A stretch of DNA of 64,000 nt from contig NZ_CP109435.1 of the NCBI RefSeq assembly GCF_036227125.1, positions 7,316,001 to 7,380,000 on the forward strand, given 5' to 3'. The DNA comes from Streptomyces sp. NBC_01485 (GTDB taxonomy: Bacteria; Actinomycetota; Actinomycetes; Streptomycetales; Streptomycetaceae). The stretch's first letter is position 1, and the number at the start of each line of letters is the position of its first letter. The translations under genes were made by a program, and so were the position numbers. The notes under the pieces were generated by a model that did no database searches, had not been told where the DNA came from, and saw nothing but the letters and a program-made list of their open reading frames with translations. Positions 1-64,000 of the stretch are shown piece after piece.

Positions 1-888
1 GGAGTGGCCGTGGCGCTCGGTGTGGTAGTGCTGTCGATAAAGCCCTCGTTGTTGCCCGGTGACCCGCTCGGCATGGGGGAGCCGGAGGTCGCCGCCGTGT
101 CGCCGCTGCCCGCCGAGACCGCCGCTCCGACCGGTGCGCCCGCCGCCGCACCCGAGCAGATTCCCACCCTCGACAGGCCGTTCGCCGGTTCCCCGGCCCT
201 GAGTTGGGCCGACGGCGAGGCCGGTATCGTCCTGCCGGCCGCGACGGCCCTCGGGTCGGTTTCTAAGGAACGGGTCGCGCAGGCACTGGAGTTGACCAGG
301 AAACTGCTGGTCGGTGCGAACCTCGACCCGAAGGTGCTGCGTGGCGAACGTCCCACCGTCGCGCTCTCGGTGCTCGACCCCAAGCAACCGGACGTCCTCG
401 ACGACCTGAACACCTCCCTCCGCACGCCGGACAAGGCGCATGACCCGCTGTCGCTGTTCAGCCGGTTCGACCCCGACGAGGTCCGGGTCGTGGGCGACGT
501 GGTCAAGACGCGGGGGCGGGTGACCTTCAAGAAGGGCGAGTTCGCCGGCGTCGCCGTGCACGCCGACTACACCTTCGTCTATCCCGTCCGCCTCGCCGAC
601 GGCTCGTCCGAGGTCACCCGCACGATCGTGCGGCGCGTGATCGACGTCGAACTCTCCGACCCCGCGCACTACGACATCACGTCCGGACGACTGGTCCTCC
701 GCGCCTACAACCGTGAACTCGGCAACTCGGCCTGTGACGTCTACGACGGTTTCCTGCACCCGCAGTTCATGACGGCCGCGCCCACGGGACCCGAGCCGAC
801 CGGCCCGACCGCGGATCCGTACGACCGCAGCAAGAACGTCGGTGAGGGCGACGAGTCCGACAGTTGTGGAACCGTCTCCCGCGTCTGA
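1..888 (+). CDS. Membrane-anchored conserved protein, 5' partial
   Basis: The reading frame is open from the window edge to the TGA at 886-888. A GTG at 4 could act as a start, but the protein would then begin inside a hydrophobic segment (ALGVVVLSIKPSLL), so the true start is probably upstream. After the segment comes a Pro/Ala-rich linker (about residues 28-60) and a globular domain that is probably extracellular. Two Cys near the C-terminus (in NSACDVYDG and SDSCGTV) could form a disulfide. It looks like a single-pass, outward-facing protein. I recognise the layout as common in Streptomyces but know no function. Codon use is normal for the genome. Confidence 0.6.
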   Translation, partial: GVAVALGVVVLSIKPSLLPGDPLGMGEPEVAAVSPLPAETAAPTGAPAAAPEQIPTLDRPFAGSPALSWADGEAGIVLPAATALGSVSKERVAQALELTRKLLVGANLDPKVLRGERPTVALSVLDPKQPDVLDDLNTSLRTPDKAHDPLSLFSRFDPDEVRVVGDVVKTRGRVTFKKGEFAGVAVHADYTFVYPVRLADGSSEVTRTIVRRVIDVELSDPAHYDITSGRLVLRAYNRELGNSACDVYDGFLHPQFMTAAPTGPEPTGPTADPYDRSKNVGEGDESDSCGTVSRV

Positions 889-990
889 GTCCGGATCGGG
901 CACCGCGCGATCATCAGCGCCGGGGCCGTGGTCACCGCCGACGTGCCCGACTACGGGATCGTCGGCGGCAACCCGGCCCCGAGGCTCAGC
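889..990 (+). pseudogene. Remnant of a hexapeptide-repeat acyltransferase C-terminus
   Basis: Directly after the stop of the upstream gene, and in the same frame, the DNA encodes VRIGHRAIISAGAVVTADVP followed by DYGIVGGNPAPRLS. The run IxAGAVVTxDVPxYxIVGGNPA is the hallmark C-terminal coil of left-handed beta-helix (CatB/LacA-type) acetyltransferases. Nothing upstream encodes the rest of such an enzyme, there is no start codon or ribosome site, and the match fades after about residue 34. I read it as a fragment left by a deletion or recombination. The motif match is seen; the history is inferred. Confidence 0.6.
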
Positions 991-1012
991 CGATCGGACT
1001 CGGGCGAGCGTC

Positions 1013-2350
1013 TCAGCCGATCGGCGCGTACAGCACGCCCAGCTTGTCCAGCTCGTCGCCCGCGCGGCCCGTGAAGCCGACGATCTGCCAGCCGGACGGG
1101 GCGGTGAACGTGGCCGTGTCGGTCGTCGCCGTGCCGGAGGACACCGTGCGGCCCTTGTCCGTCGTGAACGCCGCCGAGAAGATCCTTGTACGGCCGTCCT
1201 TCTGACCCTGCGTCACCTTCACCGAGGTGAGGTGCTCGCCCGTCGCCAGCGTCAGCGACGTCGCCGTGCCGCCCGTGCCGCCATGGGTGAGCGTCGTACC
1301 GCCGTCGTGGGTCAGCGCCACGGAGTCCAGACGGGCCCCGCCCCGCAGGGTCAGCGTGCGCGGAGCCGGGGTGGCCGGCAGGTCGTCCGCGTCGTTGAAC
1401 GCCGTGCCGTGCGGGCCGCCGATGAAGTCACTCGCCCGCAGAGCCGAGTTGAGGGTGTAGGAGAAGTCGACCGTGTGCGGGAAGTGGTCCGAGAGGTTGC
1501 CGCCCGCGGAGTCCAGGAACGACGCCCACTCGTTGTTGTAGCGGGTCGCGTTGAGGGTCAGGAGCTTGCTGCCCCGGTAGAAGAACTTGTCCACGACCTC
1601 GCAGTCGTTCGTCGGCGCGGTCGTCGGGCACAGCAGCGCGTCCGCGCCCTGGGTGGGCCGCGTGCCGCCCTTCGCCAGCTTCACCCACGCGTCCGTGAGG
1701 CCGTTCTCGTCGGCGAGGGTGCGGATGTTGTCTCCGGCGCGGGTGTAGCGCGTGTTGGTGTCACCCATCACGAGCACCGCGTTGCCGGACGAGTTCGCCT
1801 GGATGAAGTCCGACAACTGCTCGACGTTGGCGCGTCGGGCGGCCATCGCGTCGTCCGTCGCGTCGGCGTTGGTGTGGACGTTGTACAGGTCCAGGAAGAC
1901 GCCCTCGGCCAACCGGACCCGGGCCAGCGTGAAACCCTTCGGGGTAAGGCAGTTGGTGCCCGTGCAGGCGTTCCACCGCACCCGCTCGAAGTCCTGGAAG
2001 GCGTAGTCCGAGAGGGTGTTGAGGCCGTCGCCGATGGCCGCGCCGCCGCTCGTGGCGGTGCGGTACGGGTGGTTGTCGCCCGCGTAGAGCGCCGCGTGGT
2101 AGTTGAAGTCCTCCTCCACGTTGACGATGTCGTACGCCGCCAACCGCGGTGAGATCAGCGGGGTGTTGGTGGCCGGATGGCCGGAGCTCAGTCCCTCGGG
2201 CAGGCCCGCGACGTTGTACGTCAGGACGTTGAAGCTGCCGGACGCGGCGGCGGAGGAGGAGGCCGCCGCCTGGGCGGGTGTCGCGGCGGTCGCGGTGAGG
2301 CCGGTCAGGGCCAGGACGCCGGCGGCCAGGGTACCGATGACTCGTCTCAT
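1013..2350 (-). CDS. Secreted endonuclease/exonuclease/phosphatase-fold enzyme (sphingomyelinase-like)
   Basis: 445 aa. The start is the ATG at 2350 ([11 protein letters not shown]), preceded by GGAG; an upstream in-frame ATG would put a charged extension before a clear Sec signal peptide ending near ATPAQAAA. The catalytic domain (about residues 38-310) has family motifs: FNVLTYNV at the first strand, the acidic metal site in VNVEEDF, the GDTNTRY loop, and the terminal SDHFPH His-Asp pair. These metal-dependent enzymes cleave phosphodiesters such as sphingomyelin, nucleic acids or inositol phosphates. The C-terminal 120 residues are Gly/Thr-rich beta structure, resembling the jacalin-like lectin region of Streptomyces secreted phosphodiesterases. 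The substrate cannot be fixed from sequence; sphingomyelinase C is the best guess. Confidence 0.82.
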
Positions 2351-2494
2351 ATGGGGGTGTCTCCGGTCGGGGAGGAGCAGAGGAGCAGGGGGAGAGTTGA
2401 ACAAAGCTCAGATTGAGGCCGACCGGAGTGACGCACAAGGTCTGTTGAGGAAACAGTGAGTTCTGGAGAGAAAACGCTTACGGCGAATCCGGTG

Positions 2495-3580
2495 TCAGGC
2501 GCTCGGATCGAGGCCGTTCGACAGCCCGGTGTAGGCGGGCTTCGCCGCGTAGCTCTCGTTGTACGGCAGGGCCGCCCCGTACCCGTTGAACGTGCCCGGC
2601 ACCCACGAGTACTTGTCGCTGACGCCCCACACGGTGATGCCGGCGCAGCGTGCCACGCCGAGGCAGTTCTCGCTCGCCGTCTTGTAGTCGGCGGACTGCT
2701 GGGCCAGTTCGGCCGAGGAGGCGGGCAGCGGGATGCGGACGTCCAGTTCCGTGATCGCCACCTCCAGGCCGAGGTCGGAGAACCGCTTCAGGTTCGCCTT
2801 CATCGAGGCCGGGAGCTTTCCGACCTCGAAGTGCGACTGGAAGCCGATCCCGTTCAACGGCGCTCCCTGCGCCAGGAGTTGCTGGGCCAGCGCGTACAGG
2901 GCGTCGCTCTTGGCGTTGTCCGCCTCGATGTTGTAGTCGTTGATGTACAGCTTCGCGGCGGGGTCGGCGGCGTGCGCCCAGCGCAGCGCGTCGGCGATGT
3001 AACCGGTGCCGAGCTTGTCCTGCCAGAGCGAACCGCGCATCGAACCGTTCTCGTTGAACGCCTCGTTGACCACGTCCCAGGCGTACACCTTGCCCTTGTA
3101 GCGCCCGACTTCGGTGTCGATGTGGCCCTTGAGGATGGTGTTCAGCTCGGTCGCGGAGAAGTTCCCGTTCTTCAGCCAGGACGGCAACTGCGCGTACCAG
3201 GCCAGGGTGTGACCGCGTACCCCCTGGCTGTGGGCGGCGGCATGGGCCACCAGCCGGTCCGCCGCCGCCCAGTTGAAGCTGCCCCGGCTCGGTTCGACGG
3301 CGTCCCACTTCATCGCGTTCTCCGCCGTCACCGAGTTGAACTCCCGGTCCAGGACGGCTGTGTACGACGCGTCGGAGGTCAGCGGGGTGTCGCCGACCGC
3401 CGCGCCGATCTTCACCCCACGCCCGTCGGCGAGGCCGCGCAGGGTGGTGGCGGCGGAGGCCTCCGGCGTGAGCTGCGGAAGCGCGACGGCCGCCGTGGCG
3501 ACGAGTGCGCCCGCGACGGCGAGCGGGACGGGCCGCAGAACGCGACGGCGGCGACGGTGAGTTCCCGGTGTGCGGGGCAC
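2495..3580 (-). CDS. Secreted endo-1,4-beta-xylanase, GH10
   Basis: 361 aa. The GTG start at 3580 follows GAGGAG at good spacing. An Arg-rich n-region ([10 protein letters not shown]) precedes a long hydrophobic core ending ASAATTL, a Sec or Tat signal. The mature protein is one GH10 barrel. The acid/base is Glu173 in DVVNEAF and the nucleophile is Glu278 in ITELDV; HTLAWYAQLPSW and the WGVSDKYSW loop are also typical. It would hydrolyse internal xylan bonds outside the cell. It ends right after the catalytic domain, so it lacks the carbohydrate-binding module many Streptomyces GH10 enzymes carry. It is codirectional with the phosphodiesterase gene, 144 bp apart. Confidence 0.93.
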   Translation of the reverse strand: MPRTPGTHRRRRRVLRPVPLAVAGALVATAAVALPQLTPEASAATTLRGLADGRGVKIGAAVGDTPLTSDASYTAVLDREFNSVTAENAMKWDAVEPSRGSFNWAAADRLVAHAAAHSQGVRGHTLAWYAQLPSWLKNGNFSATELNTILKGHIDTEVGRYKGKVYAWDVVNEAFNENGSMRGSLWQDKLGTGYIADALRWAHAADPAAKLYINDYNIEADNAKSDALYALAQQLLAQGAPLNGIGFQSHFEVGKLPASMKANLKRFSDLGLEVAITELDVRIPLPASSAELAQQSADYKTASENCLGVARCAGITVWGVSDKYSWVPGTFNGYGAALPYNESYAAKPAYTGLSNGLDPSA

Positions 3581-3701
3581 GGCTGCTCCTCAGGGGGGTG
3601 GGGGAGGATGCGGGTGCTTCGCCGGTGTGTCGCCGCCGCCGGACGCAGGGTTGCCGGGGACCTGGGAACTGCGCCGAGTGGGGGAGACGGGCGGGGGACG
3701 C

Positions 3702-4409
3702 GTGGCGTACGAGGCACGGAGCGGACGATCCCGACGACCACGGGACGTCACGTCCGGCGTCGGCCAACCCCTGTGGCGGCAGCGGGACTTCGGAGTCTTC
3801 TGGGCCGCGCAGACCCTGTCCTTCCTCGGCGACTCCTTCGCCCTGATCGCCCTGCCGCTGCTCGTCCTCCAGGTCACCGGCTCGCTCGCTCGCATGGGTC
3901 TGCTGACGGCGGTCGGCGGGGTGGCCTCGGTCGTGGCGGCGGTGTTCGCCGGGGCGGTCGTGGACCGGGTCGACAGACGCCGTCTCCTCATCGCCTGCGA
4001 CCTCGTGCGCATGGTGCTGTACGGGCTGATCCCGCTGGTGTGGCTGGTCGGGCCGCAGGTCTGGCTGCTGTACACCGTCCTGCCGGTGTGCGAGGCCGTC
4101 GGCATGCTCTTCGCGGTCGGCTACGTCACCGTGGTCCGCGGCCTGGTCGGCACCGGGCAGCTCACCGAGGCCAACGGACGGCTCAACGCGACCGCCGCCG
4201 CGGCGGGAGTGCTCGGCCCGGTGTGCGCCGGCGCGCTCGCGGCCTGGGCCGGACCGGCCGCGGCGGTCGGCGTGGACGCGGGGAGCGCAGCGCGCCGGCG
4301 AAGCCGGGGCGGAGGACGGTGGTGTGGAAGGTGCGGGACAGACCGCGCACCTCGATGGCGTCGCTCGCTCGTTCGACCTCCGGTGAAGCGCGGCCGGCCG
4401 GCTGGGTAG
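3702..4409 (+). pseudogene. MFS transporter, truncated after about 190 residues
   Basis: The frame encodes the N-terminal half of a major facilitator: LWRQRDFGVFWAAQTLSFLG, then membrane helices and the loop DRVDRRRLLIACDLVRM typical of the macrolide-efflux-like MFS group. Similarity runs to AAVGVDA at about 4278, where a normal protein continues into the next helix. Here it turns into Arg-rich sequence and stops at 4409. The sequence after the break belongs to another gene on the opposite strand. A full member has about 410-430 residues, so this is a broken gene. The likely start is the GTG at 3702. Confidence 0.75.
4281..4375 (-). pseudogene. N-terminal remnant of an ABC transporter ATPase
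   Basis: Read on the minus strand from about 4375, the DNA encodes SDAIEVRGLSRTFHTTVLRP then GFAGALRS. This is the characteristic opening of ABC-2-type exporter ATPases (AIEVRGLSRTF). A GGAGGT sits just upstream at about 4377-4382, but no start codon is left at a usable distance. The frame breaks at about 4279, exactly where the facing MFS gene breaks. Walker A and everything after it are missing. The two truncated genes meet head to head, so one deletion probably removed the 3' parts of both. Confidence 0.6.
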
Positions 4410-4423
4410 CCGGCCGGCCGCGC
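4388..4423. terminator. Perfect 16-bp hairpin
   Basis: GCGCGGCCGGCCGGCT (4388-4403) pairs perfectly with 4408-4423 across a GGGT loop. There is no T-tract, as is usual in Streptomyces. It lies just beyond the ABC-ATPase remnant and inside the trailing frame of the truncated MFS gene. Confidence 0.6.
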
Positions 4424-4470
4424 GAGACGTCATCACCGTGTCGGAATGCCGATCACATGGTCAATCGATT

Positions 4471-9263
<4,793 letters not shown>

Positions 9264-9283
9264 GTCGTGGTCCGTCCGCCGGT

Positions 9284-10546
9284 CTATCCGAAGAGCTTCT
9301 TGAGCTCGCGGTTGACCGCGGTGTCGGCCTTGTCGAGGGAGGCCTCCGGGTCACCGTCCTTGCGGACGGAGTTGGCGAAGACGTCCTCCAGCGCGGTGAT
9401 CATGGCCTGGGTCCAGCCGATGTTGTCGAAGTGCCCGAACTCGTTGAAGAGCCTGACGCCCTCGGCCGGCAGACCCGACTTGAGCTTGGTGGCGGACTGG
9501 GCGATCGAGGTGCGCGGCGGGATGTGGAAGCCGTAGGAAGTGGCCCACTCCTCCTGGTACTTCTTCTGCTCGATCCACAGCCACTTGACGTATTCCTTGG
9601 CCGCGTCGACGTTCTTGCCCTTGGCGTTGACGAACATCGACCAACCGCCGTTGGTGACCGACTGCTTGCCGGAGTCGACGGTCTTGGGGAACGGGAAGAC
9701 GCCGATGTCGTCGCCGAGCACCTTCTGGAACTGCGGCATCGCCCACATACCGCAGAACTGGATCGCGCACAGGCCCTGGTTGAGCGCCGAGGGGTCCCAG
9801 TAGTCGGTCGGGGCGCCGAGGAGCAGGTCACCGCTGGTGAACAGCTTGCGCATCTTCTTGATGCCCTCGATGACACCGGGGGTGTGGTACGCGATCTGGT
9901 TCTTGTCGTCGAGGGTGTTCGCGCCCGCCGACCAGATCATCGGGTTGATGACCGCGTGCAGGTCGTTGCCGAGGTACAGGCCCTTGACCTTGCCGGTGGT
10001 GAGCTTGGCGGCGGCCTCGATCAGCTCGTCGAGGGTCTCCGGCACCTTCACGCCGGCCTTCTCCAGCAGCGACGGCCGGTAGAAGAAGAACTGCGGGTCG
10101 TCGATCATCCGGACGCCGTAGATCTTGCCGTCGACCGTGTGCGAGGCGATGTCGGCCGGGTTGAAGTCGGCCTTGACCGGGTCGACTATGTCGGTCAGGT
10201 CCGCCACCTGACCGCTCTTGACCATCTGGATCTGCGGGTGGAACTCGAACAGGTCGGGCGCGTTGTCGGTGAGCAGCGTCGCGAAGAGCTTGTTCTCGAA
10301 GTCGGCGGCGGTGATCCACTGCGTGGTCACGTTCGCGCCCTTGTACGCCTTCGCGTACCGCTTGATGGCCTGCTCGGTGCCCTCCTCGCCGTAGGCGTGG
10401 AAGTACTGGGTCAGGCTCGTGCCGGAACTGCCGCCTCCTCTGCCGGTGTTGCCGCCGCAGGCGGCGAGTGTCCCGGCCGCGGTCATGCCCGCCGCGGCCC
10501 GGAAGAGGGAACGGCGGGAGAAGGGGCTGTTGCTCATTGCCGACAT
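9284..10546 (-). CDS. Sugar-binding lipoprotein of the ABC importer
   Basis: 420 aa, ATG at 10546 preceded by AAGGAC; a second ATG three codons on is possible. A twin-Arg stretch (SRRSLFRAAAG) leads to a lipobox LAAC, with the lipidated Cys at residue 30, and then a Gly/Ser-rich tether. The rest is a family 1 solute-binding protein, with the central ALNQGLCAIQFCGMWAMPQF-type segment and NGGWSMFVNAKG. It would capture a di- or oligosaccharide outside the membrane and deliver it to the two permeases. Because lacZ is in the same operon, lactose or galacto-oligosaccharide is the likely ligand (inference). Export through Tat is plausible from the Arg pair. Confidence 0.9.
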   Translation of the reverse strand: MSAMSNSPFSRRSLFRAAAGMTAAGTLAACGGNTGRGGGSSGTSLTQYFHAYGEEGTEQAIKRYAKAYKGANVTTQWITAADFENKLFATLLTDNAPDLFEFHPQIQMVKSGQVADLTDIVDPVKADFNPADIASHTVDGKIYGVRMIDDPQFFFYRPSLLEKAGVKVPETLDELIEAAAKLTTGKVKGLYLGNDLHAVINPMIWSAGANTLDDKNQIAYHTPGVIEGIKKMRKLFTSGDLLLGAPTDYWDPSALNQGLCAIQFCGMWAMPQFQKVLGDDIGVFPFPKTVDSGKQSVTNGGWSMFVNAKGKNVDAAKEYVKWLWIEQKKYQEEWATSYGFHIPPRTSIAQSATKLKSGLPAEGVRLFNEFGHFDNIGWTQAMITALEDVFANSVRKDGDPEASLDKADTAVNRELKKLFG

Positions 10547-10647
10547 GGATGACGTCCTTGTCTCGAAGTACGGCTACGGCTCTGGTGCATCGGCGTCAGG
10601 TGGCTCAATTCCTGTCGCGGAGCGGGACGTTAACCTTCGGCTAAGGC

Positions 10648-10661
10648 TTCGGCAAGGGGTT
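10648..10661. promoter_or_regulatory. Putative ROK operator in front of the sugar operon
   Basis: TTCGGCAAGGGGTT lies about 100 bp upstream of the binding-protein gene. The same motif with one change (TTCGACAAGGGGTT, 12262-12275) lies upstream of the ROK regulator gene. It is the second part of a local tandem (CTTCGGCTAAGG then CTTCGGCAAGG, 10635-10657). The rest of the 324-bp gap (10547-10870) holds only the presumed promoter and a hairpin; I see no gene there. Confidence 0.45.
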
Positions 10662-10778
10662 GGACGAAGTCTGTTCGAAGCGTTGTGATCGGTTCGGGAT
10701 GGCGAACGGGAGGTGCGGAAGGGGCGGGAGGGGCGGCGCGGGCGCGCCTCAAGGAGGGGAGGCAGGGAGGGGAGGGGT

Positions 10779-10810
10779 GAGGGCCGCCGGTGTCAGGGCC
10801 GGCGGCCCTC
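10779..10810 (-). terminator. Hairpin after the ROK gene region
   Basis: GAGGGCCGCCGG (10779-10790) pairs with its exact complement at 10799-10810 across an 8-nt loop. It lies about 60 bp beyond the ROK stop codon and would separate that transcript from the sugar operon. Confidence 0.55.
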
Positions 10811-10870
10811 GGTCATGGGGTGAGCCCCGGACGGCGATTCCCGGACGGCACTCGCCCCGGGGCCTGCACG

Positions 10871-12124
10871 TCACGAAGGCGGTGCCGTACGGCTCCTCGT
10901 GCGGGCGGGGGCGGTGCGTTTCGCGTTGCGCTGCCCGACGGACTGGAGCGCCCCTTCGAGTGCGAACGTCGCCGCCCCCAGACACGCCGGGTCGGTGGGG
11001 ATGGGGGACAGGACGATCCGGTTGGCGGCCAGCGGCCGTTTCAGCGCGTGCCGGGCGACGGCCTCGCGCACCTCGGCGAGGAGGGGTTCGCCGAGCCGGG
11101 CCGCGACCCAACTGCTCAGCACGACCACCTCGGGATTGAGCACGTTGACCAGGTTGGCGATGCCGGCGCCGAGGTAACGGGCCGTGTCCCGCACGACCTT
11201 GACGGCGACCGGGTCGCCGGCGGCCACCCCGGCGGCCAGGGCGTCGATCGTGGCGGTCTGGTCCTCGGGGTGCAACAACGGGCTGCGCGGGCTGAGTTCC
11301 CGCAGGTTCTGCATGATGCCGGGCGCGCCGACGTACGTCTCCACGCAGCCGTGGTTGCCGCACCGGCACAGCCGGCCGTCGAGCACGAGCGTCGTGTGCC
11401 CCCACTCCCCGGCACTGTTGCTGACCCCCCGGTGCAGTGCGCCGCCCAGCACCAGTCCGGCGCCGACGCCGGTGCCGAGGTTGACCACCACGGCGTCCCC
11501 GTGCCCGCGCGCCGCCCCGAACCACAGCTCGGCGACCGCGCAGGCGCGCAGCGGATTGTCCAGGTACAGCGGATACGCGATGTGTTCGGAGAGCAGGTCG
11601 AGCAACGGCACGTCGTGCCAGTCCCAGTTGGGCGCGTACTCGGAGATGCCGGTGGCCCGGTCCACCTGCCCCGGCACGCTCACCCCGACGCCGAGCACCC
11701 GGGCGGCCTCGACCCCGGCCTGCGTGACCACCGAACCGGCGGCCACGGCGACGTGCCCGACGACCTGCTCCGGGCGGCTCTCGCCGGGCCGCATGTTCTC
11801 CTCGGCGCGGGCCAGCACGTTCAGCCCGAGGTCGAACAGCTCGACATGGACGTAGGTCTCCGCGATGTCCACGCCGATCAACGCGCCCCCCGACGCGTTG
11901 ACGGCCACGAGGCCCCGGGGGCGGCCGCCCGCCGAGTCCTCGAACCCGACCTCCGTGATCATGCGGAGGTCGAGCAGTTCGCCGACGAGGGTGGCGACCG
12001 TGGCGAGCGAGAGACCGGTCGCCGCCGCGAGCTCCTGCCGGGAGGTGGGCGAGGCGGCGATGATCTGACGCAGCACCTCGTAGCGGTTCGCGGTGCGGAT
12101 GTCACGTGATGTGCCGCGCTTCAT
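10871..12124 (-). CDS. ROK-family transcriptional regulator
   Basis: 417 aa from the ATG at 12124 (MKRGTSRDIR), preceded by GAGAGG; the longer open frame upstream has no domain support. Residues 10-65 form a winged helix-turn-helix (RYEVLRQIIAASPTSRQELA, then GLSLATVATLVGELL). The rest is a sugar-kinase-like ROK domain with the ATP-site glycine loop GVDIAETY, GTGVGAGLVLGG, and the zinc motif CRCGNHGCVE. Such proteins repress sugar genes and are released by a sugar ligand. Its place behind the beta-galactosidase/importer operon and the shared 14-bp motif make that operon its likely target. The basic C-terminal tail (about 25 residues) is unusual for the family. Confidence 0.88.
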   Translation of the reverse strand: MKRGTSRDIRTANRYEVLRQIIAASPTSRQELAAATGLSLATVATLVGELLDLRMITEVGFEDSAGGRPRGLVAVNASGGALIGVDIAETYVHVELFDLGLNVLARAEENMRPGESRPEQVVGHVAVAAGSVVTQAGVEAARVLGVGVSVPGQVDRATGISEYAPNWDWHDVPLLDLLSEHIAYPLYLDNPLRACAVAELWFGAARGHGDAVVVNLGTGVGAGLVLGGALHRGVSNSAGEWGHTTLVLDGRLCRCGNHGCVETYVGAPGIMQNLRELSPRSPLLHPEDQTATIDALAAGVAAGDPVAVKVVRDTARYLGAGIANLVNVLNPEVVVLSSWVAARLGEPLLAEVREAVARHALKRPLAANRIVLSPIPTDPACLGAATFALEGALQSVGQRNAKRTAPARTRSRTAPPS

Positions 12125-12261
12125 GGAGCGTGCCCTCTCATCCCGTCCGCCATCCTTCCGCCCCTTTCCGCGCCGGGCGGGCCGTGCCGGAAGAGGCTGT
12201 GCCGGGCAGGCCGACAGTGCGACGGCACCGGCGCCGCGCCAGGCTATGGGGTGCCACACAG

Positions 12262-12275
12262 TTCGACAAGGGGTT
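12262..12275. promoter_or_regulatory. Putative ROK operator in front of its own gene
   Basis: TTCGACAAGGGGTT sits about 140 bp upstream of the ROK start, in the 192-bp gap before aldO. It matches 13 of 14 bases of the motif in front of the sugar operon, which suggests autoregulation. An A/T-rich stretch (TTTATTAAG) follows at 12288-12296. Confidence 0.4.
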
Positions 12276-12316
12276 AGGAAAGGGGGTTTATTAAGTCGGC
12301 GGACGGCGGCTGGAAG

Positions 12317-15035
<2,719 letters not shown>

Positions 15036-15284
15036 TCCCCTGGTTTCATGGCATCGGCGTTGAGCAGATGGCGGCCGGCGTCCGTACTACAGACCGGAGT
15101 CACGGGCGCGGCCGCCCTGTGTTTTCCTGTCCCGATGCCCTGTCGTGCCGTCTTGACATGACATCTGAACAGGAAGCTTGTCAGTTGTGTTGGAAACGTG
15201 AAAAGCTCTGCCCCTGCCGCGAGGTTCCCCCCAACTCCATTGCCGTCGTGGTGAGTTGACCTCGCTTGTGGATGCAGGAGACCC

Positions 15285-16781
15285 ATGCCCGACCTGCCGA
15301 CCCCGAAGGACTCCGCCGAGGCCGCGCTGTTCTCCGAGTGCTGGGACGCCGTCCTGTCGTACGCCGACCTGTGCACGTCCGGCTCGACCGCTGCGAACCA
15401 ACTGGCTCGTGAGGCGTTCGCGTTCGGCATACGCGAGGCCCGCGCCGGCGAGGACGACACCGCACGAGGTGCCGGCCGTCGCCCGTCCCGGCTGCCCCGG
15501 ATCCCCCTGCTGCTGACCGCCGTACGCAGCACGGCGGCCGCCTGGGAGGCCCAGGGCCACGGCCATCGTCTCGACCCCGATCTGCGCCTGTGGCTGAACT
15601 CCGAGAAGGCCGCACGCTATGTCGGACCGCCCCTGAGCCGTCCCATCGCCCTGCGCGGCCTGCGTGACATGCAGGAACCGGACGCCGCCCTGCTGTGGCT
15701 GGCGGAGGTGGAGGCGCTGCCGCTGCGCGCCGTCATCCGCCGCCAGGGCCTGGACCCGACGGCCGCGGTGGAGGAACTGAACCAGGTCCGCGGCCTGTTC
15801 CGGGACCGCTGCCACCGCAACCATCTCGACACGCCGATGGACGCGGAGTGCCGCAGCTACGTCCGGCTCCTGGACGCCGTCACCCGTTCGCCCGCCGCCG
15901 ACACCCCGCCCGACCTCTCCCGGCACCTCGCCACCTGCGTGGAGTGCGCGGAGGCCGCCGCCTGTCTGCGGCTGCACGGCGGCGGGCTGCCCGCGGCCCT
16001 CGTCCAGGGCGTGATCGGCTGGGGCGGCCTCGCCTACCTGGAACGCCGCCGCCGGGCCTCCGAGGTGCGCCTCGGCCCCGGCCGCCCCGACCTGCCGGAC
16101 CCCGAGGGCGCGGCCGTACGGGCCGCCGCGAGCAAGGCGCGCGTGCGGCGCAACGCACTGCTCGTCGCCGCCGTCCTCGTCTCCGGGCTGGCGCTCGCGG
16201 TGTCGATGATGCCGGGCGACAGCGGTGGGAGCGTCGCCAAGAGCGGTCCCACGGACGGCAGTCCGGTGGCCGGACCCGGCCCCGTCCTGCCGTCCGCCGA
16301 CCCCGGACCCGTCACCTCCGCCGCGCCGTCCTCGTCCGACCCGGCCCCGTCCGCCAGCGGTACGCCGTCCGCGGCGGGTCACGAGGACACCGGCAAGCCC
16401 GACCCGGAACCCCAGGGCACCTCCTCGGCCCCCGCGGGCGACGGCGGGAGCGGAAACGGCGACGCGCCGGCCTGCGAGGTCCGCTACGACCTCGTCAACC
16501 AGTGGCCGGACGGCTTCCAGGCGACCGTCACCGTCACCACGGCCGACGCGCTCGACGTCTGGCGGGTGGCCTGGTCCTTCCGTGACGGCCAGAGGGTCGA
16601 CCAGATGTGGGACGCGAGCCTCGCCCAGAGCGGCTCCCGGGTCACCGCGACCGCCGCCGACTACAACAGGTCCGTCGCGGCGCACGGCACCCTCAGCTTC
16701 GGCTTCCTCGCCTCCTGGCATGACAAGAACACCGCCCCGTACGACTTCACCCTCAACGGGCAGGACTGCACCAGGTCTTGA
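15285..16781 (+). CDS. Sigma-like/anti-sigma-like membrane protein with external CBM2 domain
   Basis: 498 aa, ATG at 15285 after AGGAG. Residues 15-180 resemble a degenerate ECF sigma factor: a region-2-like helix pair, then a region-4-like segment (LLWLAEVEALPLRAVIRRQG). Residues 214-221 carry HX3CX2C (HLATCVEC), the zinc anti-sigma signature. One membrane helix (about 289-308) is followed by a Pro/Ser/Ala-rich linker and a C-terminal family 2 carbohydrate-binding module (395-496) with the framing Cys397 and Cys495 and Trp residues in QWPDGF and VWRVAWSF. The order predicts an inner regulatory half and an outer polysaccharide-binding half, so a carbohydrate sensor is plausible. It may have lost sigma activity. 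No separate sigma gene is adjacent. Confidence 0.75.
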   Translation: MPDLPTPKDSAEAALFSECWDAVLSYADLCTSGSTAANQLAREAFAFGIREARAGEDDTARGAGRRPSRLPRIPLLLTAVRSTAAAWEAQGHGHRLDPDLRLWLNSEKAARYVGPPLSRPIALRGLRDMQEPDAALLWLAEVEALPLRAVIRRQGLDPTAAVEELNQVRGLFRDRCHRNHLDTPMDAECRSYVRLLDAVTRSPAADTPPDLSRHLATCVECAEAAACLRLHGGGLPAALVQGVIGWGGLAYLERRRRASEVRLGPGRPDLPDPEGAAVRAAASKARVRRNALLVAAVLVSGLALAVSMMPGDSGGSVAKSGPTDGSPVAGPGPVLPSADPGPVTSAAPSSSDPAPSASGTPSAAGHEDTGKPDPEPQGTSSAPAGDGGSGNGDAPACEVRYDLVNQWPDGFQATVTVTTADALDVWRVAWSFRDGQRVDQMWDASLAQSGSRVTATAADYNRSVAAHGTLSFGFLASWHDKNTAPYDFTLNGQDCTRS

Positions 16782-16903
16782 CGCGCGGCCGCCTCACGGG
16801 GCGGCGGCTCGCCTGGTCTTCCCACCGCTTCCGGTGTCGGTCTCGGCCTCAGCGCCGACACCGGCACCGTTTTGCTGTGCCGGCGCCGAGTCGGAGCACC
16901 ACC

Positions 16904-16957
16904 GGTGCCTGCCCCCTGGGCGGTGCCTGCCCCCTGGGCGGTGCCTGCCCCCTGGGG
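16904..16957 (+). repeat. 18-bp unit repeated three times
   Basis: GGTGCCTGCCCCCTGGGC occurs at 16904, 16922 and 16940, the last with one changed base. It lies in non-coding DNA just before an inverted repeat. Confidence 0.9.
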
Positions 16958-16970
16958 TGGTCCGCACAGG

Positions 16971-17002
16971 AAGGTGACACTTCGGTGGGGGAGTGTCACC
17001 TT
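16971..17002. terminator. 11-bp inverted repeat, terminator or operator
   Basis: AAGGTGACACT (16971-16981) and AGTGTCACCTT (16992-17002) flank a 10-nt loop and are followed by a short TTTCC. It sits 190 bp after the CBM2 membrane-protein gene. A terminator is the simplest reading; the GTGACA/TGTCAC symmetry would also suit a protein-binding site. Confidence 0.5.
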
Positions 17003-17860
17003 TCCGCAGCTCACCTACCGGGGACCCGGCGTGCCCGCGCACCGCTCGACCCTGAAGGCCCCCGAAGCCCGCTGAGGCGGCCGTGAGGGGCGTGGCGGCC
17101 GTGACGGCCCGAGAGGTGGCCGGCGACAGCGACCTGGCCCCTGCGGTGTTCCTGCGGTGCGACCTGCTGCGAATGGTTCGACGCGTTCACCGTGCACTCC
17201 CGCGTACTCCGCCATGGAGTAACCGAATTACCCGCGCCACAAACCTCAAGATGTGACGGCCGTCTCACCGGACTTGGAAATGCATCGCAGCGGCTTTGCG
17301 GGATACCCCGAGTTCTTTCCGGATTGGCATTCCAACGCGTCGGACCGCCGGAAGACGTTCGCGTACACATAACGCACACATGTCGGCAGGGAAAGTGTAG
17401 AGGCGATGAATGACCGCCATGCCCACCTGGTGACGCCACGGCTCCCGCCACAACTGTCTTTGCTGTGGAGGGGCGTTCGCGCCATCCGTGGACAGCTTCG
17501 CACATTGATGGCACGCAGCCGTACACGGGTGCCTTGTGAGGGGGATATGAAACTTTCACATCCCACCAATTGATGGCAACCCGGACTCCTCGCTCCTGAA
17601 TCAGGGCCCGTCCACTACGCCTTTCGATATCCAATCCGGCTTCGAGATGGCCGGATGGTCAAGACTCCACAATGCTCCTTGTGCAGCGACCACGGCCGTC
17701 GTTAGCTTGATCGAGCCGGAGCCGGGTGAATTGACCAACTGTCCGCTCCTGCAGCTGTCGCGATAGCAATCAGCTGTCCGTTTGAGGTCCCGCACACCTT
17801 CACCGGTCCATCGACCGGTGTTCGGTGCACTCATTTCGCGGGGGAAGAGGTATCAGAGAA

Positions 17861-20647
17861 ATGGTTCTGGCCGAACGCGAAGACGAACTCGGCTTCCTCA
17901 CAAGTCTGCTGGACGAGGCCATCGAGGGCAGTGGCAAGTCGGCCTTGGTCAGCGGCGTCGTGGCCACCGGCAAGAGCGTGCTGCTGGACGTCTTCGCGCA
18001 GGCGGCCATCAACCGCGGCACGCTCGCGTTGACCGCGATCGCCTGCGTGGCGGAGCGGCAGGTCCCCATGGGCGTCATGAGCCAACTGCTGCTGCACGCG
18101 CCGCTGTCGCCGGCCGCCCGCCGGGAGGCGGACCGCCTGCTGGCCGTCGTACCGGAGCCGGACACCGGGCTCGACACCCTCACCGCGCACGCGATGAGCG
18201 CGATCCTGCTGGAACTGTCCGAGCAGCAGCCACTGGCGCTGATCGTGGACGACATCCATCTGACGGACGTCGCGTCGCAGTCGATCCTGTCCTACTTCGC
18301 CCGGCGCATCCGCGGAGCGCGCATCGCGACGGTGTTCTCGTACTCCGAACAGTCACCGCATCACAACCAGGAATGCGCGGCCGAGCTGCTGCGCCAGCCG
18401 CACTGCCACGGACTGGCCCTGCATCCGCTGACACCCGACGGGGTGGCCCGGCTGGCCGCCCGGCACCTGGGCCGCGAGGCTCCCGGAGCACTGGCGGAGC
18501 GCTGCCACCAACTGAGCAACGGCAACCCGCTGCTCGCGGAGGCCCTGATCGGCGACTACCTCGCCGTACGGCGAACACGCCCCGCTCCCGGCAACGACGA
18601 GCTGTTCGGCTCGGCGGACGCCTACGGGCAGGCGGTGCTGGAGTATCTGCGGCGCAGCGATCCGCAGACGGCGCGGGTGGCACAGGGCGTGGCGGTGCTG
18701 CGCAGTCGCGAGGGTGTCGCAAGGCTGCTGGGCATGTGTCCCACCGTCACCGATGCGCTGCTCGACGGCCTGCGGACCGCCGGACTGATCGACGGCGACG
18801 GCTTCCGCCACCCGGCGGCGGCCGGGGCGGTGCTGCTGGGCATGGATCCGACGGAACGGGTCAGGCTGCACCAGGCCGCCGCGGCCCAGGCGTACCACGA
18901 AGGCCGGTCGGCGTCGGAGGTGGCGGAACAACTGCTGATCGCGAGTGACTGCACCGCGCCCTGGGCGGTGGGGGTGCTGACGGAGGCGGCGCGGCTGGGC
19001 GTGTCCCAGGGGCGGCTGTCGTACGCGGTCGCCTGCCTGAAACTGGCGCGGCTGGGCTGCGCCGACGACCCGGTGGCCGCGGCCCGGCTGCAGGCGGCGC
19101 TGCTGCGGGCCGAGTGGCGGATCAACCCGAGCATCTGCTCGCCGTACCTCGCCGAACTCGTCGAGGCGAGCCATGCGGGCCACCTGTCGGGCGACGACAC
19201 GGTCGGCGTGATCAAGGCGCTGCTGTGGAACGGCCGGTTCGCGGTCGCCCGCGACCTGCTGCTCCGGCTGGACGGGGCGGCCCGGGCCGCGGACCGGCCC
19301 TCGCCGTCCGCCCTGTGCGAGCTGCGGCTGATAATCCGGGACACCTATCCGGCGCTCGCCGACCTGGCCCCCGCCGCCGACGACGGGGCAGCCGATCGCG
19401 TCATGCAGCCGCTGACCTCGCAGCGCCGTCTCGACACCTTGCGCACGCTGAACGCCGTGATCTCCCAGGAAGGCGGCCGGCCCGCACTGGAGCGGGCCGA
19501 GCGGATCCTGCAGAACGCGCCGCTCCAGGAGACGGGCACCAGCACCATGCTCGCCGGGCTGATGACGCTGCTGTGCGGGGAGCGCGTGGTGCAGGCGGCG
19601 CAACTGTGCGACGCGTTGCTGGCCCAGTCCGCGGAGGGCGAGTCGAGGTGGCGGTACGCCCTCCTGTCGGCGGTGCGGGCCGAGATCAGCCTGCGTCAGG
19701 GCTCGCTGCTGGAGGCGGTCGAGCAGGCGCAGGAGGCGATGCGGGCCGTACCGACCGCGAGTTGGGGTGTCTCGCTGGCCGCCGTCCGGTCGACCATGGT
19801 GCTCGCGCTGACCTCGATGGGCCGGCACCGCGAGGCGTTGGCCCAGCTGAACATGCCGCTGCCGCCCGGCGTCTCACAGAGCCGGTTCGGCCTGACGTAC
19901 CTTCAGGCCCGGGGCCGGGTCAGTCTGGCGACCGGGCATCTGGGCTCGGCGCTGGCCGACTTCGAGAACTGCGGGGAGCTGATGGTGCGGTGGAACATGG
20001 ACGTTCCCAGCCTGGTCCCGTGGCGGGCCGAAGCGGCGGCCGTGCTGCTGGAGATGGGCGAGCACGGCCGGGCCCGCAAACTCGCCGAGGAGCAGTTGGC
20101 GCAGGCCGGCAGCCACGCGCCGCGGGCCGCGGGCAGCGCGCTGCGGGTACTCGCGTCGATGTCCGACCTGCGGCGCCGGTCGGAGATGCTGCGGCAGTCC
20201 GCCGACCTTCTGCAGGGCAGCGGCGACCGGTACGAACTGCTGCGCACCCTCGTGCAGTTGACCGAGACCCACCACACGCTCGGCGAGCTGCGCCGGGCCC
20301 GGATGGTGGGCCGCCGGGCGTGGAACATAGCCCGCGAGTGCCACGCCGAGCCGCTCGTGGACGCGCTGGCACTGGATCCGGTGCCGTCCGAATCCGCCGA
20401 GCCGACCGAGGCGGCCGAGCTCGTGCAGTTGCAGGCCGCGCCGACGGAGGCGGAGCTGCTGCTGAGCGACGCGGAACGGCGGGTGGCGGAGATGGCGGCA
20501 CTCGGTTACACGAACCGGGAGATCTCCAACCGGCTGTACATCTCGGTCAGTACGGTGGAGCAGCATCTGACCAAGACGTACCGCAAGCTGAACGTGACCA
20601 GACGCTCGGACCTGCCGTCCCTGGTGATGGCCCCGACCGGAAGCTGA
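17861..20647 (+). CDS. LAL-family (large ATP-binding LuxR) transcriptional activator
   Basis: 928 aa from the ATG at 17861 (MVLAERED), preceded by GGAAGAGG; a GTG 36 bp upstream is in frame but has no ribosome site. The N-terminal AAA-like ATPase has Walker A GVVATGKS (residues 32-39) and Walker B LALIVDDIH. A long helical, TPR-like middle follows. Residues 867-920 form a LuxR helix-turn-helix (AERRVAEMAALGYTNREISN, then LYISVSTVEQHLTKTYRKL). LAL proteins are usual pathway-specific activators of macrolide and polyether PKS clusters, and this is the only regulator in the cluster part of the window. The recurring ACCCC direct repeats in the cluster's intergenic regions are candidate targets; none lies upstream of this gene. 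Confidence 0.93.
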   Translation: MVLAEREDELGFLTSLLDEAIEGSGKSALVSGVVATGKSVLLDVFAQAAINRGTLALTAIACVAERQVPMGVMSQLLLHAPLSPAARREADRLLAVVPEPDTGLDTLTAHAMSAILLELSEQQPLALIVDDIHLTDVASQSILSYFARRIRGARIATVFSYSEQSPHHNQECAAELLRQPHCHGLALHPLTPDGVARLAARHLGREAPGALAERCHQLSNGNPLLAEALIGDYLAVRRTRPAPGNDELFGSADAYGQAVLEYLRRSDPQTARVAQGVAVLRSREGVARLLGMCPTVTDALLDGLRTAGLIDGDGFRHPAAAGAVLLGMDPTERVRLHQAAAAQAYHEGRSASEVAEQLLIASDCTAPWAVGVLTEAARLGVSQGRLSYAVACLKLARLGCADDPVAAARLQAALLRAEWRINPSICSPYLAELVEASHAGHLSGDDTVGVIKALLWNGRFAVARDLLLRLDGAARAADRPSPSALCELRLIIRDTYPALADLAPAADDGAADRVMQPLTSQRRLDTLRTLNAVISQEGGRPALERAERILQNAPLQETGTSTMLAGLMTLLCGERVVQAAQLCDALLAQSAEGESRWRYALLSAVRAEISLRQGSLLEAVEQAQEAMRAVPTASWGVSLAAVRSTMVLALTSMGRHREALAQLNMPLPPGVSQSRFGLTYLQARGRVSLATGHLGSALADFENCGELMVRWNMDVPSLVPWRAEAAAVLLEMGEHGRARKLAEEQLAQAGSHAPRAAGSALRVLASMSDLRRRSEMLRQSADLLQGSGDRYELLRTLVQLTETHHTLGELRRARMVGRRAWNIARECHAEPLVDALALDPVPSESAEPTEAAELVQLQAAPTEAELLLSDAERRVAEMAALGYTNREISNRLYISVSTVEQHLTKTYRKLNVTRRSDLPSLVMAPTGS

Positions 20648-20661
20648 GCGGCACGGATCAA

Positions 20662-20699
20662 CCGAGGGGGGCAACGCCGCGAGGCGCTGCCCCCCTCGG
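20662..20699. terminator. Bidirectional hairpin between convergent LAL and NRPS genes
   Basis: CCGAGGGGGGCA (20662-20673) pairs with TGCCCCCCTCGG (20688-20699). The genes on both sides end within about 40 bp, so one hairpin can serve both transcripts. Confidence 0.75.
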
Positions 20700-20737
20700 C
20701 TGCGGCAGGCACATCACCTGCCTGGCGGCCCGTCGGA

Positions 20738-23700
20738 TCAGTCCTGGGCGGTCGCGCGTACGAGGGCTGCGACGTGCTCCAGCGTGGGCTCCCGCAGAAT
20801 CTCCGGCAGACAGGCCATGAACGTCTTCTCGCGGCCGGGCTCGACGACGTCCCGGCACACCTGTGCGAGCACGGCGTAGAGGGTCAGCGAGTCGCCGCCG
20901 AGGCGGTGGAAGTTCTGGGCGGGAGTCAGCCGGGAGCGGTCCACCCCCAGGGCGAGCGCCCAGATGTCGGCGATCGCCGACTCCACGAGGTCCAGCACGG
21001 GCGCGTCGGGCCCGGCCTGCCCGGCGGCGGCGTCTCCGCCTTCGGCGTGCGGGTCCGGCAGCGCGCGTACGTCGATCTTGCCGGCGACGGTCAGCGGCAG
21101 TTCGGGCAGCACGGTCAGGGTGGCCGGCACCAGGTAGTCCGGCAGCCGCCGCACCAGGAACTCCCGCAACTCGTCCCCGCCGACCGGAGTTTGGGTCACC
21201 ACGTACCCGGCGAGCGACTTGCCGGGCCCGCCCGGCAGGGCCCTGGCGACGACCACGGCCCGTGCCACGGCGGGGTGTTCCTCCAGCGCGCGGGCCGCCT
21301 CGGCGGGCTCGACGCGGTGGCCGGAGATCTTCACCTGGTCGTCGATCCGGCCGACGAACTCCAGCACGCCGCCCGCCGACACCCGGGCCAGGTCGCCCGT
21401 ACGGTACGTCCGGCTGCCGTCGGCCAGCCGGACGAACCGCTCGCGGTCCAGGTCCGGGCGGCCCAGGTAGCCACGGGCCAACTGGGCACCGCCCAGGTAC
21501 ATTTCACCCACCTCGCCGGGCGCGACGAACCGCCGGTCCTGGTCCAGCAGGAACACGGTGTTGTTGTCCGTCGGCAGCCCGATCGGCACCGCCACGGCGT
21601 CCGCGTCCCGCTCCGGATCGTAGGTGTGCACCGTCAGGCCGATGGTGGCCTCGGTCGGCCCGTACAGGTTGATGATCCGGCAGTCGGGCCCGAACATCTC
21701 CTGGGCGCGGGCCGCCACCGGCACCCGCAACTGCTCGCCGACGACCACCACGGTACGGAAACCGGCCGGCGACAGCTCCAGACGGCCGATCAGGTCCAGA
21801 TGCGCCGGGGTCAGCGACAGCGCATTCGCCCCGGACTCCTCCAACAGCTGCCGCAACGACAGGTGGTTGGGCTTGTCGCGCATGAGCACCACCGTGCCGC
21901 CGACCAGCAGCGGCAGGTAGACCGAGGTGCCGGTGACGTCGAAGGACGGCGAGGTGATCAGCGGCAGCCGGCTGTCGGCGTCGATCTCGAACTCGCGGGT
22001 GGCCCAGCCCACGTAGTTCAACAGGGCGCCGTGCTCGATCTGCACACCCTTGGGCTTGCCGGTCGAGCCGGAGGTGTAGATGACGTACGCCAGATCGTCC
22101 GGCCGCACCTCGGCGTCCCGGAACGCGGGTGCCTCGGGGTCCGCGGACTCCAACAGCTCCTCCAGGACGAGCGGTTCGCAGCCCGGCGGGCACCACTGCC
22201 GTTCCTGGTAGGGCCGTTGGACCAGGCAGAGCTTGGCGGTCGCGTCGGTGAGCAGGCCCGACAGCCGGGCGTCCGGGTGCTCGGCGTCCATCGGCAGATA
22301 GGCGGCGCCCGCCCGCAGCACCCCCCACAGCCCGGCCATCATCGCCGCGGACCGGTCCGCCAGCAGGCCGACCACACTGCCCCGGCCGATCCCACGGCGG
22401 CTCAGCTCCGCCGCGATCACATCGGCCCGGCGGCTGAGCTCGGCGTACGTCACATCGCCGGCGGAGCCGCTGAGGGCGACCCGGTCCGGGGTGCGCTCGG
22501 CCTGCTCGCGCAGGAGCCGCACCACCGAGGGGCCGATCGGCACCGGACGCTGTGTCATGTTGCCGGACCACTCACGGTGGGCCCGGGGTGACAGGGCCTC
22601 CTCGATACGGTCGAGCAGGGCCTCGGCGCGCTCGCCCGCCCCCGGGTTGTCCCACCAGCCGACGGTGATCTCGGTACGGCCGTCGGCGGTCACCACGTCG
22701 ACCTCCGGGGGCGCCACCGGTCCGGGCGAGGCCAGCAGGTAGACCGAGGTCGCGGTGAAGCCGGGCGGGGAGAAGTCCGCGAGGTCGACGGCACCCAGGT
22801 CGGAGAGGATGGCGGTGGAGCCGTACAGCCCCTGGTCGGTGGTCTTGGCATCCGCGCCGCGCTCCAGCAGGCCCACCAGCCAGCGCGGCAGCTTGCGCAG
22901 AGCCGGGTCGGTGCGGGAGGCCAGTTCCTGCCGCTCGCTCAGCGCGGTCAGCAGCCGGGCCCCCACGTCCTCCCAGTGGTCGCCGTCCCGTACCTCCAGG
23001 GCGGCGCTCATCGTCACCGACGAGGTGGAACGGATACCGGGCACGTGCCGGCGGCCGTCGACCGGCACCATGAAGTACCCCTTGAGCGCCGGGTCCTGCT
23101 CGTCCGGCCCGGGACCGGCGTCCGACAGGGCGAGGGCAAGCTTGGCCGTCATGCCCGGGTGGCTGCCGTCGACCGTGCGTCTTCGCCACATCGGCTCGCG
23201 CCGCCCCTTGCCGAGCCGGCCCAGCGGCGACGGCCACTGGAGCACCGGCGCGGCGGCGACCGGCGGCAGGCCTTCGGGCAGTTCGCCGGCCAGCTTCGCC
23301 ATGAGGTCGTCCTCGCCCAGCCGGTCGTCGGCCCCGACCAGCGGCACACCGGCCAGCGCGTGGAAGACCTCGGTCGCCCAGAGCAGCAGGCCCCGGCCGT
23401 CGATGCTGCCGTGGAAGCCCCGGAACACCACGGTGTCCCGCTCGCCGGTCAGCAGCAGCACCTCACAGGTGGCGCCGCCCGCCCCGGGCCGCAACTGCCG
23501 CCGCAGCAGCGGTGAGTCGAACCGGACACGGTCGTACGCCGTCCCGTCGCCGACGATCACCGCGGGGGCCCGGCCGCTGTCCCGCCACATTCCCTTGCGG
23601 TAGACCAGCCGGGTGCCGGGGCAGGCCCGGGACGCCTCGGCGACCGCGTCGGACAGGTCGCCGTGCGACAGCAGGCCGACGCCCTCGACGGCCAGTTGGA

Positions 23701-23794
23701 CGACGGGGTACTGCTTGCGGGGAGAAGCCAGGAACCACCAGTCCACCGCCGCCACCGGGCGCTGGTACAGGTCTGGGCTGTGCTCGGACGACAT
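20738..23794 (-). CDS. Stand-alone NRPS module: condensation-like, adenylation, PCP
   Basis: 1018 aa, ATG at 23794 after AGGAG. Residues 1-430 resemble the condensation/acyltransferase superfamily; the core motif reads FHGSIDG, with His128 and Asp132 kept but the first His of HHxxxDG replaced by Phe. Residues 440-930 are a full adenylation domain: A3 YTSGSTGKPKG (about 570-580), A5 NLYGPTEAT, A7 YRTGDLAR, A8 GRIDDQVKISGHRVEP and A10 Lys in VAGKIDVRAL. The binding-pocket Asp of FDVTGTSV suggests an alpha-amino acid; I cannot name it. The PCP Ser is residue 969 in LGGDSL. There is no thioesterase; the protein ends after the PCP. The gene is divergent from the PKS1 loading-module gene. The module probably joins an amino acid to the polyketide. 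Confidence 0.9.
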   Translation of the reverse strand: MSSEHSPDLYQRPVAAVDWWFLASPRKQYPVVQLAVEGVGLLSHGDLSDAVAEASRACPGTRLVYRKGMWRDSGRAPAVIVGDGTAYDRVRFDSPLLRRQLRPGAGGATCEVLLLTGERDTVVFRGFHGSIDGRGLLLWATEVFHALAGVPLVGADDRLGEDDLMAKLAGELPEGLPPVAAAPVLQWPSPLGRLGKGRREPMWRRRTVDGSHPGMTAKLALALSDAGPGPDEQDPALKGYFMVPVDGRRHVPGIRSTSSVTMSAALEVRDGDHWEDVGARLLTALSERQELASRTDPALRKLPRWLVGLLERGADAKTTDQGLYGSTAILSDLGAVDLADFSPPGFTATSVYLLASPGPVAPPEVDVVTADGRTEITVGWWDNPGAGERAEALLDRIEEALSPRAHREWSGNMTQRPVPIGPSVVRLLREQAERTPDRVALSGSAGDVTYAELSRRADVIAAELSRRGIGRGSVVGLLADRSAAMMAGLWGVLRAGAAYLPMDAEHPDARLSGLLTDATAKLCLVQRPYQERQWCPPGCEPLVLEELLESADPEAPAFRDAEVRPDDLAYVIYTSGSTGKPKGVQIEHGALLNYVGWATREFEIDADSRLPLITSPSFDVTGTSVYLPLLVGGTVVLMRDKPNHLSLRQLLEESGANALSLTPAHLDLIGRLELSPAGFRTVVVVGEQLRVPVAARAQEMFGPDCRIINLYGPTEATIGLTVHTYDPERDADAVAVPIGLPTDNNTVFLLDQDRRFVAPGEVGEMYLGGAQLARGYLGRPDLDRERFVRLADGSRTYRTGDLARVSAGGVLEFVGRIDDQVKISGHRVEPAEAARALEEHPAVARAVVVARALPGGPGKSLAGYVVTQTPVGGDELREFLVRRLPDYLVPATLTVLPELPLTVAGKIDVRALPDPHAEGGDAAAGQAGPDAPVLDLVESAIADIWALALGVDRSRLTPAQNFHRLGGDSLTLYAVLAQVCRDVVEPGREKTFMACLPEILREPTLEHVAALVRATAQD

Positions 23795-23993
23795 GCGCGT
23801 CTCCTGGGAATGGGAGACACCGTCCACGCACCGGCCCGGACCGGACAACACGAATCCGGCGTTCACGGAGTGGCTTACGGTGCCTCGGATGTCTTCGTGC
23901 CCCGCTGTCCTCAGGGGTACGAAGTGGCCAGAGTGTACGCAGACCGCCACCGACCCGGTAAACCCTGCGCGGGCCGCTGTCTTCCGGCCCCGA

Positions 23994-24010
23994 ACCCCTA
24001 CCGGCCCCAG
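23994..24010 (+). promoter_or_regulatory. Cluster operator motif, copy 1
   Basis: ACCCCTACCGGCCCCAG. The two CCCC cores are about one helix turn apart. It is closest to the copies at 46925 and 52382; all three share CCCCAG at the second core. Confidence 0.5.
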
Positions 24011-24066
24011 CCGCACGGCGTCGCCCGCGACCTGCTGTTAGGGGCCACGGACCACCCTTGGGGCAT

Positions 24067-24084
24067 GCGGGGCCCGCTAGGGGT
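24067..24084 (-). promoter_or_regulatory. Cluster operator motif, copy 2
   Basis: On the minus strand it reads ACCCCTAGCGGGCCCCGC, with an 11-bp period between cores. It lies about 160-175 bp upstream of the PKS1 start. Confidence 0.45.
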
Positions 24085-24243
24085 GTCGTCCCCCGATCGG
24101 CGGAACCTACGGTGGGCCGGGCCGAGAGGCCAACCACACCGGAACGGACGCCGGACCACGGCAGTGTGCGACGCGCGGTCGCCGGCGCAGCACGGCGGGC
24201 GCGCGGTCGGCGGACCGGCTGGGGACCGGGACCGGAAGGACAC

Positions 24244-34044
<9,801 letters not shown>

Positions 34045-34109
34045 ACTGCTCTGACCCCTCCAACTGCTTTGACTGCTTTCCGCGAGACGTGAAAGAGGAG
34101 CTGACTCCA

Positions 34110-37100
34110 GTGACCACCGAAGTGACCGCCGAGCAGAAGCTACGCGACTACCTGAAGCGCGCCACGGCGGATCTGCGGCTGGCACGTCGGCGGGTACGGG
34201 AGCTTGAGGAGACCGAGCACGAGCCCGTCGCCGTCGTCGGCATGGCATGCCGGTTCCCCGGTGGCATCGGCTCACCCGAGGAGCTGTGGGAGTTCGTCAC
34301 GGCGGGCGGCGACGCGATCTCCGCGTTCCCGGCCGACCGGGGCTGGGACATGGACGCCCTCTTCTCCTCCGACCCGGACCGTTCCGGTACGAGCTACCTG
34401 CGCAACGGCGGATTCCTCTACGACGCCGGGGATTTCGACGCCGAGTTCTTCGGGATCTCGCCGCGCGAGGCGATGGCGATGGACCCGCAGCAGCGGCTGC
34501 TGCTGGAGACGTCCTGGGAGGCGCTCGAACGGGCCGCGATCGCTCCGGACCGGCTACGAGGCGAGCGGGTCGGCGTCTACGTCGGAGCGCTCGCCTCCGA
34601 CTACGGCCCGCCCTCGCACCGAGCCCCCGGCGCCTACGAGGGATACCTGACCACCGGCAACGCGTCGAGCGTCGCCTCCGGACGGCTCGCCTTCACCCTC
34701 GGCCTCGAAGGCCCGGCGCTGACGGTGGACACCGCGTGCTCGTCCTCGCTGGTGGCCTTGCACCTGGCCGTCCAGGCACTGCGGCGGGGTGAGTGCACCA
34801 TGGCTCTGACCGGCGGCGTCACCGTGATGTCGCAGCCCGGCACCTTTGTCGACCTCGGCCGCCAGCAGGGCTTGGCGCCCGACGGACGGTGCAAGGCGTT
34901 CGCGGCCGGCGCCGACGGCTTCGGGCCCGCGGAGGGCGTGGGGATGCTCGTGGTCGAGCGGCTGTCGGACGCCCGGCGGCTGGGCCACCGGGTGCTCGCG
35001 GTGGTGCGGGGCTCGGTCGTGAACCAGGACGGCGCGTCGAACGGGCTGACCGCGCCGAGCGGCCCCGCGCAGGAGCGGCTGGTACGGGCCGCGCTCGCGG
35101 GCGCGGGCCTGGCCGCGGGCGATGTGGACGTGGTCGAGGCGCACGGCACGGGAACGAAGCTCGGCGACCCGATCGAGGCCCGGGCCCTGCTGGCGACGTA
35201 CGGGCAGGGCCGTGAGCCCGAACGGCCGTTGCTGCTGGGGTCGGTGAAGTCCAACATCGGGCATACGCAGGCGGCTGCTGGTGTGGCCGGTGTCATCAAG
35301 ATGGTCATGGCCCTGCGGCACGGTGTGCTGCCGGCGTCGCTGCATGTGGATGAGCCGTCGTCCTTGGTCGACTGGTCGTCGGGTGCGGTGGAGGTGGTGC
35401 GGGAGGCGGTGGCGTGGCCGGACGCGGGTCGGGTTCGGCGGGCGGGTGTGTCGTCGTTCGGGATCAGCGGGACCAATGCGCACGTGATCCTGGAACAGGC
35501 GGAGGCGGAGGCGGTTGAGGCCGTTGAGGCTGGAGTGGAGTCGGCGGCGCCGGTTGCTGAGCCGGTGGTGGCGCTGGGCGGGATCACGCCGTGGGTGGTC
35601 TCCGGGCGCGGCGCAGCGGCGCTGCGGGCCGTGGCGGACCGGCTCGCGGGGACCTCGGGGACTGATGTGGTCGGTGTCGCCGGTGCGCTTGTCGGCGGCC
35701 GAGCGACGCAGGCGGACCGTGCGGTGGTCTGGGGGCGTGACACGGCTGAACTGACCGCGGGCCTGGACGCGGTGGCGCGAGGCGAAACAGCGTCCGGCAC
35801 GGTCAGCGGGGTGGCCCGGTCGGGCGGTGTGGTGTTCGTGTTCCCGGGGCAGGGGGCGCAGTGGGTGGGGATGGGGCGTGAACTGCTGGCCGTGTCGCCG
35901 GTGTTCGCGGCGTCGGTCGCGGAGTGTGAGGCGGCGCTGTCGCCGTGGGTCGAGTGGTCGTTGACTGGTGTGCTTGCTGGTGATGGTGGTGAGTTGGCGC
36001 AAGTGGATGTGGTGCAGCCGGTGTTGTGGGCTGTGATGGTGTCGTTGGCTGCGGTGTGGCGGTCGGTGGGTGTGGTGCCGGTTGCGGTGGTGGGTCATTC
36101 GCAGGGTGAGATTGCGGCGGCGTGTGTGGCGGGTGCGTTGTCGTTGGAGGATGCGGCGCGGGTGGTGGCGGTGCGGTCGCGTGCGATCACGCGGCTTGCG
36201 GGTACTGGTGGGATGGTGTCCGTCTTCGCCTCGTCCGAGCGGGTTGCCGGGCTGTTGGTGGAGGGTGTGGGGGTCGCGGCGGTGAACGGGCCGGGGTCGG
36301 TGGTGGTGTCGGGTGAGGTTGCGGCGCTGGATGTGTTCCTGGCCGGGTGTGCGGAGGCCGGGGTGGAGGCGCGGCGGGTGGCCGTGGACTATGCCTCGCA
36401 TTCGGTGATGGTGGAGGCGCTGGAGTCGGAGATCACGGAGTCGTTGAAGGGTGTCGTCTCGCAGGCTCCTGCTGTGCCGATGCTGTCGACGTACTCGGGT
36501 GAGTGGGTCAAGTCGGGTGAGCTGGACGGTGGTTACTGGTACGGGAACCTGCGTCACCGCGTTCGCCTGGCCGACGCGGTCGCTGAACTCTCCGCTGCCG
36601 GGCACGGCCTGTTCGTGGAGGTCAGTCCGCACCCCGTGCTGACGGCGGCCGTCCAGGACACGTTGGACGAGACGCCGGGCGGGGACGGGAACGTTGTCGC
36701 GCTGGGCACCCTGCGCCGCGACCAGGGCGGAGCGGAACGGTTGCTGACCTCGGTGGCGGAGGCCTTCGTGCACGGCGCCGACGTCGACTGGACCGTCCTG
36801 CTGCCCGTCGAGGCGGCGGTCAAGGCGGCGGACGTCGACCTGCCGACGTACCCGTTCCAGCGCGAGCGCTACTGGCTGGACAGCGGTGACGCCCGGAGCA
36901 CCCGGAGCACCCGGAGCACCCGGACCACCGAGCCTGCCGAGGCGACCGGCGGGGCGTTCTGGGAGGCCGTCGACCAGGCGGATCTGGGAGCGTTGACCGA
37001 GGCCCTGGGCGTGGACGGCGATCAGCCGCTGAGCGAGGTGCTGCCCGCGCTATCCGCGTGGCGTGGGCGCCGCCGGGACGAGGCGGTCGTCGACTCCTGG

Positions 37101-40100
37101 CGCTACCGCGTCACCTGGCAGCCCGTGGCCGCCGATCGGGACCGGCCCGACGGCACCTGGCTTCTGGTGCTGCCGCCGGACAGCGGCCCGGGCACGCCGG
37201 CGCACCGTACGGCGGAGGCGCTGGCCACGATCGTCCCGGTGGTACGACTCGTACCCAAGCGCACGGTGGCCCTGGACCGAGCGGAACTGGCCGCCCTGGT
37301 CCGTGATTCCGTGGCCGACACCAGCACCGGTACCGACACCGGACCCATCGCGGGCGTACTGTCCCTGCTGGCCCTGGACGAGACCCCGGCCGAAGGCCCG
37401 GACGCGAGGCTGCCGCACGTGTCCGGCGGGCTCGCCGCGACGCTCGTCCTGCTCCAGGCGCTCGGTGACGCCGGCCTGCGGGCGCCCCTGTGGTGCGTGA
37501 CCCGGGGCGCGGTGTCGCTGAACGCGGCCGATGCGCCGGCGAGCGTCACGCAGGCCGAGGTCTGGGGCCTGGGCCGGGTGGCCGCGCTCGAACACCCCGA
37601 CCGGTGGGGCGGGTTGGTGGATCTGCCGGAGACGCTGGACGAGCGGGCCGTCCGCCGCCTCCACGCGGCGCTGGCCGGTGTACGGGGTGGCGTACCCGGT
37701 GCCGAGGGCATCGAGGACCAGCTCGCCATCCGAGCTTCGGGCCTGTTCGTACGCCGTCTGGAACGGGCGCCCCTCGGGGACCGGCCGCCGGTACGGAGCT
37801 GGCGGCCGCGTGGCACCGTCCTGGTGACCGGAGCCACCGGCGCGGTCGGGCGGCACCTCGCGCTCTGGCTGGCGGCGGAAGGCGCCGAACACCTGGTGCT
37901 CACCAGCCGCCGGCCGGCCGACACCCCCGAACTCGACGTCCTGCGCCGGGACATCGCCGCCACCGGCACGACGGTCACCCTGGCCGCCTGCGATGTCGCC
38001 GACCGTGCCGCGCTGGCCGCGCTGATCCAGCGCACGACCGCGGAAGGGCACCGGATCACGGCTGTCGTCCACGCCGCCGCGCTCATCCAGTTGGGCGCCC
38101 TCGACGACGTCGGCCTGGACGAGCTGTCCGCGACCCTGGCCGCCAAGGCGGCCGGAGCCGACCACCTGGACGAGCTCTTCGACGACGACAGCCTCGACGC
38201 GTTCGTCCTGTTCTCCTCGATCGCGGGCGTGTGGGGCAGCGGCGACCACGGGACGTACGCGGCCGGGAACGCGCACATCGACGCGCTCGCGCAGCGCCGC
38301 CGGGCCCGTGGGCGCACCGCGCTGTCGGTGGCGTGGGGCGTCTGGGACGGCTGCGTACCCGAGGGGTTCGAGGGCGAGCCCGAGCGGCACGGTCTGCCGA
38401 CCATCGCGCCCCGGCTCGCCTTCACGGCCCTGCGGCAGGCGCTGGAGCACGACGAGACCCACATCGCGGTCGCCGAAGTCGACTGGGAGCGCTTCACCAC
38501 CGCCTTCACCTCCGCGCGCCCCCGTCCGCTGCTCGCGGGCGTTCCCGACGTACGGTCGCTGCTGAGCCCGCCGGAAGCGGCGGCGCCGGGCGGTGCGCCG
38601 CACGCCGCCCCGGCCCCCGAGGCGCTGTCGGCGCTGCGCGGGCGGCTGGCCGACCGGACCGAGGCCGAACAGCACGCGGTCCTGCTGGAACTCGTCCTGC
38701 GCCACACCGCCGAGGTGCTGGGCCACCAGGCACAGAGCGACGGGACACGCGAAGGGTCACGAGACGGGACACGGGACGGGATACGCACCGACCGCCCGTT
38801 CCGTGAGCTGGGCGTCGACTCGCTCACCTCGGTCGACCTGCGCAACCGGCTGGCCGCCGCCACCGGACTGCGGCTGCCCGCCGCGCTCGTGTTCAACCAC
38901 CCGACCCCGCTGGCCCTGGCCCGTCACCTGGCCGAGCAGGTCCTCGGGGGCCTGGGGGACCTGAAGAACCGACGGAGTTCCGCTGCGGCGGCCGTCGTAC
39001 GGCCGGGGCCGACGGACCGGGAGGACGAGCCGATCGCCATCGTCGGCATGGCCTGCCGCTACCCCGGCGGGGTGCGCTCGCCGGAGGACCTGTGGGACCT
39101 GGTCGCCGCCGGCGGCGACGCCGTGTCGGGCCTGCCCACCAACCGGGGCTGGGACCTGGCTGGGATGTACGACCCCGACCCGAGCCGCGAGGGCACCTGC
39201 TACACGCGGGAGGGCGGCTTCCTGCACGATGTCGCCGACTTCGATCCGGTCTTCTTCGGGATCTCGCCGCGCGAGGCGCTGACGATGGATCCGCAGCAGC
39301 GGCTGCTGCTGGAGACCTCCTGGGAGGCGTTCGAACGGGCGGACATCGACCCGACCCGGATGCGGGGCAGTTCCACCGGGGTGTTCGTCGGCATCAACTA
39401 CCAGGACTACGGCACCGGGGCGCAGGATCTCCCGGACGGCGGCGAGGGCCACCTGCTCACCGGCACGGTACCGAGCGTCGCCTCCGGGCGCGTCGCCTAC
39501 ACCCTGGGCCTCGAGGGCCCCGCCATCACGCTGGACACGGCGTGCTCGTCGTCGCTCGTCGCCCTGCACATGGCCGCGCAGTCGTTGCGACGGGGTGAGT
39601 GCGACATGGCGCTCGCCGGGGGCGTCGCGGTGATGTACACCCCGCGCTCGCTCATCGGCTTCAGCCGCCAGGGCGGTCTGGCGGTGGACGGCCGCTGCAA
39701 GGCGTTCGCCGCCGCCGCTGACGGCATGGGCATGGCCGAGGGCGTCGGCATGCTCCTCGTGGAACGGCTGTCGGACGCCCAGCGCCTCGGCCACCGCGTG
39801 CTCGCGGTCGTCCGCGCCTCCGCCATCAACCAGGACGGCGCCTCCAACGGACTCTCCGCCCCCAGCGGCCCCGCCCAGGAGCGCGTCATCCGGGCCGCCC
39901 TGGCAGCGGCCGGCCTCACCTCCTCAGACGTGGACGCGGTCGAGGCGCACGGTACGGGTACGAAGCTCGGCGACCCGATCGAGGCGGAGGCGCTGTTGGC
40001 GACGTACGGGCAGGGGCGTGAGGGCGGTCGGCCGTTGTGGCTGGGGTCGGTGAAGTCCAACATCGGTCACACGCAGGCCGCTTCGGGCGTCGCGGGTGTG

Positions 40101-43100
40101 ATGAAGATGGTGTCGGCGATGCGGCATGGTGTGTTGCCGGCGTCGTTGCATGTGGATGAGCCGTCGTCGTTCGTGGATTGGTCGTCGGGTGGGGTGGAGG
40201 TGGTGCGGGAGGCGGTGGTGTGGCCGGACGCGGGTCGGGTTCGGCGGGCTGGTGTGTCGTCGTTCGGGATCAGTGGGACCAATGCGCACGTGATTCTGGA
40301 GCAGGCGGAGGTGGTTGAGAGGGCTGGGGCTGCGGAGTTGGCGGTGCTGGCGCTGGCGCTGGACGGGGTCGTGCCATGGGTGGTGTCGGGGCGGGGCGCC
40401 GGGGCGTTGGCGGCACAGGCGGAGCGGCTGGCGGAGTACGCGGGTGGTGTCGGCGAGGCGGAACTCCAGGGAATGGCTTACAGGTTGGTGACTGGTCGGG
40501 CCACGTTCGCCGACCGTGCGGTGGTGGTGGGCCGGAATTTGGCCGAACTGACCTCTAGGGCTGAGGCATTGGCGTCCGGTGCGGAGACGTCGGGGGTTGT
40601 CGCGGGGTCGGTTGTGGGCTCCGGTGTGGTGTTCGTGTTCCCGGGTCAGGGGGCGCAGTGGGTGGGGATGGGGCGTGAACTGCTGGCCGTGTCACCGGTG
40701 TTCGCGGCGTCGGTCGCGGAGTGTGAGGCGGCGTTGTCGCCGTGGGTCGAGTGGTCGTTGACCGGTGTGCTCGCCGGTGACGGAGCTGAGTTGGCGCAAG
40801 TGGATGTGGTGCAGCCGGTGTTGTGGGCTGTGATGGTGTCGTTGGCTGCGGTGTGGCGGTCGGTGGGTGTGGTGCCGGTTGCGGTGGTGGGTCATTCGCA
40901 GGGTGAGATTGCGGCGGCGTGTGTGGCGGGTGCGTTGTCGTTGGAGGATGCGGCGCGGGTGGTGGCGGTTCGGTCCCGTGCGATCACGCGGCTTGCGGGT
41001 ACTGGGGGGATGGTGTCCGTCTTCGCTTCCGCCGAGCGGGTTGCCGGGCTGTTGGTGGAGGGTGTGGGGGTCGCGGCGGTGAACGGGCCGGGGTCGGTGG
41101 TGGTGTCGGGTGAGGTTGCGGCGCTGGATGTGTTCCTGGCCGGGTGTGTGGAGGCCGGGGTGGAGGCGCGGCGGGTCGCGGTGGACTATGCCTCGCATTC
41201 GGTGATGGTGGAGGCGCTGGAGTCGGAGATCACGGAGTCGTTGCAGGGTGTCGTCTCGCAGGCTCCTGCTGTGCCGATGCTGTCGACGTACACGGGTGAG
41301 TGGGTCAAGCCCGGTGAGCTGGACGGTAGTTACTGGTATGGCAACCTGCGTCACCGCGTTCGCCTGGCCGACGCGGTCGCCGAACTGTCCGCCGCCGGGC
41401 ACGGCCTGTTCGTGGAGGTCAGTCCGCACCCCGTGCTGACGGCGGCTGTCCAGGACACGTTGGACGAGACGCCGGGCGGGGACGGTGGCGCTGTCGCGCT
41501 GGGCACCCTGCGCCGGGACCAGGGCGGAGCGGAACGGTTGCTGACCTCGGTGGCGGAGGCCTTCGTGCACGGCGCCGACGTCGACTGGCGGACCGTACTG
41601 CCCGCAGGGGCGGGGCACGTCGACCTGCCGACGTACGCCTTCCAGCGGCAGCGCTACTGGCTGTCGCCCGCTTCGGCCTCTGCGCAGTCGGCGGGGTCGG
41701 CGGGCGGGACCGCCATGGACGAGGTCTTCTGGTCCGTGGTCGAGAGCGGTGACCTGGACGCTGTGGCCGACACGCTGGGGGTGGACGGCGACCGGCCGCT
41801 GAGCGAGGTGTTGCCGGCGCTTTCGGCGTGGCGTGGACGCCAGGACGAAGCCGCCGCGATCGGGTCGTGGCGTTACCGGGTCGACTGGCTGCCGGCCCGG
41901 CTCGACGGCCCCGGGGCGTTGAGCGGTACGTGGCTCGTTGTCGCGCCCCCTGGAGTGGCCGCCGGACGGCTGGCCGCCGAGTGCGCCGCCGCGCTGGCCG
42001 ATCGCGGCGCCGAGGTGGTGCGGGGCGGCGCGGAGGCGACCGACGCGCCGCCCGCCGCGTACGTACGGATTCTGCGCGAGGCCGGGCCGGTGGCGGGTGT
42101 CCTGTCGCTGCTGGCGCTGGACAGCGAACCGGCGGGGGCGGACGGTGTGCCGCGCGGGCTGAGCGGGAGCCTGGCTCTCGCAAAGGCGCTGATCGCCGAA
42201 CAGGTCGAGGCTCCGCTGTGGTTGGCCACGTCGGGCGCGGTCGAGGCGACGGTTGACGCGGCCGAGCGGCCGAGCGATCCGGGCCAGGCGCAGGTGTGGG
42301 CCCTCGGCCGGGTCTACGGGCTGGAGTACCCGGACCGCTGGGGCGGCCTGATCGACCTGCCGACGGCCCTGGACGATGCCGCCGCGCTCCGGCTGGGCGG
42401 CGTACTGGCCGGCGGGCTGGGGGCGGAGGACCAGGTGGCGCTGCGGCCGGACGGGCTGCTGGTCCGGCGGCTTCTGCGGGCCCCGGAGCCCCGGGCGGGC
42501 GGTGCCGGATGGCGACCGCACGGCACCGTGCTGATCACCGGTGGCACCGGTGGGCTGGGCGGCCAGCTCGCCGCCAGGCTGGCCCGGGAGGGCGCCCGGC
42601 ACCTCGTGCTGACCAGCAGGCGCGGCCCTGACGCCCCGGGGGCGGACGAGTTGCGCGCGGAACTGGTCGCGCTGGGCGCCGAGGTCACCATCGCCGCCTG
42701 CGACGCGGCCGACCGGGAGGCGCTGGCCGAACTGGTCGCCAGGGTGGAGGAGAAGGGAGGTGAGCCCGTCACGGCGGTCTTCCACGCCGCCGGGATCGCC
42801 GACACCGTACCGCTGGACCGTACGGAACCCTCCCATCTGGCCGCCGCCCACCGGGCCAAGGGGATCGGCACGCTGAACCTGGAGGAGCTGCTCGGCGACC
42901 GGTTGGAGGCGTTCGTGCTGTTTTCCTCCAACGCGGCGGTGTGGGGCAGCAACGGGCTGGGCGCGTACGGTTCGGCCAACGCCTTCCTGGACGCCTTCGC
43001 AGAGAACCGGCGACGCCGGGGCCTGCCGGTCACCTCGATCGCCTGGGGTCTGTGGGAGGGCGAGGGCATGGCCCAGGGGCGGCCGTCGGACGAGATGGTG

Positions 43101-43865
43101 CGGCGGGGGCTGCGGCCCATGGCGCCGGAGTGGGCGGTGACCGCGATGCTTCGGTCCGTCGCGGCGGGCGAGACGACGCTCTCCGTCGCGGCCGTCGACT
43201 GGGAGCTGTTCCATGCCGCCTTCGCCTCCGCGCGGCGGCGACCGCTGATCGAGGACATCGACGACGTCCAGCGGCTGCTCGCCGAGGAGCGGGCCGGTGC
43301 GGATGCCGGTTCCGGGGCTGGTGCCGGTGCTGAGGGCCGTGCGGCGGGGGCGGGTTCGGACTGGGCCGGGCGGCTGGGTGCGATGCCGCCGGGCGAACGC
43401 GAGCTGGCCTTGGCGCAGTTGGTCCGTGGCCAGGCCGCCACCGTGCTCGGGCTCGATTCACCGGACGACGTACCGGCCGGCCGGGCCTTCCGCGAGCTGG
43501 GCTTCGACTCGATGATGGCCGTCGACATCCGTGGTCGGCTGTCCCGCAGCACCGGGCTGAAGCTGCCGGCGACGCTGATCTTCGACCACCCGACCCCGCA
43601 GGTGCTCGCCCGTCATCTGGTCGCCCAGCTCGTCCCCGCCGAGAGCGCGGCCGGGGCGCGGCTGCGGCAGCTGCTGGAGGCGATTCCCGTGGACCGCCTC
43701 GAAGCGGGCGCGGCCGGTGTCGAGGCGGCGCTAAGGGCGCTGCTGGACGGCGCCGCCCCCGAGCCCGCCGGGATCCCCGACGCCGTCGGGGCCGTCGAGG
43801 ACGACGCCATCGACGCCATGGACGTCGCGAGCCTGGTCCGGCTGGCCTTCGATCCGGCCGAGTGA
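34110..43865 (+). CDS. Type I PKS 2: modules 2 and 3, both KS-AT-KR-ACP
   Basis: 3251 aa, GTG at 34110 with AGGAG 9 bp upstream; 65 bp after PKS1. A coiled-coil docking helix (residues 5-35) comes first. Module 2: KS (38-460, Cys210), AT (from 574), dimerisation element and KR (about 950-1490), ACP (Ser1571). Module 3: KS (from 1640, Cys1812), AT (from 2174), KR (about 2560-3000), ACP (Ser3134). Both ATs have GHSQG and YASH (methylmalonyl-CoA). Neither KR has the LDD motif; both have the A-type Trp (1375 and 2945). Module 2 also has His1380 five residues later (A2-like); module 3 has Leu2950 (A1-like). Both should give hydroxyls of the same hand but different methyl configuration. No DH, ER or TE; a helical C-terminal docking region follows. 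Confidence 0.95.
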   Translation: MTTEVTAEQKLRDYLKRATADLRLARRRVRELEETEHEPVAVVGMACRFPGGIGSPEELWEFVTAGGDAISAFPADRGWDMDALFSSDPDRSGTSYLRNGGFLYDAGDFDAEFFGISPREAMAMDPQQRLLLETSWEALERAAIAPDRLRGERVGVYVGALASDYGPPSHRAPGAYEGYLTTGNASSVASGRLAFTLGLEGPALTVDTACSSSLVALHLAVQALRRGECTMALTGGVTVMSQPGTFVDLGRQQGLAPDGRCKAFAAGADGFGPAEGVGMLVVERLSDARRLGHRVLAVVRGSVVNQDGASNGLTAPSGPAQERLVRAALAGAGLAAGDVDVVEAHGTGTKLGDPIEARALLATYGQGREPERPLLLGSVKSNIGHTQAAAGVAGVIKMVMALRHGVLPASLHVDEPSSLVDWSSGAVEVVREAVAWPDAGRVRRAGVSSFGISGTNAHVILEQAEAEAVEAVEAGVESAAPVAEPVVALGGITPWVVSGRGAAALRAVADRLAGTSGTDVVGVAGALVGGRATQADRAVVWGRDTAELTAGLDAVARGETASGTVSGVARSGGVVFVFPGQGAQWVGMGRELLAVSPVFAASVAECEAALSPWVEWSLTGVLAGDGGELAQVDVVQPVLWAVMVSLAAVWRSVGVVPVAVVGHSQGEIAAACVAGALSLEDAARVVAVRSRAITRLAGTGGMVSVFASSERVAGLLVEGVGVAAVNGPGSVVVSGEVAALDVFLAGCAEAGVEARRVAVDYASHSVMVEALESEITESLKGVVSQAPAVPMLSTYSGEWVKSGELDGGYWYGNLRHRVRLADAVAELSAAGHGLFVEVSPHPVLTAAVQDTLDETPGGDGNVVALGTLRRDQGGAERLLTSVAEAFVHGADVDWTVLLPVEAAVKAADVDLPTYPFQRERYWLDSGDARSTRSTRSTRTTEPAEATGGAFWEAVDQADLGALTEALGVDGDQPLSEVLPALSAWRGRRRDEAVVDSWRYRVTWQPVAADRDRPDGTWLLVLPPDSGPGTPAHRTAEALATIVPVVRLVPKRTVALDRAELAALVRDSVADTSTGTDTGPIAGVLSLLALDETPAEGPDARLPHVSGGLAATLVLLQALGDAGLRAPLWCVTRGAVSLNAADAPASVTQAEVWGLGRVAALEHPDRWGGLVDLPETLDERAVRRLHAALAGVRGGVPGAEGIEDQLAIRASGLFVRRLERAPLGDRPPVRSWRPRGTVLVTGATGAVGRHLALWLAAEGAEHLVLTSRRPADTPELDVLRRDIAATGTTVTLAACDVADRAALAALIQRTTAEGHRITAVVHAAALIQLGALDDVGLDELSATLAAKAAGADHLDELFDDDSLDAFVLFSSIAGVWGSGDHGTYAAGNAHIDALAQRRRARGRTALSVAWGVWDGCVPEGFEGEPERHGLPTIAPRLAFTALRQALEHDETHIAVAEVDWERFTTAFTSARPRPLLAGVPDVRSLLSPPEAAAPGGAPHAAPAPEALSALRGRLADRTEAEQHAVLLELVLRHTAEVLGHQAQSDGTREGSRDGTRDGIRTDRPFRELGVDSLTSVDLRNRLAAATGLRLPAALVFNHPTPLALARHLAEQVLGGLGDLKNRRSSAAAAVVRPGPTDREDEPIAIVGMACRYPGGVRSPEDLWDLVAAGGDAVSGLPTNRGWDLAGMYDPDPSREGTCYTREGGFLHDVADFDPVFFGISPREALTMDPQQRLLLETSWEAFERADIDPTRMRGSSTGVFVGINYQDYGTGAQDLPDGGEGHLLTGTVPSVASGRVAYTLGLEGPAITLDTACSSSLVALHMAAQSLRRGECDMALAGGVAVMYTPRSLIGFSRQGGLAVDGRCKAFAAAADGMGMAEGVGMLLVERLSDAQRLGHRVLAVVRASAINQDGASNGLSAPSGPAQERVIRAALAAAGLTSSDVDAVEAHGTGTKLGDPIEAEALLATYGQGREGGRPLWLGSVKSNIGHTQAASGVAGVMKMVSAMRHGVLPASLHVDEPSSFVDWSSGGVEVVREAVVWPDAGRVRRAGVSSFGISGTNAHVILEQAEVVERAGAAELAVLALALDGVVPWVVSGRGAGALAAQAERLAEYAGGVGEAELQGMAYRLVTGRATFADRAVVVGRNLAELTSRAEALASGAETSGVVAGSVVGSGVVFVFPGQGAQWVGMGRELLAVSPVFAASVAECEAALSPWVEWSLTGVLAGDGAELAQVDVVQPVLWAVMVSLAAVWRSVGVVPVAVVGHSQGEIAAACVAGALSLEDAARVVAVRSRAITRLAGTGGMVSVFASAERVAGLLVEGVGVAAVNGPGSVVVSGEVAALDVFLAGCVEAGVEARRVAVDYASHSVMVEALESEITESLQGVVSQAPAVPMLSTYTGEWVKPGELDGSYWYGNLRHRVRLADAVAELSAAGHGLFVEVSPHPVLTAAVQDTLDETPGGDGGAVALGTLRRDQGGAERLLTSVAEAFVHGADVDWRTVLPAGAGHVDLPTYAFQRQRYWLSPASASAQSAGSAGGTAMDEVFWSVVESGDLDAVADTLGVDGDRPLSEVLPALSAWRGRQDEAAAIGSWRYRVDWLPARLDGPGALSGTWLVVAPPGVAAGRLAAECAAALADRGAEVVRGGAEATDAPPAAYVRILREAGPVAGVLSLLALDSEPAGADGVPRGLSGSLALAKALIAEQVEAPLWLATSGAVEATVDAAERPSDPGQAQVWALGRVYGLEYPDRWGGLIDLPTALDDAAALRLGGVLAGGLGAEDQVALRPDGLLVRRLLRAPEPRAGGAGWRPHGTVLITGGTGGLGGQLAARLAREGARHLVLTSRRGPDAPGADELRAELVALGAEVTIAACDAADREALAELVARVEEKGGEPVTAVFHAAGIADTVPLDRTEPSHLAAAHRAKGIGTLNLEELLGDRLEAFVLFSSNAAVWGSNGLGAYGSANAFLDAFAENRRRRGLPVTSIAWGLWEGEGMAQGRPSDEMVRRGLRPMAPEWAVTAMLRSVAAGETTLSVAAVDWELFHAAFASARRRPLIEDIDDVQRLLAEERAGADAGSGAGAGAEGRAAGAGSDWAGRLGAMPPGERELALAQLVRGQAATVLGLDSPDDVPAGRAFRELGFDSMMAVDIRGRLSRSTGLKLPATLIFDHPTPQVLARHLVAQLVPAESAAGARLRQLLEAIPVDRLEAGAAGVEAALRALLDGAAPEPAGIPDAVGAVEDDAIDAMDVASLVRLAFDPAE
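35830..36235 (+). repeat. Homogenised AT tract, PKS2 module 2
   Basis: Nearly identical to the matching tracts in PKS1 and in module 3 of this protein. G/T-ending codons contrast with the C-ending codons around it. Confidence 0.85.
36894..36929 (+). repeat. 9-bp tandem repeat in the linker after the module 2 AT
   Basis: CGGAGCACC occurs three times, then CGGACCACC, encoding an RSTRSTRSTRTT-like linker between the AT and the dimerisation element. Such slippage-prone linkers tolerate length change. Confidence 0.85.
40630..41035 (+). repeat. Homogenised AT tract, PKS2 module 3
   Basis: Almost base-identical to 35830-36235. The similarity begins earlier, in the KS end (about 40120-40310), and continues past the YASH region. 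Confidence 0.85.
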
Positions 43866-43895
43866 CAAGGCTGTCCGGCCGAGTGACAAGGCTGT
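43854..43895 (+). repeat. 21-bp tandem duplication across the PKS2 stop codon
   Basis: Two perfect 21-bp units (43854-43874 and 43875-43895), each starting CCGGCCGAGTGACAAGG. The first contains the functional TGA; the second repeats it in non-coding DNA. Confidence 0.9.
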
Positions 43896-43928
43896 GGGCC
43901 TGCCCCCGTCAGCAGGGGCAGGCCCACA
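43893..43928 (+). terminator. 14-bp hairpin after PKS2
   Basis: TGTGGGCCTGCCCC (43893-43906) pairs with its exact complement at 43915-43928 across 8 nt. It would end the PKS1-PKS2 transcript and may also serve the converging ferredoxin gene. Confidence 0.8.
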
Positions 43929-43993
43929 GAACTCCGTGACGCCCAGCCGGCGTTCGACGTCCGATATCTGGTATCCGACGTCCGGCTGGACGG

Positions 43994-44191
43994 TCAGCCG
44001 TCCGTGCGCTCGATGGCCTGCGACGGGCAGCGCTCGATGGCCGTGTCCACGTCCTCCTCCAGCGCGGGCCCGGGCCTGTCCTGGAGCACTTCGGCGATCC
44101 CGTCCTCCAGACGCTGCTCGAAGACATCGGGCGCGAACAGCGCGCACTGACCGGAGCCGACACATCTGTCCTGGTCGAGCACGACTTTCAT
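43994..44191 (-). CDS. [3Fe-4S] ferredoxin, P450 partner
   Basis: 65 aa, ATG at 44191 with AGGAGG 6 nt upstream; a TTG one codon earlier is less likely. Three Cys ligands are present, Cys10, Cys16 and Cys54 (CVGSGQC and CPSQAI). The place of the fourth ligand of [4Fe-4S] ferredoxins is filled by Gly13/Ser14, so a [3Fe-4S] centre is expected. It starts with the typical VVLDQDRCVGSGQC. Its role would be one-electron transfer to the P450 encoded divergently 322 bp away. A ferredoxin reductase is not in the window. Confidence 0.9.
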   Translation of the reverse strand: MKVVLDQDRCVGSGQCALFAPDVFEQRLEDGIAEVLQDRPGPALEEDVDTAIERCPSQAIERTDG

Positions 44192-44513
44192 CAATGACCT
44201 CCTGCAGCCGTTGGATCGTGGAGCGCGGGTCCCCTCCCGGATCCTTCCACCGGCCCGGCGCCGCGCCGGGGCCCGCCGGGCGGATGTGCGGACGGCACCG
44301 GCAGCAGCGGTGGGCCTAGGGGGCTGACTAGGGGTTCACCCGTCGCTCGGCGCGCGGTTAGGTTTCCCGGCGGGGACGACCGTCCTCCATCCGGTGCCGT
44401 GACGGCCCGTCCTCTCGGCGGCCTCCGGCCGGCCGAACGCGTAGGCACTTTCCGTGGCCTCCGACCAACCGTGAACCGCGCACCGGCGAATCCGCCTGGG
44501 CGAAGGAGACTTG
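44192..44513. promoter_or_regulatory. Divergent promoter region, ferredoxin and P450
   Basis: 322 bp without a gene. It contains one clear ACCCCTA-N5-CCCCC element at 44318-44335, roughly midway, and the two ribosome sites at the ends (AGGAGG for ferredoxin, GAAGGAG for P450). Confidence 0.55.
44318..44335 (-). promoter_or_regulatory. Cluster operator motif, copy 3
   Basis: On the minus strand it reads ACCCCTAGTCAGCCCCCT. Cores are 11 bp apart. It could control both the ferredoxin and the P450 gene. Confidence 0.5.
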
Positions 44514-45761
44514 ATGGCGATCTCGGCGGATCAGGAACAAGAGCAGGCGGAACTCGCCGTTTTCATCTGGCGGATGAGCATGCTCGGTGATCCCTACGCC
44601 CAAATACTGCTGCGCCAGGTCAACCCGTACCGCTTCTTCGAGAAGGCACGTGAACTGGGGCCGATCCACCGCAGCAAGGTCGGACCGTGGGTGACGCCCG
44701 ACTACCAGGTGGCGCGCGGCATTCTGCGCGACACCCGGTTCGGCACCCGTGACACACGGGGCGAGCGGACCATCGCGCAGTTCACCTCGGTGGACGACTC
44801 GTTCCTCAAGCTCGACCCGCCGGACCACACCCGGCTGCGCCGCCTGGTGACGCCGTACTTCGGCGCCCGGCGCTTCAACGCCGACCGGCCGAGGATCGCG
44901 CGGAAGTGCCACGACCTGCTGGACGCGGCCCTCGAACGGGCCGGTGAGACCGGCGAGTTCGATGTGGTGACGGACTACGCGCGGCCCCTGATGAGCGAGC
45001 TGGTCTGCGACGTGTTCGGCGTGCAGGGCGATTTCCGGGAGCGGTTCACCCTGTGCAGCGCGCGTACCGGCCGGGTCTTCGAGGGCTACTCCTCGCCGGA
45101 GCAGTACCAGGAGCTGGAGGAGGCCGTCGCCGACCTCCAGGCGCTGCTGTGGGAGCTGGTCGAGATCCGGGCGCGGCAACCGGGGCCCGACGTGGTCAGC
45201 GGGCTGCTGCGGGCGCAGCAGGACGACGGCCTCACGATGGAGGAGGTGGTCGGGGTGTGCGGGCTGCTGTCCATCGCGGGCACCGAGTCCACCTCCCACC
45301 TGATCGGCAACGCCGTGCTGGCGCTGCTGGAGAACCGCGAGCAGTGGGACCTGCTGCGCGCCGACCCGGAGCTGACGCCCCGGGCGGTGGAGGAGACACT
45401 GCGCTACGACCCGCCGAACCACCTCATCAGCCGGGTGGCACGCGAGGACGTCGTCCTGGCCGGACAGCGGATCGCGGCCGACGACACGGTCGTCATCATG
45501 ACCGGGGGCGCCAACCGCGACCCCCAGGTCTACCCGGAGCCCCAGCGCTTCGACATGCTGCGGGAGGACCCGGCCGAGCCGCTGACGTTCTCGGCAGGCG
45601 TCCACTTCTGCCTGGGCGCCGCCCTGGCCCGTACCGCCGCCGACACGGCTCTGCGAGTGCTGGCCGAGCGGCTGCCGGAGCTGCGCCAGGCGGGTCCGGT
45701 CAGCCGCCGCAGGTCGTCCTCGGTACGCGGCCTGGAACACCTGCCGGTCGCGGTCCGCTGA
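44514..45761 (+). CDS. Cytochrome P450
   Basis: 415 aa, ATG at 44514 after GAAGGAG. It has the I-helix oxygen motif AGTEST (255-260), the ExxR pair Glu294/Arg297 in EETLRY, and the heme loop FSAGVHFCLG with Cys366. The DPPDHTRLRRLV segment in helix C is typical of Streptomyces tailoring P450s. It is soluble and lies in a PKS cluster next to its ferredoxin, so it probably hydroxylates or epoxidises the polyketide. The substrate cannot be read from sequence. The next gene starts 44 bp downstream on the same strand and is probably cotranscribed. Confidence 0.95.
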   Translation: MAISADQEQEQAELAVFIWRMSMLGDPYAQILLRQVNPYRFFEKARELGPIHRSKVGPWVTPDYQVARGILRDTRFGTRDTRGERTIAQFTSVDDSFLKLDPPDHTRLRRLVTPYFGARRFNADRPRIARKCHDLLDAALERAGETGEFDVVTDYARPLMSELVCDVFGVQGDFRERFTLCSARTGRVFEGYSSPEQYQELEEAVADLQALLWELVEIRARQPGPDVVSGLLRAQQDDGLTMEEVVGVCGLLSIAGTESTSHLIGNAVLALLENREQWDLLRADPELTPRAVEETLRYDPPNHLISRVAREDVVLAGQRIAADDTVVIMTGGANRDPQVYPEPQRFDMLREDPAEPLTFSAGVHFCLGAALARTAADTALRVLAERLPELRQAGPVSRRRSSSVRGLEHLPVAVR

Positions 45762-45804
45762 CCGGCCACCCCCCAGCCGAGCCACGCAACTTACGGAGAG
45801 AACC

Positions 45805-46617
45805 ATGAATGACGCATCCCTGATCTGGGACGTGTTGAAGGACGGCAACAGCGACGGCAACAGCGACGGTGTCGGTCTCGTGCTGGCCGTCGACTACGCC
45901 GTCAACGGCCGCCACGAGGCCGGCTTCCGGGAGCTGGCGCCGCTGGTGGGCGGTGGGCACGCCATCTGGGAGACGCTCGCGCCGCCGGTCGGCGAGGAGG
46001 TCGGGATGACCGCCGACCAGTACCTGAAGCGCTGGCTGGACGCGGTGGAGGCGAGCGGCCGTCACGTCAGCGCGGTGCTGGGCTACTGCGGCAGCGGCAA
46101 CCTGGCGGGCGCCATCTCCGAGGGGATCGGGGCGCGGCAGGGGCAGCCGCCGAAGCTGATGCTGTTCGACCCCAGCCCGGTCACCCCCTGGACCATCCTG
46201 AACTTCGCCTTCTTCAAGGTGCTGGACGGGATGTCCGGCTCGCTGTCGCAGGAGGAGCTGATGCAGGCCCAGCGGGCGGGCCTGGACGCTGTGCGCACCC
46301 ACGAGGACCTGGAGGACTTCCGGCCCGTGATCGTGGACATCTACCGGCGCACCGGGGACATCGCCTTCACGCGCAGCGGTCTGAAGGCGCCGATGCGGGA
46401 GGAACTGGTCACGTGGTTCGCGGCCTACGTCTCCTTCCTGATCGCCTCCGGTGACTTCGCGGGCCGCTTCGACAGCGGCCAGGCCACCGTGATCTGCTCG
46501 TCGGCCTTCGAGGCCACGATCACGGCGACCAAGCAGGAGATCCGGTTCGACGTGGACCACGCGGACCTGCTGCGCAGCGCGGAGGTGGCCAAGGCGGTCA
46601 CCGACCTCCTGGCATGA
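45805..46617 (+). CDS. Alpha/beta-hydrolase (thioesterase-like) with Cys at the nucleophile elbow, copy 1
   Basis: 270 aa, ATG at 45805 after GGAGAG. The layout follows PKS/NRPS thioesterases: IWETLAPP for the loop after strand 4, GYCGSG at the nucleophile elbow (Cys95 where GxSxG has Ser), FDP with Asp122, and a C-terminal FDVDHADLL with His252, so a Cys-Asp-His triad is possible. It is clearly a paralogue of the protein encoded at 51402-52199, which has the same Cys, Asp and His. A 12-bp tandem repeat encodes GNSDGNSDG near the N-terminus. Release, editing or transfer of an acyl chain is likely; cyclisation is possible. I cannot name a characterised homologue. Confidence 0.7.
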   Translation: MNDASLIWDVLKDGNSDGNSDGVGLVLAVDYAVNGRHEAGFRELAPLVGGGHAIWETLAPPVGEEVGMTADQYLKRWLDAVEASGRHVSAVLGYCGSGNLAGAISEGIGARQGQPPKLMLFDPSPVTPWTILNFAFFKVLDGMSGSLSQEELMQAQRAGLDAVRTHEDLEDFRPVIVDIYRRTGDIAFTRSGLKAPMREELVTWFAAYVSFLIASGDFAGRFDSGQATVICSSAFEATITATKQEIRFDVDHADLLRSAEVAKAVTDLLA

Positions 46618-46639
46618 CCGACCCCGACCCCTTCCCGGC

Positions 46640-46678
46640 GCTGTGCCGCGCGGCCGTCGTCCGGCCGCGCGGCACAGC
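46640..46678 (+). terminator. 16-bp hairpin after hydrolase 1
   Basis: GCTGTGCCGCGCGGCC (46640-46655) pairs with its exact complement (46663-46678) over a 7-nt loop, 23 bp after the stop codon. Confidence 0.8.
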
Positions 46679-46706
46679 GTTCGCCGTCGACCCGTCACGC
46701 CGACGA

Positions 46707-46742
46707 TTCCGCCCGGTCCTCGACGTCGAGGACCGGGCGGAA
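46707..46742. terminator. Perfect 36-bp palindrome
   Basis: TTCCGCCCGGTCCTCGAC followed at once by its own reverse complement. As RNA it would form a long stem with a tiny loop; it may reinforce the preceding terminator. Confidence 0.7.
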
Positions 46743-46924
46743 CGCGTCGCGCGGCACCAGGCCGGCGCCGGGAGACATATCGCGACTGTCGTGGGTGTCT
46801 GGCGCCCGCCGGCAGCGACATACCGATCATCGGGTTCGCCGCCTTGAGGCTGGACGGCAGGCGCAGCCACGCGGGTCGGGCCGGGCTCTCCCCCCACCCT
46901 ACGCACCGCCCCGCACGGCTCCGT

Positions 46925-46942
46925 ACCCCTATCGAACCCCAG
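46925..46942 (+). promoter_or_regulatory. Cluster operator motif, copy 4
   Basis: ACCCCTATCGAACCCCAG, an exact ACCCC direct repeat with an 11-bp period, about 240 bp upstream of the exporter copy A start. Confidence 0.5.
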
Positions 46943-47180
46943 TTGGCCTGCGACGCCACCCCGATCGCGAGCTCTTCGCGAATAGAGGCAGAGTGTGGTC
47001 GCACGACGGACGGACGCGATATATCGTGTCCCGGTGTCGACGCCCGACGGGCCCTTGCCGCCCCCGCTGTCCGACACCGGCCCACGCTGGTGCCCTCGCT
47101 CCGCCGTGCGCCACGTGCGCTGCCGCCCGCCCCTCCGACGGGCGGTGCCCCTCCCCCACGAGAAAGTCTGGAGACAACCC

Positions 47181-47999
47181 ATGCGACATGCCTCACCAGG
47201 GGTCCGGAACTCCTCCGACGACCAACCTGGCGCCATGGACGACGACCAGCCCGCGATGCAACTGACCGGTCTTTTCAAGCAGTTCGGTGATCATGTTGCG
47301 GTGGATCACATTGATCTGACGGTTCCGCGTGGTTCGTTCTTCGGTTTGGTGGGTCCGAACGGTGCGGGGAAGACGACGTCGTTGTCGATGGCTGTCGGGT
47401 TGTTGCGTCCTGATGGTGGGACGGTGCGGATTTTCGGTCACGATGTGTGGAGTGATCCGGTCGCGGCGAAGTCGTTGATCGGTGTGCTTCCTGACGGTAT
47501 GGCGTTGCCGGACCGGTTGACGGGGCGTGAGGTGCTGACGTATCTGGGGTTGTTGCGTGGTATGTCGCGTGAGACGGTCGCGGCGCGTGTCCAGGAGTTG
47601 CTGGAGGTGCTGGAGCTGGATTCGGCGGAGTCGACGATGGTGGTGGACTACTCGACGGGTATGCGGAAGAAGATCACTCTGGCCACGGCGTTGTTGCATG
47701 GTCCGCGGCTGTTGATTCTGGACGAGCCGTTCGAGGCGGTGGATCCGGTGTCGGCGGCGACGATCCGGACGATTCTGCAGCGGTTCGTGGCGGGTGGTGG
47801 TTCGGTGATCTTCTCGAGTCATGTGATGGCTGTGGTGGAGCGGTTGTGTGATCACGTCGCGGTGATCGCGAAGGGGAGGGTGGAGGCGGCTGGTTCGGTG
47901 GACGAGGTGCGGGGCGGGCGGTCTCTGGATGAGGCGTTCGTGCATATCGTCGGGGCTCACACCGGTGGTGGGGAGGGGCTGTCGTGGTTGGCGTCCTGA
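47181..47999 (+). CDS. ABC exporter ATPase, copy A
   Basis: 272 aa, ATG at 47181 after GGAG. It has Walker A GPNGAGKTT (58-66), the family signature YSTGMRKK (in place of LSGGQ, around 158-164), Walker B LLILDEP (177-183) and the switch His in FSSHVM. The first 25 residues differ from copy B, but the rest differs only at residue 165 (Ile here, Val in B). The gene overlaps the permease gene by 16 nt. The pair forms an ABC-2-like exporter, probably for product efflux or self-resistance. Confidence 0.92.
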   Translation: MRHASPGVRNSSDDQPGAMDDDQPAMQLTGLFKQFGDHVAVDHIDLTVPRGSFFGLVGPNGAGKTTSLSMAVGLLRPDGGTVRIFGHDVWSDPVAAKSLIGVLPDGMALPDRLTGREVLTYLGLLRGMSRETVAARVQELLEVLELDSAESTMVVDYSTGMRKKITLATALLHGPRLLILDEPFEAVDPVSAATIRTILQRFVAGGGSVIFSSHVMAVVERLCDHVAVIAKGRVEAAGSVDEVRGGRSLDEAFVHIVGAHTGGGEGLSWLAS

Positions 48000-49543
48000 T
48001 CGAGATGAAGCGGGCGATCGCCCGTTCGAAGGTTCGTGGCAGGTTGAAGTGGGGGATGCTGGGGCTGGCGGTGTTCGCGGCTGCTCTGGCGTTCAGCACG
48101 ATGGTGACGGGGTTCGTGCATTACGAGCATTCCGGCGCGGGGGCGGACGTGCTGGCCATTCTGAGTCTGGGCTGGTTGATCGGCTGGGTTTCGGGTCCGG
48201 TGCTGACGGGTGATGACAGCACGTTGCGGCTGGACTATTTCAAGCTTCTTCCGGTGCCGGTGGGCAAGCTCGCGTATGCGACGCTGGCTGCCGCGTTCGT
48301 CGACGGTTCGCTGTTGTTCAGTGCGATCGCTTTCGGCGGGCTGGTCGCCTATGGTGCGCAGTTCGGTGTGGCGGCGGCGCTGGTGGGTGTGGTCGCGGTG
48401 CTGCTGATGCTGGTGCTTGCGGTGGTCTCGTCGGTGGTCGCGGTGGGGATCTTCGGTCCGGTCATCTCTTCGCGGCGTGGTCGGGACTTCGGCTCGCTGC
48501 TGGCCGCGATGGTGATCACGTTGTTGTCGCTGGCGTCGTCGCTGGTGCCGGTGGTGGCGTCGAAGCTGACGAGCGGTGACGCACCGCTTCTGTCGGCGGT
48601 GGTGCGGATCCTGCCGTCGGGGTGGGGTGCGGTGGCCGTGGACTCGGCCCGTACTTCGCACTGGGGCATGGTCGCCCTGGCCTTGGGCGGACTCGCGGCG
48701 CTCAGCGCCGTCCAGGTGGCGGTCTGGCCGGCGTTGCTCCAGCGCCGGCTGACCATGCCCCCGGGCGGTCACAGCAAGGCCAAGGCGTCCAAGCGGGTGC
48801 ATGGTTCCCATGCGGGTGGGCGTGAGCCGGTTCTGCCGGGTACTCCGCTGGGCGGGGTGGTGGGCAAGGAGCTGCGGCTCTACTCGCGGGCGATGCTGCG
48901 TACTTTGTCGTTTCTGCTCGCGTTGGTGGTGGGGGTGCTGGCGTGTCTGATTCCGGCGTTCACGGGCAGCATGGTGATGCTGCCGTTCGCGGGTCTGCTG
49001 TTCACGGTGATCGCCGGTGCCACGTGCACCAACCTGTATGGGGATGAGGGTTCGGCGTTGTGGCTGGTCCTGGTGACGCCGGGGGTGGAGCGGGTGGATG
49101 TGCGGGGGCGGCAGTATGCGTGGCTGCTGATCGTGGCGCCGATCGGGCTTCTGCTCACGCTGGGGCTGACTGCTGTGAGCGGGCAGGCGTGGGCGTGGCC
49201 GTGGGTGCTGGGCGGTGAGCCGGCGATGATCGGTGGGGCGGCGGGGCTGGTGGTGTGGGCGTCGGTGATGACGATGTTCCCGCTCGACGCGAACGGCGGC
49301 CCGACTCCGGCACGGCAGTTGAAGATCAACCTGCTGGTGCTGGTCACGGCGCTGACGACCGCGCCGCCGCTGGCTTTGCTGATCGTCGGTGCCGTCACCG
49401 GCAGTGCCGCCCTGACCTGGGCGGCCGTCCCGGTCGGTGTGCTGAGCGGTGTCCTGCTGGCCTGGTCCCTGGGCCGTGCCTCCTACCGCAGGCTCCAGAA
49501 GCGTGGTCCCGAACTGTTCTCGAAGGTCGTCAAGCCCGCGTGA
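47984..49543 (+). CDS. ABC exporter permease, copy A
   Basis: 519 aa, GTG at 47984 inside the ATPase gene, preceded by GGGGAGGGG; an ATG at 48005 is an alternative. About twelve hydrophobic segments in two halves are joined by a basic cytoplasmic loop (SKAKASKRVHGSHAGG, near residue 265), so one chain could form the whole channel. The protein appears identical to copy B. Overlapping stop and start suggest translational coupling with the ATPase. G/T-ending codons are unusually frequent for this genome. Confidence 0.88.
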   Translation: MVGVLIEMKRAIARSKVRGRLKWGMLGLAVFAAALAFSTMVTGFVHYEHSGAGADVLAILSLGWLIGWVSGPVLTGDDSTLRLDYFKLLPVPVGKLAYATLAAAFVDGSLLFSAIAFGGLVAYGAQFGVAAALVGVVAVLLMLVLAVVSSVVAVGIFGPVISSRRGRDFGSLLAAMVITLLSLASSLVPVVASKLTSGDAPLLSAVVRILPSGWGAVAVDSARTSHWGMVALALGGLAALSAVQVAVWPALLQRRLTMPPGGHSKAKASKRVHGSHAGGREPVLPGTPLGGVVGKELRLYSRAMLRTLSFLLALVVGVLACLIPAFTGSMVMLPFAGLLFTVIAGATCTNLYGDEGSALWLVLVTPGVERVDVRGRQYAWLLIVAPIGLLLTLGLTAVSGQAWAWPWVLGGEPAMIGGAAGLVVWASVMTMFPLDANGGPTPARQLKINLLVLVTALTTAPPLALLIVGAVTGSAALTWAAVPVGVLSGVLLAWSLGRASYRRLQKRGPELFSKVVKPA

Positions 49544-49571
49544 GCGCGTGACCCATCGGCGATGACGGCAC

Positions 49572-49603
49572 GGAGGCGCCGCCCGATCACGGGCGGCGCC
49601 TCC
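49572..49603 (+). terminator. 14-bp hairpin after exporter copy A
   Basis: GGAGGCGCCGCCCG (49572-49585) and its complement (49590-49603) with an ATCA loop, 28 bp after the permease stop. The same hairpin follows copy B. Confidence 0.85.
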
Positions 49604-49636
49604 ACAACGTCGTATGCGACCCCGGGCCCTACGGAA

Positions 49637-49659
49637 TCAGACGTCGGCAGGCTCGATGG
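49637..49659 (-). pseudogene. 23-bp tail of the FAD-oxidase gene carried by the duplication
   Basis: TCAGACGTCGGCAGGCTCGA and the next 3 bases equal 55193-55215, the stop codon and last seven codons (IEPADV) of the FAD-oxidase gene. No oxidase sequence follows here, so this is a copied end. It fixes copy B as the donor locus. Confidence 0.85.
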
Positions 49660-49678
49660 TGTACGTACAGGAGCTCCA

Positions 49679-49732
49679 CGACGCGGCAGAGCCCGTCCGG
49701 TACGCACGTACCGGACGGGCTCTGCCGCGTCG
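49679..49732. terminator. 26-bp perfect hairpin between convergent genes
   Basis: The arms 49679-49704 and 49707-49732 are exact complements around a 2-nt centre (GCAGAGCCCGTCCGG in the left arm). It ends 5 bp before the methyltransferase stop and faces the exporter transcript, so it should work in both directions. Confidence 0.85.
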
Positions 49733-49737
49733 CGTGA

Positions 49738-51294
49738 CTACTCCCCGGAGTCCAGTTGGGCGATGAAAGCGTCCGGGAGTGACTCGGGCGGCATCGTGGC
49801 CGCGAGGTCCGAGCGGAGCGCGGTCACGAACGCGGTGGCGGCCACTGACCGGCTCGGGTCGTTGGCGTACCGCGACAGGTCGCCGGTCAGCGGCCCGGCG
49901 GGGCGGTAGGCGGCCACCGGACCCACCGGACCGTCAGGGCCGCCGGGCAGCAGCAGGACGTCGAGGAGGTCCGGGGCGCCGCTCGCCGCCCACGTCAGCA
50001 CCGCGATACGGCCCAGGCGGTCGGCCAGCGCGTGGAACTCCTCCGGATCGGGGGCCTCGGGATCAGGGGCGTCCAGCGCCGCCGGCTTCCGGGCCAGTTC
50101 GGCGGCGATCCGCTCCCGACCGGCCAGCGCCTCCAGCAGCCGGGCCGCCTCGGTCTCGTGCCTCAGCCGGACGTTCGGCACCCCGGTCACCCGGACCGGG
50201 CGGCCGGGCTCGGCGGCCAGCGCGGTCTCCAGCGCCGAGAGGTCCGCCACGTGATCGCCCCAGGCCAGCTCGACCGTGTCGGCGCCGACCGCCGGCTCAC
50301 CGGTGAGCGGCGCGCGGTGGAGCACCGCGTCGTAGCGGTGGCGGCTCAGTTCGTTGTGGTGGACGGCCCGCTTGATCCGGAGGTCGAGCGTGCCGCCGCC
50401 CGGGAAACTGTCCAGTACGGCCGCGAACAGGTCCGGATCGACGGCCAGTTCACGTTCGGTGTACGTGCTCAGCTCCACCGCGGCCCGCGCCTGCACCGGA
50501 TCGGCCGGCAGCTCGGGTGCCAGCACCGCGGTGCGGAACGCCGGCAGCGTACGCAGGTTGCGCACGTCCCCGATGAAGACGGCGCCGCCAGGGCGGGCCA
50601 TGCCGAGGGCGGCGGTCACCATGTCGGCGAGGTAGCCGGCGTTGGGGAAGTACTGCACGACCGAGTTGCAGACCACCACGTCGTAGTGGGACGTCGGCAG
50701 GCCGGACAGCTCGTCGGCCCGGCCCACCAGCAGTTCGACCCGGTCCCCCCACTCGACCTCGGCCAGTTTGTTCCTGAGTCTGTCGATCGCGGTGGGGGAG
50801 AAGTCGGTGGCCGTGTAACTCTCCACGTGCGGCGCGATGTTGGCCATCAGCAGTCCGGTGCCGACGCCGATCTCCAGGACCCGGCGCGGGCGCAGCGACA
50901 GGACGCGACGCACGGTCGCGTCCCGCCACTCACGCATCTGCTCCCGCTCGATCGGCTTGCCGTCGTAGCTGCTGTGCCAGCCGACGAAGTCGTCGCCCAG
51001 GCCGCCGGCCTCCGGCATCTCGCCGTACACCCACTCGTAGATCGCCTTCCAGTCGCGAACCCGCTTGACCTCGGCTTCCGGCGTGCGCCTGTCGGCCAGC
51101 GGACCGTCCGGGACGACGTGGGCGACCAGCCGGTCCGCCGCGCTGACCCCGGACGGGGAGCGGCGCACCTCCAGCCGTGCCGCGGCCACCTGCGGGTGGG
51201 CCTCGATGAGTCGCCGCGCCTCGTCGATCCGGACCGCGCGGCCCCGGATCTCGATCGCCGCCGACGGGTCGAGTTCCGAGAATGGTGTCGACAT
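49738..51294 (-). CDS. Stand-alone methyltransferase embedded in an NRPS adenylation C-lobe
   Basis: 518 aa, ATG at 51294 after AGGAG. Residues 12-65 look like the A8 region of an adenylation domain (AIEIRGRAVRIDEARRLIEA, then HPQVAAARLEV). Residues 80-330 are an NRPS-type SAM methyltransferase: GLGDDFVGWHSSYDG, motif I LEIGVGTGLLM (140-150), the Asp of TATDFSP and VVVCNSVVQYFP. The last 25 residues (ATMPPESLPDAFIAQLDSG) resemble the A9 region. So it matches the A8-MT-A9 part of an interrupted adenylation domain, without A1-A7, PCP or condensation domain. It probably methylates, in trans, the amine of the residue carried by the NRPS at 20738-23794. O- or C-methylation cannot be excluded. Confidence 0.82.
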   Translation of the reverse strand: MSTPFSELDPSAAIEIRGRAVRIDEARRLIEAHPQVAAARLEVRRSPSGVSAADRLVAHVVPDGPLADRRTPEAEVKRVRDWKAIYEWVYGEMPEAGGLGDDFVGWHSSYDGKPIEREQMREWRDATVRRVLSLRPRRVLEIGVGTGLLMANIAPHVESYTATDFSPTAIDRLRNKLAEVEWGDRVELLVGRADELSGLPTSHYDVVVCNSVVQYFPNAGYLADMVTAALGMARPGGAVFIGDVRNLRTLPAFRTAVLAPELPADPVQARAAVELSTYTERELAVDPDLFAAVLDSFPGGGTLDLRIKRAVHHNELSRHRYDAVLHRAPLTGEPAVGADTVELAWGDHVADLSALETALAAEPGRPVRVTGVPNVRLRHETEAARLLEALAGRERIAAELARKPAALDAPDPEAPDPEEFHALADRLGRIAVLTWAASGAPDLLDVLLLPGGPDGPVGPVAAYRPAGPLTGDLSRYANDPSRSVAATAFVTALRSDLAATMPPESLPDAFIAQLDSGE

Positions 51295-51346
51295 GAGCAC
51301 TCCTGGCCTACACGGATCGGTCGGAGACCGGTGTTGGTGAGTCGGT

Positions 51347-51389
51347 GAGGTGGTGAGGTGGGGAGGTGGGGAGGTGGGGAGGTGGGGAG
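51347..51389 (+). repeat. 8-bp tandem repeat between methyltransferase and hydrolase 2
   Basis: GAGGTGGG occurs four times without change (51355-51386), with an imperfect copy before it. It lies in the 107-bp gap between two minus-strand genes that are probably cotranscribed. Confidence 0.85.
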
Positions 51390-51401
51390 CCGACTGGCGG
51401 G

Positions 51402-52199
51402 TCAGCGGAGAAGGTCCGCGACCGCCTTGGCGACGTCGGGGTGGCCGAGGAGTTCGGCGTGGTCGACCTCGAAGCGCAGCTCGCGGTCGGGGCGGACGTC
51501 CAGGTTGCCGGGCAGGTCGCAGGAGCGGACCACGCTCACGTCGGGCAGGCCCGTGGTGACCGGCATCCGGCCCGCCGCCACGACGTAGTGCAGGTAGCTG
51601 CGGAACCAGCCGACCAACTCCTCCACCCGGTCGGCCTTCAGGCCCAGCCGTTCGAAGGCGGCGGCGCCGAACCGCCGGTAGATGCGTATGAACTCCTCGG
51701 TGAGGGCGGCCAGTTCGGATTCGGCCGCCACCGCCTGCTCGCCCTCCCGGTACGCGTCGGCCACGCCGTCGGCGCCCAGCACCCCGGAGAGCGCGTCGAT
51801 CACCGGCCGGAACCCGTAGCGCAGCACCGTCTCGCCGTTGATGGCCGTCGGGTCGAACAGCACGACGGACGGCGTACGTTGCCAGCCGCCGACCCGCTCG
51901 GCCAGCGCCAGGGCGAAGACCGACGACGCGCAGTAGCCGAAGACGTGCGAGACGGAGACGTCCTGGGCGCGCAACTCGCCGGTCCAGCGCAGAAGATAGT
52001 CCTCGGCCGACATCCCGGACTCCTCGCCCGGTGGCGGGGCCAGGCTCTCCCAGACGGCGTGTCCGGTCCCCAGGCCACGGGCCAGTGCGGCGAACGCCGC
52101 CTCCGGGCGGCCGGTGGCGGTGAAGTCCACCGCGAGGACGACCGGCCGGCCGGCGCGCCGATCGTCTTCCGTCACCCGCCAGGATCCGAGTTCGGACAT
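51402..52199 (-). CDS. Alpha/beta-hydrolase (thioesterase-like) with Cys at the nucleophile elbow, copy 2
   Basis: 265 aa, ATG at 52199 after GGGAG; the longer frame upstream is not coding. It is a paralogue of the protein at 45805-46617: both begin with VLAVD followed by a variable loop, keep the AVWESLAPPPGEE-like stretch, and end with VDHAELL and AVADLL. The elbow reads GYCASS (Cys90), the acid is Asp116 in FDPTA and the His is 247. The gene is divergent from exporter copy B and upstream of the methyltransferase gene. It may be a release or editing enzyme; the two copies could serve successive steps. Similarity to known thioesterases is by fold-level motifs only. Confidence 0.7.
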   Translation of the reverse strand: MSELGSWRVTEDDRRAGRPVVLAVDFTATGRPEAAFAALARGLGTGHAVWESLAPPPGEESGMSAEDYLLRWTGELRAQDVSVSHVFGYCASSVFALALAERVGGWQRTPSVVLFDPTAINGETVLRYGFRPVIDALSGVLGADGVADAYREGEQAVAAESELAALTEEFIRIYRRFGAAAFERLGLKADRVEELVGWFRSYLHYVVAAGRMPVTTGLPDVSVVRSCDLPGNLDVRPDRELRFEVDHAELLGHPDVAKAVADLLR

Positions 52200-52289
52200 C
52201 GTCTGTGCTCCCTGGTCGGACGTGGACGGCCCGGGATGCCACAGCGCCCGAGCCCGCCAACACGCTAGGCACGCCGACGACGCCGGCAC

Positions 52290-52308
52290 ACCCTTATCCA
52301 CCCCCCTA
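52290..52308 (+). promoter_or_regulatory. Cluster operator motif, copy 5 (one mismatch)
   Basis: ACCCTTATCCACCCCCCTA, about 90 bp upstream of hydrolase 2. It resembles the copy at 56884 (ACCCCTATCCGACCCCCTG). Confidence 0.4.
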
Positions 52309-52381
52309 CCGCCCGTCCCTCGACCGCTTCTTCCCGCCGCCGAACCCGATTTCACCCCTGCGCGTCCCGATCTCGCGCCCA

Positions 52382-52399
52382 ACCCCTACCGGACCCCAG
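52382..52399 (+). promoter_or_regulatory. Cluster operator motif, copy 6
   Basis: ACCCCTACCGGACCCCAG, an exact ACCCC direct repeat with an 11-bp period. Sequence after it (CCGGCCCGCACGGCGACC) resembles that after the copy at 23994. Confidence 0.5.
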
Positions 52400-52414
52400 C
52401 CGGCCCGCACGGCG

Positions 52415-52430
52415 ACCCCTTTCAGGGGGT
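52415..52430. promoter_or_regulatory. Inverted repeat ACCCCT-N3-AGGGGGT
   Basis: ACCCCTTTCAGGGGGT is the same core arranged as a palindrome, 15 bp after operator copy 6. It may be a second binding geometry of the same regulator. Confidence 0.4.
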
Positions 52431-52736
52431 CCGGGACGGTCGTCTGCCAGGGGCAGGCAATGGATTCGTGCGCACTCGGCAAGGATGCCCGGGCGCGGCT
52501 TCCGCCAGTGCGGACGGCGGTGGTACGAGTGGGAGCGATGACGCTCCGATGGTCGCTCGTCCTCACCCGTGAGGTGATCGCGATATCCCGTGTTCAGGTG
52601 TCGATGTCCGGCGGCAAGCACTCGCGCCAGCCGCCCGGCACTCGTCCACGCCGTCGACCACGCCGCGTCGCAGTCCGCTGCCCCCACTGCGGCGGCCCGC
52701 GAATCCCCCCACGACATCGTCTGGAGAAACAGATAC

Positions 52737-53555
52737 ATGCCGCAAGCTTCCCGAGAAGGCCGCGACTCCTCCAGCCTCGCCACGGCCGCCGTGGTCGACA
52801 CCCAGTCCGCGATGCAACTGACCGGTCTTTTCAAGCAGTTCGGTGATCATGTTGCGGTGGATCACATTGATCTGACGGTTCCGCGTGGTTCGTTCTTCGG
52901 TTTGGTGGGTCCGAACGGTGCGGGGAAGACGACGTCGTTGTCGATGGCTGTCGGGTTGTTGCGTCCTGATGGTGGGACGGTGCGGATTTTCGGTCACGAT
53001 GTGTGGAGTGATCCGGTCGCGGCGAAGTCGTTGATCGGTGTGCTTCCTGACGGTATGGCGTTGCCGGACCGGTTGACGGGGCGTGAGGTGCTGACGTATC
53101 TGGGGTTGTTGCGTGGTATGTCGCGTGAGACGGTCGCGGCGCGTGTCCAGGAGTTGCTGGAGGTGCTGGAGCTGGATTCGGCGGAGTCGACGATGGTGGT
53201 GGACTACTCGACGGGTATGCGGAAGAAGGTCACTCTGGCCACGGCGTTGTTGCATGGTCCTCGGCTGTTGATTCTGGACGAGCCGTTCGAGGCGGTGGAT
53301 CCGGTGTCGGCGGCGACGATCCGTACGATTCTGCAGCGGTTCGTGGCGGGTGGTGGTTCGGTGATCTTCTCGAGTCATGTGATGGCTGTGGTGGAGCGGT
53401 TGTGTGATCACGTCGCGGTGATCGCGAAGGGGAGGGTGGAGGCGGCTGGTTCGGTGGACGAGGTGCGGGGCGGGCGGTCTCTGGATGAGGCGTTCGTGCA
53501 TATCGTCGGGGCTCACACCGGTGGTGGGGAGGGGCTGTCGTGGTTGGCGTCCTGA
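52737..53555 (+). CDS. ABC exporter ATPase, copy B
   Basis: 272 aa, ATG at 52737 after GGAG. Same motifs as copy A (Walker A GPNGAGKTT, signature YSTGMRKK, Walker B LLILDEP, FSSHVM). The N-terminal 25 residues (MPQASREGRDSSSL onward) are as long as those of copy A but mostly different, sharing a pattern of AS, R, SS, D and QxAMQL. That pattern suggests an old duplication whose body was later made identical. Operon with the permease gene, 16-nt overlap. Confidence 0.92.
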   Translation: MPQASREGRDSSSLATAAVVDTQSAMQLTGLFKQFGDHVAVDHIDLTVPRGSFFGLVGPNGAGKTTSLSMAVGLLRPDGGTVRIFGHDVWSDPVAAKSLIGVLPDGMALPDRLTGREVLTYLGLLRGMSRETVAARVQELLEVLELDSAESTMVVDYSTGMRKKVTLATALLHGPRLLILDEPFEAVDPVSAATIRTILQRFVAGGGSVIFSSHVMAVVERLCDHVAVIAKGRVEAAGSVDEVRGGRSLDEAFVHIVGAHTGGGEGLSWLAS

Positions 53556-55099
53556 TCGAGATGAAGCGGGCGATCGCCCGTTCGAAGGTTCGTGGCAGGT
53601 TGAAGTGGGGGATGCTGGGGCTGGCGGTGTTCGCGGCTGCTCTGGCGTTCAGCACGATGGTGACGGGGTTCGTGCATTACGAGCATTCCGGCGCGGGGGC
53701 GGACGTGCTGGCCATTCTGAGTCTGGGCTGGTTGATCGGCTGGGTTTCGGGTCCGGTGCTGACGGGTGATGACAGCACGTTGCGGCTGGACTATTTCAAG
53801 CTTCTTCCGGTGCCGGTGGGCAAGCTCGCGTATGCGACGCTGGCTGCCGCGTTCGTCGACGGTTCGCTGTTGTTCAGTGCGATCGCTTTCGGCGGGCTGG
53901 TCGCCTATGGTGCGCAGTTCGGTGTGGCGGCGGCGCTGGTGGGTGTGGTCGCGGTGCTGCTGATGCTGGTGCTTGCGGTGGTCTCGTCGGTGGTCGCGGT
54001 GGGGATCTTCGGTCCGGTCATCTCTTCGCGGCGTGGTCGGGACTTCGGTTCGCTGCTGGCCGCGATGGTGATCACGTTGTTGTCGCTGGCGTCGTCGCTG
54101 GTGCCGGTGGTGGCGTCGAAGCTGACGAGCGGTGATGCGCCGCTTCTGTCGGCGGTGGTGCGGATCCTGCCGTCGGGGTGGGGTGCGGTGGCTGTGGACT
54201 CGGCCCGTACTTCGCACTGGGGCATGGTCGCCCTGGCCTTGGGCGGACTCGCGGCGCTCAGCGCCGTCCAGGTGGCCGTGTGGCCGGCGTTGCTTCAGCG
54301 CCGGCTGACCATGCCGCCGGGCGGTCACAGCAAGGCGAAGGCGTCCAAGCGGGTGCATGGTTCCCATGCGGGTGGGCGTGAGCCGGTTCTGCCGGGTACT
54401 CCGCTGGGCGGGGTGGTGGGCAAGGAGCTGCGGCTCTACTCGCGGGCGATGCTGCGTACTTTGTCGTTTCTGCTCGCGTTGGTGGTGGGGGTGCTGGCGT
54501 GTCTGATTCCGGCGTTCACGGGCAGCATGGTGATGCTGCCGTTCGCGGGTCTGCTGTTCACGGTGATCGCCGGTGCCACGTGCACCAACCTGTATGGGGA
54601 TGAGGGTTCGGCGTTGTGGCTGGTCCTGGTGACGCCGGGGGTGGAGCGGGTGGATGTGCGGGGGCGGCAGTATGCGTGGCTGCTGATCGTGGCGCCGATC
54701 GGGCTTCTGCTCACGCTGGGGCTGACTGCTGTGAGCGGGCAGGCGTGGGCGTGGCCGTGGGTGCTGGGCGGTGAGCCGGCGATGATCGGTGGGGCGGCGG
54801 GGCTGGTGGTGTGGGCGTCGGTGATGACGATGTTCCCGCTCGACGCGAACGGCGGCCCGACTCCGGCACGGCAGTTGAAGATCAACCTGCTGGTGCTGGT
54901 CACGGCGCTGACGACCGCGCCGCCGCTGGCTTTGCTGATCGTCGGTGCCGTCACCGGCAGTGCCGCCCTGACCTGGGCGGCCGTCCCGGTCGGTGTGCTG
55001 AGCGGTGTCCTGCTGGCCTGGTCCCTGGGCCGTGCCTCCTACCGCAGGCTCCAGAAGCGTGGTCCCGAACTGTTCTCGAAGGTCGTCAAGCCCGCGTGA
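53540..55099 (+). CDS. ABC exporter permease, copy B
   Basis: 519 aa, GTG at 53540. I find no amino acid difference from copy A; the DNA differs at about ten silent sites around 54049-54341. It has about twelve hydrophobic segments and a basic middle loop. With its ATPase it forms a second complete exporter. A reason to keep two may be dosage, since both lie downstream of operator-like motifs. Confidence 0.88.
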   Translation: MVGVLIEMKRAIARSKVRGRLKWGMLGLAVFAAALAFSTMVTGFVHYEHSGAGADVLAILSLGWLIGWVSGPVLTGDDSTLRLDYFKLLPVPVGKLAYATLAAAFVDGSLLFSAIAFGGLVAYGAQFGVAAALVGVVAVLLMLVLAVVSSVVAVGIFGPVISSRRGRDFGSLLAAMVITLLSLASSLVPVVASKLTSGDAPLLSAVVRILPSGWGAVAVDSARTSHWGMVALALGGLAALSAVQVAVWPALLQRRLTMPPGGHSKAKASKRVHGSHAGGREPVLPGTPLGGVVGKELRLYSRAMLRTLSFLLALVVGVLACLIPAFTGSMVMLPFAGLLFTVIAGATCTNLYGDEGSALWLVLVTPGVERVDVRGRQYAWLLIVAPIGLLLTLGLTAVSGQAWAWPWVLGGEPAMIGGAAGLVVWASVMTMFPLDANGGPTPARQLKINLLVLVTALTTAPPLALLIVGAVTGSAALTWAAVPVGVLSGVLLAWSLGRASYRRLQKRGPELFSKVVKPA

Positions 55100-55127
55100 G
55101 CGCGTGACCCATCGGCGATGACGGCAC

Positions 55128-55159
55128 GGAGGCGCCGCCCGATCACGGGCGGCGCCTCC
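55128..55159. terminator. 14-bp hairpin between exporter copy B and the FAD oxidase
   Basis: Same GGAGGCGCCGCCCG stem and ATCA loop as at 49572. Here the flanking genes converge, so it probably stops both transcripts. Confidence 0.85.
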
Positions 55160-55192
55160 ACAACGTCGTATGCGACCCCGGGCCCTACGGAA

Positions 55193-56728
55193 TCAGACGT
55201 CGGCAGGCTCGATGGACAGGGCGTGGGTGAACACGCCGCGCGGATCCCACCGGGCCTTGATCCGGCGCAGGCGCGGGTAGTTGTCCTTGTAGTAGAACGT
55301 GTGCCACGGCACGCCGGAGGAGTTCCAACGGGGATCCAGCAGATCGGTGTCCGGGTTGTTGATGTACGTACCGTCCATGACGTCGTCCGGGACCGGCACC
55401 CCGCCGGTCGCCTTGTGCACCTCGCCGTACCACGCGCGGATCCAGGCCAGGTGCTTGTCGTCGTCGGCGGGGTTCGTCCAGCTCGTGGAGTACACCAGCT
55501 TCAGGATCGAGGACCGCTGGGGGATCGCCGTCGCGTCCGGCGGCACCGTGTTGGCCTTGCCGCCGCAGCCGACGAGCATCAGTGAGCCGCTGGGATTGTC
55601 GTAGTCGTCGCTGGTCAGCCAGCGGTAGCAGGTGGACAGTTGCTCGTCCGAGTAGCAGGTCCGCATGTCGGCCGCCTTGATCTTCGAACGCTGCGTCTCC
55701 AGACCGGCGCTGGTGTACAGCACGCTCCACAGCGACGCCCGGAACCAGGGCATGGCGTGGTGCTCCTGGAGCATCACCTGCGGCGTCTCCATGCCCTCGG
55801 CCAGCGCTTCCAGGTACTCCGCGAGCACCTGCTCGGCACCGGGCTCGGTGGCGTCCATCTGGATGTTCACCACCACACCGCCCGCCGACTTGTGCGTCAG
55901 CAGCATGCCGCTGTACAGGGCCAGGCCCGGTGAGCCGGGGCCGCTGTTGCGCTCGTACCAGCCGACGTGGTTCTTGATCAGCCGGACGAAGTCCGCCTCG
56001 CTCAGGGTCGCCCACGGCCATGCCACGTACCGCAGGTGCACCGAGTGCGGCGGGCGGGGGAGCAGTTCGCGCGGGTCGTCACCGAGGGCGTCGGGGGAGC
56101 GCAGCCAGTAGCGGGTCACCACGCCGAAGTTGCCGCCGCCACCACCGGTGTGCGCCCACCACAGATCGCGGTTCGGGTCATCCGGCGCGTTGCTGGCGAC
56201 CACCGCGCGGGCGGTGCCGTCGGCGTCGACCACCACCACCTCCACCGCGCACAAGTAGTCGACCACATAGCCCAGCCGACGCGACAGCGGCCCGTACGCG
56301 CCGCCCACCACATGCCCGCCGACGCCCACCGACGGACAGGAGCCGCCCGGTACGGTCACCCCCCACCGCTTGAACAGCGTCCGGTACAACTCGCCCAACT
56401 GCACGCCGGGTTCGACCATGAACGCCCGGCGCTCGGCGTCGAACCCGATCCCCCGCATCGCCGACATGTCGATCAGCGCCCCGACCTCGGGGCTGTCCAC
56501 CAACTGCTCCTGGCAGTGCCCGCCGCTGCGCACCGCGATCCGCGCGCCCGCGTCCACGCCCGCCTGAACGGCGCTCACGGTTTCCTCGGTGCAGTTGACC
56601 ATGTATACGTAATCGGGCCGGCCGATGAAACGCTGATTACAGCCCCGGGTGAGATCCGTGTAACGGAAGTCGTCCTTTCCGACCCGGATCCGTTCGGTCA
56701 CCGTTCCTGATTGTGCGGTCGATTCCAT
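55193..56728 (-). CDS. BBE-like FAD-linked oxidase, probably bicovalent flavin
   Basis: 511 aa, ATG at 56728 after GAGAGG. The FAD domain (about 30-210) has His71 in RSGGHCQEQ and Cys131 in VPGGSCPSVGVGGH, the two residues that hold FAD in bicovalent members of the berberine-bridge family. The C-terminus ends with the usual NYPRLRRIKARWDPRGVFTH-like flavin-contact loop. No signal peptide is seen, so it should be intracellular. Such enzymes oxidise secondary or allylic alcohols to ketones or make C-C or C-O bonds. The His/Cys context resembles the flavoproteins TrdL/TamL of tirandamycin, which work with a P450 on the same molecule; a P450 is also present here. The substrate is inferred to be the cluster's polyketide. 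Confidence 0.9.
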   Translation of the reverse strand: MESTAQSGTVTERIRVGKDDFRYTDLTRGCNQRFIGRPDYVYMVNCTEETVSAVQAGVDAGARIAVRSGGHCQEQLVDSPEVGALIDMSAMRGIGFDAERRAFMVEPGVQLGELYRTLFKRWGVTVPGGSCPSVGVGGHVVGGAYGPLSRRLGYVVDYLCAVEVVVVDADGTARAVVASNAPDDPNRDLWWAHTGGGGGNFGVVTRYWLRSPDALGDDPRELLPRPPHSVHLRYVAWPWATLSEADFVRLIKNHVGWYERNSGPGSPGLALYSGMLLTHKSAGGVVVNIQMDATEPGAEQVLAEYLEALAEGMETPQVMLQEHHAMPWFRASLWSVLYTSAGLETQRSKIKAADMRTCYSDEQLSTCYRWLTSDDYDNPSGSLMLVGCGGKANTVPPDATAIPQRSSILKLVYSTSWTNPADDDKHLAWIRAWYGEVHKATGGVPVPDDVMDGTYINNPDTDLLDPRWNSSGVPWHTFYYKDNYPRLRRIKARWDPRGVFTHALSIEPADV

Positions 56729-56883
56729 GAGAGCCTCTCATCGTCCCGCTGGGATGGCGGCGCCAACAATTCCCATGCGGCCGCGGGCAGTCAATCACGC
56801 ACCGCCGGACTGGACGGCCGGCGGCGCCATCGCACCCGCGCCACCGGCTGACAAGGCGGACCGGTCAGGTATCCGTGGGGCAT

Positions 56884-56902
56884 CAGGGGGTCGGATAGGG
56901 GT
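56884..56902 (-). promoter_or_regulatory. Cluster operator motif, copy 7
   Basis: On the minus strand it reads ACCCCTATCCGACCCCCTG, an exact ACCCC direct repeat with an 11-bp period, about 160 bp upstream of the FAD oxidase. Confidence 0.5.
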
Positions 56903-57053
56903 GCTACCGGCACCGGGCCGCTGCCTAGGGTGAGCCAGGACCAGCGGCAGGACTGCGGCGTCTATGGCCGTATTGCGGCAGGGAGAGGGGCCGGAGCAGA
57001 TAAAGATGACGCGCGATCCGGCACTCACCCGTCAAGGCGGCTATTTCCCGAAG

Positions 57054-57089
57054 CGGTCGAAGCAGCCGAACCGGTCGAAGCAGCCGAAC
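57054..57089 (+). repeat. 18-bp unit repeated twice
   Basis: CGGTCGAAGCAGCCGAAC twice in a row, then 9-bp CGGCCGGAC units. Confidence 0.85.
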
Positions 57090-57300
57090 CGGCCGGACCG
57101 GCCGGACCGTTGGCCTGCTCAGGAAAGCAAGTCCGCCGCCGGATATCACTCGCGCCCGCGCGATATTCCGCGCGGTAAAACAAGAATTCCACTGCTTTCC
57201 ATATGCCCCGGCCGCCGTCGGTGCCGTGGCGGCGGAGCGCCGCTCCGGCGTGCGCTCCGCGTGCCGGGCCCGTTCGACACCATCGCCGCCCTGCCGTCCC

Positions 57301-57348
57301 ACTGTCCCGCCGCCCGACTGTCCCGCCGCCCGACTGTCCCGCCGCCCC
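57301..57348 (+). repeat. 16-bp unit repeated three times
   Basis: ACTGTCCCGCCGCCCG three times (last base changed in the third), ending 55 bp before the PKS3 start. Confidence 0.9.
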
Positions 57349-57403
57349 ACTGTCCTGGCGTCCCGCCGACTCCTGACCGCGAGCGTCCACTACGGAGTTC
57401 ACG

Positions 57404-60400
57404 ATGACCACGTCAACCGAGCAGATCCTCGAAGCGCTGCGGGCCTCCCTGAAGGAGACCGAGCGCCTGCGCCGCAGCAACCGGGCGCTGACCGAGGCGG
57501 CGCACGAGCCGATCGCCATCGTCGGGATGGCCTGCCGGCTGCCCGGCGGGGTGCGCAGCCCGGAGGACCTGTGGCGGCTGGTCGACGACGGCGCCGACGC
57601 GGTCGGCGGGCTGCCCACCGACCGTGGCTGGGACATCGAGGCGCTGTACGACCCGGACCCCGACAAGCCGGGGACCTTCTACGTGGACCAGGGCGGCTTC
57701 ATCGACGACGTCGCAGACTTCGACGCGCCGTTCTTCGGGATCTCGCCGCGTGAGGCGCTGGCGATGGATCCCCAGCAGCGGCTGCTGCTTGAGACCTCGT
57801 GGGAGGCGTTCGAACGGGCCGGGATCGACCCGCACTCGCTGAGCGGCAGCAAGTCCGGCGTGTTCATCGGCGCCGCCTTCCAGGGGTACGGCGGCGGCGG
57901 GCACCAGCCGCTGCCGGAGGGCGTCGAGGGCTACCTGCTCACCGGCAACATCACCAGCGTCGCCTCCGGCCGCATCGCGTACACGCTGGGCCTTCAGGGA
58001 CCGGCGATCACGGTGGAGACCGCCTGCTCCTCCTCCTCCGTCGCGCTGCACATCGCGTGCCAGAGCCTGCGGCAGGGCGAGTGCACCCTCGCGGTGGCGG
58101 GCGGCGCATCGGTGCTGACCACCCCTTGGTCGTTCGTGGAGTTCAGCCGCCAGGGCGGTCTGGCGGTGGACGGCCGGTGCAAGGCGTTCTCCAGCGACGC
58201 CGACGGCATCGGCTGGGCGGACGGCGTCGGCGTGCTGCTCCTGGAACGGCTGTCGGACGCCCAACGGCTCGGCCACCGCGTGCTGGCCGTCATCCGGGGC
58301 ACCGCCATCAACCAGGACGGCGCCAGCAACGGCCTGGCCGCCCCCAGCGGTCCCGCCCAGCAGCGCGTCATCCGCGAGGCCCTGGCCGACGCCGGGCTGA
58401 CCGCCGCCGACGTCGACGCCGTCGAGGCGCACGGTACGGGCACCACACTCGGCGACCCCATCGAGGCGCAGGCCCTGCTGGCCACCTACGGTCAACAGCG
58501 CGCCGCCGAGGAGCCGTTGTGGCTCGGCTCGCTCAAGTCCAACATCGGCCACTGCCAGACCGCGTCCGGCGTGGCCGGTGTGATCAAGTCCGTCATGGCC
58601 CTGGAACACGGTGTGCTGCCCAGGACGCTGCATGTGGCGGAGCCCTCGCCGCACGTCGACTGGTCGGACGGCGCCGTACGGCTGCTGACCGAGGCCCGGG
58701 CATGGCCGAGCACCGGCCGGGCGCGCCGCATCGGGGTGTCCTCCTTCGGCGTCAGCGGCACGAACGTCCACCTGATCCTGGAACAGGCCCCCGACCTGCC
58801 CGCTTCCGACCCGGAACCGACCCCGGAGCCCGGACCGGGCACCGCCGCCGTCCGGCCGCGGCCGTTCGGCGCGGCCGAAGCGGCGCCATGGGTGCTCTCG
58901 GGCCGCGGGGCCGCCGCGCTGGCCGGCCAGGCGGCGCAACTGGCGGAGTTCGTCGAACCCGCAGTACATGGAGTGCAGGGAGTACAGGGAGAAGCCGCAG
59001 AACCCTCAGAAGCCCCAGAACCCTCAGAAGCCGCAGAACCCGCAGTCCACGGCACCGTCGCGATCGGGCGGGCGCTGGCCGGCCGGTCGGCATTCGCGGA
59101 CCGCGCGGTGATCTTCGGCGAGAGCCTGGCCGAACGGGTCGCAACGCTGCGGGAGATCGAGTCCGGCACGGCCGACTCGCCACGGGTGGTGACCGGCAGC
59201 GCGGGCGCCGATGCCGGTGTGGTGTTCGTGTTCCCGGGGCAGGGGGCGCAGTGGGTGGGGATGGGCCGTGAACTGCTGGCCGTGTCACCGGTGTTCGCGG
59301 CGTCGATCGCGGAGTGCGAGGCGGCGCTGTCGCCGTGGGTCGACTGGTCGCTGACCGGTGTGCTCGCCGGTGACGGAGCTGAGTTGGCGCGGGTTGATGT
59401 GGTGCAGCCGGTGTTGTGGGCTGTGATGGTGTCGTTGGCTGCGGTGTGGCGGTCGGTGGGTGTGGTGCCGGTTGCGGTGGTGGGTCATTCGCAGGGTGAG
59501 ATCGCGGCGGCGTGTGTGGCGGGTGCGTTGTCGTTGGAGGACGCCGCCCGGGTTGTCGTGTTGCGGTCGCGCGCGATCACGCGGCTTGCGGGCACTGGCG
59601 GGATGGTGTCCGTCTTCGCCTCTGCCGAGGAGGTGGAGCCGCTGCTGCCGGACGGTGTCGGGATCGCGGCGGTCAATGGGCCGGGGTCCGTCGTGGTGTC
59701 GGGGCCCGTGGACGAGCTGGACGCGTTCGTGGAGCGGTGCGCGGCGGAGGGGGTTCAGGCGAAGCGGGTCGCGGTGGACTACGCCTCGCACTCGGTGATG
59801 GTCGAGGCGCTGGAAGCGGAGATCACCGAGTCGTTGAAGGGCGTCACGTCGCAGGCGCCTGCCGTGCCGATGCTGTCGACGTACACGGGCGAGTGGGTCA
59901 AGTCCGGTGAGCTGGACGGCGGTTACTGGTACGGGAACCTGCGACACCGCGTGCGCCTGGCCGACGCGGTGGGCGAGTTGGCCGCCGCCGGGCACCGGCT
60001 GTTCGTGGAGGTCAGCCCGCACCCCGTGCTGACGACAGCCGTCCAGGACACGCTGGACCAGAAGTCGAGCGGGGACGGTGTCGCGCTGGGCACCCTGCGT
60101 CGCGACCAGGGCGGAGCCGAGCGGTTTCTGCGCTCGGTCGCCGAGGCGTTCACCCAGGGAGCCCAGGTCGACTGGGCGGCGCTGTACGGCGGCATCGAGG
60201 TGCCGCGCGTGGAGTTGCCGACGTACGCCTTCCAGCGGCAGCGCTACTGGCTGGAGAACCCGGACACCGGGTTCGCCGATGCCGCGGGGCTGGGCCTGAC
60301 GACGGTCGAACACCCGCTGCTGGCCGCCGCGGTGAGCCTGGCCGACGATGACGGACTGGTACTCACCGGCCGCCTGTCGACCCGCGCCCATCCGTGGCTG

Positions 60401-63400
60401 GCCGACCATGCGGTGGCCGGCGCCGTACTGCTGCCGGGCACCGCGTTCGTGGAACTCGCCCTGCACGCTGGCGATATGACGAACTGTCATCTGCTGGACG
60501 AACTCACCCTGCACACGCCCCTGGTGATCCCCGACCGTGCGGCGGTGCGCGTCCAGGTGCGGGTCGCCGCCCCCGACCCCGCCACCGGGCGGCGCGCCCT
60601 GACCGTACACGCGCGTCCCGAAGCCGCGGGCGGCGAGCGAGTGGAGCAGGATCCGCAGGGCGATTGGACGCTGCACGCCACCGGTGTGCTGGCCGTGGCC
60701 GCCCGCCCGGTCGACGGGGCGGGCGACAGGTCGGGCGACGGTTCGGGGCAGGAGCAGTGGCCGCCGGCCGGGGCGACGGCGCTCGACGTCAGTGACCTCT
60801 ACCCCCGGCTGGCCGAGGCGGGATACGGCTACGGCCCGGCCTTTCAAGGGCTGCGGGCCGCCTGGCGTACCGCCGACGCCGTGTACGCCGAGGCGGCTCT
60901 GCCCGACGGCCACAGTGAGCAGGCGGCGCGCTACGGCCTGCATCCCGCGCTGCTGGACGCGGCGCTGCACGCGGCCGGGTTCGCCGGATTCCTCGAAGAC
61001 GACGCGAAAGCCGATGCGAACGGCGATGCGAACGGCAACGCCGTCAGGGCCATCGGGGCCACCGGCCCCCGGCTGCCGTTCGCCTGGACCGGTGTGACGC
61101 TGTCCGCCGTGGGCGCGCGGGCGCTGCGCATCAGGCTCGCGCGCAGCGGCGAGGACACCCTGACCGTCACCCTCACCGACCCGGCGGGCGGCCCCGTCGC
61201 CACCGTGGACGCGCTTGTGCTGCGGCCGGTCGACACGGCGCGACTGTCGACCGGCGCCGCCGAGGACCTGTACCGGGTGGCCTGGACCCCGACGCGGCTG
61301 CCCGACGCCGCGTCCACCGCCGGCTGGGCGGTCCTCGGCGCCGACGGCCTGGGCCTCGCGACGGCGCTGGACCTGCCGCGGCGCCCCGACCGGGACGCAC
61401 TGGCCGCCTCCGGTCCGGTCCCGTCCGTGGTGCTCACCGGCTGGCCCACCCCCGACGGCCCCGCCCCGCAGGCGGTCCGCACCGCTTTGGAGCGGGCCCT
61501 GCGCGACGTACAGGACTGGCTGGCCGACGACCGCTTCGCCGAGAGCCGTCTCGTCGTCGTCACCCGCGACGGCTGCCCGGCCGACGACTGGCAGGACACC
61601 GACCCGGTGGCGTCCGCGCTGACCGGTCTGCTGCGCACCGCGCAGTCCGAGAACCCCGGCCGGCTGGTCCTGGTCGACACCGACGGACACCCCGCCTCCT
61701 GGCAGGCGCTCCCCGCGCTGGTCGCGACCGGCGAACCCCAGGCCGCGCTGCGCCTCGGCGAGGCCCGCGCCCCGCGCCTGTCCCGGGCCGCCGCCGACGC
61801 CCCGCTGCCGGTGCCCGCGGACGCCCCGGCCTGGCGGCTGGCCGTGACGACCCCCGGCACGCTGGACCACCTGGCCGCGGTGCCCTGGCCGCCCGCCGCC
61901 GCGCCGCTCGCCGAGGGCGAGATACGGATCGCGGTACGCGCCTGCGGCGTCAACTTCCGCGACGTCCTGATCACCCTCGGCATGTACCCCGACCAGGCGC
62001 TGCTCGGCAGCGAGGGCGCGGGACGGGTCGTCGAGGTCGGCCCCGGCGTCACCGACCTGGCCGTGGGCGACCGGGTCGCGGGCATGCTCACCGGCGGGTT
62101 CGGGCCCCTCGCGGTCACCGACCGGCTCAAGGTCGCCCGCATTCCCGACGGCTGGTCCTGGGAGCAGGCCGCCTCGGTACCGGTGGCCTTCCTGACCGCC
62201 TGGTACGCCCTGGTCGACCTGGCCGCGCTGCGCACCGGCGAGGCCGTCCTCGTACACGCGGCGGCGGGCGGCGTCGGCATGGCCGCCGTACAGATCGCCC
62301 GGCACCTGGGGGCCGAGGTGTACGCGACCGCGAGCCCCGGCAAGTGGGACGCGCTGCGTGAACTCGGCCTGGACGACGACCACATCGCGTCTTCCCGCGA
62401 CACCGGCTTCGCCGAGAAGTTCCCCGGCGTGGACGTCGTCCTCAACTCCCTGGCCGGGGAGTTCACGGACGCCTCGCTGCGACTGCTGTCTCCCGGCGGC
62501 CGGTTCATCGACATGGGCAAGACCGACGTACGCGACCCGGAGCGGGTCGCCGCCGACCACCACGGGGTGCGCTACCGCGCGTTCCAGACCGGAGAGAGCG
62601 GCGACCAGCGGCTGCGCGAGATGCTGGAGGAGGTCTTCGGCCTCATCGAGAGCGGCGCGCTGCGCCCGCTGCCGCGCCGCTGCTGGGAGCTGCGCCGGGC
62701 GCCGGACGCGTTCCGGCACATCCAGCAGGCCCGGCACATCGGCAAGGTCGTGCTGACCGTGCCGCCCGCCCTCGACCCGGACGGCACGGTCCTGGTCACC
62801 GGCGCCACCGGCACCCTGGGCGCGCTGGTCGCCCGGCACCTGGTCGCCGAGCACGGCGTACGGCGCCTGCTGCTCGCCAGCCGCTCCGGGCCGCAGGCCC
62901 CGGGCGCCGGCGAACTGCTGGCCGACCTCGCCGCGGCCGGGGCCGAAGCCACGCTGTCGGCCTGCGACACCGCCGACCGCGACGAACTGCGCGCCCTGCT
63001 GGACGGCATCCCCGCCGACCACCCCCTCACCGCGGTCGTCCACACCGCCGGCGCCCTGGACGACGGGGTGCTGTCCGCCCTCACACCCGAGCGCTTCGAC
63101 GCCGTACTGCGGCCGAAGGCCGACGCGGCCTGGCACCTGCACGAGCTGACGGCCCATCAGGACCTCGCCGCCTTCGTGCTGTTCTCCTCGGCGGCCGGAG
63201 TGTTCGGCAACGCCGGACAGGGCAACTACGCCGCCGCCAACGCCTTCACCGACGCGCTCGCCCAGCACCGGCGCTCGCTGGGGCTGCCCGCGATCTCCCT
63301 GGCCTGGGGCCTGTGGGAGCAGCGCAGCGGCCTCACCGGGCACCTCGACGCCACCGACGTCGGCCGTATGTCCCGCACCGGCGTCACGGCGCTGGACTCC

Positions 63401-64000
63401 GCGCGCGGCCTGGCGCTGTTCGACGCGGCGCTGACCGCCGGGCACACCCTGCTGGCGCCGATCCGCCTGGACCAGGCCACCCTGCGGCGCCAGGCCGGAT
63501 CCGGGGCGCTGCCCGCCCTGTTGACCGGCCTGGTCCGCACCGCCCCGGCCCGTCGCACCGCCGCGAGCACCGCAGCCCCGGCCGGCGCGGGCGACGAGCT
63601 CACCCGGCGGCTGACCGCCGCCGCGCCCGCCGAGCGCGACCGGATCCTGGCCGATCTGGTACGCGGCCACGCCGGCACCGTCCTCGGCTACGAGTCCGCG
63701 ACCGCCGTCGACCCCGGCCGCGCCTTCCGCGACCTGGGCTTCGACTCGCTGACGGCGGTCGAGTTGCGGAATCGTCTGAACGCGGCGACCGGACTGCGGC
63801 TGCCCGCGACCCTGGTCTTCGACCACCCCACGCCGGACCGGCTCGTCGCCCACCTGCGCGACACGCTGCTCGGCGGCGCCGGTACCTCCGACGCCTCGGC
63901 CGCCCCACTCGCCGGTGGCGCCGGCGTCGGTGCCGGTGCCGGTGACGCCGACGAGCCGCTGGCCATCATCGCCATGAGCTGCCGGTTCCCCGGCGGAATC
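57404..64000 (+). CDS. Type I PKS 3: fully reducing module, then start of next KS (3' partial)
   Basis: At least 2199 codons, open to the window end; ATG at 57404 after GGAG. A short coiled coil (residues 5-30) is the docking helix. Then KS (about 35-455, Cys208, with VETACSSSS instead of the usual DTACSSS), AT (606-910; GHSQG and YASH, methylmalonyl), DH (970-1250; His1002 in HAVAGAVLLPG, Asp1185), ER (about 1485-1785; HAAAGGVGMAA, Tyr in LGMYP), KR (1793-2050; Tyr1942 and the LDD B-type motif), and ACP (Ser2115 in GFDSL). A second KS begins at about residue 2182 (AIIAMSCRFPGG). All reductive residues are intact, so this module should leave a saturated methyl-branched unit. It would follow PKS2 if gene order is assembly order; an upstream gene outside the window cannot be excluded. 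Confidence 0.94.
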   Translation, partial: MTTSTEQILEALRASLKETERLRRSNRALTEAAHEPIAIVGMACRLPGGVRSPEDLWRLVDDGADAVGGLPTDRGWDIEALYDPDPDKPGTFYVDQGGFIDDVADFDAPFFGISPREALAMDPQQRLLLETSWEAFERAGIDPHSLSGSKSGVFIGAAFQGYGGGGHQPLPEGVEGYLLTGNITSVASGRIAYTLGLQGPAITVETACSSSSVALHIACQSLRQGECTLAVAGGASVLTTPWSFVEFSRQGGLAVDGRCKAFSSDADGIGWADGVGVLLLERLSDAQRLGHRVLAVIRGTAINQDGASNGLAAPSGPAQQRVIREALADAGLTAADVDAVEAHGTGTTLGDPIEAQALLATYGQQRAAEEPLWLGSLKSNIGHCQTASGVAGVIKSVMALEHGVLPRTLHVAEPSPHVDWSDGAVRLLTEARAWPSTGRARRIGVSSFGVSGTNVHLILEQAPDLPASDPEPTPEPGPGTAAVRPRPFGAAEAAPWVLSGRGAAALAGQAAQLAEFVEPAVHGVQGVQGEAAEPSEAPEPSEAAEPAVHGTVAIGRALAGRSAFADRAVIFGESLAERVATLREIESGTADSPRVVTGSAGADAGVVFVFPGQGAQWVGMGRELLAVSPVFAASIAECEAALSPWVDWSLTGVLAGDGAELARVDVVQPVLWAVMVSLAAVWRSVGVVPVAVVGHSQGEIAAACVAGALSLEDAARVVVLRSRAITRLAGTGGMVSVFASAEEVEPLLPDGVGIAAVNGPGSVVVSGPVDELDAFVERCAAEGVQAKRVAVDYASHSVMVEALEAEITESLKGVTSQAPAVPMLSTYTGEWVKSGELDGGYWYGNLRHRVRLADAVGELAAAGHRLFVEVSPHPVLTTAVQDTLDQKSSGDGVALGTLRRDQGGAERFLRSVAEAFTQGAQVDWAALYGGIEVPRVELPTYAFQRQRYWLENPDTGFADAAGLGLTTVEHPLLAAAVSLADDDGLVLTGRLSTRAHPWLADHAVAGAVLLPGTAFVELALHAGDMTNCHLLDELTLHTPLVIPDRAAVRVQVRVAAPDPATGRRALTVHARPEAAGGERVEQDPQGDWTLHATGVLAVAARPVDGAGDRSGDGSGQEQWPPAGATALDVSDLYPRLAEAGYGYGPAFQGLRAAWRTADAVYAEAALPDGHSEQAARYGLHPALLDAALHAAGFAGFLEDDAKADANGDANGNAVRAIGATGPRLPFAWTGVTLSAVGARALRIRLARSGEDTLTVTLTDPAGGPVATVDALVLRPVDTARLSTGAAEDLYRVAWTPTRLPDAASTAGWAVLGADGLGLATALDLPRRPDRDALAASGPVPSVVLTGWPTPDGPAPQAVRTALERALRDVQDWLADDRFAESRLVVVTRDGCPADDWQDTDPVASALTGLLRTAQSENPGRLVLVDTDGHPASWQALPALVATGEPQAALRLGEARAPRLSRAAADAPLPVPADAPAWRLAVTTPGTLDHLAAVPWPPAAAPLAEGEIRIAVRACGVNFRDVLITLGMYPDQALLGSEGAGRVVEVGPGVTDLAVGDRVAGMLTGGFGPLAVTDRLKVARIPDGWSWEQAASVPVAFLTAWYALVDLAALRTGEAVLVHAAAGGVGMAAVQIARHLGAEVYATASPGKWDALRELGLDDDHIASSRDTGFAEKFPGVDVVLNSLAGEFTDASLRLLSPGGRFIDMGKTDVRDPERVAADHHGVRYRAFQTGESGDQRLREMLEEVFGLIESGALRPLPRRCWELRRAPDAFRHIQQARHIGKVVLTVPPALDPDGTVLVTGATGTLGALVARHLVAEHGVRRLLLASRSGPQAPGAGELLADLAAAGAEATLSACDTADRDELRALLDGIPADHPLTAVVHTAGALDDGVLSALTPERFDAVLRPKADAAWHLHELTAHQDLAAFVLFSSAAGVFGNAGQGNYAAANAFTDALAQHRRSLGLPAISLAWGLWEQRSGLTGHLDATDVGRMSRTGVTALDSARGLALFDAALTAGHTLLAPIRLDQATLRRQAGSGALPALLTGLVRTAPARRTAASTAAPAGAGDELTRRLTAAAPAERDRILADLVRGHAGTVLGYESATAVDPGRAFRDLGFDSLTAVELRNRLNAATGLRLPATLVFDHPTPDRLVAHLRDTLLGGAGTSDASAAPLAGGAGVGAGAGDADEPLAIIAMSCRFPGGI
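59218..59530 (+). repeat. Homogenised AT tract, PKS3
   Basis: About 300 bp nearly identical to the AT tracts of PKS1 and PKS2, then it shifts to C-ending codons (from GACGCCGCCCGG at about 59540). The shift marks the end of a recombination tract. Confidence 0.8.

Follow-up and report, generated by a model that had tools for sequence, protein, structure and literature searches.

Genes and features of the exporter region

The window analysed is a 64,000-nucleotide stretch of the Streptomyces sp. NBC_01485 genome (contig NZ_CP109435.1, positions 7,316,001 to 7,380,000), and all coordinates refer to it. It contains what appear to be two ABC-exporter operons, each with an ATPase and a permease gene, which lie on either side of a methyltransferase gene within a large modular polyketide cluster. 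The window copies are designated winA and winB. Both sites are likewise occupied in Streptomyces sp. yr375 (yrA and yrB), and SID13726 has a single copy, at site B. The features of the region are as follows.

44511–45761, + strand: cytochrome P450 gene; unskewed control gene
47015–47028, + strand: possible operator, perfect CGCGATATATCGTG, upstream of copy A; also in yrA, and almost unchanged in SID13726
47181–47999, + strand: ATPase A (nucleotide-binding subunit), 272 aa; PF00005, 1.2e-24; N-terminal ~25 aa A-type, remainder as in copy B
47251–49659, + strand: copy A block, putative recipient of a gene-conversion tract; leader A-type, body B-type
47984–49543, + strand: permease A, 519 aa; protein identical to permease B
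48493–48781, + strand: difference patch (289 bp) holding 9 of the 12 A/B differences, each of them synonymous; clustering P about 4e-5
49572–49603, + strand: hairpin with a 14-bp stem, 3′ of permease A and inside the tract; same at 55128–55159; −46.7 kcal/mol, z −4.4
49637–49659, − strand: oxidase 3′ remnant at locus A (stop plus 20 bp), at the right edge of the tract
49680–49731, no strand assigned: palindrome with 25-bp arms, 20 bp past the tract edge; −61.6 kcal/mol, z −7.9
49738–52272, − strand: single-copy methyltransferase-domain protein, 844 aa, between the exporter copies; unskewed control gene
52579–52592, + strand: degenerate counterpart CGCGATATCCCGTG of the possible operator, 2 mismatches, upstream of copy B
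52737–53555, + strand: ATPase B, 272 aa; PF00005, 6e-25
52807–55215, + strand: copy B block, putative donor
53540–55099, + strand: permease B, 519 aa, the pair of permease A
55193–56728, − strand: FAD-binding/berberine-bridge-type (BBE) oxidase, 511 aa, adjoining copy B

The ATPase carries the ABC ATPase domain of an ABC exporter (PF00005). Its best NCBIfam match, drrA (TIGR01188), scores 208.8 bits, below the curated cut-off of 312.45 bits, and DrrA membership was rejected on this score. The Pfam search gave no match for the permease; judging from its context, the 519-aa gene overlapping the ATPase gene probably encodes an ABC-2 type membrane subunit. Minus-strand ORFs in the exporter region were assigned to no families, and the exporter genes lie on the plus strand. 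The hairpin at 49572–49603 is likely a terminator. Sites matching CGCGATATATCGTG with at most three mismatches number 6 in the window against 2.6 expected, an excess that is weak alone. Two matches to the E. coli Chi sequence GCTGGTGG lie in the tract and none in SID13726, numbers too small to use.

Two near-identical blocks and their edges

The ungapped match of the two blocks proposed in an earlier note was borne out by base-by-base alignment: copy A (47251–49659) and copy B (52807–55215), at an offset of 5556, are identical at 2397 of 2409 positions (99.5%), with 12 mismatches. These differences are nearly all towards G/T in copy B, which has G or T at eight of the nine in the difference patch. 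A whole-genome search of the 9,142,758-bp contig found exactly two full-length copies, with differing flanks. On the right side, identity stops exactly at 49659/55215, and the A-side DNA past the tract (49660–49737) matches itself alone in the genome. The palindrome located there occurs once in the genome and is absent from the yrA flank; it is a candidate bidirectional terminator and/or break site. The left edge is less sharp, with 37 of the 60 bp preceding the block alike, and this likeness appears to be older, diverged homology.

Near-identical repeats can be misassembled, but a single exporter placed twice is scarcely credible in a two-contig assembly with unique flanks and 12 clustered differences, the more so as the independent yr375 assembly has both loci, with diverged permeases.

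Oxidase tail and direction of copying

As the earlier note had read it, the final 23 bp of copy A are the 3′ end of the oxidase gene: positions 49637–49659 equal 55193–55215 and comprise the stop and the last seven codons (SIEPADV*). The C-termini of 15 oxidase homologues (e.g. HALSVRLPG, HAQSIRPA and HALAIEPP) have a conserved end that SIEPADV fits; it is thus the oxidase's own end and not exporter DNA, and the right breakpoint lies, as had been suggested, inside the oxidase gene. The tail is absent at locus A of yr375. A close copy of the oxidase was not found in yr375 or SID13726; a contig ends within copy B of yr375, so that the oxidase locus there lies beyond it.

Sequence moved from B to A, the direction deduced in that note: SIEPADV is native to the oxidase, yrA lacks the tail, and the permease bodies of both window copies are B-type. 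The common 23 bp, being symmetric when taken alone, would equally suit copying from A to B, with an oxidase inserted at B whose terminal codons happened to come from exporter-side DNA. The three observations just listed all speak against that course, which is highly improbable.

Relatives and age of the duplication

About 1,180 genome searches (overlapping draws) and a genome-contig scan found close exporter homologues only in yr375 and SID13726, and six cross-genus homologues at 55–64%. The yrB copy is cut by a contig end, and its right half was searched for and is absent from the yr375 assembly; comparison with yr375 at site B therefore covers the 5′ half. The tree of the upstream region and leader separates winA and yrA from winB, yrB and SID13726 (bootstrap 100), and the A upstream region and leader are 88–96% identical to locus A of yr375. 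The permease-body tree groups winA and winB with yrB (bootstrap 100, likewise with six outgroups added). At permease sites where yrA and yrB differ, the window copies equal yrB at 89–90 and yrA at 29–30 (p 1.9e-8 to 6e-8); for unrecoded (A/C) states only, the counts are 31 and 4. The winA permease protein is 92% identical to that of yrB and 81% to that of yrA.

Since winA goes with yrA in the upstream region and leader, and both winA and winB go with yrB in the permease body, the exporter duplication appears to predate the split from yr375. It may have come before or after the split from SID13726 (support 43–74). The 2.4-kb block would then be a later B-to-A gene-conversion tract, in which an A-type permease (~19% different in protein in its yr375 version) was replaced.

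The event had at first been taken for the duplication itself, with the exporter duplicated in 2.4-kb blocks. Both copies were apparently already present in the ancestor common to yr375, which makes the event a conversion between long-standing duplicates. What was duplicated is larger and older, taking in promoter region, ATPase, permease and terminator; 2.4 kb is its homogenised part. Comparison with related clusters, two copies in yr375 and one in SID13726, was decisive here, upholding the B-to-A direction but not a fresh duplication. A recent segmental duplication, with a 2.4-kb piece of B inserted at an A site that had no prior exporter, would account for the 99.5% identity, the sharp right edge and the oxidase tail. 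It is nevertheless very unlikely: diverged homology does not stop at the block edges but runs upstream, yr375 has a full exporter at locus A that closely resembles A in its upstream region and leader, and winA and yrA group there with maximal bootstrap.

One-way recoding of the homogenised DNA

Of the 226 third positions with C in the relatives, 107 are changed in the tract, 64 to G, 43 to T and 0 to A; at third-position G sites, the changes amount to 6 of 206. The 65 permease changes of the window lineage include 29 C>G and 27 C>T, as compared with 53 of 146 in neighbouring genes (Fisher 6e-12). Nothing comparable to the exporter recoding was seen in neighbouring cluster genes, and the skew is absent from SID13726 and 16 homologues from other genomes. 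The earlier note did not remark on this skew. The base chosen follows the preceding base: GGC becomes GGT, but GCC becomes GCG and CCC becomes CCG.

Recoding is nearly restricted to homogenised tracts. The two yr375 copies are identical over 851 bp of the ATPase, where roughly 30–50% of the SID13726-C sites are recoded; past the tract edge, the proportion drops to 3–39%, mostly below 25%. Most of the recoding in yr375 thus falls within these 851 bp, the strain's own homogenised ATPase tract. Identity and skew coincide imperfectly, as the window tract is identical but hardly GC-skewed over its final ~400 bp (49250–49659). The GC/TA skew is +0.25/+0.39 for both genes, borderline against a threshold of 25%, and +0.21/+0.41 for the permease alone, and it is strong over the first ~1 kb. 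Part of the permease's TA skew is intrinsic, unskewed homologues having +0.2 to +0.37, so the argument rests on the GC skew.

The changes are mostly synonymous and depend on the preceding base, as they might if codons or mRNA-level properties were under ordinary selection in an exporter duplicated by coincidence. This is unlikely: in yr375, the skew weakens within the same gene pair at the end of the homogenised tract; it is missing in SID13726, the 16 homologues elsewhere and the cluster-mates; and repeats within the synthase genes carry a skew of the same kind. Somewhat better placed, but still improbable, is an imported allele, a foreign G/T-rich homologue that replaced B (then A) by homologous recombination with no recoding in situ. 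The tract-like skew and the mosaic-looking 289-bp patch would suit such an origin. Once differences from C in yrB to G/T in the window are removed, however, the permease differs from yrB by 4.2%, against 5–9% in flanking genes; this residual difference is no more than that of the flanks and so is as expected for recoding in place. Furthermore, no G/T-coded homologue beyond those described was met with in the ~1,180 overlapping genome searches or the contig scan.

GRINS in the synthase genes and a GRINS-like exporter pair

GRINS have been suggested to accelerate evolution in antibiotic assembly lines; to our knowledge, their origin is unexplained. The synthase genes of this cluster contain many GRINS, including:

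27811–30120, + strand: GRINS in the polyketide synthase gene 24058–34044
35761–36900, + strand: GRINS in the acyltransferase region of a polyketide synthase gene; about 95% identical to 40622–41663 and 92–95% to two sites beyond the window
39541–41730, + strand: GRINS in the same polyketide synthase gene as 35761–36900

The original GRINS paper dates from 2021 (PNAS). No GRINS in transporters were found in the literature searched. GRINS are delimited as stretches of 500 bp or more with a >80% identical counterpart elsewhere in the same cluster, scored in 150-nt windows (PMC9899208), and by GC and TA skew above 25% (PMC10394414). The exporter regions 47161–49710 and 52741–55290 have the required identity (99.5% in the blocks), and the pair falls within the numerical limits of PMC9899208, with values of 0.24/0.37 and 0.25/0.38. 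It is also associated with gene conversion, as GRINS are. Its location differs, in ABC ATPase and permease genes and not inside assembly-line polyketide synthase coding DNA. The exporter blocks form a GRINS-like pair, of which the relatives show different stages.

Proposed history and significance

We consider it highly probable that an old duplication of the ABC exporter was followed by B-to-A conversion over 47251–49659, with one-way recoding of the homogenised parts. The duplication, with promoter region and terminator included, would have preceded the split from yr375, and copy B would since have overwritten copy A by gene conversion, 47251–49659 being the latest tract. This tract would have exchanged a divergent A-type permease for the B-type and taken along 23 bp of the oxidase gene. 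At the right end, copying probably ran past the homology into the oxidase gene; a speculative next step is end joining, for which the palindrome 49680–49731 may have supplied the break. Within the homogenised parts, coding-strand third positions would have changed from C to G or T with the protein largely kept. As has been suggested for GRINS, recoding may be coupled to conversion; it would arise in B and be handed on to A. A more specific model is offered only tentatively: conversion, or a DNA intermediate of it, may be mutagenic one way (coding-strand C to G/T), and G/T-rich DNA may recombine more, so that the tract grows. The exporter pair would then be a record of the process, with the ATPase first (largely common to both species), then the permease in the window lineage, continuing in donor B with the 12 fresh differences.

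The exporter may carry the cluster polyketide. Both copies would export this product from differently regulated promoters, and conversion would leave two promoters with one exporter. It erased a diverged transporter type and left its promoter, and a duplication date taken from a simple exporter tree would be wrong.

Among the many similar modules of the synthase genes, the history is hard to trace; the exporter case has only two copies. These, together with unskewed outgroups and with recoding that covers about one third of the operon in one relative and most of it in another, make the sequence of events legible: the recoding runs one way and hardly leaves the homogenised DNA, with the donor copy apparently ahead. 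The pair catches a poorly understood gene-rewriting process midway, and it allows a coupling of conversion and recoding to be tested in ordinary laboratory Streptomyces.

Comparison with known systems

As in DrrAB-type self-resistance/export ABC transporters, an ATPase and a separate membrane protein are encoded in a biosynthetic cluster; unlike in that type, there are two exporter operons, the ATPase lies under the drrA cut-off and the permease has no Pfam match. Concerted evolution of bacterial duplicates through gene conversion (Santoyo & Romero 2005, as cited in PMC9205934) is a closer parallel: the duplication is apparently older than the species split, the exporter paralogues are more alike than the orthologues, and the flanks keep their locus identity. 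The exporter tract departs from it in the one-way C to G/T recoding and in a right end that extends beyond homology into a neighbouring gene. With GRINS, it shares kilobase repeats of very high identity in one biosynthetic cluster, positive coding-strand GC and TA skew and evidence of conversion. Unlike GRINS, it lies outside polyketide synthase genes, in a pair of ABC-exporter operons, and spans nearly two whole genes; it homogenises two transporters, whereas GRINS diversify acyltransferase domains; and its relatives show different stages.

Gene layout of the exporter locus

The two exporter blocks, the methyltransferase-domain gene between them and an oxidase gene all lie inside a large type I modular polyketide cluster of a 9.17-Mb genome (two contigs). 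The blocks match without gaps, as the earlier note had it; 2397 of 2409 positions are identical. Each carries one ABC-exporter operon; polyketide export is the probable role of both.

24058–34044, 33930–43865 and 57404 onwards, synthase genes
44511–45761, P450 gene
47015–47028, perfect CGCGATATATCGTG-like palindrome upstream of exporter A
47251–49659, + strand, copy A, and 52807–55215, + strand, copy B: in each, an ATPase gene (272 aa, PF00005 match) overlapping the downstream gene of a 519-aa membrane protein (putative permease; no family match in a Pfam search), with a terminator-like hairpin 3′ of the latter
49680–49731, palindrome with 25-bp arms (−61.6 kcal/mol) between exporter A and the methyltransferase gene
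49738–52272, − strand, methyltransferase-domain gene between the exporter copies
52579–52592, degenerate CGCGATATATCGTG-like palindrome upstream of exporter B
55193–56728, − strand, FAD/BBE oxidase gene adjoining copy B
57159–57172, CGCGATATATCGTG-like palindrome, CGCGATATTCCGCG, upstream of the next synthase gene

Of the CGCGATATATCGTG elements in the promoter regions, the one at A is thus complete and the one at B degenerate; the three sites are a possible shared operator. The 844-aa product of 49738–52272 has a mid-protein methyltransferase domain as its sole recognised part, leaving some 440 residues on its N-terminal side and some 270 on its C-terminal side unassigned, and is conserved in all three clusters compared here. 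A large LuxR-family regulator gene (17825–20647; AAA_16 and GerE) likely encodes a pathway activator.

Age of the duplication

Two close relatives were found in the collections searched. An 18,310-bp contig of Streptomyces sp. yr375, of the same genus (G062 contig C109; a contig of equal length is listed as NZ_FOFF01000079.1), has the order PKS–P450–exporter A–methyltransferase–exporter B, that of the window, up to the contig end, which falls inside its copy B (yrB). Streptomyces sp. SID13726 has a single exporter, at the B position, and lacks the oxidase there; its cluster (L037/G296:C333, 65–228 kb) is a related giant modular polyketide cluster with dozens of ketosynthase matches across about 160 kb. 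Comparison with related clusters, which the earlier note had proposed, yielded one with a single exporter and one with both.

In a five-way alignment, window copy A matches copy A of yr375 (yrA) at 88–96% over the upstream region and leader, and window copy B groups with yrB and SID13726. The tree of upstream region plus leader separates window A and yrA from the rest (bootstrap 100); the permease tree places both window copies with yrB (bootstrap 100, and again 100 with six cross-genus outgroups). Since the trees depend on the region and yr375 has copies at both sites, exporters occupied both loci already in the common ancestor of the two species, and the identical 2.4 kb are a gene-conversion tract. 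The match had been taken for the duplication event itself; the presence of both copies in yr375 and the regional conflict of the trees contradict this. Tree support for the order of duplication and the SID13726 split is 43–74. The left ‘breakpoint’ is the end of conversion within homologous DNA; upstream of it the older homology continues through the promoter region.

Direction of conversion

Three lines of evidence agree in pointing to conversion from B to A, the direction originally suggested. The last 23 bp of copy A are identical to the stop and final seven codons of the oxidase gene, as had been noticed; yrA has no such tail. The ending SIEPADV belongs to the oxidase, because 15 homologues have much the same C-terminus (HALSVRLPG, HAQSIRPA, HALAIEPP). 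At permease sites where yrA differs from yrB, window A equals yrB at 90 and yrA at 29 (p = 1.9e-8); where the window base is A or C (unrecoded), the matches are 31 and 4. In protein sequence the permease of window A shares 92% identity with that of yrB and 81% with that of yrA: locus A has lost its A-type protein to replacement. Copies A and B still differ in their regulatory regions and, in the ATPase, at some 25 N-terminal residues and one Ile/Val position. The oxidase, found neither at the SID13726 B locus nor in the yr375 assembly, was probably gained next to the exporter in this lineage alone, before the last conversion.

One-way recoding

At third codon positions the exporter genes are rich in G and T and poor in C (G3 0.60, C3 0.15–0.26, T3 0.14–0.24; in SID13726, G3 0.32–0.37 and C3 0.57–0.60). 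Of 226 third positions at which the relatives share C, the window differs at 107, with G at 64, T at 43 and A at none; of 206 G sites it differs at 6. C to A is equally silent at fourfold sites yet never seen, so relaxation by itself does not account for this recoding. Which base replaces C varies with the preceding base: mostly T after G, mostly G after C or T. Among window-lineage changes, C to G/T makes up 56/65 in the permease against 53/146 in neighbouring single-copy genes of the same three strains (Fisher 6e-12), which have no such bias. Strain yr375 serves as an internal control: yrA and yrB are identical over 851 bp, from the leader end to the early permease, this stretch is recoded, and past its edge identity and recoding both drop. 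As an exception, GC skew is weak over the final ~400 bp of the tract in the window, although the copies agree fully there. GC skew is absent in SID13726 and 16 homologues from other genomes (−0.19 to +0.04); their TA skew is +0.19 to +0.37, so that of the membrane protein is partly intrinsic. An imported G/T-rich allele is argued against: apart from yrB-C to window-G/T differences, the window permease is 4.2% from yrB, no more than the neighbours, which favours recoding in place.

A stretch of 289 bp, where the permease has little skew, holds nine of the twelve A/B differences, all nine of them synonymous (P about 4e-5). Copy B has G or T at 11 of the twelve, nine of these replacing A or C of copy A; at seven sites window B alone deviates, window A agreeing with both yr375 copies. 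This small sample of 12 sites suggests that B was recoded further after its last copying into A.

Possible mechanism

We regard as established the old duplication, the B-to-A conversion, the tract edges and the one-way recoding, nearly restricted to homogenised tracts. The right end would have formed when the copied strand ran on beyond the homology of the exporters, into the oxidase gene, and was then joined to unrelated DNA. The palindrome at 49680–49731, occurring once in the genome, starts 20 bp past the tract edge at A; the yrA flank lacks it and carries (TCTACA)n, a hexamer repeat, in its place. Breakage at the palindrome, with B as the repair template and end joining as the last step, would account for both A as recipient and the unusual right end; the palindrome may equally be a bidirectional terminator only. 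The C to G/T changes might stem from a recombination machinery that favours G/T-rich DNA, or from error-prone repair after exposed cytosines of the coding strand are deaminated, a route that does not easily explain the preceding-base dependence.

Comparison with GRINS

GRINS are skewed, near-identical repeats known from polyketide synthase genes, described as ~1-kb regions with identity often above 90% and skews above 25% (PMC10394414), or called at >80% identity over at least 500 bp with mean absolute GC and TA skews >0.15 (PMC9899208). When the latter definition is used on 164 kb of the cluster, the two copies of the exporter fall within it (skews 0.24/0.37 and 0.25/0.38), as do many synthase-gene stretches. 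The synthase genes are rich in GRINS, among them 27811–30120, 34831–36900, 39541–41730, 59161–60210 and some 20 others as far as +100 kb; 35825–36881 has 92–95% copies at 40622 in the window and at 114331 and 119746 (numbered as in the window) outside it. The original GRINS paper reportedly mentions other gene families too in its abstract. Five repeat pairs in the cluster have at least 92% identity over at least 250 bp, and all are positively skewed; on these grounds the exporter pair behaves like GRINS. However, the published descriptions cited here include location in synthase genes, and because the exporter pair departs from them in this, we class it as a GRINS variant lying outside synthase genes.
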